The notes under the pieces: generated by a model
The model's database searches: none
Told to the model about the DNA's origin: nothing
What the model saw: the letters and a program-made list of their open reading frames with translations, nothing else
Shown here: positions 1-64,000 of the stretch, in pieces
Layout: every line of letters begins with the position of its first letter
Position numbering within the stretch: the stretch's first letter is position 1
Translations under genes and position numbers: made by a program
Assembly: GCA_902728285.1 (NCBI GenBank)
Contig: CACVBU010001153.1
Coordinates: 1,929,278-1,993,277 of the forward strand
Reading direction: 5' to 3'
DNA: 64,000 nt
Source: Clytia hemisphaerica
Taxonomy: Eukaryota > Cnidaria > Hydrozoa > Leptothecata > Clytiidae

Positions 1-999
1 CACTTACGGTTGAGTTGAGTTGAGTCTTATTCCCAGTGTTTCCATAAGTCTTGAAGTTGAAACGATTTTTCGGTCTCAAGTTATAACTCATCTACCAAAC
101 AGCGGTTGGTCGGTGAATGTTGATTGAACAGTGCGTGATGTGGTGATGCATCAGTTTATGTTGATAACGGTTAGAACTAGCTGGAACTAGAACTAGTTGG
201 CACCTGTGNGGGTCAGAGATGAGCAAACAGGAGTCAATGAAGGTAGGCGGAAGCCGTGTTCGTAACGGTTAACACTGTAAAGTGCATTGGATATGTTCAA
301 ACTGAAATAGAAAATTGAACAAAAACTAAGTCCTAATGTATATATGAAAATAAAGTAAAATTGAAGTTTGAATGACAAAGTTCTATGTGTAAGCTAAGTA
401 TAATTGAATGCTAGTAGAAAAATAAGTAATGAAAATGTATCTTAAACCTAATAGCCACTGTAATAAAGCAAAAGGCAAAGGAAGGGAAAGCAAAAAGAGA
501 AAAACTCACCAGCTGGCCTGAATGTGAAAGCTGTGTAGGCAGCATGTACACAGGGTGTGTTTGACTAACACCAAGTGTATGAAAAGTGACTAAGTTTGCA
601 TTGATAAGAGACTAATTTGATGTTGACTCCTTGAATGTCTCTGTTGAAGTGAGGCAAGTGGCTGAAATGACCTCTATTTATGCATTCTGCAGAACAGATG
701 CATAAATTACAGACCAAAAATTAATTTGACAAAAAATGAAATAAATTAGTGAAAATGCAAAGTAGATATTGAATTGACATAAATTAATGAATAAAATACT
801 GACCAAACATATAAATTTCACAAAACTAAAGAAAAATACCAAAAGTGGTAGAAAAGTGTGTAAATTGCAGACCAAACTGAAAAATGTAAACAAACATGAC
901 AAAAACAAATGAAGACACAGAAAATGACACTGTGAAAAATGGTGGGAGTGTTGTTTGGGACTCTGAGATTTTGAGAACTTAAGGTTGCCTGCCTTAACA
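1..999 (-). repeat. 3' LTR of the BEL/Pao element (left copy)
   Basis: This stretch repeats 7611-8596 almost base for base, including the run ending CCTTAACA just before the polypurine tract. In element orientation it starts TGTTAAGGCAGG at 999. It may continue beyond base 1. It includes the same MSYNLRPK start segment (ATG complement near 93) that opens the first reading frame in the 5' LTR copy. Confidence 0.85.
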
Positions 1000-1009
1000 C
1001 TCCCCCAAC
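1000..1009 (-). promoter_or_regulatory. Polypurine tract priming plus-strand DNA synthesis
   Basis: On the minus strand this reads GTTGGGGGAG and directly abuts the TGTTAAGG start of the 3' LTR. That is where an LTR retrotransposon needs its plus-strand primer. It fixes the element's orientation as minus and shows which LTR is 3'. Confidence 0.7.
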
Positions 1010-1050
1010 AGAATGAAAATTTTTTTTTTTTGTGATTATAAACTAAGGAT

Positions 1051-4000
1051 TCAATTCTTCAACCCATACAATTGTGAGGTGATATCAATTTCATCAATAC
1101 CATGGATCAATATCAATGAACGGACTGAACGATGGGTTGCACGTTTGGTTTTCTCGTTATTGTTTACATATTCGACATCAACTTCACGAATCTTTCCATC
1201 TCGACCATTGTTGACGTTCTGAATTCGACCAAATTGATAAGTAGATGCAAGACTTGACTCTTGCTTTGTGAAAAGCACGATATCTCCAGTTTTTATGTCT
1301 GTGTCGTTGTTGAACCATTTTGGTTGACTCATCAAGTTAGGTACATGAGCCGTGAGCCAGCACTCAAACCAAGTGTCGTAAATCTTTTTGTTTGTTCTAA
1401 TGATCTTGTCGTAGTCATTAGACACAGATAATGGTTCTGTCGGTGATCTTTCATTGTTACGCCCAAGAAGTAGACGATTTGGAGTTAGTAGATCTGACAT
1501 CTCGAAATGTTTATGATTTCCAACAGCTAGTGGTAAATTGTTGATTGTGTTTGAGATGGTTGATGCAAGTGTTTCCCAATGCAATATGGATAGACGTTCT
1601 TTGTTGATAGATTTTTCAATTGACTTCTTGATTTCAGATATCTTTCTCTCAACCCGACCATGAACATTATGTCCTCCAACAGGACACGTGGCAAATTCAA
1701 TGTTGAGCTTGGAATGTAGATGTTGTTGAATATCGACGAGGTTCAATTCCATGGTTTCACATGCTTTTATTAGTTGACTTCCCTCATCCACAAGTAGCTT
1801 TTTTGGATAGCCCACTTCACATGCCAATCTTGTAAATGCTTGAAGAAAAGCAAGAGTGTCATAATTATCCATGACCTTGATTTTTGTTGATGTCGTTGTT
1901 GCACAGCAAAATACTACCAGCCAAATTTTGACTGTGGTTCGTTTGTGATGCTGGGAGTATGATAAGAATGGACCAGCCAGATCAGTCATTGTGGTGTAGA
2001 AAGCAGGTGCAATTTTGAGATTATCCTCTGAGAGAGGACCCATGATGACATTGAACTTCCGCTTTAGCAGGTAGCGACATCGTGGACAGGATGATCTGAC
2101 CATCTTGACCAGTGATCGTCCTTCTAAGATATAACATTGCTGAAGAACGTAACGCCATGTTGTTTCCACTCCTGAGTGCATAGCGGTGGGGTGATTCCAA
2201 TGAATGTCCATAATAATTGAATATGCCAATGGGGAATTCTTGTCGACAAGTGGGACGCAAAAGGTTGAAGCAGTGAGGTCCTTCATCGTGGATGTTGCCT
2301 TTCCAAGTGTAGAGATTTGATCGGTTGGCAGGATACGTCCAGTGAAGTAAAGAATTCCATCCTTTTCCTCTGAGATCTTCTTGAACTTTGATCGATCGTT
2401 GAAGTGCTTCACCTCTTGTGTTGCCTTCTTGAAGAAGTATTGTCTGGAGTTGCTGATATCCTCATCGGTCAAAGATGGTAATTGATTTAGAGGATTGATT
2501 TTAGAAGTTATGGTAAATTTCTTTCGAAGAGCATTGATGTATTTGATGACATATCCCATGATTCTGATGACCGTGTGAAATCTTTTGAAGTTGGGATCCA
2601 ACAAGTAGCATGATAACTTGTACCTGTCTGATATAGCCTCAGGAAGTGTTAGTTTTGTGGAGGAAATGAAGCAATTGATAACTTCTTTTCGATCATCATC
2701 CCTTGATTCCTTTTTCATGAGTTGTTTCTCCTGAGCATTGAGTGAGATTTCCTGAACTGATTGGTCTGGAAATGTTGATGCGTCTTGATTCATCCATGGA
2801 TATCCTTGGATCCAGTGAGAATTTTGATCTATTTCTTTGATTGATTCACATCTTCTTGTGCCCAAGTCTGCGATCATGTCTTCGGACTTTAAGTATTTCC
2901 ATTCATTGATATCTGTGAATCGGTGTATTTCTGAAACTCTATTTCTTGTCCATTGCTTGAGATTCAGGTTGTCATTGCTAATCCAATATAATGTGATCTG
3001 TGAATCTGTGAATTTTATGGAAGACTTGTGCTTGTCTTTGAGGGCTTGTTTGATGGTATGTCCTGAATGAGCATTGATCATTGAAGCAAACAATTCAGCC
3101 CTTGGTTGGGTGTACTCTTGTGAAATCAGTTTTGAACGACCAAATATGAGTTGACACGAATGCAATCCATTTTTCCTTTGGAATCTGACATAAATAGCGA
3201 TACAGACAAGATATTTGCTGGCATCACCAAATTCAAGTGTCTGGATGTCCAAGTTTGCTGCATCGTCTGGGATGATTGCACGTTTGAATCTGACTTTCTT
3301 GATTTCATCCATCATCTCGAAATGATTGATCCAGAGACTTCTGAGGTTATCTGGAAGGACGTCATCCCAATCCATCTTTCTTTTGACCAGATCGTGGAGG
3401 TCCAACTTCATGGTTGCTACAATTGGAGTGATAAGTCCGGTGATGTCATATAACTCTGCAACTTTGGCAACACATTGACGTCGAGTTAGATCCTTTGGGA
3501 TTGTAGATTGCAGTGTTGGTTTTCGCCCTCGTGACTTCTTGGCAAAGTTGAGCTGTTGTACATCAAGTGAGATTTCGTCTTCATGAGGGAACCATCTAAG
3601 TCCAGCCACTGATACTGTTTCTCCATCATTTGATAGTGATTCTTGTGGTCTTTGTCCAGAGAAAGTGAACCCTTTTAGACTGAAACCACCATGACTGATG
3701 ACAACTTCAAGATCGTCTGCCAGTTTGTGGGCCAAGTTGACTGTTGGTGCTCCTGATAGGCAATCGTCGACATACACATCGTTTGAAACTATTTGATGGA
3801 TTTGTGGATACTCCTCTTTGAACAGTCGTGCAGTTTCCCTCAATCCTCTTTCTGCTTGATTGCCACTTGATTTGATACCATATATGAGGGTTTTGATCAC
3901 TTTTTCTTCTGGTGGCTTTGTAGAGTCGAGCTGATCTTGCCAAAGGTAACGCTGAAGACCCCAGTGGCTTGGATGTAGTTTGATTGAATTGTACATTTTT

Positions 4001-6621
4001 TGAACATCTGTGTGGAAAACCACGGAGTGACACCTCCACCGCACGAAGATGTCAACAAGACGGTTCATGTTATTCCTTCCCTTGGCGAGAAGGTCATTGA
4101 GCGAAAATCCAGAGTTGGTGGTCATGGATGCATCGAATACCACCCGACATGGTGTTGATACTGATGATTCTTTCCAAACGGCGCGCCATGGGATGTAATT
4201 TTGTAGATTTGATTGCGCCAATGACTGTTGCATTTCCTTCGGGAGGTTTTTGACATAGTCGACGTAGCCAAGTTTTTGGAGTTTGTGTTCGGAGTTAATG
4301 ATGTCATCTTTGTCATCAGGGTTTTTGACGAGTCTGTGAAGCTGTTGATTATACACTTTGAGAGCAATGCCTCGATTTGGAGATAATCTGCTTGGACTGT
4401 CCATGAGTGGAAGAGTAGCAATTGACTGGTGGTTTTGTATGTCCACTGTGACAGAATCATCTATGAATTGTTGTTCAGTTTCTTCTTTGATGCTCATGAT
4501 CTCGTTGGTGAGGTTTTTGCATTTGGCACATCCTCTGCAACTGACGCAACGAAAAGTTTGTTCACTTCCAGCACGTTCTGCTTCGTTGAAGGTGTTGATT
4601 GTTGATTGTTCATCATCAAAATGATTACTCTTACTGTTGAAGACGTCACCAATTTGTGATAGATAACCGAGTAAACGAATGTCTGGATTAACGTCATACC
4701 CATTGTGAAAAAGACGAAGTTGGTTTGATACAAAGTGTGTTGATAAGTGTGCTGCACCAATCCTGTTGAAGACCTCATGAGGTCCCCCAATGATGCCAAA
4801 TGAACCATCTGTGTTGACGAACTGTGATCTGTATATGGTAAGTCCGGATGGTAGTTGAAAGACAGGTTCTGGAAAATAGCGATTGTACTTCATCCCAATC
4901 ATGAAATCTACATCACCTCCGATTGATTTAGGAACGCTAGGAAGGAATTGAATATTGTTACCTTCCTTGATGTAGCAATCTTTGATGTCATCGTAAACTT
5001 TTCCCTGTAGTGGATATTGTGGAAAGGTTTCAGTGATACGATCCATACATGGGCCAATCATCACGGCTTGTGATCCATGGCTGAGTGGAATTGATATTTT
5101 GTAGATACCACGTCTTGATACATTCTTTGAGCCACCAACACCATTCATTTCGACTTCGTATGATGAGTGTTTGACAGCGTTGGGTCCCAGGTGTCTGACT
5201 GCTTCGAAGCGACTGACAAAGTCACTGCAGCCAGTGTCGTAGAAGATCGTGTACGTTCGCTTGTTGATGCAGATTGACTGTAGCATAAAGATAGCATTGT
5301 TTGAGTCATCCACTTGTTGATGATGATTTGATTTGAATGTACTATGATAAATCCTGATGTCCTTTGAATAGGTTGGTAGTGGATGTTTTCGGATGCAAAC
5401 GTCCTTGTAGTGTTCCAGGATGTCCTTGTTGACTTGTTCCAGCTTGTGTTCGTCGCAGACAAGGATATGCTTCTTGATCTTTTCATTAGCGTGTGACGGA
5501 TGTTGACAAATAAATCTGTGTTGACATCTCCCTTCATTGTGTTTGCCTGTGCTGATCTTCGCTCCAGGGTAGAGGCATTGATGGCACAGGCTGTTGTCTT
5601 TGAGGAACTTCAGACGTTGGTCAGCTGTCATGTCAACGAACGTCTTACACGAGAAGTATTGGATCAGCTTGGTGTTCTTCGGGCCATTGGTCGGAACGTG
5701 ATCATTGGCACCACAAATGAAGCATGTTGACAATGATGGTTGTTGAGGTGGTGTTGGTTGTCTTGGTTGTTGACCAAAGTAGGATGATCCTCTTCCTTTC
5801 TGCCTTCCATCTTTATCCTTGTCTTTCCCAGGGGTGGTGCCAACATTTGAGTGAAGGATGGTAACTTGTTGTTGGATTTTGATCTCCTTCTCCAAAAAGT
5901 CGATCATGAGCTTCCATTTATATTTTCCCTCTCTCGGATTGTCACAGCTGTATGTAAGCCATCTCATCAGTCTGCTTTGGCCCAACTTGTTTGAGAGGTG
6001 TGTAAGTGCGTCCCCATAGTATAATTCATTCTCGATGTGATGCGTTGAGGCTAGAAGCATCAAATCTCGCATGGTATTGACGATTTTGCTGAGCGATTCT
6101 GTGATCTTGGTTGAGTCTTTAACCTTCATATCAATGGATGTGAGGGTTGCGAGCTTTTGCGAAAGTAGTAGCTTTCGGTCTCCAAAGGCGTCCTTGAGTC
6201 GAAGCCAGATTTCATCGATGTCATTTACGTTCTTAACAAGTTCAAACGCATGTTTTCCAAGGTGATTGTTTTTCACAAAGTCTGGTTGTAAGGATGTTGG
6301 AACGTGATCAGAATAAAGTTTTTTGAAGTTGTCAATGAATGTGTAAATATCAATCTCAGCTTCGTAACCAATGAATTTGGGCAATTTGATATTTAGTTGA
6401 ACCTTTTTGAAAGAGTCAAGTTTATCAAGTTCTCGAGATTTCATTTCATCGTTTATGGTCTTTTCATACTGTTGAGCAGATTTGTGAAGTGTATCGTAGT
6501 TTGTCTTGATTGGACCATAGACTGCTGCACTGGTGTTGAGTTCAATCAGTTCCTTTAGGTTTTCTGAGATAGTGCTAACTTCTGACATGCGTGATTGTAG
6601 TTGCTTTTTGCGTAATTTCAA
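1051..6621 (-). CDS. BEL/Pao Gag-Pol polyprotein, 1856 residues, intact
   Basis: A single uninterrupted frame for retrotransposon replication. Domains in order: a DUF1759-like gag region at about residues 70-260; a Cys/His-rich zinc-binding region at 300-395 (CFICGANDH, then CHQC); an aspartic protease with DTGC at about 462-465; reverse transcriptase with FHTDV near 870 and the catalytic YVDD at 950-953; RNase H with FGDAS near 1131, PRAEL near 1173 and FTDSQ near 1204; and integrase with an HHCC zinc finger (HPTAMHSG near 1477, SCPRC near 1511). The catalytic core has D at about 1547, D at about 1612 and E at about 1658, followed by a C-terminal tail. All key residues are present, so the protein could be active. 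The frame is open upstream of the first ATG to about 6753 and overlaps the previous ORF, which suggests translation by frameshift rather than from 6621. The protease has DTGC instead of the commoner DTG/DSG followed by Ala or Ser. Confidence 0.93.
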   Translation of the reverse strand: MKLRKKQLQSRMSEVSTISENLKELIELNTSAAVYGPIKTNYDTLHKSAQQYEKTINDEMKSRELDKLDSFKKVQLNIKLPKFIGYEAEIDIYTFIDNFKKLYSDHVPTSLQPDFVKNNHLGKHAFELVKNVNDIDEIWLRLKDAFGDRKLLLSQKLATLTSIDMKVKDSTKITESLSKIVNTMRDLMLLASTHHIENELYYGDALTHLSNKLGQSRLMRWLTYSCDNPREGKYKWKLMIDFLEKEIKIQQQVTILHSNVGTTPGKDKDKDGRQKGRGSSYFGQQPRQPTPPQQPSLSTCFICGANDHVPTNGPKNTKLIQYFSCKTFVDMTADQRLKFLKDNSLCHQCLYPGAKISTGKHNEGRCQHRFICQHPSHANEKIKKHILVCDEHKLEQVNKDILEHYKDVCIRKHPLPTYSKDIRIYHSTFKSNHHQQVDDSNNAIFMLQSICINKRTYTIFYDTGCSDFVSRFEAVRHLGPNAVKHSSYEVEMNGVGGSKNVSRRGIYKISIPLSHGSQAVMIGPCMDRITETFPQYPLQGKVYDDIKDCYIKEGNNIQFLPSVPKSIGGDVDFMIGMKYNRYFPEPVFQLPSGLTIYRSQFVNTDGSFGIIGGPHEVFNRIGAAHLSTHFVSNQLRLFHNGYDVNPDIRLLGYLSQIGDVFNSKSNHFDDEQSTINTFNEAERAGSEQTFRCVSCRGCAKCKNLTNEIMSIKEETEQQFIDDSVTVDIQNHQSIATLPLMDSPSRLSPNRGIALKVYNQQLHRLVKNPDDKDDIINSEHKLQKLGYVDYVKNLPKEMQQSLAQSNLQNYIPWRAVWKESSVSTPCRVVFDASMTTNSGFSLNDLLAKGRNNMNRLVDIFVRWRCHSVVFHTDVQKMYNSIKLHPSHWGLQRYLWQDQLDSTKPPEEKVIKTLIYGIKSSGNQAERGLRETARLFKEEYPQIHQIVSNDVYVDDCLSGAPTVNLAHKLADDLEVVISHGGFSLKGFTFSGQRPQESLSNDGETVSVAGLRWFPHEDEISLDVQQLNFAKKSRGRKPTLQSTIPKDLTRRQCVAKVAELYDITGLITPIVATMKLDLHDLVKRKMDWDDVLPDNLRSLWINHFEMMDEIKKVRFKRAIIPDDAANLDIQTLEFGDASKYLVCIAIYVRFQRKNGLHSCQLIFGRSKLISQEYTQPRAELFASMINAHSGHTIKQALKDKHKSSIKFTDSQITLYWISNDNLNLKQWTRNRVSEIHRFTDINEWKYLKSEDMIADLGTRRCESIKEIDQNSHWIQGYPWMNQDASTFPDQSVQEISLNAQEKQLMKKESRDDDRKEVINCFISSTKLTLPEAISDRYKLSCYLLDPNFKRFHTVIRIMGYVIKYINALRKKFTITSKINPLNQLPSLTDEDISNSRQYFFKKATQEVKHFNDRSKFKKISEEKDGILYFTGRILPTDQISTLGKATSTMKDLTASTFCVPLVDKNSPLAYSIIMDIHWNHPTAMHSGVETTWRYVLQQCYILEGRSLVKMVRSSCPRCRYLLKRKFNVIMGPLSEDNLKIAPAFYTTMTDLAGPFLSYSQHHKRTTVKIWLVVFCCATTTSTKIKVMDNYDTLAFLQAFTRLACEVGYPKKLLVDEGSQLIKACETMELNLVDIQQHLHSKLNIEFATCPVGGHNVHGRVERKISEIKKSIEKSINKERLSILHWETLASTISNTINNLPLAVGNHKHFEMSDLLTPNRLLLGRNNERSPTEPLSVSNDYDKIIRTNKKIYDTWFECWLTAHVPNLMSQPKWFNNDTDIKTGDIVLFTKQESSLASTYQFGRIQNVNNGRDGKIREVDVEYVNNNEKTKRATHRSVRSLILIHGIDEIDITSQLYGLKN

Positions 6622-6674
6622 GTCATCATTTGTAACAGTTGTGATGGTGACGGTAAAGACTTTGGTGAGATATT

Positions 6675-7067
6675 CTATTGCCCGTGTAGCTTCTTCAGCG
6701 ATAAAGGTTGATTTTTGAGAATTGACAGATTGAGTCTCTTGGTAGTGGTAAGATCAATATCTTGAATTTGTTTCTGAATAATTTGGACATAGGTAGCAAC
6801 CTCATTGATTGTTGAAGAGTATGGCTTACCATATTTTTGTTCATAGTTTTCCAGAGAGTCTCGATGGTCTTGGAGTAAGAAACGTAGCTCTCTATCTTTA
6901 TCTCTGTACTTCTTGCGGAGCGCCTGGATGTCAGTGATGCAACGTTTCATGACATCAGTCGATTGTTTGATTAGAGGTGGAGCAAAGTCTTGAATGATGT
7001 CAAGGATTTCATCTTGATAGCCAATGAGCGAGAACAACAATGCTTTAACTTCTGGTTTACCGTCCAT
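6675..7067 (-). CDS. BEL/Pao upstream ORF, coiled-coil Gag N-terminal part (130 residues)
   Basis: This frame starts MDGKPEVKALL and is rich in charged heptad-like sequence (ALRKKYRDKDRELRFLLQ), which suggests a coiled coil. It ends in TAG at 6675-6677. The Gag-Pol frame is already open from about 6753, so the two overlap by about 79 nt in the -1 relation. In many BEL/Pao elements gag and pol are one ORF, so this segment is probably the N-terminal part of Gag, joined either by -1 frameshifting or separated by an old indel. I see no textbook X-XXY-YYZ slippery site in the overlap. The nearest candidate is a run of A residues around 6715. Confidence 0.6.
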   Translation of the reverse strand: MDGKPEVKALLFSLIGYQDEILDIIQDFAPPLIKQSTDVMKRCITDIQALRKKYRDKDRELRFLLQDHRDSLENYEQKYGKPYSSTINEVATYVQIIQKQIQDIDLTTTKRLNLSILKNQPLSLKKLHGQ

Positions 7068-7696
7068 TGGATGACTTGGTCGGACGACGGTTGAAGTTGG
7101 TCGGACGACAGTTGAAGTTGGTCGGACGACAGTTGAAGTTGGTCGGACGACAGTTGAAGTTGGTCGGACGACAGTTGAAGTTGGTCGGACGACAGTTGAA
7201 GTTGGTCGGACGACGGTTGAAGTTGGTCGGACGACGGTTGAAGTTGGTCGGACGACGGTTGAAGTTGGTCGGACGACGGTTGAAGTTGGTCGGACGACAA
7301 GTGAGTTGAGTCGGACGACAAGTGAGTTGAGTCGGACGACAAGTGAGTTGAGTCGGACGACAAGTGAGTTGAGTCGGACGACAAGTGAGTTGAGTCGGAC
7401 GACAAGTGAGTTGAGTCGGACGACAAGTGAGTTGAGTCGGACGACAAGTGAGTTGAGTCGGACGACAAGTGAGTTGAGTCGGACGACAAGTGAGTTGAGT
7501 CGGACGACAAGTGAGTTGAGTCGGACGACAAGTGAGTTGAGTCGGACGACAAGTGAGTTGAGTCGGACGACAAGTGAGTTGAGTCGGACGACAAGTGAGT
7601 TGTATCACTTACGGTTGAGTTGAGTTGAGTCTTATTCCCAGTGTTTCCATAAGTCTTGAAGTTGAAACGATTTTTCGGTCTCAAGTTATAACTCAT
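6971..7696 (-). CDS. Repeat-containing ORF starting inside the 5' LTR (241 residues)
   Basis: The frame starts MSYNLRPKNRFNFKTYG within the LTR, then runs through about 15 copies of the heptad THLSSDS and about 10 copies of QLQPSSD or QLQLSSD, and ends about 97 nt into the next ORF. The repeat unit is 21 bp, so copy number can change without changing the frame, and all three frames through the array stay open. An open frame there is therefore weak evidence of coding. The non-repeat start MSYNLRPKNRF, also preserved in the other LTR, argues modestly that it is real. It could be an N-terminal Gag extension joined to the downstream ORF by a -1 shift. Confidence 0.4.
   Translation of the reverse strand: MSYNLRPKNRFNFKTYGNTGNKTQLNSTVSDTTHLSSDSTHLSSDSTHLSSDSTHLSSDSTHLSSDSTHLSSDSTHLSSDSTHLSSDSTHLSSDSTHLSSDSTHLSSDSTHLSSDSTHLSSDSTHLSSDSTHLSSDQLQPSSDQLQPSSDQLQPSSDQLQPSSDQLQLSSDQLQLSSDQLQLSSDQLQLSSDQLQLSSDQLQPSSDQVIQWTVNQKLKHCCSRSLAIKMKSLTSFKTLLHL
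7075..7297. repeat. 21-bp minisatellite, array A
   Basis: About ten head-to-tail copies of a 21-bp unit based on GTTGGTCGGACGACRGTTGAA. Two subtypes differ at one base (CAGTTG or CGGTTG) and occur in blocks, as expected from unequal crossing over or slippage. Each unit encodes QLQPSSD or QLQLSSD on the minus strand. Confidence 0.95.
7298..7603. repeat. 21-bp minisatellite, array B
   Basis: About fifteen nearly perfect copies of a 21-bp unit containing GAGTCGGACGACAAGTGAGTT, sharing the TCGGACGACA core with array A. It encodes THLSSDS on the minus strand. The copies look identical, which implies recent homogenisation. The array ends directly at the LTR copy that starts at 7611. Confidence 0.95.
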
Positions 7697-8596
7697 CTAC
7701 CAAACAGCGGTTGGTCGGTGAATGTTGATTGAACAGTGCGTGATGTGGTGATGCATCAGTTTATGTTGATAACGGTTGATAGCGGCTCTGTTTGAATGTG
7801 GGGTCAGAGATGAGCAAACAGGATAGGAGTCAATGAAGGTAGGCGGAAGCCGTGTTCGTAACGGTTAACACTGTAGTGTGCATTGAATATGTTCAAACTG
7901 AAATAGAAAATTGAACAAAAACTAAGTCCTAATGTATATATGAAAATAAAGTAAAATTGAAGTTTGAATGACAAAGTTCTATGTGTAAGCTAAGTATAAT
8001 TGAATGCTAGTAGAAAAATAAGTAATGAAAAATGTATCTTAAACCTAATAGCCACTGTAAGAAAGCAAAAGGCAAAGGAGGGGAAAGCAAAAAGAGAAAA
8101 ACTCACCAGCTGGCCTGAATGTGAAAGCTGTGTAGGCAGCATGTACACAGGGTGTGTTAGACTAACACCAAGTGTATGAAAAGTGATTAAGTTTGTGTTG
8201 ATAAGAGACTAATTTGATGTTGACTCCTTGAATGTCTCTGTTGAAGTGAGGCAAGTGGCTGAAATGACCTCTATTTATGCATTCTGCAGAACAGATGCAT
8301 AAATTACAGACCAAAAATTAATTTGACAAAAAATGAAATAAATTAGTGAAAATGTAAAGTAGATATTGAATTGACATAAATTAATGAATAAAATACTGAC
8401 CAAACATATAAATTTCACAAAACTAAAGAAAAATACCAAAAGTGGTAGAAAAGTGTGTAAATTGCAGACCAAACTGAAAAATGTAAACAAACATGACAAA
8501 AACAAATGAAGACACAGAAAATGACACTGTGAAAAATGGTGGGAGTGTTGTTTGGGACTCTGAGATTTTGAGAACTTAAGGTTGCCTGCCTTAACA
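7611..8596 (-). repeat. 5' LTR of the BEL/Pao element (right copy)
   Basis: The counterpart of 1-999. Its minus-strand start TGTTAAGG at 8596 borders unrelated DNA (GGCTGTGG). Its inner limit is uncertain because the 3' LTR cannot be followed past base 1; 7611 is where identity to base 1 begins. I could not identify a primer binding site just inside this limit. Confidence 0.82.
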
Positions 8597-9650
8597 GGCT
8601 GTGGTGAAACAATTTTGCACCGGAACAACCCCTGGAAATTTTGGATGACAAACTATCCTCTGGCCTGGAAACTATGGGTTGACAGACCTGCCAACTTGAG
8701 ATGTTCATTTTGCGTGAGATAAAAATTTCGAAGCAAAATCCGAAATCTTAGTCCGATTTTTCCGATTTTCCGATTTCGGAAACTGGAAAATTTTTTCAAA
8801 CATCAGAAAAATGGAAAATTTTTTCGTTTTTTTCGGAAAATCAGAAAATCTGGGAAACTTTTTTCAAATAATCGGAAAAACGAGGAAATTTTTTTCAAAT
8901 GTCAAAAATGCGTGAGAAATCAAACTTTTGAAAAATTGGGTGAGACAGTGTTGGAATGCGTGAGTCTCACGTCCAATGCGTGAGAGTTGGCACCTCTGGG
9001 TTGACACCCTTGGGAAGTGAAATTTTGTGAAAAAGGGACTGGAAAATGAATATTGATGTCAGTTTAGGAGGAGAGAACCCCCTGGAAACCTTTAATAACC
9101 TTCTTGATTGGAAATCTGAAAAATTAACAAAAGCCCCTTGGAAAATCAAGGCTCAGACCCCCCTGCGCCCTGGAAAAGTTTGTCAATACCCTTATGGTTT
9201 AAAAATGGAATAGCCCATTAACCAGCACATTTTTATCTTTCTCCTTCTTCATTTATCTTCAATGAAGCACTCGAAGTTTATTGAAGTTAACATCATAGGG
9301 TCCACCCCCACAGAAATTTGGGGGTACCTAAAAAAAAGAGTTAAAAAAGCCAGAAATGGGTTTAGGGCTAAGTCGTGGTGGGGGTTGAGGGGAGCCGAAA
9401 GCTCTGAGATATTTGATCTTATCATGCCTAAAAGTTGTTAAAAATTAGTAGAAAACGAGCTTGAATTGCTGGTACTTCAAAGAATGAAATAGTATAAAGT
9501 TAAATGAATCATGACAATGAGCCATATTTTAGGAATATTTAACAAGTGACACTTTCTATTTCATTTGTTACAGTCATTACTTCAATACTTATTTTTTCAA
9601 TTTTTCTCTCATAAGTATATTATGTGAACTTCTAGTTACTACTCTAAGAG
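8597..9650. other. Intergenic, degenerate repeat DNA, no gene
   Basis: I find no coding exon. The stretch holds scattered CCCCTGGAAA-type motifs that recur at 23710-24370, a run of TTTTCGGAAAATCNGAAAA-like simple sequence at 8740-8910, and a segment at about 9147-9255 that is repeated almost exactly at 10796-10910. These look like remains of old elements into which the BEL element inserted. Confidence 0.6.
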
Positions 9651-9664
9651 AGGGGCGTTTCTCA

Positions 9665-10049
9665 ATACACCTTTCCCGTAATTCAAATTTCTCAGAAATG
9701 GCCCGGGAAAATGTGCGCTCCACCGTTGTGTATAAAATTGTTTGGGAGGTAAAAAACGCGTTTTTGCCTGCGAGGGGTTAGGGAAAGTGGGTTTTGAGCC
9801 TCTAACTTTTGACAGCGACCTTCTTTTGGCAAAATATTTTCAGGGTGGTATGATATCATGAATAGATTGAACATACTAAAATTTGAGGGGATTTTGTTCG
9901 ACAGAACTTAAGAAAAGCTCAAAAAACCAACTTTCCCTAAGGGAACGCAGGCAAAAACGGGTTTTTTACCTCCATAGACCAAACGGTGGAGAGCATCAAA
10001 ATAATGCGCGCGCATTAGTTTTACGAATTACGGAAAGGTGTATTCCACC
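9665..10049. repeat. Palindromic foldback element
   Basis: The left half (AATACACCTTTCCCGTAATT, then a CTCCACCG segment, then GGTAAAAAACGCGTTTTTGCC) returns as its reverse complement in the right half (GGCAAAAACGGGTTTTTTACC, CGGTGGAG, AATTACGGAAAGGTGTATT). The arms are diverged but align along most of their length, as in a non-autonomous foldback element. No coding capacity is seen. Confidence 0.7.
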
Positions 10050-10389
10050 AATTTTTTCTCCAATTTCCGTCAAATCGTCTAAAAATAAACCGAAATTCCG
10101 CCATCAAAAGTTCCTTTGAAATTCAAGATTTTTTTCAAATATTTTTTGCCATTCGGAAATTCCGCAATTCTTTTTGCTAAATTTCGTTTTCCGCACTAAA
10201 ATTGTCTAGTTTTCCGTCTCCGTCGGAGAACCCAATTTCCGTAATTCTGTCTAAGTTTTGGCCAAATTCTGCCACTCCGTCGCGTCCGAAAAAAGGGCTG
10301 CAATATTCAACTTCAGTTATCTTTGAAATCATTTGTAGGCCCAATTTTAAACTTAACGGCTTAAGGAAAATTTTAGCATTTCTTAAATA

Positions 10390-11300
10390 GGTTTTAGCCT
10401 TGTTGAGGCTAAAAACTCGTTCCCAGGCCCCAAAAATGATAGTTTTCAAAAAATAAAAAAATTTTTCCCAAGGAACAAGGGTGCCAAATTTCATCCAAAT
10501 CTGACCATTTGTGACCTCTCCAGGCTGCCCCAAAAGGTTAGCCTCGTTTTGGTGAAAACTCGTCTCCAGGCCCCAAAAATGATAATTTTCAAAAAACAAA
10601 AGAATCATCCCAAAATATTTTCCCAAGGAACAAGGGTGCCAAATTTCAGCCAAATCCGACCATTTTTACGTCTGACAGGCAGGCCTAAAGTTTTAGCCTC
10701 GTTTTGGCGAAAACTCGTGACCAATTTTTCAAAAAATGAATAAAGCTCCCCCAGAAACTCACCCAAGGATCAAGTGTGCATAATTTCAACAAAATCAAGG
10801 CTCAGACCCCCCTGCGCCCTGGAAAAGTTTGTCAATACCCCTTATGGTTTAAAAATGGAATAGCCCATTAACCAGCACATTTTTTATCTTTCTCCTTCTT
10901 CATTTATCTTAAACTCACCCAAGGATCAAGTGTGCATAATTTCAACAAAATCGGACAATTTTTGAAGTCTCCAGCCTGCCCAAAAGTTTTAGCCTCGTTT
11001 TGGCAAAATATTGTGACCACACCCTTGAAATTGAAAAATTTCAAAAAATGAAAAAAAACAACCCCAGGTATTCACTCAAGGAACAAGTGTGCAAAATTTC
11101 AGCCAAATCTGACCATTTTTGAAGTCTCCAGCCTGCCCCAAAGTCTTAGCCTCGTTTTGGCGAAAACTCGTGACCACTCCCTTAAAAATGGAAATTTTCA
11201 AAAAATGAAATTCACCCAAGGATCTAGTGTGCAAAATTTCAACAAAATCAGACCATTTTTGAAGTCTCCAGCCTGCCCCAAAGTTGTTGTGACAGACACA
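10390..11300. repeat. Diverged tandem repeat, units of about 145-170 bp
   Basis: At least five diverged units, each starting near TTTTAGCCTCGTTTTGG, then a GAAAACTCGT segment, then CCAAGGAACAAGNGTGC, AAATTTCANCC and a GACCATTTTTGAAGTCTCC-like end. Starts are near 10395, 10540, 10688, 10988 and 11147. One unit is interrupted at 10796-10910 by a copy of 9147-9255. Open frames here are by-products of the repeats. Confidence 0.75.
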
Positions 11301-12688
11301 CAGACACACAGACACACATTCTCAGATTCTAGCTCTTAACTTAAGTTGAGAACAACATGGTTGAACCACAAACTGCAAATGTACGAAGTAAATAACTGGT
11401 ACTCTATTATAAAACAGGAATTTTCTTTCTGTAAACAATCCCCCTATATTGTTGGCATATTGCAAATGAAGCTGACAAATTTGATTAACGATAAAATCGC
11501 TTTACATTCTATTCACACTTTACGTCGTTATATGGCGCTCAAGGGAGAGCAAGGTGGATGTGTTTAAACCTGCCGTAATGAAAATCGGGCGTTAGAATGC
11601 TCTTCTCATCTTAAAGCTTTTGACTTACTTAAGCTAATATCTTATATATCCGCTCCTTACGTCAATACGCCAAAAGTAATTACTGCCTCACGCCGAATAT
11701 ATTCGGCGTACCATACACTAATTCCAGCCTGGACATTTTCACAAGTGGGGGGGGGGGCTGTTGTTTTTGTATGAAGTCATGGTGGCCAGCAACCCTTGAA
11801 TTCCTTGAAACACCCTTGATTTTTTTCCTGCCATTTGAAAAATTAACATTATTTTGGGACCCTTGAGGTGCAAGATTTATACCCTAGAAACCCTTGCAAT
11901 GCCAAATTTTGTGGCCATTTTCAGCCATTTTCACTTTCAGAAATACAAACTTTTTTCCACTGCATGGGATACAAACATCAGTGAATTAAATGAGAAAACA
12001 TACTTTTGAAACCCCTGAAATTCAAGGGGATATTCTACTCTCATTCTTATGGGGTTTACCCTTTAACCCGTTAAGTGAATGTTATTGAGGTTCTGTTCAA
12101 AATCAAGGGAATTGAAAAGACTGATTTGTCCAAAAGATGAAGGTTTTTATGATTTTGTTAAAGAAAACATCTTATTACTTTATGCATTTTATTAAGGGAG
12201 TTGAGGAACCTTGAGAGTTGAAAATTCAACCTTTCTCCTATTGTTGACATTATTGACTATTATTGATTTTCTTGAAATTCTTTAAAACTAGCAAAGATCA
12301 ACTAAAAACCCTAAAAAAAAACCCGTGGTAAAAAAACCCTTGAAACCCTGGAAAATTAGTCAAAAATAACCCTTGAAACCCTTGAATTTGTTGAAAAAAA
12401 AAAGATGTTCACCATGGAAGTATTTTCAAAGAATTGACAAAAGAGCAGAAAATCCTTTATTGCCATTTTAGCAATAAAAAAGGGGGCAACTCAAAGTTGG
12501 GGGGCTACTTTAAAATTCTAAAAATTTTAGGTGTACCAAAATGATTGGGGGTACCTAAATTTGTTATAATGATTGATATTCACTAAAACACCATTCGTTG
12601 CACGCTACACGGTGGAGTGCGTAATGTAACTCGCGCAGCAACTAATTCACCTTCTGTTGGAAGATCATTTTGTGGGTTTTTGCGTTAC
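11301..12688. other. Intergenic, no gene recognised
   Basis: I see no coding exon. It contains a short CACAGACA repeat near 11292, a perfect palindrome ACGCCGAATATATTCGGCGT near 11691, a G-run near 11750 and more degenerate ACCCTTGAAA-type repeat sequence at 11800-12400. Confidence 0.55.
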
Positions 12689-14315
12689 GGACCATCTCAA
12701 GTCAAAACCCCCAAAAATCGCCTAACTTTTTCAAAAGAACTATTTTGACTTTAACAAAGGATAAATAAATGAGGTTAACTTATTTTTATTTGCTACTTTA
12801 CATGCTAACTCAAAATTTATTCAGGTTCACAATGATATATACATTATAGAGGTTAAGTGTTGAATTTAAAGAGATATTCTTGGTCAAAGTAGGGTTAAGA
12901 ATATGAGGTTAACTTGCACTGAGGTTAACCTAATGGTCCTTAAAAAAGATAGACCAAAATTGGTATGAAATGTGAGGTTAAAGTAAAAATAAATGATTGG
13001 GTTTTACTTTTTAATGATTGGGCAACAAGGTAGGCTAGAAAAAATGAGGTTAACATTTCAAGTAGGGTGTAAAATTTGAGGTTATTTCACAAAAACACCC
13101 TAATTGCGAGGTTAACAATGATATTTCAGTCTAATTTTGGATATCAGACAAACAGTAGCCTATTATCAAAAACAACTAAACATGAAAAATTATATTTTGG
13201 TATAAAAAGTGAGGTTAACTCGTATATTAACTTGAGAGACACAAGTACCTGAGAAAGGGGTTGATTTTAAGCTTTCAGATAACCTCATAAAAAGGGAAAA
13301 TTGTGTGATAAAAATAGTGGGATCCATTATTCAATGGTTGAGGAACAAGGTAAAGTAGAAAAATGAGGTTAATATCTTAGTTTGGGTACCAAAAGTGAGG
13401 TTATTTGTGAATTGGGCTTATAGGGTTTTTTAATTCTTTGTTGTATACTTTAATGACTTATAAATCTGTTTTTGATATCAATACTGAGCTTAAAAGTAAA
13501 GCTTAAGTCTTAATTAAGTCTGAATTAAAAATCTTTGAGGTTAACTTTTTATCGTAGTATACCTTAAACATTTTTCGTTCAGTTGTTTAAGTTTGAAGGT
13601 ATAAGCTAAAACATCCTACTTTTTCAGGTTGTTTTAAAAACCTCATTTTAAGAACCTTTTTGGTCTATTTCATATTTTTTTAGCTTATTTACTTACTTTA
13701 TGAAAACTTTTAAAAAGTAATTTTGTTCCTGTAGCTTTAATAGAATAGAACTATTTAGGTCAATTAGAGAAGCAAATTTCTCACATTCCTTAACATAGAG
13801 TTCTAATTTTAACCTCAATTTTTAACCCTACGTTAGAGCAAAGATTGTCAATTTCATAAAAACCCTATTGATCTAAGCTTCTAGTTTCATTTTACTTTTG
13901 TCCCATAACTTAATACACATGCTAGCAGAAGATATGGTTAAGAATGTGAGGTTACTTGTTACCATTTTTTTAACCTCATGAATTGCACCTTCCTTGTGGG
14001 AAATCTCTAACCTTTTTTAAACAAGCTTGATATTTGAAGCCTTTTTGATGACTCCCTAATAATTTCTTCCCCAATAATTCAATAAGCGTCTCTATATTTT
14101 GAGGTTAACAAAAGTCTATAAATTGTCATATTAACCTCAAATAACAAACCTTTTTCAAGTTTTTTTTTCATTTTTGGGTATAAGCCATCAATTTTGACCA
14201 ACCCTCAAAATTTCAACTTTTTTAGATAAAAAATGAAGATTATATGGCCAATTATGTAAATTTTCCACTTTTTCCTCAAAAAAAACTTTTTGTTAGGCGA
14301 CATTTGAGATTGTCC
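12689..14315. mobile_element. Foldback/MITE-like element filled with GAGGTTAAC motifs
   Basis: The ends are inverted: GGACCATCTCAA followed by TCGCCTAAC on the left, and GTTAGGCGA followed by TTGAGATTGTCC on the right. Both ends are flanked by TTAC, a possible 4-bp target duplication. Inside, the motif GAGGTTAAC or close variants occurs more than a dozen times. It is mostly in forward orientation from 12771 to about 13560, with TTAACCTC copies appearing in the second half. No transposase frame is seen, so it looks non-autonomous. Confidence 0.6.
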
Positions 14316-16007
14316 TTACCACCCTCAAAGCAGTGGGCACCTCTGTCTTTCTGCAACTCCATCCACCATTTTAGATGGCCCTAACAATAGATCTAAAAGG
14401 GCACCATCATCTTGCAAGAAAATTTGTTTTGGTCTCCGGCTTTGGGAAGTAGCAATGTTTTTGGTTGTTTTCAATGGGAAATGGTAAGAAATTTAAGTTT
14501 AATAAAAGTGTCATTTAGTTTTTGCTGGCATATAGAATGACAGGATCCTGGATAGTTTCCCTAACTGTACATTATCGCAAGGGAGATCATGAAAACTGAG
14601 TTTCATTGTGTCCCATTCTCACACTACTGTCAGTTAGTCACACGAGTGTCCCTCCGAAATGTGAATCAAAAGCACTAATCGTTTAATTGACTTGTAAGCA
14701 CAAATTTTAACCCCTTTTTAGACAGATAGGAAAAAATTAATAGGAAGGTGTCGAAGCATATAAGCTAAAGTTCTGCACAAGCGAGACAAAAACCAGTTTT
14801 TTGAAGTTTGCAATAAAACGCTTATTAACATAGAATATCTTTCAAAATCAGTATGCGAATAAAGCAGTAAAAAGTATACTATTGTATTTTTCCTTTTTTT
14901 TTGCAAATGTTCCAGAAATGGAATACTATCTACTGATGATCCGTGGCATTATCGTAAAGCTAGAATCACTTCTCCTACTCTTTGCTTGAGAAAATGATTG
15001 ACAGATTAAAGTTTTTTAGGTGTTCTCGGCTCAATCCTCAAACCGCACACAAAATACAGTACAGTCACAAATATCAATATTTGAATTATTACGAAAATTG
15101 CTATTTTTCAGGAATTTTTGCTGTAATTGGTTTCGTTTTTAAAATAAAGGTCTTAGCAACGGGTACCCCATGCATAGTTACCGTCAACTGCTCTAACTTG
15201 GGACTATCTGACAAAACATGGGACTGCAATTCGGCCACCATTTCACCGAACCTCCAAAGTCATTTGATTTGAGTTAATGAACGGCGTATTAAAAAATACA
15301 CAATTTCACTTTGGCACCCAGTAGGCTTTTAAATAGAAATATGAAAAATAATCTGTAGTGGAACACACGCGAGTGTCTGTGCACTCTCAGAGGAACGAAG
15401 AAGTATGATTGATAAACTTGAAAATGTCAAAAAATGAAGGTCTTCAAATGTCTCTGAAACCTAATTTTCTGGGACGCTATGGTATTTTCTAGCAAACAAA
15501 AAAAATATTTTTTAAAGGTATGGATTCAAAATATTAATCAAAAAGCCTCTTTTGCAAGCTGAATCAAATTTATATAGAACTTGGACTGGTTAATAAATCT
15601 ATGATTTGAGGTCTTCAAATACATTTTTTCATCGACTAGTACTAGGTCAGAGTTTTTGTCACACCGTGACGGAAAATTTTCAATAGGCTGCAAAAATCTA
15701 TGAGAGTGGATTTCTTTGCTTGAAGAATTGAGTCCATCAGAATATTAAAAAATTGAGTCAAAAATCCAGAATGACAATGAACTGGAGGTCCTACAAGCTA
15801 ATTTTTTTCATTTTTGATCAAAATGTTACAAAGGCTATTTTCGGAAAAACCTGGCTTTTTTGAAGGATTTATTGCATGTTTTTCACTTTCTAAGTTAAGT
15901 TTTCTCATTCTAGTATATATTTATGCAGATTTATGATAACTTGACATTAAAATAATTATATTTCTTACAAATTATGAAAAATAATTTCCTATTTCACATT
16001 TGTGATT
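14316..16007. other. Intergenic, no gene recognised
   Basis: I see only short AT-rich frames, no splice-linked conserved exon and no strong inverted-repeat element. Confidence 0.5.
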
Positions 16008-17375
16008 GGGCAGGTCTAAAACACCTAAAGGTCGTGATAGACGGTAACATTTTTGTGTAACATTTGCTAACATTTCTAAAAATAGAAGATTTCAAAAATG
16101 TGCTCAAGAAATGTTAACATATGTTACACGCAAACATTTTGTGCGTAACATTTGATTTTTTTTATCAAAAAAGAGAGAAAAATCGGCGAAAAAAAACGTG
16201 CGCACTTGAAGTATTTTTTAGATGGCGACATCCTTTGATTCAAAATGTTAACCATGAGAGCAAATCATTTTTTTTTTGATTTGCTATCTGCGCGTAACAT
16301 TCGTTAACATTTGAATGTTTCTGAATGTTAATCGATGTTACACGGTAACATTTTGTACAACATTTGCTATTTTTAGAAAATGTTACACAAAAATGTTACC
16401 GAATGTTATCGTCTGACAAGACCTTAATACCTACTACTTAGTACTTACTACTTAATACTTAGTACTGACTACCTAATCTGTTTGGATACTTAACAGACCA
16501 GAACTTCCAGGCCCTGACTCTCCTTTGCATGTTCAAAATCTTTATTCTAAGTGTAGTGGAATTTGGCTAAACGTTATTTAAACGCTTAAATGTAGGCCAT
16601 TAATTTTATCCTTTTGTATTATCTGCATCATATCGAGTAGTGTCATAATAATTCTTGAGATTGTTCGCAGGGCTTTATATTCAATAACTATAATATTCAA
16701 GTTTTTTTAAAATTTTGTCAATTAATGTCAGTTTGTCAATAATAGGCAAAAGTTCAGTTGGCACCTCCAAATTCTCTCTTTTAGCATTTTCTACTAGAAA
16801 TTTCTATCTAGTGATATTTATAGCGTCTTATTCAGCACATTAGTAATTCTTACTATAATGAAGTTTAAAAAGGTCATATTAAATGACCCTGTCAATATTC
16901 TGGCTCAAAAGGGTCATTTGTAATCAGGTTTGTAATAAAATCAATTCATGTCAAAATACTCTCGGCCATCTGCTTCAGTTACCTGCTCCAATGAAACAGG
17001 GGGGCATACTCACTTATTCTAAATTTTCAGATCAACTGTTTCTTATAAATAAAGCTAATATGAATGAGCAAACGAAATATTTTTCTCCTACAAAAAAGTG
17101 TGTCTCTACAAAATCTGTGTAGTCTGTAAACTTTATTGAAGAAGGGCGGGAAAATAAAATGATGAGAAAAAAAGAGAGAAAATATTTTCATGTTTTTAAA
17201 ACGCTATAAAACAAAAAATTGAAATTTTTTTAACACTAAATTTTGAGATTTGGTCGAATTGGCCATACTGATTATTTTAAAAGTATTTTGAGGCAATTTT
17301 GAGGTATATACAATAAATATTAAGTATTAGGTAGTAAGTATTAAGTAGTAGGTATTAGGCGTTTTAGACCTGCCC
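16008..17375. mobile_element. Transposon with long inverted ends and a 10-bp target duplication
   Basis: The termini GGGCAGGTCTAAAACRCCTAA are inverted at the two ends. The direct repeat ATTTGTGATT lies immediately outside at 15998-16007 and 17376-17385. The inverted homology extends into TAATACCTACTACTTA and further TACTTACTAC-type sequence. On the left this homology is split by a second insertion (16029-16424). A 9-11 bp duplication is typical of Mutator-like elements, but with no transposase frame the class is an inference. Confidence 0.75.
16029..16424. mobile_element. Harbinger-like MITE nested in the left arm of the 16008-17375 element
   Basis: The ends are AGGTCGTGATAGACGGTAACA and, inverted, TGTTATCGTCTGACAAGACCT. 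The interior is dominated by AACATTT and AAATGTT. It is flanked by TAA on both sides (16026-16028 and 16425-16427). Removing it and one TAA restores the uninterrupted inverted terminal sequence of the host element. A 3-bp TAA/TTA duplication is the PIF/Harbinger signature. Confidence 0.75.
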
Positions 17376-19011
17376 ATTTGTGATTTTAGGTGTTACATCA
17401 ACTTTTGGGCCAAAATTGGACCCTTTTTAGGCCGAAATCCAAACAAACGGCAAAAGTAACCTGAAAATAACCCTATCATGTTATATATCAGTGGAAACAG
17501 AATTTCGAGTAGATTTTGAATATCCAAGTTTCATGTCTTAAAAAACAACTTAGCTGAAATTATTATACTTTAATAGCTAAAAAGACATGGGTCCAACCTT
17601 TTTGCTTATAGCTATTCACCGGTTTCCTCAATCCCGCTCACAACATCATTCTGCGATGAACAGTTTCGAGATGAAGAGATTCTGATCGAGAACTTTGCGG
17701 AAAATGGTTACAATCGTACCCCCTAGAAAAAAACAGTGTTTCCAATCTCATGCCGGGTTATCCTCAGAAAAAATGCAATAAATTCTTCTCAAACTGGAGA
17801 TATTGGATTTTTCAGGTTTTGATGACTTCATCAACCCAAAAAGTCTAAAATTTTTGTATTATCAATCAATTTTCCCTTCAAAAGAGGGGTTAGCCATCTC
17901 CACTCTTCTTTCCAATCTCAAGATATTATATTTTTTCTGTTTTGATGATGATGATGATCAACTGAAAAGGCCCAAACATTTGATAGTCATACTATCCATC
18001 TATATCTATCTATATATATCTATATATTTCGTACTAAAAGGGCCTAGGAAAGATTGTGAAAGATTAACACTGCAACAACTTATTCTTAAAAAACTCAAGT
18101 TTTCACTATTTTTCCTTGATCACTTTTGCTTTCAATCAAACTGAAACATTTGAAAGGGCTAGACAAAGGCAGAATTGTTACTAAAGAAAAATCAGAATGA
18201 CAAAAAGTTAATTTACATGCGCAGATGTTTGCCGAAAGAGTCATTAATGCATACCGTAAGTTGGAAAGCCGGAATTGCAATGCCCAATGATGGGAGAAGA
18301 ATCTCAAAATGTAGCCGAACAAAAATCTTGTGATCCAAGCCACTTCTAATATGAATATCACTTTTTCGAAGTTGTTTAGGAAAACGCAACAGTTTTTTGA
18401 ATAAAAAATTAAGACGTTTATTCGAAGGGGCATTTAATTGAGGGTGGGGACGTTTATTGAAAATGTTACCTTGGAGGAGGGGTGTTTATTTGAAGTAATA
18501 TGGTAACGAACTTTCACACTTAAGTAATTAACCCAGAAGGTAATTTTGACTAATTACTAACAACTATATGTTTTTTTAATAAGCATTGCACTTATAAGCA
18601 TATCTAGGCTCAGATATGGGGAAAAATTAAGCATATGGCAAGCATTACTTTGAGCCTACGAAAAATGTTTTTTCCTGATTTTTGCTTTTTTTGGCTGGAA
18701 TTTAAGGGATTTTCAGTATTTCCCTAAATTTATGCTTTGGATTTAAGCATTCCTCGAGCATTTTTCAGCCTTATTAAGCTTTCGACCTAAGCATCTCTGA
18801 GCCTGTTTTTGGATTTTTGTATGCTTATAAAAAAAAACATGTAATGTAAAAACCCAAGTTTTTCTAGAATGTACTATCGAAAAAAAGTTCCACTACATTG
18901 CCTAAAGATTGCACCAGCATGAAAAACCATACAGCAATTGTAAAATAGTTCTTTGTTTCTAGACTTAATGAGATAAATGAGAAAATTTCTTTTTCATCAT
19001 CATTTTGAAAA
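17376..19011. other. Region upstream of the phosphorylase kinase gene, presumed promoter
   Basis: It contains a TATC/TATA simple repeat near 18000 and a foldback at about 18580-18833, where AATAAGCAT and AGGCTCAGA return inverted as TCTGAGCCT and ATGCTTAT. There are no coding exons. The promoter and 5' UTR of the downstream gene must lie here, unless a noncoding first exon is further away. I cannot point to a TATA box with confidence. Confidence 0.45.
18580..18833. repeat. Small foldback element
   Basis: The terminal ATAAGCAT...AGGCTCAGA sequence returns inverted near 18800-18833, and the interior is full of AAGCAT/ATGCTT words. It is AT-rich and has no coding potential. Confidence 0.5.
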
Positions 19012-22000
19012 ATGGTTAATAGCAAACAGCGCCTCTCCCTTCATGAATATTATATATTGGTGAAAAGGACCATTCTTGATTTCCAGGTATTATGTTTTTT
19101 TTTTGTTTTTTTTAAGAATAGTTATTGTTTTTTACATTTCCTAATTCATACCAGACTATGTGACAAAAAATTATACGTTTTGATAATTGTTGTTATACAG
19201 GAAACTCTTTTTTCTTTCAATTTTGATAATTCGATAAACATAAATGCTTTCAGATGCTTCAACTTGGTTTCTATAATGATCATCTGAGCAATTTCAATTG
19301 ATCAGCCAGACGGCACAAATCTTTGTATTACTTTCATTTAAATTTTTAGCATAAAAAAGGCTGAATATCGTAAGAAAAATGACATCATTCAATTAACATA
19401 TTATTAGCTAACAGAAAATTTGTAAGAAAAGTTATTTTTTTAGATCATAATCTGTACATGTTTTTTGTTTTGTTTTAAGAATCCAATTACTGGGCTCCTT
19501 CCACCAAGTTTATTTCATGGAAAGTTCAATGAAACGACCAACAGACATTCATGGGTCAGAGATAATGTTTACAGCATTCTAGCTGTATGGGCTTTGTCAA
19601 GGGCATACAAAAAGAAGACTGATTTTGATGCAGAGAAATCCAAACAATATGAGCTAGAGCAGGTATTTTACAACCTCGTTCCCTTGTATTATTGGCTTAC
19701 TGGTTGCACCAGATAATATTAGTTACTCGGCAAGCCTCGACCCCAATACGGTTTTTACTAACCCTGTATATCCCGTATCCCACCTCAAAACGACCTTGCG
19801 GATTTATATCGTTGAAGTCCCTTTTCAAGTTTCCCAAGAGCATGATAAAAACTAACAGAACTCTCTTAGTAGATACTTACATCAAAGAGCGAACTGTGAA
19901 AGTGACATTCGAAAGCGCATTCGTCAATACGCAATGTCTTCTTTTTTTCTCAATCGAACGTGAGGAAGACAGATACGGTATATATCCCACCTCTATGTGA
20001 TGTCTTTTAACCAATGAATTCGCTAGAATTTTAGGCAGGATGATTAACTGTTGACTTCTTTGAGGGTGTGTGTTGATATCAAATAAATTAATCCAATATT
20101 ACCTTTTTTGAAAAGTGTTCACAAAAGTTAATAACAAGCTATTTTGATAGTTTCATTCAGTTTAACTATTGTTTGCCTTCATAGTGGTCCAATAAGGTCT
20201 ACTTAACTGCTATTAAAAGTACTATTTACGTTAAATAATAAAAAATAACAATCTACAATCCATTTTCAGAGTGTTGTCAAGTTGATGAGAGGCTTATTAA
20301 TGAGTATGATGCAGCAGGTACGCTATTTCTTTGTACTTAAAGAATAAAATGATTTTCACAAAGAACTTTATTAACCCTAGGTTATGTCATGTCTAACTCT
20401 GTTTGAAGCCTAAAGCTCTTCTTCTCTATGAGCTGAGAGCTGCCTAATATGTTAGACTATAGACTATTTTAGCCGTAGTATGCATGGTTTAAAAAGCTTT
20501 TTGCTGGTAAAAGCAATGAATGTACTATTCAGAATTAGAATGCTGGTACAGTTAGGAATTGTTTACAAGAACCCTCATTTTTGGTATTATTTTTGTTACA
20601 GAGTGCAAAAGTTGAAAATTTTAAGAGATCCCAGCAAAAAGAAGATTCACTTCACGCTAAATACAGTTATGGTATGATTTTATGTTCGTCATTGATGAAT
20701 TTGTAACTCCTAACCAATAGTAGGAAAACATAGTGTTCTCCTAGGTCAGCCGCTCAGAGGGAAATATTATCGCCAGGTTTTGAAAATAATTCTTTCCCCC
20801 CTCCCCCAAAAGTAACAAGATTTTTGATCTCCCGTTCCTTTTTTTTTACTTTCCCTAATTTTGAAAACTGTCACTGCCACTTGCTCTTCTGAAAGTAGTG
20901 TTTTTCAAAACAATCAACAAAATATGAACTAATGAAGAAAAAAAAAAGATTTTGAAGCGTTGTCAAAGTATATCATATTTGTTTCTTAACCGTGTGTTTT
21001 ATAACTTAATATACTGAAATGTAATGAGTAAAAAAAGCAAAATAATGCGATAGAAAAATTAAAGATTAAAAAGTTAAGAATTTCACCACTTTTCGGGAAT
21101 CCCAACCACACATTTTTGGACCTACCCCGGTGGGATGGAGGTCCTATAAATTAACCTTTGTCCGTTCGTCCGTTCGTTCGTTCGTTATTAGCTTTTATCG
21201 AGATTGGCTCTTTGATTCTTTATGATTTTTTGCACAAAGATGCATAACTATAAACCCTCGAATGTGACGGAGCCCAGCGGAGCCCGACTTTCAAAAAGAA
21301 GGGGCAAATTTGGGCCAAAAAACGGCTAAAAACAGGTTTTTTGAACTTTGTGAAAAATTGGATCATTAACTTTTTCTGATTTTTTGCATGAAAGTAGGGT
21401 ACCATCCAGTACATCATAGGTAAGAGATGGCTCAAGTAGATTTTTTCAAAAAAATTTTGTTGGCTTAAAAAACGCATGTTTATCTATAAGAATCACTATT
21501 AATAAGCATACATCAATGTTCTTAGCCAAATTACTCAATTTTTTGATGAGATAGATGTTTTATTGCTCACAAGGTCTTGAATATGATAGAATATTTCAAG
21601 AGCATGATATTTTGGTTTCTAAACGTTTTTTTTATAAGAAACAAACGACTAAAGTTTTCCATAAGGAAACTATCTATAAGATGCTATCAGAAACATATTT
21701 TGAATTTCCTTTGCCAAATACTTCAGGTTAGAGTTGAAAGCCTTGAAGTCACAATTTTTCCATTGTCATAAACATTTTTTTTAATACACTTGTTTTGAAT
21801 TACTTTTTTATTCAAGAAGAAGAAATAATCAAGGTAACAAAACCAAAATGGGCCCTGGTGGCCAAGCAATTCTACAATTCCTTTTTTCAAATTTTACAGC
21901 CCATTCATTAAAAGCCAAAAAACATGACAATGAAGAGCTAAGTTTGAAAAAAAAACAAAAGCCTTCGCAAACCACTAGATGGAAATTCTTGGTATTAGCA

Positions 22001-25000
22001 GATTCTCATACATTTCTGCAAAAAAGTACCCTTTTTTTTTAAACTTCTGGACTAGATTCAAGATCTCTCATGTAGACATGTATTGATATTCGAAAAACAT
22101 ATTCGTCTCTACAGCATCTGCTTCCATTACCATGAAAAGGTTGAAAGATTTGTAAAGATACAAATTGTGGTTGCAAAGCATGCCATTTGAGAGCCCCCCC
22201 CCAGCAGACCTTTAATTCACACAATCACGCATTTTTTTCGACTTTCACACATTCCTGCAATTTTTTTCGAAATTCTTGCAATTTCTATTTACGCGAAGTT
22301 TTCCTTTTCACATATTACGCAGCTTTTTAAAAATATTAACCCTTTCATGCAAAAGAAAAAGCCCATTCAGGCATTCATGCAAGCCACTGGGGGCATTTAA
22401 ATCACATTCTTAATTCCCTGCAAACATTTTGTTTTCTTAGATTCTGGTAAGACAGTGGTTGATGACACAGGATGGGGTCATTTACAAATTGACGCCACTT
22501 CTCTCTATCTCCTAACCTTGGCACAAATGACAACTTCAGGTACAGTACAGTTTGCTAATATACCTCATTTGATTGAGTTTGAAAACCAATTTATAAGAAT
22601 TAAAATTTGATTTGGAACTGATGATGTTCTTTCGTTCGTTCGTCCATTAATGTCTATTTGTTCTCTCATTTGGCTAACTTTCATTATCAGGTAGGTCCGA
22701 TCATCATCCAGCTTGTTTCAGACAATGACTTTGTCAAATCCGAAAACTTTAAGTAATCTAGACTTTGAAATTCTTAAAACAATAAATTGCATGTGAACAA
22801 TGTTTTATTCCAAGTGCGTGCCCTTTAACTACCTCGAAATGTTTCTTCAGTAGTAAAGAGACTAGACATCAACAAAAACCCGAAATAACCTACTGATTAC
22901 TTGTCTAGTTATTAACACTGAATTTTTTCTCTTTGTTCATTTCTTTAGGGTTGCAGATCATTTTTACAAAAGATGAAGTTGATTTTGTTCAGAACTTAGT
23001 TTTCTATATCGAAATGGCTTATCGAATACCTGTAATTCTTTATTCTCGTTTTCATTTTCAATTGTGGGTTTTAGAAGGCTACTACCATACTTTTAAGTTT
23101 GCCATAATCCTTTTAAACCATCATAAATTACTTCTTGTGCGACAATTTTAAGCGTTAAAACTATTTTTACATAATTAGAAATATGAAAAATCATTTTGAA
23201 AATATTTTTTAGGATTTTGGTATATGGGAGCGAGGAGATAAGACAAACATGGGATTACCAGAACTCAATTCAAGTTCTATAGGAATGGCCAAGGTATCTT
23301 TCTCTTAGACCATTGCACATAAATGTTAATTTACAAAACATCTGATTCTATGTTTTTTTTTGTTGCAAAATTTATGCTTAAACTGTTATGGTTTAGACAA
23401 ACAAGGCTTGACGTCAATGTTATTCTATCTGACAGAATCTCAGGCTTTAAACGGCGTTCTCCAAAAGATTCCCATTTTTGTAGTTTTTATAGTTTAGATG
23501 CCTTACTTAGGAATGGCTCCAACTTTTTAATTGAAAAATTGTCATTATATTGTCCCAAAAAGATATTTGAAAATTTTCGAAATATTTTGGAACAATTCAA
23601 AAAAGTGACAAAAAATCAATACTGGAACATTGGGCTGTTCCATAAAATTTCCATACAGAGGTGTGGACGAACCTTTTCAAGTGAAAATAAATTTCTTGAA
23701 AAAGTGTAGATACCCCCTGGAAAATAGCAAATTTTGCAAAAGAACCCTTGGAAAAAATTATTTTTATGTCTTATAAATAGACTAGATTCTACTTCTAGCT
23801 GAACTTGCTTTTTGATAATTTTTGATGACGCTGAGTCCAGTGAAGTAGACTAGGAGCGTTTGGCGAGGTCGCCATTTTGAAAAAGAATGTTTAAAATCCA
23901 AAAAAAAAAAAAAACTACTTGGAGTTGTAAAGAAATGCTCAAAATTAAGAAACAAGCATCAATAACAGATTTGCAATACCTTATTTTCAAATAAAAAATT
24001 AGCTTCATTCTGTTTTCTGTTTAGCTTCGAAAAACAACTAAAATCTGGCGGTCTGTTTTACAGTCCGCCTAAGCAAAAGCATATTACCATATACTGCCGG
24101 GCCACTTAATCGCGCCATCCAGTCTATCAAAAAGCTTTAAGTGGACCCCGGGTCCAAAGTGATGGGAAAAATCAAAATTTAATAGCCGCATTCTTCTTCA
24201 CCGTTCAATATATGTCTTAAAGTGAGGGTGGACGAACTAAAATCAGCTGTTCACCCCCTGTAGATTCAAGAATAACTTTTTTACCCCCTGGAAAAATGAA
24301 AAAAACACTTCTTTAGACCCCTGGAAGTTCTTCTCGGATTAACCCCTGGAAATGTTCGTTCACCTTCTCTGTATGGTCATAAAATGGAATGGCCCATTCC
24401 TATTACCATAACCTTTCCTATTATGTTTAACACAAACTGCTATAATTGCTAAGTCTGATAGCAAACATGGCATTTCGTATTTTGTTAGGCTGCTTTAGAA
24501 GCAATGGACGAGTTGGATGTTTTTGGATCACGAGGTGGCGTCAGATCGGTCATCCATGTACAAGCTGATTGCATCCAATATTGTAAAGTAAGCACCGTAA
24601 TTTTTGTAGACTTAATCCCCCGTTGAGAATCTATTCGCTTTAAGTTTGAATCTCGTACGTTTTTGCTACCAGACGGAAACCTTATCAGTGTAATATCAGT
24701 GTAATAAGACTTATCCACTAAAGAGTACTTTCCACGGGGAAACAAAAAAGAATGCTCGTTTGAAGCGAATGCAGTTTAACACAGTGAACCAATAAACATT
24801 TGACTGAAGTGGTTTTTCCAAATTGAAATTGAAACTGTAATACTCCCGAGGGGGGCACTCGATTTTGAAAACGACCGTACGTTTGGCCAAAAATCAGGTC
24901 TCTAAAATCGGACCCTTACAGTGCAGGAAAAATTTGGCTGAAAATCGACCCTGTTAATGCAATTTTTCGAAATTTTTTGCCCTTTTCAGGGCAAAATTTT

Positions 25001-28000
25001 TTGAAATTTCTCAAATTTTACCTCAAAATTTGGTATTTTCTCAAATTTTACACCCTTACAGTGCACTTTTTCCCACTTTCTCACAAATCAACCCTTACAG
25101 TGCACTTCCAAAGTCCAAAAAACCTACCCTTAAGGGCCGCACGTCCGGTAGGTCACTTACCTGGAGTGCCCTCCCCCCCGGAGTAATACTGTATTGCAGA
25201 ACTGACTGCAGGTCAGGTAAATATTTAGCCTTTCCAGTGTGCAATATTTTTTGAAGAATGTGAACATTTTCAACCTTTTTTTTAATCTAAAGCTTCAAAC
25301 TGTCATAACAGCTTTTAATTTGAGAGTTAGAGAATGGTTTTGGTACTATTAGAAATGTTTTTACTCTTGTTTATAATCGTTCTTTTTAAATCCATCTGTT
25401 TTATGCCCTTTTAAATCTAGTGGTCAGGAGTTGTAATCTTAAATCGGGGGCTTCGTATATTGGCTATTTATGAACGATGTATACACGTCACTCAGATTTG
25501 AAAGTTAAATAACATGTACCGAGTGAGCTTAACGCCTGTATGGTTAAAAGTAGATATTTAGAATTTACCCCTATAAAAACGAGATAGGTAGGTACCCTAT
25601 GTGACTATCATTTAATGTTTTTTTGGATAAATCGTTGGTGCTAAGTTGCTATCTCGTTTTGAGATAGCGGTGAGAAAATTTGCACCCATGCCATATATTA
25701 CATTATTATCCAAGCACTGTTTTGCGATGATGTATTGTCGTCATTAATCGTTCAAAACAATTGAAACATGTGATGTGAAATCGTCACCCAGTACTGCCAA
25801 CATAACATTTCATAAGCTGGTGTGCAACTGAATAATATGATATTGAGACTTTCAGAAAGATGTTCTATTTTTGAAAAGTGCTCATTGGTTAGTGACGTCG
25901 ATATGCACATTCAAAAACGAGATCTAAAATAAGATCACTACTGGGCACTGCTATGGAAAAACGATACAAAAAATGTGCTTGCCTACTCACTCCAACCATA
26001 TCTCCTTTTCAAATATTTAACGACTTTTTAATTGCCTGATCACTTCCTATTTAATAGTAACCGCTGAATGAATTTTAATTAACATTCGATATTATAAGTC
26101 CGCTGAAAAGTACATTTTTCTCAAGAATTCAACAGATAGTTGAAAAATATGTGTTTTATTTCAATTGAAAGTAGTAGCTTGTTCGTCGTATTAAAGTTTC
26201 TTCTCCCTAGAATCAGCAATAGTTATTCTTTTACAAAATTCTTAACAATAAATGTTTTCTCGGATTGACGAAAAACACTTGAGCTTTAAAATTCTCGTGA
26301 TAGAATCTCGAGTTAACATGTAAAATTCGATGAAAAAAATAATTCCTATAGATTTTTCATATTTTGATACTATTGATCCTAATGAGCTAAACTTGCTTTG
26401 TTGTTGTCACATTTGCATCCATCGACGAGTATCAATCTTGTTTCATTACATGTAAGAGTTTTAAATAACACCGGGTAATTGCAAAGTGACGCCTGTGGCT
26501 AACCAATGTAAAGCATGTGCCTCCAGTCTGAATATTACGCAGCATATTTCTTTTTGGTCAAAACGATTTTCTTTTCAAAGAAAACGAAAGATCAATAAAG
26601 TGTACTTGTGGAAAGAGTAGAAAGATATACTAATGACATTAATAATGATGCAAATTCTGTTTTTATTATAATTATAAAGTTCATTACTTTTAATACTTAG
26701 TCACCCACTCAATATGAATGACTGTCATGTACCCAGTTAGAGTTTTATAAAGAGACATGGGTAAAGTCACATCAAAAGGTCGAAAGCCCGATGATAGCGA
26801 ATGAAAACTTAAATCGAGACGTGTATTGAGTTCGAGCGTATTATGGCAAGGGTCTTTGTGATTTTATTTTTACTAAACCTTTGAGAAGCGAAATGTTAGT
26901 TTTTCTTTTCATCTGAAGATAAAGAAGCCTGTCTATTCTGTTGATTGCGTAATGCAGGGTAATGCGTAGCACCGTCCTACGTAATCCACACTCATCCCTT
27001 CTCATACTTCTATACCCATTTTCTATTCTACTGTAAAAAAAGAAATGAGTTGACAATTTAAATTTTTTTGATCCGGTTTTAAAGTTTTGCATTAGGTCCG
27101 ATGAAAAGTTGTTTGTTGTTTTGCCGTGCCTTTCAGCATCATTAAAACTCCATTTTTCTGTCCATTATGACTAATCTCAATAGTCTATTCAATAGTGTTC
27201 CCATCATATTTTGTATGCTACCTTTTTTCTGCTTTCCATTGCAATTTTTAAAAGGAAGTGGAGCGTTTAAGCGTATCCTGCTGGTCTTTAGATAACAAGT
27301 CATCGTCATTTTCCCAGACTTGCATTTTCTCTTACTCTCCCTTCATTCCCTTGATTCCTTCATTACCCGTCTCATCAAACTACTCAAGATATCCACTATA
27401 AACGCTTAAAAATCGACATTCACCAGTCAAAGCAAAGAAACCAATTCTGAATATTGAAAAGAAGGAGGTACATAGAAGAAGTATTTTATTGTTTCACCTT
27501 TAGCTAATGTTAGTTCAGAGAGGCTGATTTTTCTTTTCCATGGCAACATCATGATATTGAATTGTCTTATATTCATTTTTCGCTATGTAATGAAATAGAG
27601 TATTGACGTCATTGCGCATAGTAAATGTTCCGTTCCCACAACCTTCTCTCTGTATCATTCCTCTCCTTTCAAGGATGCAATGACATCCGTATTTCCTGAG
27701 AAGCCCCTAAACAAACCCCTTCTTTCATTTTGCCGATAAAGACTGTCGCATCGGATTGCATTCAGACATCAAAGTTGTCCATCACCATAGAAATATGAAA
27801 TGATATTAATTTGAAAATCGCTTTTGCCTGGGGTAATAGGTCAGCGGGTTAGCGGGTATATGCCTTTCAACTTGGACCCCTACAAGATTTGAAACCGAGA
27901 AAAAGCCAAAAGCTTTTAATCCTTACAAGGTTTATTTTTGCCAGTAATTCAATCTGAACTGAAATCTGAATTGGTGATTTTCCAATAACCAAACCTAAAT

Positions 28001-29210
28001 CCATTAAATGCCGATAAATATTGGACTTTTTGATTTTTGAAAATCTTAAATTTTGTTTGAACTTGTGGGAGCTGTGCTGTGATTGTAGGTTTAGCAGACC
28101 TTAGACCTTCAAAGGGTTATTGACGACACATTGCAGTATATGTGATTTGCATCTCCAAGATTTAAAACCTATTCATTCAGCTTCATCATCTAAAGAAGTT
28201 GAGAATTATCATGAAAACTTTTCTATTTTAGGCCGTACTATATTCGATGCTTCCACGAGAGTCAGACTCGAAGGTACATTGTTTTGAATTGTTTCATTGA
28301 AGAACCTATGCTAAGATTCATTCTCTTCCTCCTTTTTTGTGAATAATTGAAATGGATTATTTTCACCAAAAACACTTATGTCAAAATATTGCAATACAAC
28401 ACATGCATCGCGCGGTGTCACTTTTCTCCCAGTCTCGGATCGTGCTTCCATTTAACTATTGGCAAGTTAAAGTTATGAAATGATATGGTAGCTAGCTCAG
28501 TACTGGCCTACTTTTAGGTAATGGGACGTCTTTTTTAACTTAACCAAACAGAAAGTGGAAAGAAAACGCCAATCACTTTTGTTTATATTTAGGAATGTAG
28601 TGCATCGTTGCTCAGTATTATCAGTTATCCAGCGTTTGCAGTTGAAGATACTACCATCATTGATGCTACCAAAAGTGAAATCCTTGGGAAACTTGAAGTA
28701 TAATTCTATATTTATTCTATAATTGTTTTTTTATTGTGTGTGTTATCGAAATCAGTTTGAAAAATGGACGACTTGGGTAATTTGGGTTTTTCGATTCGAT
28801 TTGATTTGTATTAGGATCACTCGTCACCTTTAAGTTGTGAAATTGGAAGCCCGTTTGTAATTGTTTTCAACACTTTTTTATTTAGGGTTCATATGGTTGC
28901 AAGAGGTTCCTTAGGGATGGACATCATTGTATGAATGAGGTATTCGACAACTTTTTATCCCTGCATCTTTAGTTTACCCGCCCAATATCATTTAAAGGAA
29001 GTTGCTATATTTGTTTTGATTTTTACAGGAGATCATTCGTTTAATCAGATCTTCGATTCATTCCAAATGTTTTTAAACTCTCTTCAGGATCGACACAGAC
29101 TACATTACGAGTTACACGAGCTAAGCAAGTTCGAAAAGATCGAGTGTGAATGGCCTTTATTCTTTTGTTATCTTCTCCTCGATGGCATTTACAACAAGAA
29201 CGAAGCACAA
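19012..29210 (+). CDS. PHKA: PHKA exons 1-12: glucoamylase-like domain, residues 1-354
   Basis: Exons: 19012-19086, 19480-19662, 20270-20317, 20602-20671, 22441-22539, 22949-23031, 23213-23293, 24489-24587, 28232-28273, 28593-28697, 28886-28939 and 29088-29210. They encode, in order, the ATG segment ([10 protein letters not shown]), [10 protein letters not shown] to [13 protein letters not shown] and [120 protein letters not shown], and [19 protein letters not shown]. Introns vary from about 150 bp to 3.6 kb and hold several repeats. This block matches the alpha family most strongly. In the family the glucoamylase fold is thought to bind sugar or phospholigand rather than to be a proven hydrolase. 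Confidence 0.93.
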
Positions 29211-32200
29211 GTAGGCTCTTATTACAGATTCTCGTTTTGTTATTGACCTTCACCAAATTAAGGGTAAGATTCAGAGTTATGTAAGATCTGATGAAATTGG
29301 AGTATATTCATTTCGACATTTTCCTCAAAAAAAGTTCTCGTTTTCAAAAGATGTTTGATCTTTTCCAAAAGTCATTCCAAAATACATTTGTGACTTTAAA
29401 AAAAATAGTTGATTTTCAAAGGAAATAAGAATAAGAAAGTTGCAAACAAAATTAAAAGATGCAATAAAGTCTTTTTAAAATGGTGGTTCAAATTTTTCAT
29501 TTACACATCAACAAAAAAAATTGTAATAATTTAGTTTCTAACTGATAAAATAAATTTTTGTTGGTCTTCTTTTTCTTGACATGCGCAGATTTCATTCATT
29601 CGCTCTTTGTTTATTTTCTTATAATTGTTAATGAGACGATAAATGATCCACAACCAACGATATCTTTTCCAACGACGAAGAACATTAACCCACACTAGGA
29701 CCGTCTCTAAATTTTTTTTTCATTCCTAACACGTAACCAAAACCCAATCATACTTTTATCAATAAAAATATGCCTCATCCGCTCTCTTTGAAAAAAATAC
29801 CAACGAATCAATGTAAAGCTGATCAATCAATCAATCAATCAATCAATCACCGATAACTACCAATATCTTTTGAACTTCAAAATATCACGTGGTCGATATC
29901 CCATGATGGTTCCGTCCTACACTACCTGTGTTATTTTTCAACATATTTTTGTTCTTAAAAGATGATGAAGTATTGTCTATGGAAGATGGTGGCTGTTGAT
30001 GTTTATTATTTATATTGTTTTGTTGTTTTTGTTTATTTGTGTTGGCTACCACCATTGAATTGTTATTAGAGTCACTTGCAGACACTACATTGGGTGTGCT
30101 GTTCGTAGTTGTTGTTGTTGATGCTGCTGTAAAATTTTGTTTATTGTATTCTCTATTATTGTTACTACTTGAATCTGATGTTGAGCGCAAAGTATTTTCA
30201 CTTCGAACTAATTCTTCCATCCACTTCAATCTTCGTTTTCGAAACCAATCCTGAATACGAATGAAAAAGAAAAGACATCAGAAAAACATTTCCTCGAGTA
30301 AACAAACTCTCATTTAGTATTTGTTGGAACTGCTCTCCTAAAGAATAAGACTTTTTCCAAAGAATTAGTCACTTAATGTCAGACATTGTCAGAGGGAGAT
30401 AGAGATTTGATTAACACTTACCCTAACGTCTTTATACAGAAGGTTACATTCCATCGCAATAATTTGAAGCTGGATATCATCTGGTTTTTGTTTCCTACTG
30501 AATGTGTCTTCTAGCTTACATTTGTGGATATCTGTGAAATGTTTTGGACATATGTCATCTTCATCTTCATCATTGTAAAAGTTATGATTAGTAGGAGAAG
30601 TTGGGCAGCTAGTCTGTACACCGATTGTGGATGTAACCATATCTGATGTAGCAGAGAAACCAATATTATTCGCTGGTGGCATAAGGGCGTACGAAATTCA
30701 ATTGTTCTACAATTTCGTTTATTGCTTAAAACAACACCTCCAGTGATTTAAAACCAACAATATTTTTCCTTGAAACTACCACAGCAATCCTTATGGTTTG
30801 ATAATACTTTCCTCGTTAAAGTTATATTTTCTTTCTGAAATAAAATCGGTAAAAAATATAAAGGAGTGAAATGTCGTACATATTATTTTGCAAGGCTATA
30901 AGTTCTCACTATTTCATCCTGTTTTGCATACTTTCTTTTGCTCCCTGGAACCTTGTTTTCATCTCCCTCTCTCTCTCTCTCTCTCTCTCTCCCTCTCTTT
31001 CTCCCCTCTACATTTCTGCTTCAATTTTTTTTCTCTATTTTTTCAAAACGTACTTTTCTCTTCTCATTTTTCTCTTGTTTTCCTTCTTCTTCTTCTGTTC
31101 CTCTGTACATCTTTCAGGTTTTTTTCACCTAGACCAGCTGCCCTTCACTGTGGACAAAAGAAATCTTCTCTTTATGTTGTATCTTTTAAAATATATATAT
31201 ATTTCGTGTACTCCTACGTCAAAACTTTGATAGAGTAGACAAGAGAAGAAGTGAAAAAGTCTTTGCGGAGAAGAGTTTCTTCATAAATAAAAAAGAAATC
31301 AAACATGCAAATAATATGAAGTTTCATTTGTATGAATGATATTTTAGCTTCTTTTTCTACCCTCAGTACCTTTTCTTTTAAGTTAGCTACTCCCGTACTT
31401 TTGTTTATCCATAAATTCTAGCGTCCTGTCTTGAAGGACGGCAAATTCCTTTCTTCTTTCTCAGACCATCTTGTTCTCATTGGATTTTAATGTTCAGTTA
31501 ATTAACTCCAACTAATCGCTTTTTAATTGAACTACATTGTAAAGCCGGCATACTTTATTATAGGTAACTCAATTAATATTAGAGAAAAGGTTTTATTGTG
31601 CCATAGCTTTACAAGTATCCACTTGGATAAAAAAGATAGAGAGAGATCTTAAGCCTTAACCGGACTAACTCTTGGTTTAACGATTTAATCTACCGTTAGG
31701 CGTCTTTCATCAATTGAAACTTTTTGATTTTTTTCTTATAATTTTTCGAAGTGAAAAACTTCTCCTTGACCTCTTGCCTATTTGTTCATAGAATTCAAAC
31801 CTTTTTCTTTATCTGAGTCAACTGAAAGACGTACTGATTATATTCTCAGAAAGCGTAGATAAAACTACACAAATTGACAGCAAGCTTTTCCATGTCTTCT
31901 TTCCAACGTACTCATGTCTCACATCAGTAAATGAATCGTCGAAGTGAAGTCTGTCCGTGAGGCTGTTCTTGACTAATATATAATGTGTCATTTGGTTGAT
32001 TGAAGCAAAACAGATATATAGATTTCTAGATATGTCGAAACCCTTCACTACGACATGAATTATTCAAACTTTTCTTCTTTTCTTCTTTATTCTGTTCAAT
32101 ATTCCACTTTTTTGTAGCCCACGGTTTTGGTTTTTTTGCTAACCATATATTTATCTTCTTCCAAATACAAAGGAAAAAGTCGCTGATGAAATCGGCAGAA

Positions 32201-35200
32201 ATTACGTTTTCGAAAAGAAAAAGGAAAGAGATTGGCAATAAAGAAGCAAAAAAGTCGGTACCAACAATGAAAATAATTTAACTTCTCGCTTCTCGTTTCT
32301 ATATTAAATTTTTCGCCCCCACCGACAACGAAAAAGGGACTTTCTTCTTTTTTTGTTGCGAGAATACTTGATTTTAGGTTGTGTGGGTAGATGGGACAAA
32401 ACCTTCACCCCACCCTGTATTCGCCAAATTCTTTCTTCCTTCAAAACTCGAATATTGCCATATATGGTAAAACTCCCTTCAAATAAACCAGTTTTCGTTT
32501 TTCTTAACAAAAGTATTTGCTCAGATGGTTGGTCTTTCATCTTTCATCAAAACATGCCATTTACTTTATTTGATTATATAATGCTGGCTGACCACCATTT
32601 TTTTCTTTTTTGTTCAACCCATTCAATACCTTTCAGGAGCTATCCTTCAATACCAGGAGCTTAAAACCACACATTTCAGTAAAGAAAATTCTCCTTCGCT
32701 CGGTTCACATACAAGTTCTTTTAATGATAGAGATTTGCACAGCTAACTTACACTCACTACTACACAATTTGAAGAATGAACTAACTCTCTTCTTCCCTCT
32801 AATCAGCATTCATACCAATATTAATGACTTTCAATTATGGTTGTTATGGAAACTACAGAACGTCACTTCCATTTTGGCTCTCTTCTCGAATACTTTCACA
32901 TACCATATTATAGCGTTCATTAAAAGTGCATGCTCTAAGTGATGCAAATATGGGTGCTCTATCTTCGCCTCTAGCATAAAGAATACTAACTGTCATTTAA
33001 AAAAACTTTTTGAGCACTGACCATTAGATTGCTGAACGAGACTGAACTAATACAGTGTGTCAGTATTGAACCAAAACGCATGATTTTCTCAGTGTTTATC
33101 TATCTTACTCTAACATTTAATATTCTTCGTGATTTCTGACATGCAACTGTGAATTTTGAATGACTTTCTCCTTACAAAACTTCACTTAATGACTCTATAA
33201 AGAAAGGTCACTATCAATAAAATCCATTTCACATCATCAAACCCATGCAATAATCGTACAAGTATTATTTGACGAAAGAGATGAACTTTCAATTGATAGA
33301 GGAATGATTTTGGCACGGTGATGCTTTTTTTGAAAGGTTCGTTTCATCATTAAGATAAAGAATCTCATGTTGCATCAATCCTCTCTTCTCTTTTTACCCA
33401 TCACCATCGCAATGAAAAATTTCTTCTTTCTTGTGTTGTGTATTTTAACCCCCCCCCCCCCTTTTGATTGAAACCACACATCAAATTTGATGTTTGCCTT
33501 ATACTCCAAATCTTATTGTTTTCTTTTCTTATGTTGATCAACATGGACATACAACCAACTTTTCTTTCTTGAAAATCATTTCAAAACTTATGTAATCGCT
33601 TTGAATCGATCATACTTTTCTCCGATGCTAAACTATTAAAATCTATCGTCTCAAATAATTTTATCGGTTTCGGAAATAACAAGTTCCCAAATATCAAATA
33701 CTTTTCTCAAACAGATAAAAATGTTGTTCTATGCGAGTAAATCAAAGCCGTTTAAATGTTGATTCAACTATAGGAAACTTCTGTAACACCTTCTCTTACG
33801 CTGACTTTCTCAAAGCAAAATGCATTTGGACAAGCTACTACTTAGTATCATTCAGATATCACGCTTCAGAACTTCAACAAAATTCTTTCACATTGAGATT
33901 TTGTGACAGAGAGAACTGTTTAATCTTTTTCTCCTGTTATGTGACGTCATGTATTTCGAAAGGTTGACTTATGCGAACTAATGAATGAGTAATGAAATAC
34001 GAACCAAGTTAACTCAAAACCGTATTTTCAAACAATATATCGCTTTATAAACATTCTCGGCTCCGAAATGAAGGCTTTCTTTCAAAGAGTATTGAAAATG
34101 GGGGTGGGAGTTTGTGTTTTTGTAACCTTATTAACCCCTTCTCGTTTTTCTTGACAAGTAAATTATAATTATTGAATCTCCTTCAATTCCGTTCTTACAG
34201 TTTGATCTTTGAATGATTTTACCGAAGACCTAAAAAACATTATCTCACCCTTTACTTACTACGTAGTGATCGATTGCGTAATCAAGATTTTAAGAATGAC
34301 GTCTATAGTTCTCAATCTCTCCTACATTTTTCTTTATCAATCTTTCCCTCTTCTTTTTCACTTTTAACCATAGATTATACTTTTTTGATCTCTTAAGATT
34401 TTAATCAACGAGTTGTCTAAGGTCATCTGGTCATCTAAGTCGATAATCTATATAGTTATTGGCTTTAACTTGTTATACTGAAAATGATACCTCAGCCGCA
34501 GTTGGAGACAATTAACATTATGGTGGCAGGGCGCACCAAAAAGGGGCGTATAGGCTATTTATCCGTTAACAGATCAGACATCTATGGATTTTTTGACAAT
34601 TGTCTTTTTTATCACTTCACCTTAGAGTAGCTTTGATCATTAAAAAGAAAAAATTGCGACGCGCTTCGATACTATTATATTTTCAACATTCTTTCACAGC
34701 CCACTGCTGTACGGAAGATAATCAAAGTAAAAGAGATCGACTGAAAATTCTAGGTGAACCAAACAACAAGTTAATAGTCAAATTTCTTATCCTCCCTCCA
34801 ACCTTTCTAACAAACAACACACGACAAAACCAGTGTCAAACGAATGTCTGATTGAACAATTTTTCTCATCATTTAACCTATGCTTAACATTATGTATTGC
34901 ACTAAAGAAGTATTGTATAATCAGCCAATAGATGTATTTCACACAGAAATATGCTTGCGTGCTCTCGAGATGGAACTCGCTGTGACTTTTGTTTTGTAAG
35001 CATTTTAAAGTATTTTGTATTAATCATCCCCCTTTTCATTGTTGTTCATTTCAACAAACTATTTCATCGCTCTGCACGATCACAAAAAGATAAAATTTCA
35101 TTTCTCTGTGAGAGAGAATACAATATTTTCTTGGCTGGATGTCAGAGATCTGCAACAACAAACCCTTCAAAAACCTCTTCAGACTCTGACTTTACTCTTC

Positions 35201-38200
35201 TCTCCTGTCCACATCTATGTGTGATGTCATTAAAACTTGAAACAATTTTAATCAATCATTCGGTTGCCCTCATTGACATTAAGGAGAATTATTTTCTTGT
35301 CGTCATTTTATATACGTCTGAAACTTTAAAAAAAAATATTGAGAAAAGCCTCTTTATCACAAATCCAATAAAAAGACGAGTAGTTGCGTGACGGTATAAT
35401 AACTCAATATTATTGACCTTGAACTTTATACAAACTTATTATGAATGCACGTTTTCATATTTTATGAACAGCTCGAAAAACAGTTTGCAACAGGGAATCA
35501 TCATAACCATGAAAAATGATTGAAATTCTTTTTTGTTCATTCGATATCATGTCACGTGATCGCTACGTCATTTCTCTGCTTTTTGGAAAATCCTCCTCTC
35601 CAGCTGAAAGTTATATGGGCGTATTCTATAAACCTGCTATCACAATATTCTTCAGCACAAATAATGTCCACGATATACAGACTCCAGTATTTATTTCTAA
35701 AGCTGGGATAAATACAAAACGAAATTGGCGTTAAAACATTATCAAAAGAAGCATATTTTTCCTGAAAGTGTAAGACTCTTTATCCTTGAAGAATTTCTTT
35801 GATGTCAAAGAGTAACACTGGACGATAAGATAGTGATCAGTGTAATTTGAACGTTATTTCACGTATGCTGTCAGCATCTTGATAAGTGCTTGTCAATGTT
35901 GACCTTACGTGCCTTTTCAAATTTTTCGAGCTTTGCCAAGATGTTGTGGTTACACTTCAAATACAGAAAAGATGCATAATAAGTCTGTTATTTGTTGTTG
36001 TTTTTTTCCAAAATTATTCAAAAAAGGCATGCTACGAGACTAGGAAAGTTTTCTTTTTTGAGTTTTTGAGACCCTACCTTTGACTATTGGAAATGAGAAA
36101 GGGTTCTCTGATTGACCAGCGGCACTCTCCAAGACACTGCGGTCATATACCGCTATTGTCTCATCCAAAACATTTCAACTACCCTTAAAATAATGCACCA
36201 GCTTTAACTTGCTTTAACAGTGATGTTTTAGTTGCATAACTGAATTTTGGCAGGCATTGTTTTGAGTTTGAACGATGATTTTTTATTGTCCGTTTCAGAG
36301 AAGTGATCGATCAAAAGACGGATTTCGAGTTATCGAAAGATCTAGCTCTTTCCAAAGAAACAACCAGACGTTTTTGAAAGGAAGGATTGGTGAATCGTAA
36401 CTTTCTTAAACATCAACTAAACATGCTAGATAAACAACTTCATCCATTCCTCCCTCTTTGCTCACGTCTACTTTCGGGTACCTAATAAGCGTCCCTCCCG
36501 CTAATTAATTTTTCGAAAATTCTTATTCCAATTAAATTTAGGAAAAATGTTTTTGAAAGTTTGAGAATTTAATAAGTTTGAGAATTTTTTCAATCACCCC
36601 GCTTATTCCAAACCCCCCGTTTATTAGGTACCAGAGAGTAGTGAAAAACAAAACGATGGGTCAAAATATTTTCGTGTTGAGTCATTGATCATCCTGCTTC
36701 CTCCAACGGAAATATTAATCAGATTTTGGAAAAACATTTTGTTGACAAGAGGGTATGCAGATGTTGCTTAATTCTAGATGATGATATCGCTTATTGCTTA
36801 ATTGTCCATTCGCTAATTGTCCGGCAGACAGTTCAATTAATCCATCATTCCTCGTCTCTCATCAAGTTTCGTCCTCAAAACGAAAATCCATCTCTGATTT
36901 TGAAAATTCATGCCAACCAAAATTTCATTTTTAAGTCTTTGTAAATCCAATGTAAATTGTGGAGTGGTAATTCTAGGCTTTGCACGACCGTACGATTTAT
37001 TCTTTGTCGAGGTTGGTTGTGCAATAGCTGCGGTTTCGGACAGATCAGTTTATTGTTGATGGGAATCATTAATATATGACTGAATTGATGAGAATTAACG
37101 ACCACGTTTAATTAATTGGCATTTAAAGGTTGTTAATTCGATTTTTGCACGTTAATTGAATGAAAGCGCCAACGGTATTTTTTCTTTGTGTATTTAGATT
37201 TCGAATCAGAAATATTTGACGCAGATGCCGTCACTTTTCGTCACTTTCCGTCACTTTCCGTCACTTTCCGTCACTTTCCGTCACTTTCCGTTATGTTAAC
37301 ACTAAGCTTCAACTTGCGATTTCGAAATCACCCTCTCAGCCGTTCTACGCCTGTCTTTAGTAAACGCCGCACCTGAATCTTTCACTGTTCAATCTAGAGT
37401 ATCCACTGGTGTAAATTGGAAACTTTGGCTAATGTAATGCTGGCCCTTGATCCGCTGCAGTCCCAAAAAGTAATGCTAATATGGCTGGCTTAAAAATGTC
37501 CGATAAAGTAATTTGGTTATAAATGTCTCACATAGTGACCCTGTAAGCTTTACTCATGGAGTTTTTCATTTTCTTCCACATCACATTTAGGGTTTTATAG
37601 GAAGGATTTGTACGTGATATTTTGATGGATCTCGTGAAATTGTAGACTCAATCTAAAATTAATAAGAAATATGTTGTTTTCGAATGTCATGAGTAGGAAG
37701 TTCAATTTTGCATTCACAGTGTAAGGTAAGAAGTGGGAATATCAGGAAAGATTAATTTATAGATCTGTTTGTAGGCCAGCACGATTTTCATATTGAAATA
37801 ATATTTTGCGTGATCATAAAGTTCTTCATTTCCTTCATTTAACATTTTGGTTTTTCCTCAACTCCTCCTGTTTGTACCGTTCACGTGTTTTCTAGGGAAC
37901 AAACGCATCATCTGGACGTTTACTAAAATCATCTCCGGGGTTTTCAGGCCAGTTTGACTGATTCAGACTACTTAAAACTGAAGTCCAAAAAAAAAGCAAA
38001 TACTCGTGATCGTGATCGCTCAATAAATTGTTTACATGAAGAGTAAAAATTCCTGTATGATGTACGTGAGTGGTTTTCAAGCCATAAAAAGGTCGTTAGT
38101 GTGACATTATTTCCACTTACAAAACTTTTCTCCTTCATATTATGTCATGGAGATTGTTTCCAATATATTAAAGGGGTTAGTGTTAAACCTCTCATTACAA

Positions 38201-41200
38201 ACGCATAATAATAAAGTGTTTTCCCGGGTCCTTTGTTCCTTCCATCTTCTTAGATAGCGAGCTGATCATGAACCATGCGAACCTAAACATTCAGTGTTAG
38301 CGTCTAATCTACACTAGTGACTGGTCCTAAGACACCTTCCATTCAAACAACTAAATTCTTCCCCAGTATTGATATTCAGGGGATCTTCAAATGAAATAAC
38401 CAAAATACGATTGTAAAGATCACGCCAAAACTTTCTGTCTTCACGGCAATCTTTACGTTGAGATTCTGATGTAATTAGTACTAGTAATCGTATGGTTTGG
38501 AGTGCAATTAACGATTAATCACGAGTAACAAAGGAGAAAATAGTAATTTGCACGAGTCCGAAGGACGAGTGCAAATTACGGTATTTTCTCCTTTGTTACG
38601 AGTGATTAATCGTTAATTGCACGACAAAACATACGATTCCGAGGTAATCGTCAGTAAATCGTCAGAAAAGAATAAGGGGACAAAAGTGTCCCCCCGCCGA
38701 AGAGTGCAAAAAGTGGTAATAGTGCAATTAACGATTAATCGCACTCCTCTAAACCAATCAGATTCGTGTAATTTTGCACGGCTGACGATTATTGTAATAA
38801 TGATTTCTCGATAATTACTATGTATCATCACGACACATTTGATTTTAATTAAAGGAAGATATTATCGCCGACGCACCAGAGGAACTTTTTTTCCCGCTAT
38901 GAGCGTGCCACTGAAAACGTATTTGTCTTCTGCTCATATCTACGGTTCTAGAAGGAGTTAGACGTTCGTTCACAAGTCATTAGATAGCTTGCAGCGGTGC
39001 CAGCGGTGAAACCTCAAATCAATTATTAGATAGCAGAATTTCACCCATTGCTAATTACGATCAAATCTCAAAAATGTATTTTTTTGCTTTGTTTGCTGGA
39101 ATGTCGGTCACAAAACCATTTTTCAATTTATTTTCTAATGCAAATGGGGTTCTAAAGTTATCGCTGAACCATGAAGCAGAAAATACAGTTCTATCGAATT
39201 CTTCTGAATGAAATTACGGTTTTGAAATCAAAACGAGGGTTATAATTATCTTGCTCTCCAAGGAACCTGCGTCCTACTTCAAATTTCATGTCTACCGACA
39301 TCGACGTGATTTGATCATGGTAGGTTCGACCCTGGTCAATAGCATAATATCCACTTTCTCCAGTGGGATGATGACACCTAAAAATGATAGTTTTCTTCTC
39401 GGAAAGATGGTTCCAAAAAAGAGTAACGATGGCCTCTTTGTCTATACTGTTAACAAATGACAAGCAAAGTGAAATATGTATATGTTCTCAATTAAAAGGT
39501 GGAGAAATACAGTCGATTGTTGGAGAGACTTTTGATTCAAACTGAAGATGGAGTTTACTTGTTACCAGAACTATTCTACGTTCCTCTGGAGAAGGTAAAA
39601 AAAGCTGCTCCATATTTTTGGTAAATTACACAGTAGCTACACCATTATTGTTATCGAACTTAATCAGATAAAGGATCAAGTCGTCCGAAACTTCTGAATC
39701 TAAATAATCATCTACTCGTTTAGTAAAATGATATTTTTCTAAAATGTCATTTCGATAAAACTTTTGATGAGTTTTTTCTTTAGATTTCGGACGCTTGAAA
39801 TTTTGTCCGAAATCTTTTTTTGAGACCTCAAAAATTTATTTTTAAACAAATTGGAAAGTATCTCTCAAGAAAGAAATGTCTGGTTACTTTGATTAACCTT
39901 GAAAAGAACATTTTAGTAATTTTCATTTTGCATTTGTTGTTTCAGTTGGATGCAGAGCGTGAAGAACCAAGAAGTCAACAACGGTTGTGTGGTGATCATG
40001 TACCTCACCTGTGGACACAATCCCTTTTCATCCTTGGCTTGTTATTGAAAGACGTATGTAACTCGTTACGATTCCTTATCTCGTATCTGATACTTTCATC
40101 GTAAGGTACTGAATATTAAGGCGGCTCTTACAAAATATGAGTTGCTCGATTTAAACTTCTCTCACAAATTGTCTGATCAGTTTGGGAACAGTTGTAGTTC
40201 TCTCGAAATTTTATTTGTTTATAGTTTGACTTTTAATGACTTTCTTTTTAAAGGGTTTTGTTGCTGCAGGCGAATTAGATCCACTGAACCGGCGATACGT
40301 CACTGCACCCAAACCAGAACTCGTTGTTCAAGGTAAAGGTGTTTCATTATTTAAGAATTGGATTGCGTGTTTATAACCAAAGCCAGTACTGGTGTCTCTT
40401 TCTGTAAAGATGTTCGGTCTTTGTTGTTATTTGTACGTTGTACGAAATCCCTTATCATTATCATAACATCCGTTGAGCTACAATCTGCCCTATTCCCTTC
40501 AAAACGCTCCAATTTGGCTCAAATTATTTCCACTCGATCCTTGGGGGTATGTATGACGAGCACCAAAACAAGGCTAAAACTTTGGTGTACAATGAAGGTC
40601 ATGATATTTGAGAAAAAAGGGAAATTTCCACGAAATCTCATAGCCACAAACGGTTTGGATGCGCTCTAACTTAGGTTGGAAGGGTAGAGTTTTAACTCTT
40701 AGTTTCAGCGTTAGAATCTGAGGATCCAAAAGCTCAAGAATGGTCTAGAATATAGCCTGGAAGTTTATAAATCTTTCCCGAATTGAAATATTCGATTAAA
40801 TTTAACAAATTGCCCAAAAGCGACTTTTTCGCCCGAATTTTAAATTTCTAAAAATTAGGAATTAACCAAAATTGTCAATATATTTTGACCGAGATTGTAG
40901 TATAAATATTTATATAACATAGCCCCATCAGCAGAAACAACTAATGAGATTATGCTTTCAGATTAATTACTTGCTTTAGCATGAACACTGACGACCTTCT
41001 TTGATTTTTCTAGTGGCACTGATAGCAGAAGATGAGGAAATCAAAGATTTGTTAGCTGAAAAAGGAATCGAATCGCAAACTGTTGAAGAAGTTTCGCCCA
41101 TCAGAATTTTGCCAGCTAAATGCCTCGTTCGTCTTTACAACAACCTAGGTGACGCTTTTTTCAACTTGTATAGTGAACAGCCTCATTTTACAAATCGATT

Positions 41201-44200
41201 ACTCCTAATTAGGATTTATGAGGAACAAGTCATCACAATGCCAAGCGTGTGTCGAAGTGATTTTTTCATTCTATTGTATTCTATTATAACTGAAATGCGA
41301 ATATTCTTGCTTTTAAAGGTCAAAATGCAAAGCTGGGTTTAAGTGGAAGGTAAAATAATTCTTTCATGCTTATTTGTGACACAAAATCCTAACGGGAAGG
41401 CTACTAAATTATTTTGGCCATATACGAGGGTTCACCTTTCGAATAAAATATCACGTTGTGATCAGACCTCTCACTCAAGAAAAACGAAACATTCCATGAA
41501 AAGGAAAGCTTGCGTTTCTAATATTTTAACCCAGTTAGTCTTGAAGCATTGCTTTAGCTTCAAATATCCATACTTTCTTGTAGGCCTAATTCAAGTTTGG
41601 GGATATTTGGTATCGGAAGTTTGTACCGTTCAGATGGTCACTTATTAGCATTTACTCCACAAGTAAGATATACGCTTCTTTATTTCATTACTGTGATTTT
41701 AATGATAATGGTATTTACATGTTCTACACCTAATTATATTTATCTTCGCATTTTATACACATAATGATATTATTAATAATTTGCGATTAGATATTCATAT
41801 ATTCAAAGACAACTTGTATAAGATAATGATACTAGCTTCAACACAAACGAGATAATTAGTTTTCAATGACATGGTGATGGGTTTGAATGTTTAGTGGATG
41901 TTTGCTAGTCAACTTCCACTTGTGGTTCACGAATGAAACAGCCGGGCTACCAATGCCAACCCAAGGACGGTGAGGATTGAGATGGTGATATGAGAGGAAG
42001 AGCTGATTCCTCCGTCGAACAAATTTTTCTTCATGTTACACTTTGTTTTGTAACAACAATCTTCGCACGTTCGTGTACTCTCTGCTCCGACCGTCTGCAC
42101 TGCACAGTTGTTTTTGCAAGCATCAATTGCTGCACAACCACGTGTAACATTTGTTGATTGGCTTGATTCGTTGATATAGACCATTCTTGTGAAGCATGTT
42201 CCATTGTTTTGCGCTGTACAATTCGATGTGGTGGTGGCTTCCATATTGTTGTAACATTCAGACACACCGAATACTGAAAAGCATTGAAAGAAAATGTCAT
42301 TTGACTGTCGTTCTCTTATTGGGAGAAGGCCGGTTTTCATTTAGACTGCAGATTTAACAATCATGTTAGGTAGAAAAACTTGATTTAGAAGAATCGAATT
42401 ATATTCATCAGATAGTCGGCCTTAGTGAGCTTTGAAAGAAGAAAAGATGTTGCGAGTTATTGTTTATCGATTTGTTTCAAGTTGCTTGAAATTTTAATAG
42501 TTTGAAGATGCGACTATACATAATAGCAAACTAACGACAGCAAGCTCCTACCTTCGTGCGTGACAGCCAAAAAAGTTGCAGTGTACAAGAAAAGACGCAT
42601 TTTGACGCGCTTACGAATTTGAGGTGGCTTGAGTAACACAATCGCTTTTCAGTTCCAACAGAAACTTGAACTAGACAACAACTCTCTCTCTTTTTGTTTT
42701 CATTTTTCGCTTTTCTCTTTGACAAGCCTCTTTTGATATGAATTATTCAGCATCAGAATGCGTCAGTTTTCAATGGACAATGTGACAGTCTTTCTTGTGA
42801 ATAATCTAACATTCATTAATTTATGATCAATACGTGGCATTGTTTATGGTTTTTTTGTGTTGTTTGTAAATTCCTGCTGTTTTTTTATAAGTGTTAAAAT
42901 ATCGCAAGGTTTTTTTAATGTAATCAATTGCATTGCAGCATGCTCAAGGCCCCGTCCTAACGATGTCTTTTTTTGGAAAGTGACTCCGTCGCGTTTCATG
43001 ATGTGAACCCGCAAACCTGGTCCTCTCCTTAACGCTGATGTTGAATACATGTCCCCCTATTATGGTTTACTTTCTGCACAAATGAAAGTTTGTCATAGAA
43101 AGCTGTAAATCAAGTAATAGCTAAAACTGAATATTTTCTTTGGTTCCATTGAGCTGTCTAGGTTTGAAGTTGTAGCATTGAAGTTGAGTAGAATCAAACA
43201 AAGAGCCTAATATTTGATATCATCTAAAATATTTTTCTAATCAATTTTAGTCAGAACTTAACACCAAACTAAGGACTGACATCTTTCTTTGTTTTTTTTC
43301 TTGTAGTTTTTGGATTACCGTCAATTTTATTTGTGCTTGGACAACGAGCTGGTGATCGACTCTTTCAAAACAGAAATCGAATATCTTCGTTCCAACTGGA
43401 AACAACTTGGTCGACCGACATTAACTCTTCCTATTACCCATGCTCTACTAGGTAGATTTTTGCTATTTTGAAAAAATATGCTAGACTTTTCCTCTAACTT
43501 TTGAACCGCATACTAAAACCTAAACTTCTTGACATCTCTAAAATTCATTTTAGAAAATTGATTTGTAGAAGTGAATTTAGAATTCCGCCCAAGTCCGCCA
43601 CAGCGATTGCTTGTTCTGTGGTAACCGCCCAATCTGCAGAAATTGTAAACTCGATAAATGATCAAAATGTCAAAATGATCCTAAATTTTGTACAATGATT
43701 CACCATCAGATACACCCCCTTCTCACAGACTCACTGGGACCCCTTCCTACTCGAAAAGTTGACCAAGATATCGTCCCCAGTGGAAAATTATAATCTAATT
43801 TTTTGGACCTACCCCGGTGGGGTGGAGGTCCTATAAATTAACCCGTGTTCGTTAGTTAGTTAGTTAGTTTCATTCAATTTTTCTGATTTTTTGCACAAAG
43901 GTGCATTACTATAAACCCTCGAATGTGACGGAGCCCGATTTTCGAAAAAAAATTTTTTCCGGCCGGTAGAACCGGAAATGTCCCGAAAAAAGCGGTTTTT
44001 TGAGATTTTCTCGAGATTTTATCATTAGTTTTTTGCGATTTTTTGCACATAGATGCACATTAGTACTGCCGAAAAGGTGTCGAAAACCGTTTGCCGAAAA
44101 AAAAATTTTTCCGGTCTGTAGAACCGGAAATGTGCCGGAAATCGTCGTTTTTTTCACATTTCCGTCACATTTTTTCAACTTATTTAATTGTTTCTTTACA

Positions 44201-45401
44201 GAAAAATGTTCTTTATGATGATGCCCAAAATTTAGCATTGTTTGATTTCCAAAAAAATCATCCTTTGAATCCGGAACTCCTTAAAAATCGCCGGAACAGC
44301 CGAAAACCGGCATAAAACGGTTTTCCTTCATTTTTTCAACTTATACTCGACAGATTTTCATGATTTTTTGCACAATGATGTAAAATGGCAATGCCCAAAA
44401 TGTGACAGAGCCCAATTTTCGAAAAAAAAATTTTTCCGGCCGCTAGAACCGGAAATGTCCCGAAAAAAGCGGTTTTTTGAGATTTTGTCAGTTTTAATTT
44501 TCTCTGAATGATTGATTAAAGTGTCGATATTATTTTTCTTTCACCGTTAAACATCGATGCGTTTCTTAATTGCTTTCTCCGTTCCAATAGATATATAAAT
44601 CGAAATTTAAAATTATACATTACTTCCATTAAATTCTAATTATTCGTTTTATAAATAGGTAGGTCCATTAAAGTATTACTTGTTTCCCGCTGAAATAAAT
44701 ACGATGAACAAATCCATCCCCATCGAATTTTTGGTCCGTTATTCTTACTCCCACTGGCTGAAAAAATCTTACTGGGTCTGTGAGAAGGAGAACTGTGAAA
44801 TGATTTCCATGAAAATACTTGTGTCGCATGCTCAATCTTTCTAGACAGGCTAATGACTACGAACTACTCTTCTACCAGTAAAGTAGAATGAGGGAAGAAA
44901 CTTTCAGATTGCTTTCGCCATTTATTTCTGAGAGGCACAATTATTTTCCAATTTTTACGTCAAAAGCTTTCACGTCAATTTTTATGTCATGTGGTCTTTT
45001 TCTTTCAAGTTGTTCTCTATATAATAGTGGTCGTTGTGGGAAGTTTCGCGGAGATTGCAATTATTGTCCCCTCCCCTGAGGCAACACAAGGGGAAAATAA
45101 AGTTAAAGTCGAAGAAATATAGCCGGATGATTTAATTCAAGAAGATGGAATACCATTTTAGTTCGAAAATTTTGGTTGCGATCACAAGATTTGCGAAGAA
45201 TATTCTTTCCAACAATTTGAGAAAAATAATGCCGTGATTTTCGCTATTTTTCCACCCCACGAAAGTTTGTACCCACCAAAGTTTGTACGTCTAAAGTACA
45301 TAAAAAAGTTTCTCTATTGCTGAAATTCTCCAGGTGAATAGTTTTAAGAATAAAAGCTATGTACGAGCTGATAATGTCATTATTCTCGTTCATTACGCTG
45401 A

Positions 45402-45432
<31 letters not shown>

Positions 45433-48400
45433 TTGTTTTGCGCCTGCAAACAAATGTGACAAATAGGCCATTCACTTTTTTCGTATTCCTTTTTATCTTG
45501 TAGAGGGTTCATTGGATTCGACTGCTGGGAAATTTTTGTTGCAAGTCAACAGTGGATATTTGTATAGTGTCAGGTAACTCATTATCATTATTTGGTCCTC
45601 CAATTTCAAACTTTCATTCAAACTGCAAGCTATTTCATTTGTTGAAAAATTGGGAAATGGCCCAAGAAACAGTAAACCCTCCAAAAGGCAGTCAGTCTCA
45701 AAATAGTAGACACAAAAAATGGCGACATTTTGATAAGCGGACCCTACTGTCTCATCTCTCCCAACCCTTTAGGTCACCGCTTTTTGAAAGTGAACTGTAT
45801 TTACAACAACTTTCCCATCTCATTTCTATCATATCTATTTTGTCTGTCGCTCATTTCATTGTATCGTTTGATATCCTCATAGGATCCGAGTTGGTAAATT
45901 ATCGGAAATGCAAACACGATCCAGTATCAAAAACATTGATTTTGTAGATTCTGAAATTCTAGAAGGTAATCTCATATTTTTTGCGTCCATCAAATTCTGG
46001 AAGTCTTTTTGAAGAACTCCGAAGACTTTTTAAAAGTCCCGACTTTTAATTTTAGATTTGATTTCTTTTGCACCTGATCCAACGAAATCCACGAGACCTG
46101 GTGATCTCCCTTATTCACAATCAAAACGTGGCAGAGTAAGTATTGCTTGGTAGTATCTTTTATTTGTTTTTGTCGCTTTATTTAACATAGCCTTGTTACA
46201 TATGGATACATATTTTGAATGCTCTTTTCTTTCACAGCGCAACAGTCACGATCGCCGTTTGAGTGTTCATGGTTCAGTCATTCGAAGTCGTTCCATCAGT
46301 CGTGCTGCATCATGGGGTGCCTCCTCCTCTGATGAAGAAAGTATGCTTGCTTTCACAAAAGTGCTTTTTGCGGCTGAGCCATTACCGCAAGATCAGTTAT
46401 CTTACTGGCGGTAGCTCTTAGCTCTCATGGTAAAGGTTCCGTCATCATTATGACGGTTCCCTAGAACTTGATGGTGTCGTGACGGGGCTCTAAACACTCA
46501 ATTTAGACGAATTTATCAGGAAATTTGTTCAACTATCGACCATTCGATTGAATCCGGAAAATGAGATTGACCTTCACACGCGACATTAGTATCACTCTCG
46601 ATTTTCGTTTTTAGATTCAGTGGCGGATTTGGTACGTGGTTTTGTATTGGACGGTATGCGATCACATGACCAAGAAGTTTGTGATGGTGAAATGGAACAA
46701 GAGGAGGAGGTGGATATAGAGGTAGTGAGGGAGCAATTGGAAAATTCCACCGATATCAATGAACAAGCCGATATACTACAATTTCTGTATAAAACAAGGT
46801 TCGTGGTGATATCATCCGGGTAAATTTTCCGTAACTGGAACCTCTATGGCTCGAATCTCTCTACAACACTTTTAAATGACCATCCTGATATTCTTAATTA
46901 ACATGATTCCAACAAGTTTACTTTTCCACGGATTATTTCAATTAAAGGGGATTTTTGGACCTACCTGGAGGTCCTATAAATTAACCTTTGTTCGTCCGTC
47001 CGTCCGTCCGTCTGTTACCAGCTTTTCTCGAGATTGGCTCATTAGTCGAAAATGCCGGAAATATGCCGGAAAAACCGGTTTTTTGACATTTTCTCGAGAT
47101 TTCATCATTAGTTTTTTCTGATTTTTTGCTTAAAGATGCGTATTAACAATGCCCAGAACATGGCCAAGTCCGATTTTTGAGATTTTTTCCGGACGAAATA
47201 TGCCGGAAATCGCCGTTTTTGCAGATTTTCATTGGGCTTTTTCCTAACATTTCTTTGTTTTTTCTCAAAAGAAAAACATCATTGATAGCAATTCCCACCA
47301 TCAATCATGATTCGATTGTCAATAAAACTGATTTTTTCTCAAAGAAGAAAATATCACGGTAGAGCGCGATGGTTTGATTTTTTTAGAAACCTTATTTATT
47401 AAAGCTGTGTATTTTTCTGATAGTGGATTGTTTTTATAAAGAAAAGCGTTTATAATAATTTTTTTTTAGCTTTTTCAATAGGGTTGATAATTTCTCCCAA
47501 TAGACATGCTTTCATTATATATTTTTCTATTTTGTCCAGTTATGTCTTATGTGTTTCATTGTTTCAATGTTCATTGATTAGTTTTGATAACCAGGTAGGT
47601 CCATAAAAGTATCACTTGTTACTTTTTAGAGGATATCATTTTGATGTTGCGTTGAACGGCAATCCTGGTTGCACTGTCGAAAAGCTTCTCAGGGAACTCT
47701 ATGAAAAGGTCAGCTCTCTTCTTTTTTATTTCGTCTACTTATGCAAATATTCTTTTATCATCATTGAAAGTTAGGTGATCAGAAATATCAAGTGAATTGT
47801 TGTGAGGTATTGCCTAATTTGAACCAAATTGAGATTGATATATTCATTAGGTAGTCTTAACGTTTTGAGGGTGATTGAATTTTAGAGTGATTAGAATTCT
47901 CCAGGATGTCGTATCTTGGTGTTATAATGACGGCCTTGGTTGATTAGGGCTATGCACTCTTTTTTCTATATTAGCATATGAGACAATCGGGTCGAGGCTA
48001 GATATGCTCAGCAAAATCTTATTGTCAGTCTTATTTTATGCTTAGACTTCGATTTGTTGATTTTCTTTGGGTCAAGAAGATTTTGTATTTCTAAGTCGGA
48101 ACATTGATTCTGCTCGAAGAATGAAAGTTTTAAATGAAATTTGGCGCCCCAGGCGAAAATCTTTGGTCCAAGAAAGCTCAAACAGTTTTAAAAGCAACCC
48201 TAAAAAGGTCAGGGTTTTAGATAAGCTGCACAAATGTTTTGCATTTCAGCTTGGAGTTATTTTTTGCCGAATTTGAGCCTAATTGTGCCCCCCTGTTGAG
48301 GATATTGGATATTCAGGGGGTTAACGATTTTTGTTCAAAAGTGGATATCCAGGGAGTTAAATATCTACAAGGGAGCGGATATCCAGGGGGTAAAGTGTCT

Positions 48401-51400
48401 TTTCAAGTAAAAAATACGATATCCAGGGGTAAACATCTTTATAAGAGAGGATATCCAGGGGTCTTTACTAATAAAATAGGATATCCAGGGGGTTTGATAC
48501 TTCGAAAATCAATATCCCACACAGTGGGGGTAAAATCTTTTTCTGGAAAAGCCCATTGTGGTCTTTATACAGTCGTATACATGATTTCCCGTAGGAAAAG
48601 GAAAGCTTTAAAAAAATAGGTCGTTTAATTCTTCAAATGGTTTGGAAGAAGTCGAAAAGAGTAAAATGATTAAAATACTCTTGAAACTCCTGAAAGCCTT
48701 CTGAAATGTTTTTTCTTTTTCATTTCAAGGCATGTCATTTAAAGTCGTGGGGATTGATTCGGCACATCTCTGGTATGTTACGGAAACAAGTCGAATACCT
48801 TGGTCCAGTAAGATATTTCTGTCGTTATTCTTTTTTTTCTTCTCTTAATTTATTGCATCTATGTAATCCATAGTTGTCTAAGTTTATTGGTTGTGAAACA
48901 TATTGTTCTTATTGCTTTTTTTGAAATGATTTTCTTTAAGTTTTCCAAACATCCTACTTTCCAAATACATAATACTATGTAATGTTTAACATTTAGAATT
49001 GCACAGAGCTGTTAGTTCACCAGAAGCAAATTGGTGTTGGGTTGCCACATCTACAACGTGAAGAAATCATCGATCAGTAAGAATGCTCTACTTTAATTTG
49101 TAATGAGAATCATGGAACTATTGTCTCTTCCTATCTAAATGTCCTAACCTCTTTTAGATTTGAGACTTCGATCGACACAAATTGTTGGACCTACCCCGGT
49201 GGAGGTCCTATAAATTAACCTGCGTTCGTTCGTTCGTTCGTTCGTTCGTTCGTTCGTTCGTTCGTTCGTTCGTTCGTTCGTTCGTTCGTTCGTTCGTTCG
49301 TTCGTTCGTTCGTTCGTTCGTTCGTTCGTTCGTTCGTTCGTTCGTTCGTTCGTTCGTTCGTTCGTTCGTTCGTTCTTTCGTTCGTTCGTTCGTTCGTTCG
49401 TTCGTTCGTTCGTTCGTTCGTTACCAACTTTTCTCAGGATTGAATCATAGGAATCTTTTGAGATATATGTTTTTTTTGCTTACGAGGGCTTACTTTTAGA
49501 GAGTATGTGAGTTTAGACATTAGCGAGGTTAATCAAGAAGCTATCTATTACGTACGGAATCTATTACGTGAGTTTTTCGCGGGCTAGAGCCCGAATCTCA
49601 AGGCTAACTCTGTCCCGTGAAATTTGACCTGTACGTCATAGCTTGGGGAGTGGATCTATTGCGCGAAATTCTCCAATCTCACGTAATAGATATCGATTAG
49701 GATATAAGCATGATCCACGGGAAATTTACCTTACGCAGATTGGGCTGAATCGTTTAGGATCAAAAATCACCCGAAAAAAGTTTAAACAGAAAAGAAACTT
49801 TGGTAACTTTTTTTGATTTCTGAGAAGTTTGAGCTGAGAAAACTAACAGTAGAAATTTTTAGAATCACATCTGTGGAAACTATGATGCATACAAACAAAG
49901 TGAAATGATTTATTGCACAAAAGAAGGTCAAGATGTAAGTGTAATAAAATAATCTTTGCTGACTTTTTTATCAAACCAAAACGAACAGAAGTTTCTTTCT
50001 GGTTCTTTTGTTTTTCTTCTCTTTTTTATCTTGCTTTTTATATGCTCTCAAAGTCCAAATACATTCAAAGTAACCATTACAATGAACAGCATGTAACCAT
50101 ATTTCTTTTTCATGTTTTTCAGTGTTTCTTTGGTGCCACCATCAAGTGCGAAGAAGCCAAAGTTATAATGTCAAATGTCACCCACCCAAAGCAACAAACA
50201 CGAAAAAGACTGCTCTGCCGCCAAGCTCAAATAAATTTACCCTTCCACCCGAAGCATAACAGAAGAAATCTTTATTTATTGTTCCAATTTCAACTGCTAC
50301 AACTAAGCAACGAGATTCAATTTCTGCTCATATTGTACGTACAAATCAGCCTGAGTAAGAACCTGATGTCACACAACCGCTGAACTTCAAACCGCTCTTG
50401 AAAATTATATAAAGCTCTATCTTCTGGACAACCGCTACTGCTTTAAGTTCTCAATCCTTTACTGAAAAATGTTTATTGACTGGTCATCCTTCAACTTCTT
50501 CGACATTATAATGTTATAACGTTCCAGAAAGTTTGGTTGATTCTAAAGAGACATCTCCCTTCCTAAAAAGGCGATATCGATACCTTGGAATGTAAAGAAG
50601 CAGAAGAAGGAACACCTGCCGGATATGAAACTCGAGACCTGGTTTGCACACTTTTTTATAAGAGTGTTTTTATTGGTAATGCTAATGGTGAAGCATTCAT
50701 ATAGAAATGCAGCTAAATAAGGATGACAGACCGTACACTATGCTCTTACAGATTATTGTTTTGTTTATAAATAAAGCAGTAATTTTTGATTGGTACCTAT
50801 GTAAACTAGGAATGAAATTATGAAATTATATATTTCTATTGCAATGTTAAGATGCTTGTTTTAATTTCTGTGAAAACATTTGTCTTGGGATTAAGATTGA
50901 AAGTAAGGGGATTTTATATACCAAACCACCAACAAGAAAGCTGGAAAAGAAAGAAAGAAAAATAAAATTTTATAAGTTGGGGCCGAAAGTGAGATACGGA
51001 AAAATAAACATTACGTCATATGTCATAGATCGCCTTTTTGCTTAACCACTTTTTTTTCTATGCCGTGAAGCTTTAGGAATCAGGCTAAAACGCCTCGGAT
51101 CCAGTCTAAAAGCTCACGTAATAGATTCCGTACGTAATAGATAGCTTCTTGCTTAACCTCGCTATTGCGTATGTTTGTATAGAACACTGGCCAAATTCGA
51201 TATTTTTTTATAAGCACATTATCAATTACTTAGGTATTAGCTTTTCTCGAGATTGGCTCTTTCATTCTTTATGATTTTTTGCACAAAGATGCATAACTTT
51301 AAGCCCTCAAATGTGACAGAGCCCGATTTTTGAAAAAAAATGTTTTTGGGCAAATTTGGGCCAAAAACGGCTAAAAAAGGGTTTTTTGGACTTTGTGAAA

Positions 51401-54400
51401 TATTGGATCATTGTTTTTTTCTGATTTTTTACATGAAAGTAGGTAAAAGATGACTCAAGCAGATTTTTGTGAAAAAAGAATTTTGTTGGCTCAAAAAACG
51501 CATGTTTATTTATAAGAATCACTATTAATAAGCATACATCAATGTTTTTAGCCAAATTAGTCAACTTTTTAATGAGATGGATGTTTTTTTTTGCTCACGA
51601 AGTCTTGAATATGAAAGATTATTTTAAGAGCATGAAATTTTGGTTTCTAAACGTTTTTTTTATAAGATCGTCACTATTTGTGTTCGGAATGATTGTTTAA
51701 CGGTCATGCTCACGTAGATATCAATTATATTTGTCAAATGCATAACCAGGTAGGTCCATAAAAGTATCACTTGTTATTTAAAAAATTGCTTAACCATTTC
51801 AGTTTTATTATTTTCTAGACCGTTACCACCGCGTGCTTTGAAAAAGTTGATTTACAGTTCATGTGGATGTGATAGCAGCTCCGCCGTGTTGACCCAAGTA
51901 TGTCCATTTTTTAGTTATCATTGTGTTAAAAATGATAAAATATTGATATCTACTTGGAACATGCTAGGAAAGCTTTTTAAACAAATGTATATTTGCCACT
52001 GGATCAGCTGGTGCGTGAATAATATGCTCTCCAATTCATTTTTTGTTCCACTTTCGTTAACTCTCTTAGGAACTATTGACTTATTTGGCGATGTTCGTGA
52101 AAACACACCCTGCTTTATTCGACGGAATGTTGCAGATACGGATAGGTTTGATCATGGAAGTGATGGCAGCTGAGTACGCACGAACAACTGGTCTGACAGG
52201 TAACTTGCATGCTCGTCCATCCACGTTAGTTTGCCACCTAAATCTTACTTCTGAGACAAGAAGCTTTTTGTGTCACTACAAAATGATAAGTGAATCAATA
52301 TCATTGTAGACAATGTTATCGTTCGTTACAGGGATAGTAAAGGCGGGAAAATATAGATGTGCAGAGTTTGCAGTTGTTATGGCGGTACAGTGGAACCTCA
52401 AATTAGCGGACACCATCGGGGAATAGGTTTAGTGTCCGCTAATTAGAAATGGGAAAAATCGTCGGGAGAGTTTCGAAGAAACGACTGGCTGTAAACTCTT
52501 TTCGGAAAAAAACTCGTTTGCGAATTTTCTTCAGCTTTGGGCTTTTTTCTTACATAGTGATTTGTTTTGGACTATAGCATAATCTGTTTGTGTAGCAGAA
52601 AACTTTTTTAACGAATATCGTCATACTATGGGACCTGGTATCTTTTGGGTGTTGAGTGTACCGCGTAAGCTCCTCATCAAGGATAGTGAAGTGATTTCCT
52701 TTGATGCTGAGCTCATTGCAGTATGTAAATCCCATATGGTGCTTCGGGATCCTATATGTATTCTCTGAAAATATCATTGTTTTAGGGGAGGAAGCAGCCG
52801 ACCAACTGATGAGTTTGACACCTTTCCAAATGAAATCATTGCTGTATTATATTCTGACTGGAAAAGAATTCGGTGTTAAAATGGGTAAGAGTGTTTCTGG
52901 TTGTCAAATTCTTTCTCCGACATAAATACTTCGAATCAGAGTAGCTCTTGTTTGTTGATTTTAAATTATTGATATTTTTCATCATGGAAATCGATAAATA
53001 AATTCTTTGGGTTTCAGACTTGAACAAGTCGGTGGTGATCGACACAGGAGAATCATCTCATTCCGGACTTGCTATGTTCCGAACTGCTGTCAAGGTAGCT
53101 CTTCGCTTTTTTTTTTACATACACAAGATGTTATGTCTTGTCAAGTAAAACCCATTTTATCCGTCTATTTGAGAGTTTAGAACATGTAACGTAGTCAGGA
53201 AGATCGCGTCATCTTTTTAATCTGGGCCCACTGGCTTTTTTGATGTTTTGCGTAGAGTCATGAAGCTTGCTCTTAAAACTCGATGCTTTACCTTCAAACC
53301 TGATTCAAAAGTGATAACGATTTTAGGACAATGCCTCGTCACAATCACCCCCATAGAGCTATCTTCCTTTTCATAGCCATAGTAAAGTCATTGATTTTTT
53401 CCAGAGGATCAGTCAAATTTTGCGCATGAAGAAGAACGAGGTGGGAGGTGGAGACAACGAAAACATGCATCCACGAAAGATCGGGCAGTGGCTGCGAAGG
53501 CGTTGTTTGGATGGTGCGTTGAACCGCGTGCCTAGTAATTTCTACGTCAAAATATGGCACGTTCTGACACGATGCCACGGTCTATCAGTTGATGGGAATT
53601 TCTTTCTAGAGCACAGGCTCACACAAGAAGTAAGTATAAAACTAGTGAAAGAAGAAACTACCTTTTTCAAGGGCTCAATACAATGTTGGATTAAGCTTGC
53701 AGCAGACAGCACGGCTTTTCCTAGGCCATGATAACATCAGTGGGTCGGTACTCTTAGGTGCCAAATAAACGGAGGGGGTTTGAATAAACTGGAAAAAATT
53801 TTCAAATCAAATAACCGGGGGGGACCTAATTACTGGGGGGGCTAATTACCGGGGGGGTGGAAAATAGACTTTTAAAAACCCTAAAAAGGGTCAAAATAGA
53901 CTAAATTTAGGCTTTTTAGAGTAAAACAAGAAACTTTCCTTTTGGGAGCTGGGAATTTTTTCAAAAATTAATAAACGGGGGGGGGGGGGTCCTAATAACG
54001 TCTGGGGGGGTTGGAAAAAAAATCGAAAAATTAACAAGCGGAGGGGGCCGTTTATTTGGCACCTAAGAGTAGCTTGACTGCCATAGAATAGGATTTCTCG
54101 TTTAATAATTTTGTCCCAAGAGATTAGTCATTTTCTATTGAAATGCACATTTCGCTTTGTACACTTTAGAATACATCAGGGGAGATGAAGTTCGCATTAC
54201 GCGTAGAGAACGAGCTGAACAAGATTGTGTATCCTGAGTATCGACAACTTGTGGTGGAAGTCCTGATGGTGCTCTATGTGTTCATGGAACGTGATATTCA
54301 TTTGAATGTAGATAAGATGATACCGTTGAACACTTTCGTTTCGAAAGCCAACAAGTTGTTCTTGAACGAGCAGGTAGGTACATGTCGCTTTTCTTTTCCT

Positions 54401-55020
54401 TTACATAATCGGCCCTCCAGCACCTTTTCATTACTTTATATTTGTTTTTGAAACCTAAGAATTGATTTTGGCCAGAGTTTGTTTTGGTAATACTAAGGCC
54501 ATTACTTAGGACCCGTAACAACAATTTTAAAGTAGATTTTTCTGGTTAATTTAGAGATTTTTTTGAGTTTGGGGATTCGTGAATTAGCCCGGTAGATCCC
54601 TCCGGCGTTACAGACAAATCTCAAAGGAAAAAAATACGTGAAGAGGAACAAGATAACTGGTTCTAGATAAACTACTTGAAATGTAAAGTGTCCGCTTTAA
54701 GGCAGATTTAAGTTTTTTTTGACTAATTTGAGTGGAATGAAAGATTATCCAGAATAAATTGTAGGAATTTGTATATATAGTTCAACTCACCCTAAATCGT
54801 TTGTATCTTTCAGCGTGAAGGTTTCGGCGATGCTACCCTTTGTTGCGCTTCAAGGGAAGAAACGAACACGACAACACCGTGCAACGCAAGTAATAACATC
54901 TGTCGATACTTTTACGACAGTGCACCCAGTGGTACTTATGGAACTATGACATATTTCACCAAAGTTGTCTTACAGTATCTTTATAAAGACCGAGAGCATT
55001 CAAATGACATATTCATATGA
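19012..55020 (+). CDS. PHKA: Phosphorylase b kinase regulatory subunit alpha (34 coding exons)
   Basis: This is the large regulatory subunit of the (alpha-beta-gamma-delta)4 kinase that phosphorylates glycogen phosphorylase. Alpha restrains the gamma catalytic subunit and is relieved by phosphorylation. The 34 exons join in frame into 3513 nt (1170 residues; vertebrate alpha is about 1220-1240), every junction with GT-AG and matching phase. N-terminal glucoamylase-like (GH15-type) blocks include [23 protein letters not shown]-like [39 protein letters not shown] and IECEWPLFF. The C-terminal part has [14 protein letters not shown] and SGTYGTMTY. Alpha fits better than beta because of [12 protein letters not shown] and [15 protein letters not shown]. 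The start ATG at 19012 gives 25 residues before the first intron, as in vertebrate alpha. AATAAA follows the stop at 55029-55034. The last residues are not a CaaX box. Exon coordinates are in the three block entries. Confidence 0.95.
21118..21640 (+). repeat. GGACCTACC-family repeat, copy 1 (3' truncated), PHKA intron 4
   Basis: It begins GGACCTACCCCGGTGGGATG and GGAGGTCCTATAAATTAACC, then a short GTTCG run, then sequence shared with 51240-51670 (GCTTTTATCGAGATTGGCTC, GATTTTTTGCACAAAGATGC). The usual end with GGTAGGTCC is missing. Confidence 0.7.
23632..24395. mobile_element. Inverted-repeat element in PHKA intron 7
   Basis: The ends GGGCTGTTCCATAAAATTTC and, inverted, ATAAAATGGAATGGCCC pair with each other, followed on both sides by CATACAGAG and a GACGAAC/GTTCGTTC segment. 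The interior has the CCCCTGGAAA motifs also seen at 8600-9200. ATT flanks both ends. No transposase is seen. Confidence 0.6.
24843..25183. mobile_element. TA-flanked MITE with G-rich termini, PHKA intron 8
   Basis: The termini CTCCCGAGGGGGGCACTC and, inverted, GAGTGCCCTCCCCCCCGGAG are each flanked by TA. The interior repeats CCTTACAGTGCA three times. A TA duplication and short inverted ends fit a Tc1/mariner-type non-autonomous element. Confidence 0.65.
25184..28231. other. Rest of PHKA intron 8, nothing recognised
   Basis: About 3 kb of intron with no coding exon in either orientation that I can support and no clear inverted-repeat element. Confidence 0.45.
29818..29850. repeat. ATCA microsatellite
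   Basis: A run of about seven ATCA units just past the 3' end of the homeobox coding region. Confidence 0.85.
29885..30682 (-). CDS. Divergent homeodomain protein, two exons, nested in PHKA intron 12
   Basis: Exon 1 runs from ATG at 30682 down to 30422, exon 2 from 30250 down to the TGA at 29885; the donor is GTAAGT and the acceptor TTCAG. They join in phase 0 to 208 residues. A TGA lies in frame upstream of the ATG. Residues about 57-97 align without a gap to homeodomain positions 16-56: LEDTF (L16, F20), A35, L40, V45 and WF (48-49), then RKRRLKW. The intron falls between positions 46 and 47, a known homeobox intron site. The sequence departs from the norm at positions 50-51, with Arg-Lys where almost all homeodomains have Asn51. 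The N-terminal arm is weak. An acidic patch (YNDEDEDD) precedes the domain and the C-terminus is Asn/Ser/Thr-rich. The presumed role is DNA binding in the nucleus, but loss of Asn51 makes that uncertain. AATAAA lies at 29610-29615 (complement). I cannot assign a homeobox class. Confidence 0.72.
30966..31000. repeat. CT-rich microsatellite
   Basis: A (CT)n run with interruptions. The open frames over it are low-complexity artefacts. Confidence 0.8.
36471..36638. mobile_element. TA-flanked MITE, 168 bp
   Basis: CTTTCGGGTACCTAATAAGCG at the left pairs with CGTTTATTAGGTACCAGAGAG at the right, each flanked by TA. It resembles the 53751-54069 element, which has GGTGCCAAATAAACGG in the same place. 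Confidence 0.6.
37228..37290. repeat. 10-bp tandem repeat
   Basis: About six head-to-tail copies of GTCACTTTCC. Confidence 0.85.
38501..38623. repeat. Near-perfect long palindrome (hairpin)
   Basis: Two arms of about 60 bp: the left starts GTGCAATTAACGATTAATCA and ends GCACGAGTCC, and the right is its reverse complement with a few differences, separated by a spacer of only 3 bases or so. Weaker inverted homology extends outward (AATCGTATG to 38480 and CATACGATT to 38640). Related GTGCAATTAACGATTAATCG recurs at 38721. This looks like a foldback transposon remnant. Confidence 0.75.
39499..46798 (+). CDS. PHKA: PHKA exons 13-24: middle region, residues 355-751
   Basis: Exons: 39499-39594, 39946-40053, 40254-40332, 41014-41148, 41319-41349, 41584-41662, 43307-43451, 45504-45573, 45883-45965, 46056-46135, 46238-46340 and 46615-46798. 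Recognisable blocks are [124 protein letters not shown] and [13 protein letters not shown]. Exons 22-23 encode a Ser/Arg-rich stretch with RRLS, RSRSIS and RAAS. Exon 24 has a long acidic run ([13 protein letters not shown]). All phases agree (for example 2/1 across exons 17/18 and 20/21). The Ly6 gene lies in intron 18 on the other strand. Confidence 0.92.
40545..40860 (-). repeat. Dispersed repeat, inverted relative to 55545-55880
   Basis: Features such as GAAATTTCCACGAAATCT, CACAAACGGTTTGGATGCGC, AGCCTGGAAGTTTATA and AAAAGCGACTTTTTCGCCCG appear as reverse complements, in the same order, in 55545-55880. It is an unclassified interspersed repeat, here in PHKA intron 15. Confidence 0.65.
41927..42600 (-). 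CDS. Ly6/uPAR-type GPI-anchored three-finger protein, nested in PHKA intron 18
   Basis: Exon 1 runs from ATG 42600 to 42552 and encodes [16 protein letters not shown], a signal peptide. Exon 2 runs from 42273 to the TGA at 41927. They join in phase 1 with GTAGG and TTTTCAG splice sites into 131 residues. The mature part has ten cysteines starting at ECYNN and ending [11 protein letters not shown], the CC-x4-CN closure of Ly6/uPAR domains, and four N-glycosylation sequons (NCT, NGT, NES, NVT). The end [32 protein letters not shown] segment (small residues, then about 18 hydrophobic ones, no cytoplasmic tail) is a GPI-attachment signal. The protein should sit on the outer cell surface; its ligand is unknown. 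AATAAA in complement at 41679-41684 would put the 3' end close to PHKA exon 18, so the two transcripts nearly or actually overlap in antisense. Confidence 0.85.
43805..44684 (+). repeat. GGACCTACC-family repeat, copy 2, PHKA intron 19
   Basis: It begins GGACCTACCCCGGTGGGGTG, then AGGTCCTATAAATTAACC and GTTAGTTAG, and ends GGTAGGTCCATTAAAGTATT-ACTTGTT. It carries internal tandem copies of a TTTTTTGCACANNGATG / CCGGAAATG segment. Confidence 0.8.
45402..45433. repeat. ATT microsatellite
   Basis: About ten ATT units in PHKA intron 19. Confidence 0.9.
46957..47620 (+). repeat. GGACCTACC-family repeat, copy 3, ending 10 bp before PHKA exon 25
   Basis: It starts GGACCTACCTGGAGGTCC and TATAAATTAACC, followed by CGTCCGTCCG, and ends GGTAGGTCCATAAAAGTATC-ACTTGTT. 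The next bases ACTTTTTAG are the splice acceptor of exon 25, so the branch region must lie inside the repeat. Confidence 0.8.
47630..55020 (+). CDS. PHKA: PHKA exons 25-34: C-terminal regulatory region, residues 752-1170
   Basis: Exons: 47630-47708, 48730-48807, 48997-49076, 51819-51897, 52070-52199, 52786-52884, 53018-53094, 53405-53629, 54170-54373 and 54814-55020 (stop included). Family blocks are [132 protein letters not shown] and [14 protein letters not shown]. Exon 25 begins only 10 bp after the end of a repeat copy. The protein ends NDIFI, without the farnesylation signal CAMQ-type tail of vertebrate alpha. The loop before [13 protein letters not shown] is short and lacks the RRLS site that vertebrate alpha has there. 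Confidence 0.93.
48298..48520. repeat. Diverged tandem repeats containing GGATATCCAGGGG
   Basis: About six spaced copies of GGATATCCAGGGGG at roughly 25-60 bp intervals in PHKA intron 25. The surrounding frame is open by chance. Confidence 0.65.
49222..49422. repeat. (CGTT)n microsatellite, about 50 units
   Basis: A nearly pure CGTT tetranucleotide run with a single CTTT interruption near 49376, expanded from the short GTTCG stretch present in the other copies of this repeat family. It is open in all frames (VRSF one way, NERT the other) but is not a gene. Confidence 0.97.
49523..51162. mobile_element. TA-flanked transposon with about 50-bp near-perfect inverted ends
   Basis: The termini start GCGAGGTTAATCAAGAAGCT on the left and their reverse complement ends the right (AGCTTCTTGCTTAACCTCGC). 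They pair over about 50 bp with one mismatch and are flanked by TA at 49521-49522 and 51163-51164, a Tc1/mariner-type duplication. The element is inserted into copy 4 of the GGACCTACC repeat. Its interior has no recognised transposase but may hold spliced exons (next entry). Confidence 0.8.
49863..50383 (+). CDS. Possible spliced gene fragment inside the TA-flanked transposon
   Basis: An exon at 49863-49934 between TTTTTAG and GTAAGT encodes 24 residues ([20 protein letters not shown]). A second stretch after TTTTTCAG at 50123 continues in frame as [18 protein letters not shown] and stays open to 50383. A third candidate segment near 50571-50705 reads [18 protein letters not shown] then [11 protein letters not shown] and stops. 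All are cysteine-bearing and could be parts of a small secreted protein. No start codon or signal peptide was found, the later part of exon 2 looks noncoding, and I recognise no family. It may be a captured host gene fragment or chance splice sites. Confidence 0.3.
52386..52460 (+). repeat. One end of a Tc1/mariner-like MITE
   Basis: TACAGTGGAACCTCAAATTAGCGGACACC and a following inverted GTGTCCGCTAATTAG resemble the ends of mariner-type elements. No matching right end is visible, so this is a remnant. Confidence 0.45.
53751..54069. mobile_element. TA-flanked MITE, 319 bp, PHKA intron 32
   Basis: Perfect inverted ends CTCTTAGGTGCCAAATAAAC / GTTTATTTGGCACCTAAGAG, flanked by TA at 53749-53750 and 54070-54071. 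G-runs in the interior (GGGGGG) resemble the ends of other elements here. No coding capacity. Confidence 0.85.
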
Positions 55021-55028
55021 TGCGATAG

Positions 55029-55034
55029 AATAAA
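55029..55034 (+). terminator. Polyadenylation signal of the phosphorylase kinase gene
   Basis: AATAAA lies 9 bases after the TGA stop, followed by a T-rich stretch. The 3' UTR would be very short, and other signals further downstream may also be used. Confidence 0.6.
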
Positions 55035-56640
55035 AATGATTTTTTTTTTATATTCAAAAGAAATGATACGACTGTTTGGCCCAATTTAAGTATCTCAAGG
55101 GAACCAGTTTAAAATATCGTTTAAAATTAAGCTTTTTCGTAATTTTACAAACTCAGAATGTTGGCCGTCAAAATTGGTTTCTTGAATCAAGGAACTTGCT
55201 TTAATCTGAGTTCTCTTTAATAATTAATTAGCGCTTGAGAAAATGTGTCAAATCATGCTCGCCGAATTGATGCGTACTTAAAATTTTATATCTTTCTATA
55301 CTTATGTTTGTTATAGAATTTGTATATTTTTGTATATCCGAGAAATGAAATGAGAATTTAAGATAAAAAATAACGGAAATTCATGCGTTCCAAGAGAATC
55401 AAAATTCACGTAAAGGTTTTTTTTAAATTCCGTTAATAATGCAAAAAAAATAGCCCTGGTCCCTCCTTGCAAAAAGATCATGTGAACTAGGGATTTCACT
55501 CACATTCGCCTAAAGTCCGTCTCAAAAATGTGTGGACTCTTTTTAACCATAGAAGTATTTTTAAAGTTCGGGCGAAAAAGTCGCTTTTCGGCAAATTGAT
55601 AAATTTATTCGAATATTTCAATTCGGGAGGGGTTTATAGACTTCCAGGCTATATTCTGAGCCCTATTGGACCATTCTTGGACTTTTAGTTCCTCTGATTC
55701 TAGGGTCCTAATTCTTAAGCTTAGCGTTAAAATTCTACCCATCCAACCTAATTTAGAGCGCTTCCTAATCGTTTGTGGTTGTAAGATTTCGTGGGAATTT
55801 CCTTTTTTTCTCAAATATTATGACTTTGATTGTATGTTAAAAAGTTATACATCATTGGAAAGAAATTCTCTAGGGGAATTATCTAAAAATAGAAGGTGAA
55901 AAAATTAAATGGGACAGACTTCAGTTATCGGGGAACGGAAAATTTCAAATTTTGATGAATTGGGGTCTGAAGGCTATTTATCGTAAACAATATTGTTGAA
56001 AAAAAATTGAAAAATCGAAAAAATATCTGGAAGTATATAGAAAGTAGCTGGAGAATCAGTGGCGTATCCTCTGGGAGGAGCGGTCGCCCCCTAAATTTTG
56101 CGTCTAAGTTCTCCCAATAGAATGTGAAGGGGTATGTAGTTTTTGTGACCTTCTTTTGGCTACTTTTGACCTTTTTAAGGCTCCTTTAATCTGTTTGACA
56201 CTTCTTAGACCAAAATGTTTGCACTTTTTGTGATCTTATTCTCGCTTACTTTGACCTTCCAATGCCTCTTTTTACTGGCTATTTGAGATTGCTTTGAGCA
56301 AGAATTTACGCCCGCGGCAAATAATAAAAGTTCCCCTAAGAAATGTCAAAATTTGTCCAATCTCAAAGAAAAAAGATTGGTTTTATATATTTGCTTTATT
56401 TTCAAGTGATCTGATCTTTAAAACTTCCTAAAACGTGCACTGTTTTTCACTGCAAGGCGTATAAGCAGAGAATAAACTTGTTTGAGAAACTAAGAATTTA
56501 TTTAATTAGAAAGAAACTGATTGTTTTTTCAACAACCATTCATGCGTATCTGAAACAGTTCGTTCGGAAAACTGATTTTTTTCAAAACACAAGTTCGTAG
56601 TTCTGTTTGTGAGTTTTTGTAAAACAAGAGAAACAGATTT
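55035..56640. other. Intergenic between PHKA and the 57004 gene
   Basis: It contains a dispersed repeat at 55545-55880 (inverted copy of 40545-40860). Otherwise no exon or element is recognised. Confidence 0.5.
55545..55880 (+). repeat. Dispersed repeat, second copy
   Basis: The reverse complement of 40545-40860: CGGGCGAAAAAGTCGCTTTT, TATAGACTTCCAGGCTATA, CCATTCTTGGACTTTT and AGATTTCGTGGGAATTTCC occur in the mirrored order. Confidence 0.65.
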
Positions 56641-56699
56641 TTACTTTTACTCCCACAAAAGGATTAGAGGACGCGACTAGTAGATTACAAAGATAAGAG
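56640..56699 (+). other. Possible 5' noncoding exon of the 57004 gene
   Basis: The sequence ends AAGATAAGAG|GTAAGTC, a strong donor, and the next good acceptor is at 56925/56926, which leads into the orphan reading frame. There is no ATG in this stretch. Its 5' limit is unknown. Confidence 0.35.
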
Positions 56700-57003
56700 G
56701 TAAGTCATACTCGTTCTTCTTATTGAATTCATTCGTTGCGAGGCTGTAAAAAACTTGAGGATACCGACAAAAAGAAGCCCACTATTGTGAATCGGTCTGA
56801 GTTGGGAAATGCCTAAAACCTTAGCCCAATTTTCAATTTCTGTTTGAAAGGGCGGGGGTAGAGAATTCAATTGGGCGGACTTCTGTCTATAGTCTACCAC
56901 ACAGAAAAGTTATTTTTTATTTTAGGAAATCTGTATCGGTAAGCCTATACTTTCCTTCCGTAGGTATAATAATCTCAGGAGATTTATTCGACTACCAGGA
57001 AAG

Positions 57004-57423
57004 ATGCGAACTCATTACCTACACATAACGGATTTGAGCAAGGCAGACGGACACCAGTGCGCATTGAGGAGGTTTTCTCATCAATCACTTCATCCCAACA
57101 AAATCTCTAGCATCCCTGGATTGAATCCCGAGTCAAATCTAGAGAGTGAAGCAAAAAAACAGCCAACTATATCCTCCTCTGCGTTCGTTCTACGAAATGG
57201 ATACAAAAAAGTTCAAATAGTGCAACCGGGTAGCGAGAAAGATGAAATCCCATTGGTGGATCAAATTATCAACAACCGCCATTCACAAAACAACATGAGA
57301 CCTGATATTCTACCTGTCGATGAAAAAACAAAACTTTATTTTGCGTATAATCGCAAGAATGGTACAATATCGAAAGTCATTGCTACCGCACCCAGACACG
57401 CGAAGATTTTTGCTAAAAAGTGA
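57004..57423 (+). CDS. Small orphan protein, 139 residues, unrecognised
   Basis: ATG at 57004 is the first ATG in a probable last exon that starts at 56926 after TTTTATTTTAG. A noncoding upstream exon may end at 56699 (AAGAG|GTAAGT), giving a 226-bp intron. The protein is basic and Ser/Asn-rich without low-complexity runs: MRTHYLHITDLSKADGHQ, then SSAFVLRNGYKKVQIVQPG, then LPVDEKTKLYFAYNRKNG and finally RHAKIFAKK. No signal peptide or membrane segment is evident. I do not recognise a family. The balanced composition, plausible splice sites and length make it a likely real gene. The end of PHKA is about 1.6 kb upstream on the same strand. The stop is TGA at 57421. Confidence 0.55.
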   Translation: MRTHYLHITDLSKADGHQCALRRFSHQSLHPNKISSIPGLNPESNLESEAKKQPTISSSAFVLRNGYKKVQIVQPGSEKDEIPLVDQIINNRHSQNNMRPDILPVDEKTKLYFAYNRKNGTISKVIATAPRHAKIFAKK

Positions 57424-58007
57424 AATAATTTAATTGTGGTAATGTAGTGAATATTTACTTGGATGAGTTATTTTTTATAGATAAAGCTGTGCTCAAAGAA
57501 ATCTAGGTTGCTAAGACTAAAAAAAATCCCAAAACTCAACAATGCAAAAACCAGAAAATTTGAAAAAATCCCATAAATAAGGACTTCAGGCTGCTTCACG
57601 AGTAATCTCCCCCTCGGGTCATATGTTTCGAAATGGACGCGTGTATTCCGTTGAATGATATACTGTAGCTCACTTATGTTTAGAATCTAGAAGTATAGAA
57701 ATATTCTGTCAATTGTTAAATAGCTAATTTTACCTATTCTAAAGGTACAAGAAATATATAAAAATGTAAACGAATATGTTTAGAAAAGCGTCAAAGAAAG
57801 TGAATTTAAACTTTGATTAAATTTTGCATCCTTTTGTTATTTCGAGACAACACTTTTATCTGAATTGCCGATTAAAGATTAAAGGTAAGTCCATTCGATT
57901 TACTCCAACGAATTATATACCGTAGAATAGAAAAATTAGAGCACTTTCATTTTTTAATAAATATGAAAAATAAAGAAATCTTTTCATCCTTTGAAACAGA
58001 GGTATTA

Positions 58008-58984
58008 CTCTAGGGGCTGAGTTAGGTCTCGTATGCGCATCGGCGTATAGTCATTTTTTCTTTTGATCATGAAAGTATAGTCCTTGAAGAGTCAGAAAAC
58101 GTGTGTGGCGTTATTTGGATAAGGCACAAATTTCCATAATGGCGGATTTTAGATTTCCAACCCTTTTTAGCCCTCTTGCTTGAAAAAATATTTTTTTTAA
58201 CTTTAAACATAGACATATTATATACCAATCGATCACAAATTCTATGCTGATTAAGAAAAAGGTCAGAATCATGGTCTGAAAATTTCGTTATCTGGAAATA
58301 TGAAGTACTTTCGATTTCGATTTTTTGAAATGACTTCTTTTGGTTCCAGATTTGCGTGGCTGTAACATTTGATTGGCTTACTTAATTTACTTGAAATTTT
58401 CGGATGGTCTTGCCTACCGTTCAAATAATAAAATCCAGGAAAAGTTTTTTTTCTACATGAATTTCGAAATCCATAATGACGGATTCAAAATTTTCTTTCG
58501 TCACATGGGCTCTTAGGCTCTGCTAGCCTAAGAAAAATATCTTTTGAGCTTAAAACCCTGTATATTATATACCAATCGATCAGAAATTTTATGCTGATTA
58601 AGAAAAAGGTGAGAACCATGGTCTGAAAATTTCGTTATCAAGAGATACGAAGTACTTACGTTTTCTAAGTTTTGAAAACGAAAGTACTTCGTAGCTCGAG
58701 ATAGCAAAATTTTCAGACCATGGTTCTGACCTTTTTCTTAATCAGCATAGAATTTGTGATCAAGTGGTATATAATATGTCTATGTTTAAAGTTAAAAAAA
58801 ATATTTTTTCAAGCAAGAGGGCTAAAAAGGGTTGGAAATCTAAAATCCGCCATTATGGAAATTTGTGCCTGATCCAAATAACGCCACACACGTTTTCTGA
58901 CTCTTCAAGGACTATACTTTCATGATCAAAAGAAAAAATGACTATACGCCGATGCGCATACGAGACCTAACTCAGCCCCTAGAG
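58008..58984. mobile_element. TA-flanked 977-bp foldback element
   Basis: The left arm (CTCTAGGGGCTGAGTTAGG, GCGCATCGGCGTATAGTC, ACACGTTTTCTGAC-complement, CCATAATGGCGGATTTTAG) returns as reverse complement in the right arm over more than 300 bp with few differences, flanked by TA. The centre contains a further diverged copy of the arm's inner part (ACCAATCGATCAGAAATTTT, CCATGGTCTGAAAATTTCG), so three related segments form a nested hairpin. No transposase frame. Confidence 0.85.
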
Positions 58985-59575
58985 TATATCGAAACTTGTA
59001 AAGAAATACAAAAGTTATCAAATCACCTGATTTCCTATTAATACCGTATACTTAAACCTTAAAAACGGTGTGAATCAAAAAATATATCTAACATCTATCC
59101 AAGTTATAAAGTGAAATATAACAACATTATAATACTTAAAATTCAAATCATCTTCCCATCGTCCTGTTTATGCGAATATACGTTCCAAGTTTCATCTCCA
59201 TCGCGCACAGTCACAACAAGGTCTGTGCCACAAATAAAAGATAGAAATCACATGGAATTAATTACTAACAACGATCTCTATTAAAAAGCATTTTTTGCAT
59301 TATCTAAGATTGTAAGGAGTTTTTCTGACATCGAGTTTCTGCATGTATGCATACCACATTGAAAATCAAAACAACGTCACTTTTGAGAGGGGAGGTATCA
59401 TTGTTGCAATAATCGAAAAGAGTGTTTGTAATGTTTATTATATGTTTGTAAAGAAAATTTCGACGTCACTTTTTATTTTCTTTGGGGAAATCATCTCTCG
59501 CTTCTTCTAGTTTATAAGATTGATAACGTTCCATTGCACTCGAGTGAGTACTTGTAAACATAACTTGTACGAGTA

Positions 59576-60724
59576 ATGAAGAAGTTTCTGTCCAAGTCGT
59601 TTGATGACAACTACCAACGCAACGTATTCGGGTACCAGATGAAGTGGTCTACCAAACACAAACCCAGGACGAACCAAAGTCTACCTTTCACCACGGGTAA
59701 GAACAATCTTTTTCAAACAACCGCGACGCAAAATGGTTTGGAAATATCAACGTTTTTTGGACCTTCTGACAATTTCCCAACCGTCTTCATCATATTCTTT
59801 TTGTTTGGAGTTTTGCCCTCTATCTCCATTGCTGCTGCTGCTGGCACCTGTACCCCCTTCATCCATGTCTTAAAGAAAAGTAGAAAACCCATAATCAAAT
59901 AAAAGAAGAGACATCAAAACACAATATGAATAAGATGAACAAAATAGAAATCCAAAAAGACCTCTTTCAATTTAACACCTCTTCATTTTAACCTTGAAGT
60001 GGAGAACTTAATCCAATTTTCACTACACGAAGTTAAAAAAACCTTATTTATTATACAACGCATATATCAGGGAGAGATATTGTTCGAGTTGTAGCATTAT
60101 CTTTAAGACCATCAATTACGTTGTTGGGCTAACAAGAAACATAAAGCTTTGATGTGATGATAAAATAAATCTTATTATGAGCAGTGAAGCAATTACACTT
60201 CACATATAATGGTTAAAAAAGATTTAAGAGATTACTAGTTAAGTTGTCATTTGAAAATAGATTAATTGCACTCTCAAATGCTACGTCTGTATTACAAGAT
60301 ATTGTTGTGTATCAATTATTTGAAAACATGTTAACTTGGTTTTATCAAAGTAATTGCTGATGTGAGAAAATCGAAAGCGGTTTGCCAAACAGATTTTTAT
60401 TTGATAAGAATGCTACCAAGGAAGAGAACTTTTGTCATTTCAAGAAAGGGTATGATCTAATGATTGCCTTGCAGCTTTGTTTAATTTACGCTAGTCGCTT
60501 TTTTTTTGCAAAATCTTTTCTTTAAAAAACTCATTTTCGATTGTTTTAAAAAGTAAGTTTCTCAAGAGCGTAGGAAGCGAACACAAGCAAGATTTACAAA
60601 ATCTTTCGAAATAAACAGCATATGATTTGTTTATGTTATGATAGAAAGTTTTTCCTCCTACTCTTCTTAGAGGGAAGACGAATCAAGAATTCGCTGGCGA
60701 ATGGCAAAGATGTGATTGATCTAG
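59576..60724 (+). CDS. First two exons of an unrecognised gene, antisense-interleaved with TSR2 (partial)
   Basis: Exon 1 at 59576-59696 starts ATG and encodes MKKFLSKSFDDNYQRN, VFGYQMKWSTKHKPRT and NQSLPFTT before G|GTAAGA. Exon 2 at 60671-60724, after TTCTTAG, continues in the matching phase as EGRRIKNSLANGKDVIDL before G|GTAAAC. The phases agree (1/2, then 1 again), both donors are good, and the composition is protein-like. The rest of the gene must lie further right; I found no convincing third exon before the window end. Exon 1 lies in the 3' UTR region of TSR2 (its stop is 51 bp away on the other strand), and exon 2 lies within the last TSR2 intron. No family recognised. Confidence 0.5.
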
Positions 60725-61879
60725 GTAAACAATCTCTATTCATTACTCACCTACATCCATTGTGAAAGAATTGACATTCGTCTGAAACAAAACAAGATCA
60801 ATAGTAGTAAATATCTGGATAATGTTTTAAAAATGGCATCTGGAGAAAACAACCAAAAGATTTATTACACATACAAATATGTAATAAATGACTGAATTTT
60901 TAAAGATATTTTGTCAAGTGGATTTACAAGGCTGTCAATCCGTATCCCAACTGGTATAAGAATTCTAAACGAATTGGTGTAAAAAAAAGTGTAGAAAGAT
61001 GAAGTATTTTTTAAAATCGAGACTGCTTTCAATTGTTCTCAATTCTTATTCATTCATCAATTCTAATCGTGAATAAGTGTGGGTTCATTACCTTTTTGTC
61101 ATCGTCATCGTCCTCACTACTTTCACTTTCGTTTTCTTCCTTTTGTTGTTTTGATTCAACTTTGGGTTGAGTTGCTTGCATCTTTTGCACTTCAGCAGCT
61201 ACCACAGCAACATTACCTTTCTTGCACAAGTCGTAATATCCACATAACTTAGTGCAAACCTTGAATGGATATAAAATTCATTTAGAAGGTTTCCAGAAAA
61301 AAAAATAAAAAGATATCAACAAAGATGTCAATTTGGAAATTTACAGGCTTTGTTTTATTAAGGTGAAAAAAATACCTTAAAAGAAGAAATTTTGGCGGAA
61401 AGAAAATTTGGCGGATTTGGCGGATTTGGCCAGAATCCGCCAAATTAAGTTCCCACCAAAGTTTTTTTTTTCGGCCATCCGCCAAATTAAATTCCCGCCA
61501 AATTAAACTTTTTGAAAATGTGATCTCTTTTAAGGTGTGTCTGCATTTTTTTGCTGTTTTTACGCCATTTTAAGGATAAATTTTTCAGCAAACGCCAAAT
61601 TAAATTCCCGCCAAATTTAGTTTTTTCGTCCATCTGCCAAATTAAATTCCCTCTAAAAAACTTTTTCGGCCATCCGCCAAATTAAATTCCCGCCAAAATT
61701 TTCTTCCTTTAAGGTAGAAATTCAAAAAGACAAATATCCGTTGCAACTCAAGGTTTACAATGGTAATCACTTTGTGAGGCAACTTACTTCGATTAACGAG
61801 CCATCTTCAACAATTGTGTCGAATTCATTGTAAAGCGCTTCACTGACAAAATCTTCTAATTCATCTGGATAAACCAAAT
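59747..61879 (-). CDS. TSR2: TSR2 homologue (pre-rRNA processing / eS26 chaperone), 5' end outside window
   Basis: Tsr2 binds ribosomal protein eS26, frees it from importin and delivers it to the pre-40S particle in the nucleus. Exons on the minus strand: 61879-61788, 61259-61092, 60781-60751 and 59868-59747 (TGA at 59747-59749), all GT-AG and in phase. They encode DELEDFVSEALYNEFDTIVE followed by DGSL, the signature of TSR2; then a Lys-rich middle and an acidic SESSEDDDDD run; then NVNSFTMDV; and a C-terminus EDGWEIVRRSKKR, like the DGWTIV-basic end of animal TSR2. The conserved N-terminal helical half (with a tryptophan-containing GWGG-type motif in the family) was not found up to 64000 and must lie beyond. 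About 137 residues are visible. Confidence 0.88.
61380..61710. repeat. Repeats of CCGCCAAATTAAATTCCCGCC in a TSR2 intron
   Basis: GCCAAATTAAATTCCC or close variants occur at least five times, with inverted partners (GGCGGATTTGGCGGATTTGG) at 61410. This could be a degenerate foldback or satellite-like element. Confidence 0.55.
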
Positions 61880-62006
61880 CTAAATAAAACAAAACAAAAG
61901 TTCCATCATAATTAAAAGCACGACCAGTTTTATTATAGCGTGGACACAGGTTTTTCCTAGCAATTCTTTTTCCACCCAAGTCAAAAAACTTAGTTTCACA
62001 CAGCAT

Positions 62007-62380
62007 ATAATAACTACAAGACTTTTAAATTATTCTTTGGGATTCAGCCCAAGGTGTATTTAAAAAAATTCACCACAACATCAGATATCCCTGCTGGTCT
62101 CAAGCTCAAACTTAAATCAGGTGCCAGCAACCCCTTGACCTTTCAGCCTGTTTAGGTTAAGGGGCAAGCAATCTTCATCAGACAAACTATGACTAATGGA
62201 GAATTAACTAAAAGGAACAAAACAGATCACCAACAGAACACTCTCTTTTTAGAAGATTTCTGCACATTTTTGTTTTATTTAGAAGACCACTTCAAATTCA
62301 AACAACCACTTATGCTTTTTCGAATGAAATTAGATTTGGTAAATATAGTGTGGTCGTGTTACAAAAATACAGGCTGTTTG
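62007..62380. other. TSR2 5' flank or intron, nothing recognised
   Basis: No TSR2 N-terminal exon could be found here on the minus strand. Short open frames lack conserved features. Confidence 0.4.
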
Positions 62381-62382
62381 TA

Positions 62383-62994
62383 GGAAAAAAATAAGATCTA
62401 GCTGAAATCTCCAGACCTTCTCTATAGGATGCTTATACCTCAGGAAAAATTCCTTTAAAATCCCACTGGTGGAACATCCCTTTTTTGGGACATTTCTATT
62501 TTCCCCAGGCAAAATCCTAAGGGCGAAATTTTTTGAAAATTTCAAATTCATTTCCAGACAATATCATGTATACCATTCGAAAGCTCTCGAAAAACTATAT
62601 AGAAGACTTTTAAACGGTTATAGCTGATTTCCTTACCCAACTCGAGATATTTCATGCACAAGTTCCACTTTTCGCCACACTTTGGTCAAAATTGACCATA
62701 AATAGCATCTTCTGAGTGAATTATCTTGAGTTAGGTAATGAAATCGACTATATCCGTTTAAAAGTCTTCTATATAGTTTTTCGAGAGCTTTCGAATGGTG
62801 TACTTGATAATGTCTGAAAATGAGTTTGAAATCTTCAAAAAATTTCGCTCTTAGGGTTTTGCCTGGGGAAAAAAGAAATGTCCCAAAAAATGGATGTTCC
62901 ACCAGTGGGATTTTAGGGGAGTTTTTCCTGAGGCATAACCATCCTATAGAAAAGGTCTGGAGAAAGTTTCAGCTAGATCTTATTCTTTTCCCGT
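62383..62994. mobile_element. TA-flanked foldback element, 612 bp
   Basis: The left end (GGAAAAAAATAAGATCTAGC, then CCAGACCTTCTCTATAGGAT) pairs with the right end (ATCCTATAGAAAAGGTCTGG, then GCTAGATCTTATTCTTTTCC), and the arms pair along nearly all their length through TCGAAAGCTCTCGAAAAAC and AGTCTTCTATATAG. TA flanks both ends (62381-62382 and 62995-62996). Matching open frames on the minus strand in the two arms are mirror artefacts. Confidence 0.82.
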
Positions 62995-62996
62995 AA

Positions 62997-64000
62997 ATTA
63001 TGTTAAACGACTCCACTAATAAGTAAACCTTGTATGCCTCAACATTTCCTTCTAGTTATTTTAGTTGTATGTTTTGTCATGTGCAAGTATGTATTAATGG
63101 TCATTTGAGTTATTTTCTAATAGATCTATGCCTATAAAAATTGTTTCTTATAATTATAAATAATAATACAAAAATTAGACTAGGACATACTCAAACAAAC
63201 TCCACCTATTTCAGTAAAGTACCAAAGGAAATTAACAATTTCAATCAAAAAACTAGTTTTTTTTTCAATTTTGTGCCTATAAAAACATTGAGAAATGGTC
63301 AGCTTCTTATCAATAATACTTATGGCCATCCAAAATACCAAACCTAAATACTACTTTAGGCGACTGTCTATTGCATAACTAATTACTCCATACTTCAGTG
63401 GATGTAAGTAAAAGTGGGAAATTAGATAATACCTATGAAAAAGTTTTGTTCAAATTGGCCCGGTAACGTAACATTCTCCTGAATTAGCATCTAATAATGC
63501 TGCGAATCTTCCTGCGCGACGCCCTATAAAGTATTAGCTCGAGTATTAGGGTAATACAGAGCATACAATGGCTAGAATAGATGGAGTAATTTAATATGTG
63601 GAACTGACACAATAGGTTGTTGTGTTCTCCCAAACAACTATACAAATTCTTTTTTAAGTTCAATGTAATGACCCAAAAACAGCCATAACATCAAAAAAAT
63701 TATAATTTACTGTCAATGGCACTAACTTGGGACGATTGGTTCAAACATGGGATTGTTGATATCTGGCCTGTATTTTCACTAACTGTTAAATCTCTTTGAT
63801 AACAAATTTGTTCTGATAATTCCACCAAGTTTATCATTCATACTTCATAACTAATGATAGCGCACCCTTTTTAAGTTTTTGTTTTCAGTCTAAATCTAAA
63901 TAGCCGGACGCTGATTGGAGAATAGTAGTAAGTAGCTAGTAAGCAACTATTAATAACACTAATAATACATAAAACGGTATCCACAAAATAGAAAGGAAGG
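62997..64000. other. Right-hand end, no gene recognised
   Basis: AT-rich sequence without a supported exon. If TSR2 and the antisense gene continue, their next exons lie beyond 64000 or are too short to recognise here. Confidence 0.4.

Follow-up and report, generated by a model that had tools for sequence, protein, structure and literature searches.

Vertebrate HOPX is the best-known case of a homeodomain whose fold is kept for protein contacts alone. The protein is described as retaining the fold without binding DNA and as working through SRF and HDAC2 (PMC9179269). In a model of LEUTX, I47, K50, N51, A54 and R58 are used on a TAATCC site (PMC6258689), and DNA binding by the isolated homeodomain of CERS (ceramide synthase) was seen in a one-hybrid assay (PMC4901127). 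Introns of PRD-class homeoboxes have a characteristic position in Cnidaria: of 33 such genes in Nematostella, 31 are interrupted by an intron at nucleotide 139 (PMC1779571), which, as we read it, is homeodomain site 46/47 in phase 0. Divergent homeoboxes have also been described inside other genes of C. elegans, with ceh-85 lying in math-32 on the opposite strand and ceh-74 in a carboxylesterase intron (PMC4448998), and nesting of a homeobox in the intron of another gene is ordinary.

Here we describe a gene from a 64,000-nucleotide stretch of cnidarian, probably hydrozoan, DNA (the whole stretch analysed, hereafter the window). The account that we favour, with a confidence only somewhat better than even, is that this gene is a protein-coding PRD homeobox, likely a Pitx duplicate, lying antisense in an intron of phosphorylase kinase alpha (PHKA), and that its homeodomain has kept the fold and lost the DNA-binding face, as in HOPX.

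A homeobox gene nested antisense in a phosphorylase kinase alpha intron

As the original prediction had it, two minus-strand exons join in phase, and the open frame and phase-0 GT-AG intron give a spliced product of 208 codons and a stop (Table 1). The intron falls exactly at homeodomain site 46/47, as also predicted. The junction itself stands, with the correction that 30421-30251, the bases first given for it, are the ends of the intron; the exon bases that meet are 30422 and 30250. After the homeodomain, exon 2 encodes a tail rich in Ser, Thr, Asn and Gln that runs to the stop.

Table 1. Coordinates of the nested homeobox gene and of its host in the window.
Feature	Position	Strand	Size, content and basis
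Host gene, phosphorylase b kinase regulatory subunit alpha (PHKA)	19465..55002	plus	First to last matched exon
PHKA exon, residues ~306-351	29085..29222	plus	phmmer against 8jfk chain M, E 5e-8; tblastn; upstream flank of host intron
Next PHKA exon, residues ~347-380	39496..39597	plus	tblastn E 9e-4, colinear
Exon 1	30422..30682	minus	261 nt; ATG, acidic N-terminus; homeodomain positions 1-46 (helices 1-2 and start of helix 3); open frame, PF00046 match of spliced protein
Intron	30251..30421	minus	171 nt; GT-AG (GTAAGT...TTCAG); phase 0, homeodomain 46/47
Exon 2	29885..30250	minus	366 nt including stop; homeodomain positions 47-59
AATAAA, possible polyadenylation signal	29610..29615	minus	~270 nt 3' of the stop; sequence only

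The host was identified on the plus strand. A tblastn search, with a PHKA sequence as the query, placed 27 of 33 rows colinearly over the host interval of Table 1, some of these rows being weak. Three plus-strand stretches of the window match PDB entry 8jfk chain M, and the remaining two frames of 24000-39001 gave no PDB match. A Pfam scan of the three plus-strand frames of 18000-47999 found only two GH15 pieces, which are explained by phosphorylase kinase alpha. Since the exon for residues 306-351 ends at about 29222 and the next begins at about 39496, the homeobox gene lies antisense in a 10.3-kb PHKA intron, some 660 nt from the exon upstream. A catalytic kinase was rejected as the host, because a strict kinase motif search came back empty and the GH15 pieces are those of phosphorylase kinase alpha. 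The predicted position antisense in a kinase intron therefore stands as far as the nesting goes, with the host amended to the regulatory subunit of phosphorylase kinase.

This arrangement bears on a different explanation, in which the main effect of the locus is on its host and the regulatory DNA of the opposite nested gene drives or interferes with PHKA transcription. A parallel exists in C. elegans, where ceh-10, nested opposite its host polq-1, induces a short form of the latter (PMC12274878). An effect on the host would leave the kept protein core described below unexplained, and we consider it improbable as the main role of the locus.

We further note several other features of the window. 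Another frame on the minus strand within PHKA (41927-42340, 137 residues) is cysteine-rich, with N-glycosylation-like sites and a hydrophobic end, and is Ly6/uPAR GPI-anchored-like by eye; it has no Pfam match at E <=0.01. Dispersed repeats of ~320-380 bp, each with at least 40 genome matches, lie in PHKA introns at ~23775-24150 and ~53745-54070. At 1051-6753 and 6675-7604 on the minus strand, a Pao-type retroelement with a long open frame (Peptidase_A17, E 1.1e-30) is adjoined by a tandem array at 7072-7602 (25 copies of 21 bp, 98% matching), in which several frames are open. Rfam and tRNA scans of the window found no match.

The source of the DNA was placed through mitochondrial sequence in the genome. 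Its one COX1 match, on contig C900, contains three TGA codons. Under code 4 it aligns to solved COX1 with Arg at sites such as LIRLEL, MRAPG and LTDRNFN, where code 5 gives Ser, so AGR stands for Arg. Among animals code 4 occurs in cnidarians, sponges, ctenophores and placozoans. On the same strand, upstream of COX1, cytochrome b can be read, followed by what appears to be the end of nad4, and siphonophore data are reported to contain a cob-cox1 contig (PMC4655093). Taken with Hox- and NK-type homeodomains recognised by eye, this indicates a cnidarian and probably a hydrozoan.

A homeodomain that spans two exons

Indeed, when the joined 208-residue translation was searched against homeodomain models, as had been proposed, PF00046 matched residues 49-97 at E 4.9e-8 and 33.1 bits (cut-off 22.9), over profile positions 7-55 of 57, and the match spans all three helices. 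A search of NCBIfam gave no match. The gap-free alignment, first claimed for homeodomain positions 16-56, extends over 8-57. The residues on which the prediction rested (L16, F20, A35, L40, V45, W48, F49, R52 and R53) are all present, and positions 50-51 read R-K, so that Asn51 is absent, as stated. A PDB sequence search returned Pitx2 (E 2.7e-6), aristaless (7.7e-5), Nanog (2.9e-4) and HOPX (0.034).

The junction was compared with chance pairings by means of a profile built on 61 homeodomain rows of other genes (59 of this genome and two of the PDB), which scored every phase-0 GT[AG]/[CT]AG pair in the whole window that had an intron of 50-1,500 nt between frames open for 47 and 14 codons. 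The junction of the window gene ranks first among 3,869 phase-0 donor/acceptor pairs, at 36.8 bits. Nine other pairs exceed 10 bits, all of them with the same donor and none above 25.0 bits, so that the second exon adds ~12 bits over the best alternative acceptor. The next independent pair in the window scores 9.9 bits, and the best among 35,813 pairs from 20 dinucleotide shuffles scores 11.3 bits.

When PF00046 was searched exon by exon across the genome (417 Mb, 951 contigs; 150 of 152 candidates scored), the window gene did not appear among the 84 matches listed at E <=0.001. This bears out the view that neither exon alone resembles a homeobox, and exon-by-exon homeobox surveys can miss such genes. 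Among the matches listed from the homeobox, homeodomain and nested-gene literature no such gene is named, which does not prove its absence from print. The viral contigs searched yielded no relative.

PRD class and a likely Pitx origin

The window homeodomain belongs to the PRD class, and its nearest relative in its own genome is Pitx. Its phase-0 intron at 46/47 is that of PRD-class genes in Cnidaria. In the genome at large, 29 exons have a profile match that stops at or before position 48, and in 20 of them GT directly follows codon 46; most of these 20 are PRD-like by eye, L092 is not, and L095 is there by chance. The donor of the window gene lies at the same codon and in the same phase as that of its own Pitx exon (L070) and of many other PRD-like exons. 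This placement is further supported by the closest sequences, with Pitx2 and aristaless on top of the PDB search and Nanog next, and with all three best own-genome matches PRD-like. Another divergent PRD-like exon of this genome, L097 (C417:846700-847037), has a 46/47 donor, an unusual helix 2 (YIDKLSRKVHLQQYVIK) and a long branch.

The genome holds a single canonical Pitx copy on C815 (L070 and L109); the second-best place of the Pitx search has 47% identity. In an ungapped BLOSUM comparison over positions 6-46 with 80 genome rows, a few of which (L001, L037, L042 and certain rows of TALE type) stand out of register, L070 came first at 61 and an aristaless-like exon second at 46, and the best of 500 shuffles reached 27. 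The two homeodomains are identical at 22 of 52 positions, and own Pitx alone, among 59 other homeodomain rows, shares C38 with the window gene.

A tree of 62 rows and 57 columns groups the window gene with L070 and PITX2 at support 100/82; the branch of the gene is very long, at 10 changes per column, its composition is odd, and the bootstrap had not converged. Left out of it were 21 fetched loci (duplicates, TALE, SIX, and partial or out-of-register rows), along with L005, L035 and L037. In an earlier tree, in which L001 was misaligned by one column, the free search placed the window gene apart from Pitx, and the tree constrained to the Pitx clade was 8.2 log units better than the free one.

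A different parentage has to be weighed here: the gene may be a divergent PRD homeodomain that came from a non-Pitx family (Alx, Otx or similar) or from a lineage-specific one and lost its DNA face in the same way. The AU test rejects neither a grouping of Alx type (p-AU 0.228) nor one that pairs the gene with L060 (p-AU 0.203). Pitx nevertheless tops the pairwise score, the tree and the PDB search, and H7, R46 and C38 are held in common with it; we therefore think a non-Pitx parentage unlikely, and a Pitx origin likely but not proven.

Two further family features were considered. The Pitx family carries a C-terminal OAR motif. An OAR search to E 10 found none in the window protein and none in the 167-residue exon-2 piece of own Pitx either, and its absence from the window protein says little for that reason. 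Lys50, the Pitx-family residue of bicoid-type specificity, is R50 in the window gene.

A conserved core beneath an altered DNA-facing surface

Comparison with own Pitx separates two sets of homeodomain positions, those that we take to be core and those that we take to be DNA-facing. The 11 core positions (8, 16, 20, 34, 35, 38, 40, 45, 48, 49 and 52) are all identical, as are 3 of the 15 DNA-facing positions and 8 of the remaining 29. By Fisher tests the core differs from the DNA face (4.9e-5) and from the rest (3.3e-5), and the DNA face does not differ from the rest (0.72). Of the residues of the genome consensus, the window gene has 2 of 14 on the DNA face, where 32 complete homeodomains keep 7-14, and 9 of 11 in the core, where the same homeodomains keep 6-11. 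The DNA face thus appears to have drifted like free surface with the core unchanged. The kept hydrophobic core leads us to infer that the three-helix fold is retained.

The replacements go well beyond Asn51 and include P5, D44, D47, R50, K51, L54, M57 and E58. The earlier description of a fast-evolving homeodomain is supported. At positions 47, 50, 51, 54 and 58, those used by the LEUTX model, the window gene has D, R, K, L and E. The pair Asn51 and Arg5, expected of a DNA-binding homeodomain, is replaced by K51 and P5, whereas N51 is invariant in the other homeodomain rows scored (32 of 32), as is R5 (59 of 59), a count that excludes 21 fetched loci, among them the CERS-like L105 with R51. 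We recognize a detection bias, in that a copy with a ruined core would have escaped notice. R5 and N51 are as conserved in these rows as the core, so the same bias would have favoured them too.

Locus L105 (C924:273238-273557), CERS-like by eye, is the sole row without N51 among 34 read across position 51, four out-of-register rows having been read by eye. The absence of Asn51 does not by itself establish that DNA binding is lost, because the isolated CERS homeodomain bound DNA and L105 has R51. We also considered and rejected the window gene as a CERS itself, with its homeodomain between transmembrane helices: no ceramide-synthase domain was found to E 10, and no hydrophobic segment is seen by eye.

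The main rival to our reading is that the gene encodes a working transcription factor of shifted specificity. Helix 3 is still basic (R50, K51, R52, R53 and K55), which leaves room for weak or altered DNA binding, and the helix with R50-K51-R52-R53 could recognise a different site, perhaps together with a partner. The DNA binding of the CERS homeodomain and R51 in the genome's own CERS-like locus favour such a factor. Set against it are the loss of R5, Y25, R31, I47, N51, A54 and K58 of own Pitx, all changed, the acid that D44, D47, E58 and E59 would place near DNA, and the net charge of positions 1-57, which is +3 here and +9 in own Pitx. We judge a shifted specificity to be unlikely, on a par with a non-Pitx parentage. 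DNA binding of the window homeodomain is likely to be altered or lost.

A second copy and the question of decay

A second copy of the gene lies on contig C398, with 99% identity over 1,161 nt (the window is on C796). C398:41100-73000 corresponds to window positions 28401-60072 in pieces that are 86-99.7% identical, with many indels, and includes the 3' half of PHKA together with the homeobox; the PHKA exon piece at 24470-24720 occurs once in the genome. Either C398 carries the other haplotype, interrupted by a break, or its copy is a partial duplicate. Both copies have an intact frame, with no stop or frameshift, and the same splice sites. They differ at 0 of 261 positions in exon 1, 4 of 366 in exon 2 and 2 of 171 in the intron, and none of the three indels between them touches the coding part. 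Coding SNPs (4 of 627) are not rarer than those outside (13 of 2,272), on few differences; three of the four alter an amino acid, all three in the tail. In codon usage, exon 1 falls in the top 3% of background and exon 2 at 53%, and an antisense frame of exon 1 scores higher.

These data are what there is to say for a homeobox copy that is dead or decaying and has an open frame by chance: coding changes between the copies are not depleted, codon usage gives no clear coding signal, the tree branch is long, and human SEBOX with its K51 is itself suspected to be non-functional (PMC2211742). Neither copy, however, has acquired a stop or a frameshift or lost a splice site, and random decay would not yield a core that matches Pitx at 11 of 11 positions with only about a quarter of the others kept. 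The contrast between the core and the DNA face (3 of 15) argues against plain decay, and we regard a dead copy as improbable, slightly less so than a main effect on the host.

A proposed HOPX-like role

In a dead copy, losses would be expected in the core as much as on the surface, and a normal factor would be expected to retain N51 and R5; a HOPX-like role is favoured for these reasons. As we envisage it, a Pitx duplicate would have diverged while nested antisense in the phosphorylase kinase alpha intron, and its homeodomain would have kept the hydrophobic core and lost the DNA-reading surface, so that a TAAT-type site would no longer be recognised. By analogy with HOPX, the protein, which we presume to be expressed, may bind or titrate transcription partners, perhaps those of Pitx, through the homeodomain and the polar tail. 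More tentatively, and with less than even confidence, we suggest a cnidarian Pitx duplicate without canonical DNA binding, under selection on the fold alone, that would act as a Pitx-type partner or competitor and be an independent, non-vertebrate analogue of HOPX. If true, the gene would be a case of a homeodomain fold kept for protein contacts alone, with the core of its parent family and a DNA face free to drift. Seven homeobox genes of Hydractinia symbiolongicarpus are unclassified (PMC11067881), and unclassified hydrozoan homeobox genes may include kin of this one.

Comparison with known systems

With Pitx the window gene shares H7-F8-T9, P26-D27, C38, V45-R46, W48-F49, R52-R53 and K55-W56 along with the 46/47 phase-0 intron. 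It departs from Pitx in the seven changed residues listed above and in R50 instead of K50, and also in its acidic N-terminal arm, its antisense nesting and its low-complexity tail. The nesting recalls ceh-85 and ceh-74, likewise divergent homeoboxes within an unrelated gene's intron, in another phylum and without evidence of a common origin.

The CERS-like L105 resembles the window gene in lacking Asn51 and in its W-F-R-x-R-R helix. Its homeodomain precedes a hydrophobic, membrane-helix-like stretch that the window gene does not have, whereas the match of the window gene covers helix 1 and the PRD intron.

Human SEBOX, like the window gene, is of the PRD class and has Lys51 (PMC2211742). SEBOX has W53, whereas the window gene keeps R53 and changes many more contacts, and we do not claim kinship between them. 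HOPX and the window gene are both PRD-like, with a 46/47 intron and lost DNA-contact residues (PMC2211742, PMC9179269). HOPX has 73 residues, with a single residue inserted between its first two helices, while the window protein has 208 residues and aligns gap-free with Pitx2 and aristaless. HOPX and human SEBOX are precedents for the window homeodomain.
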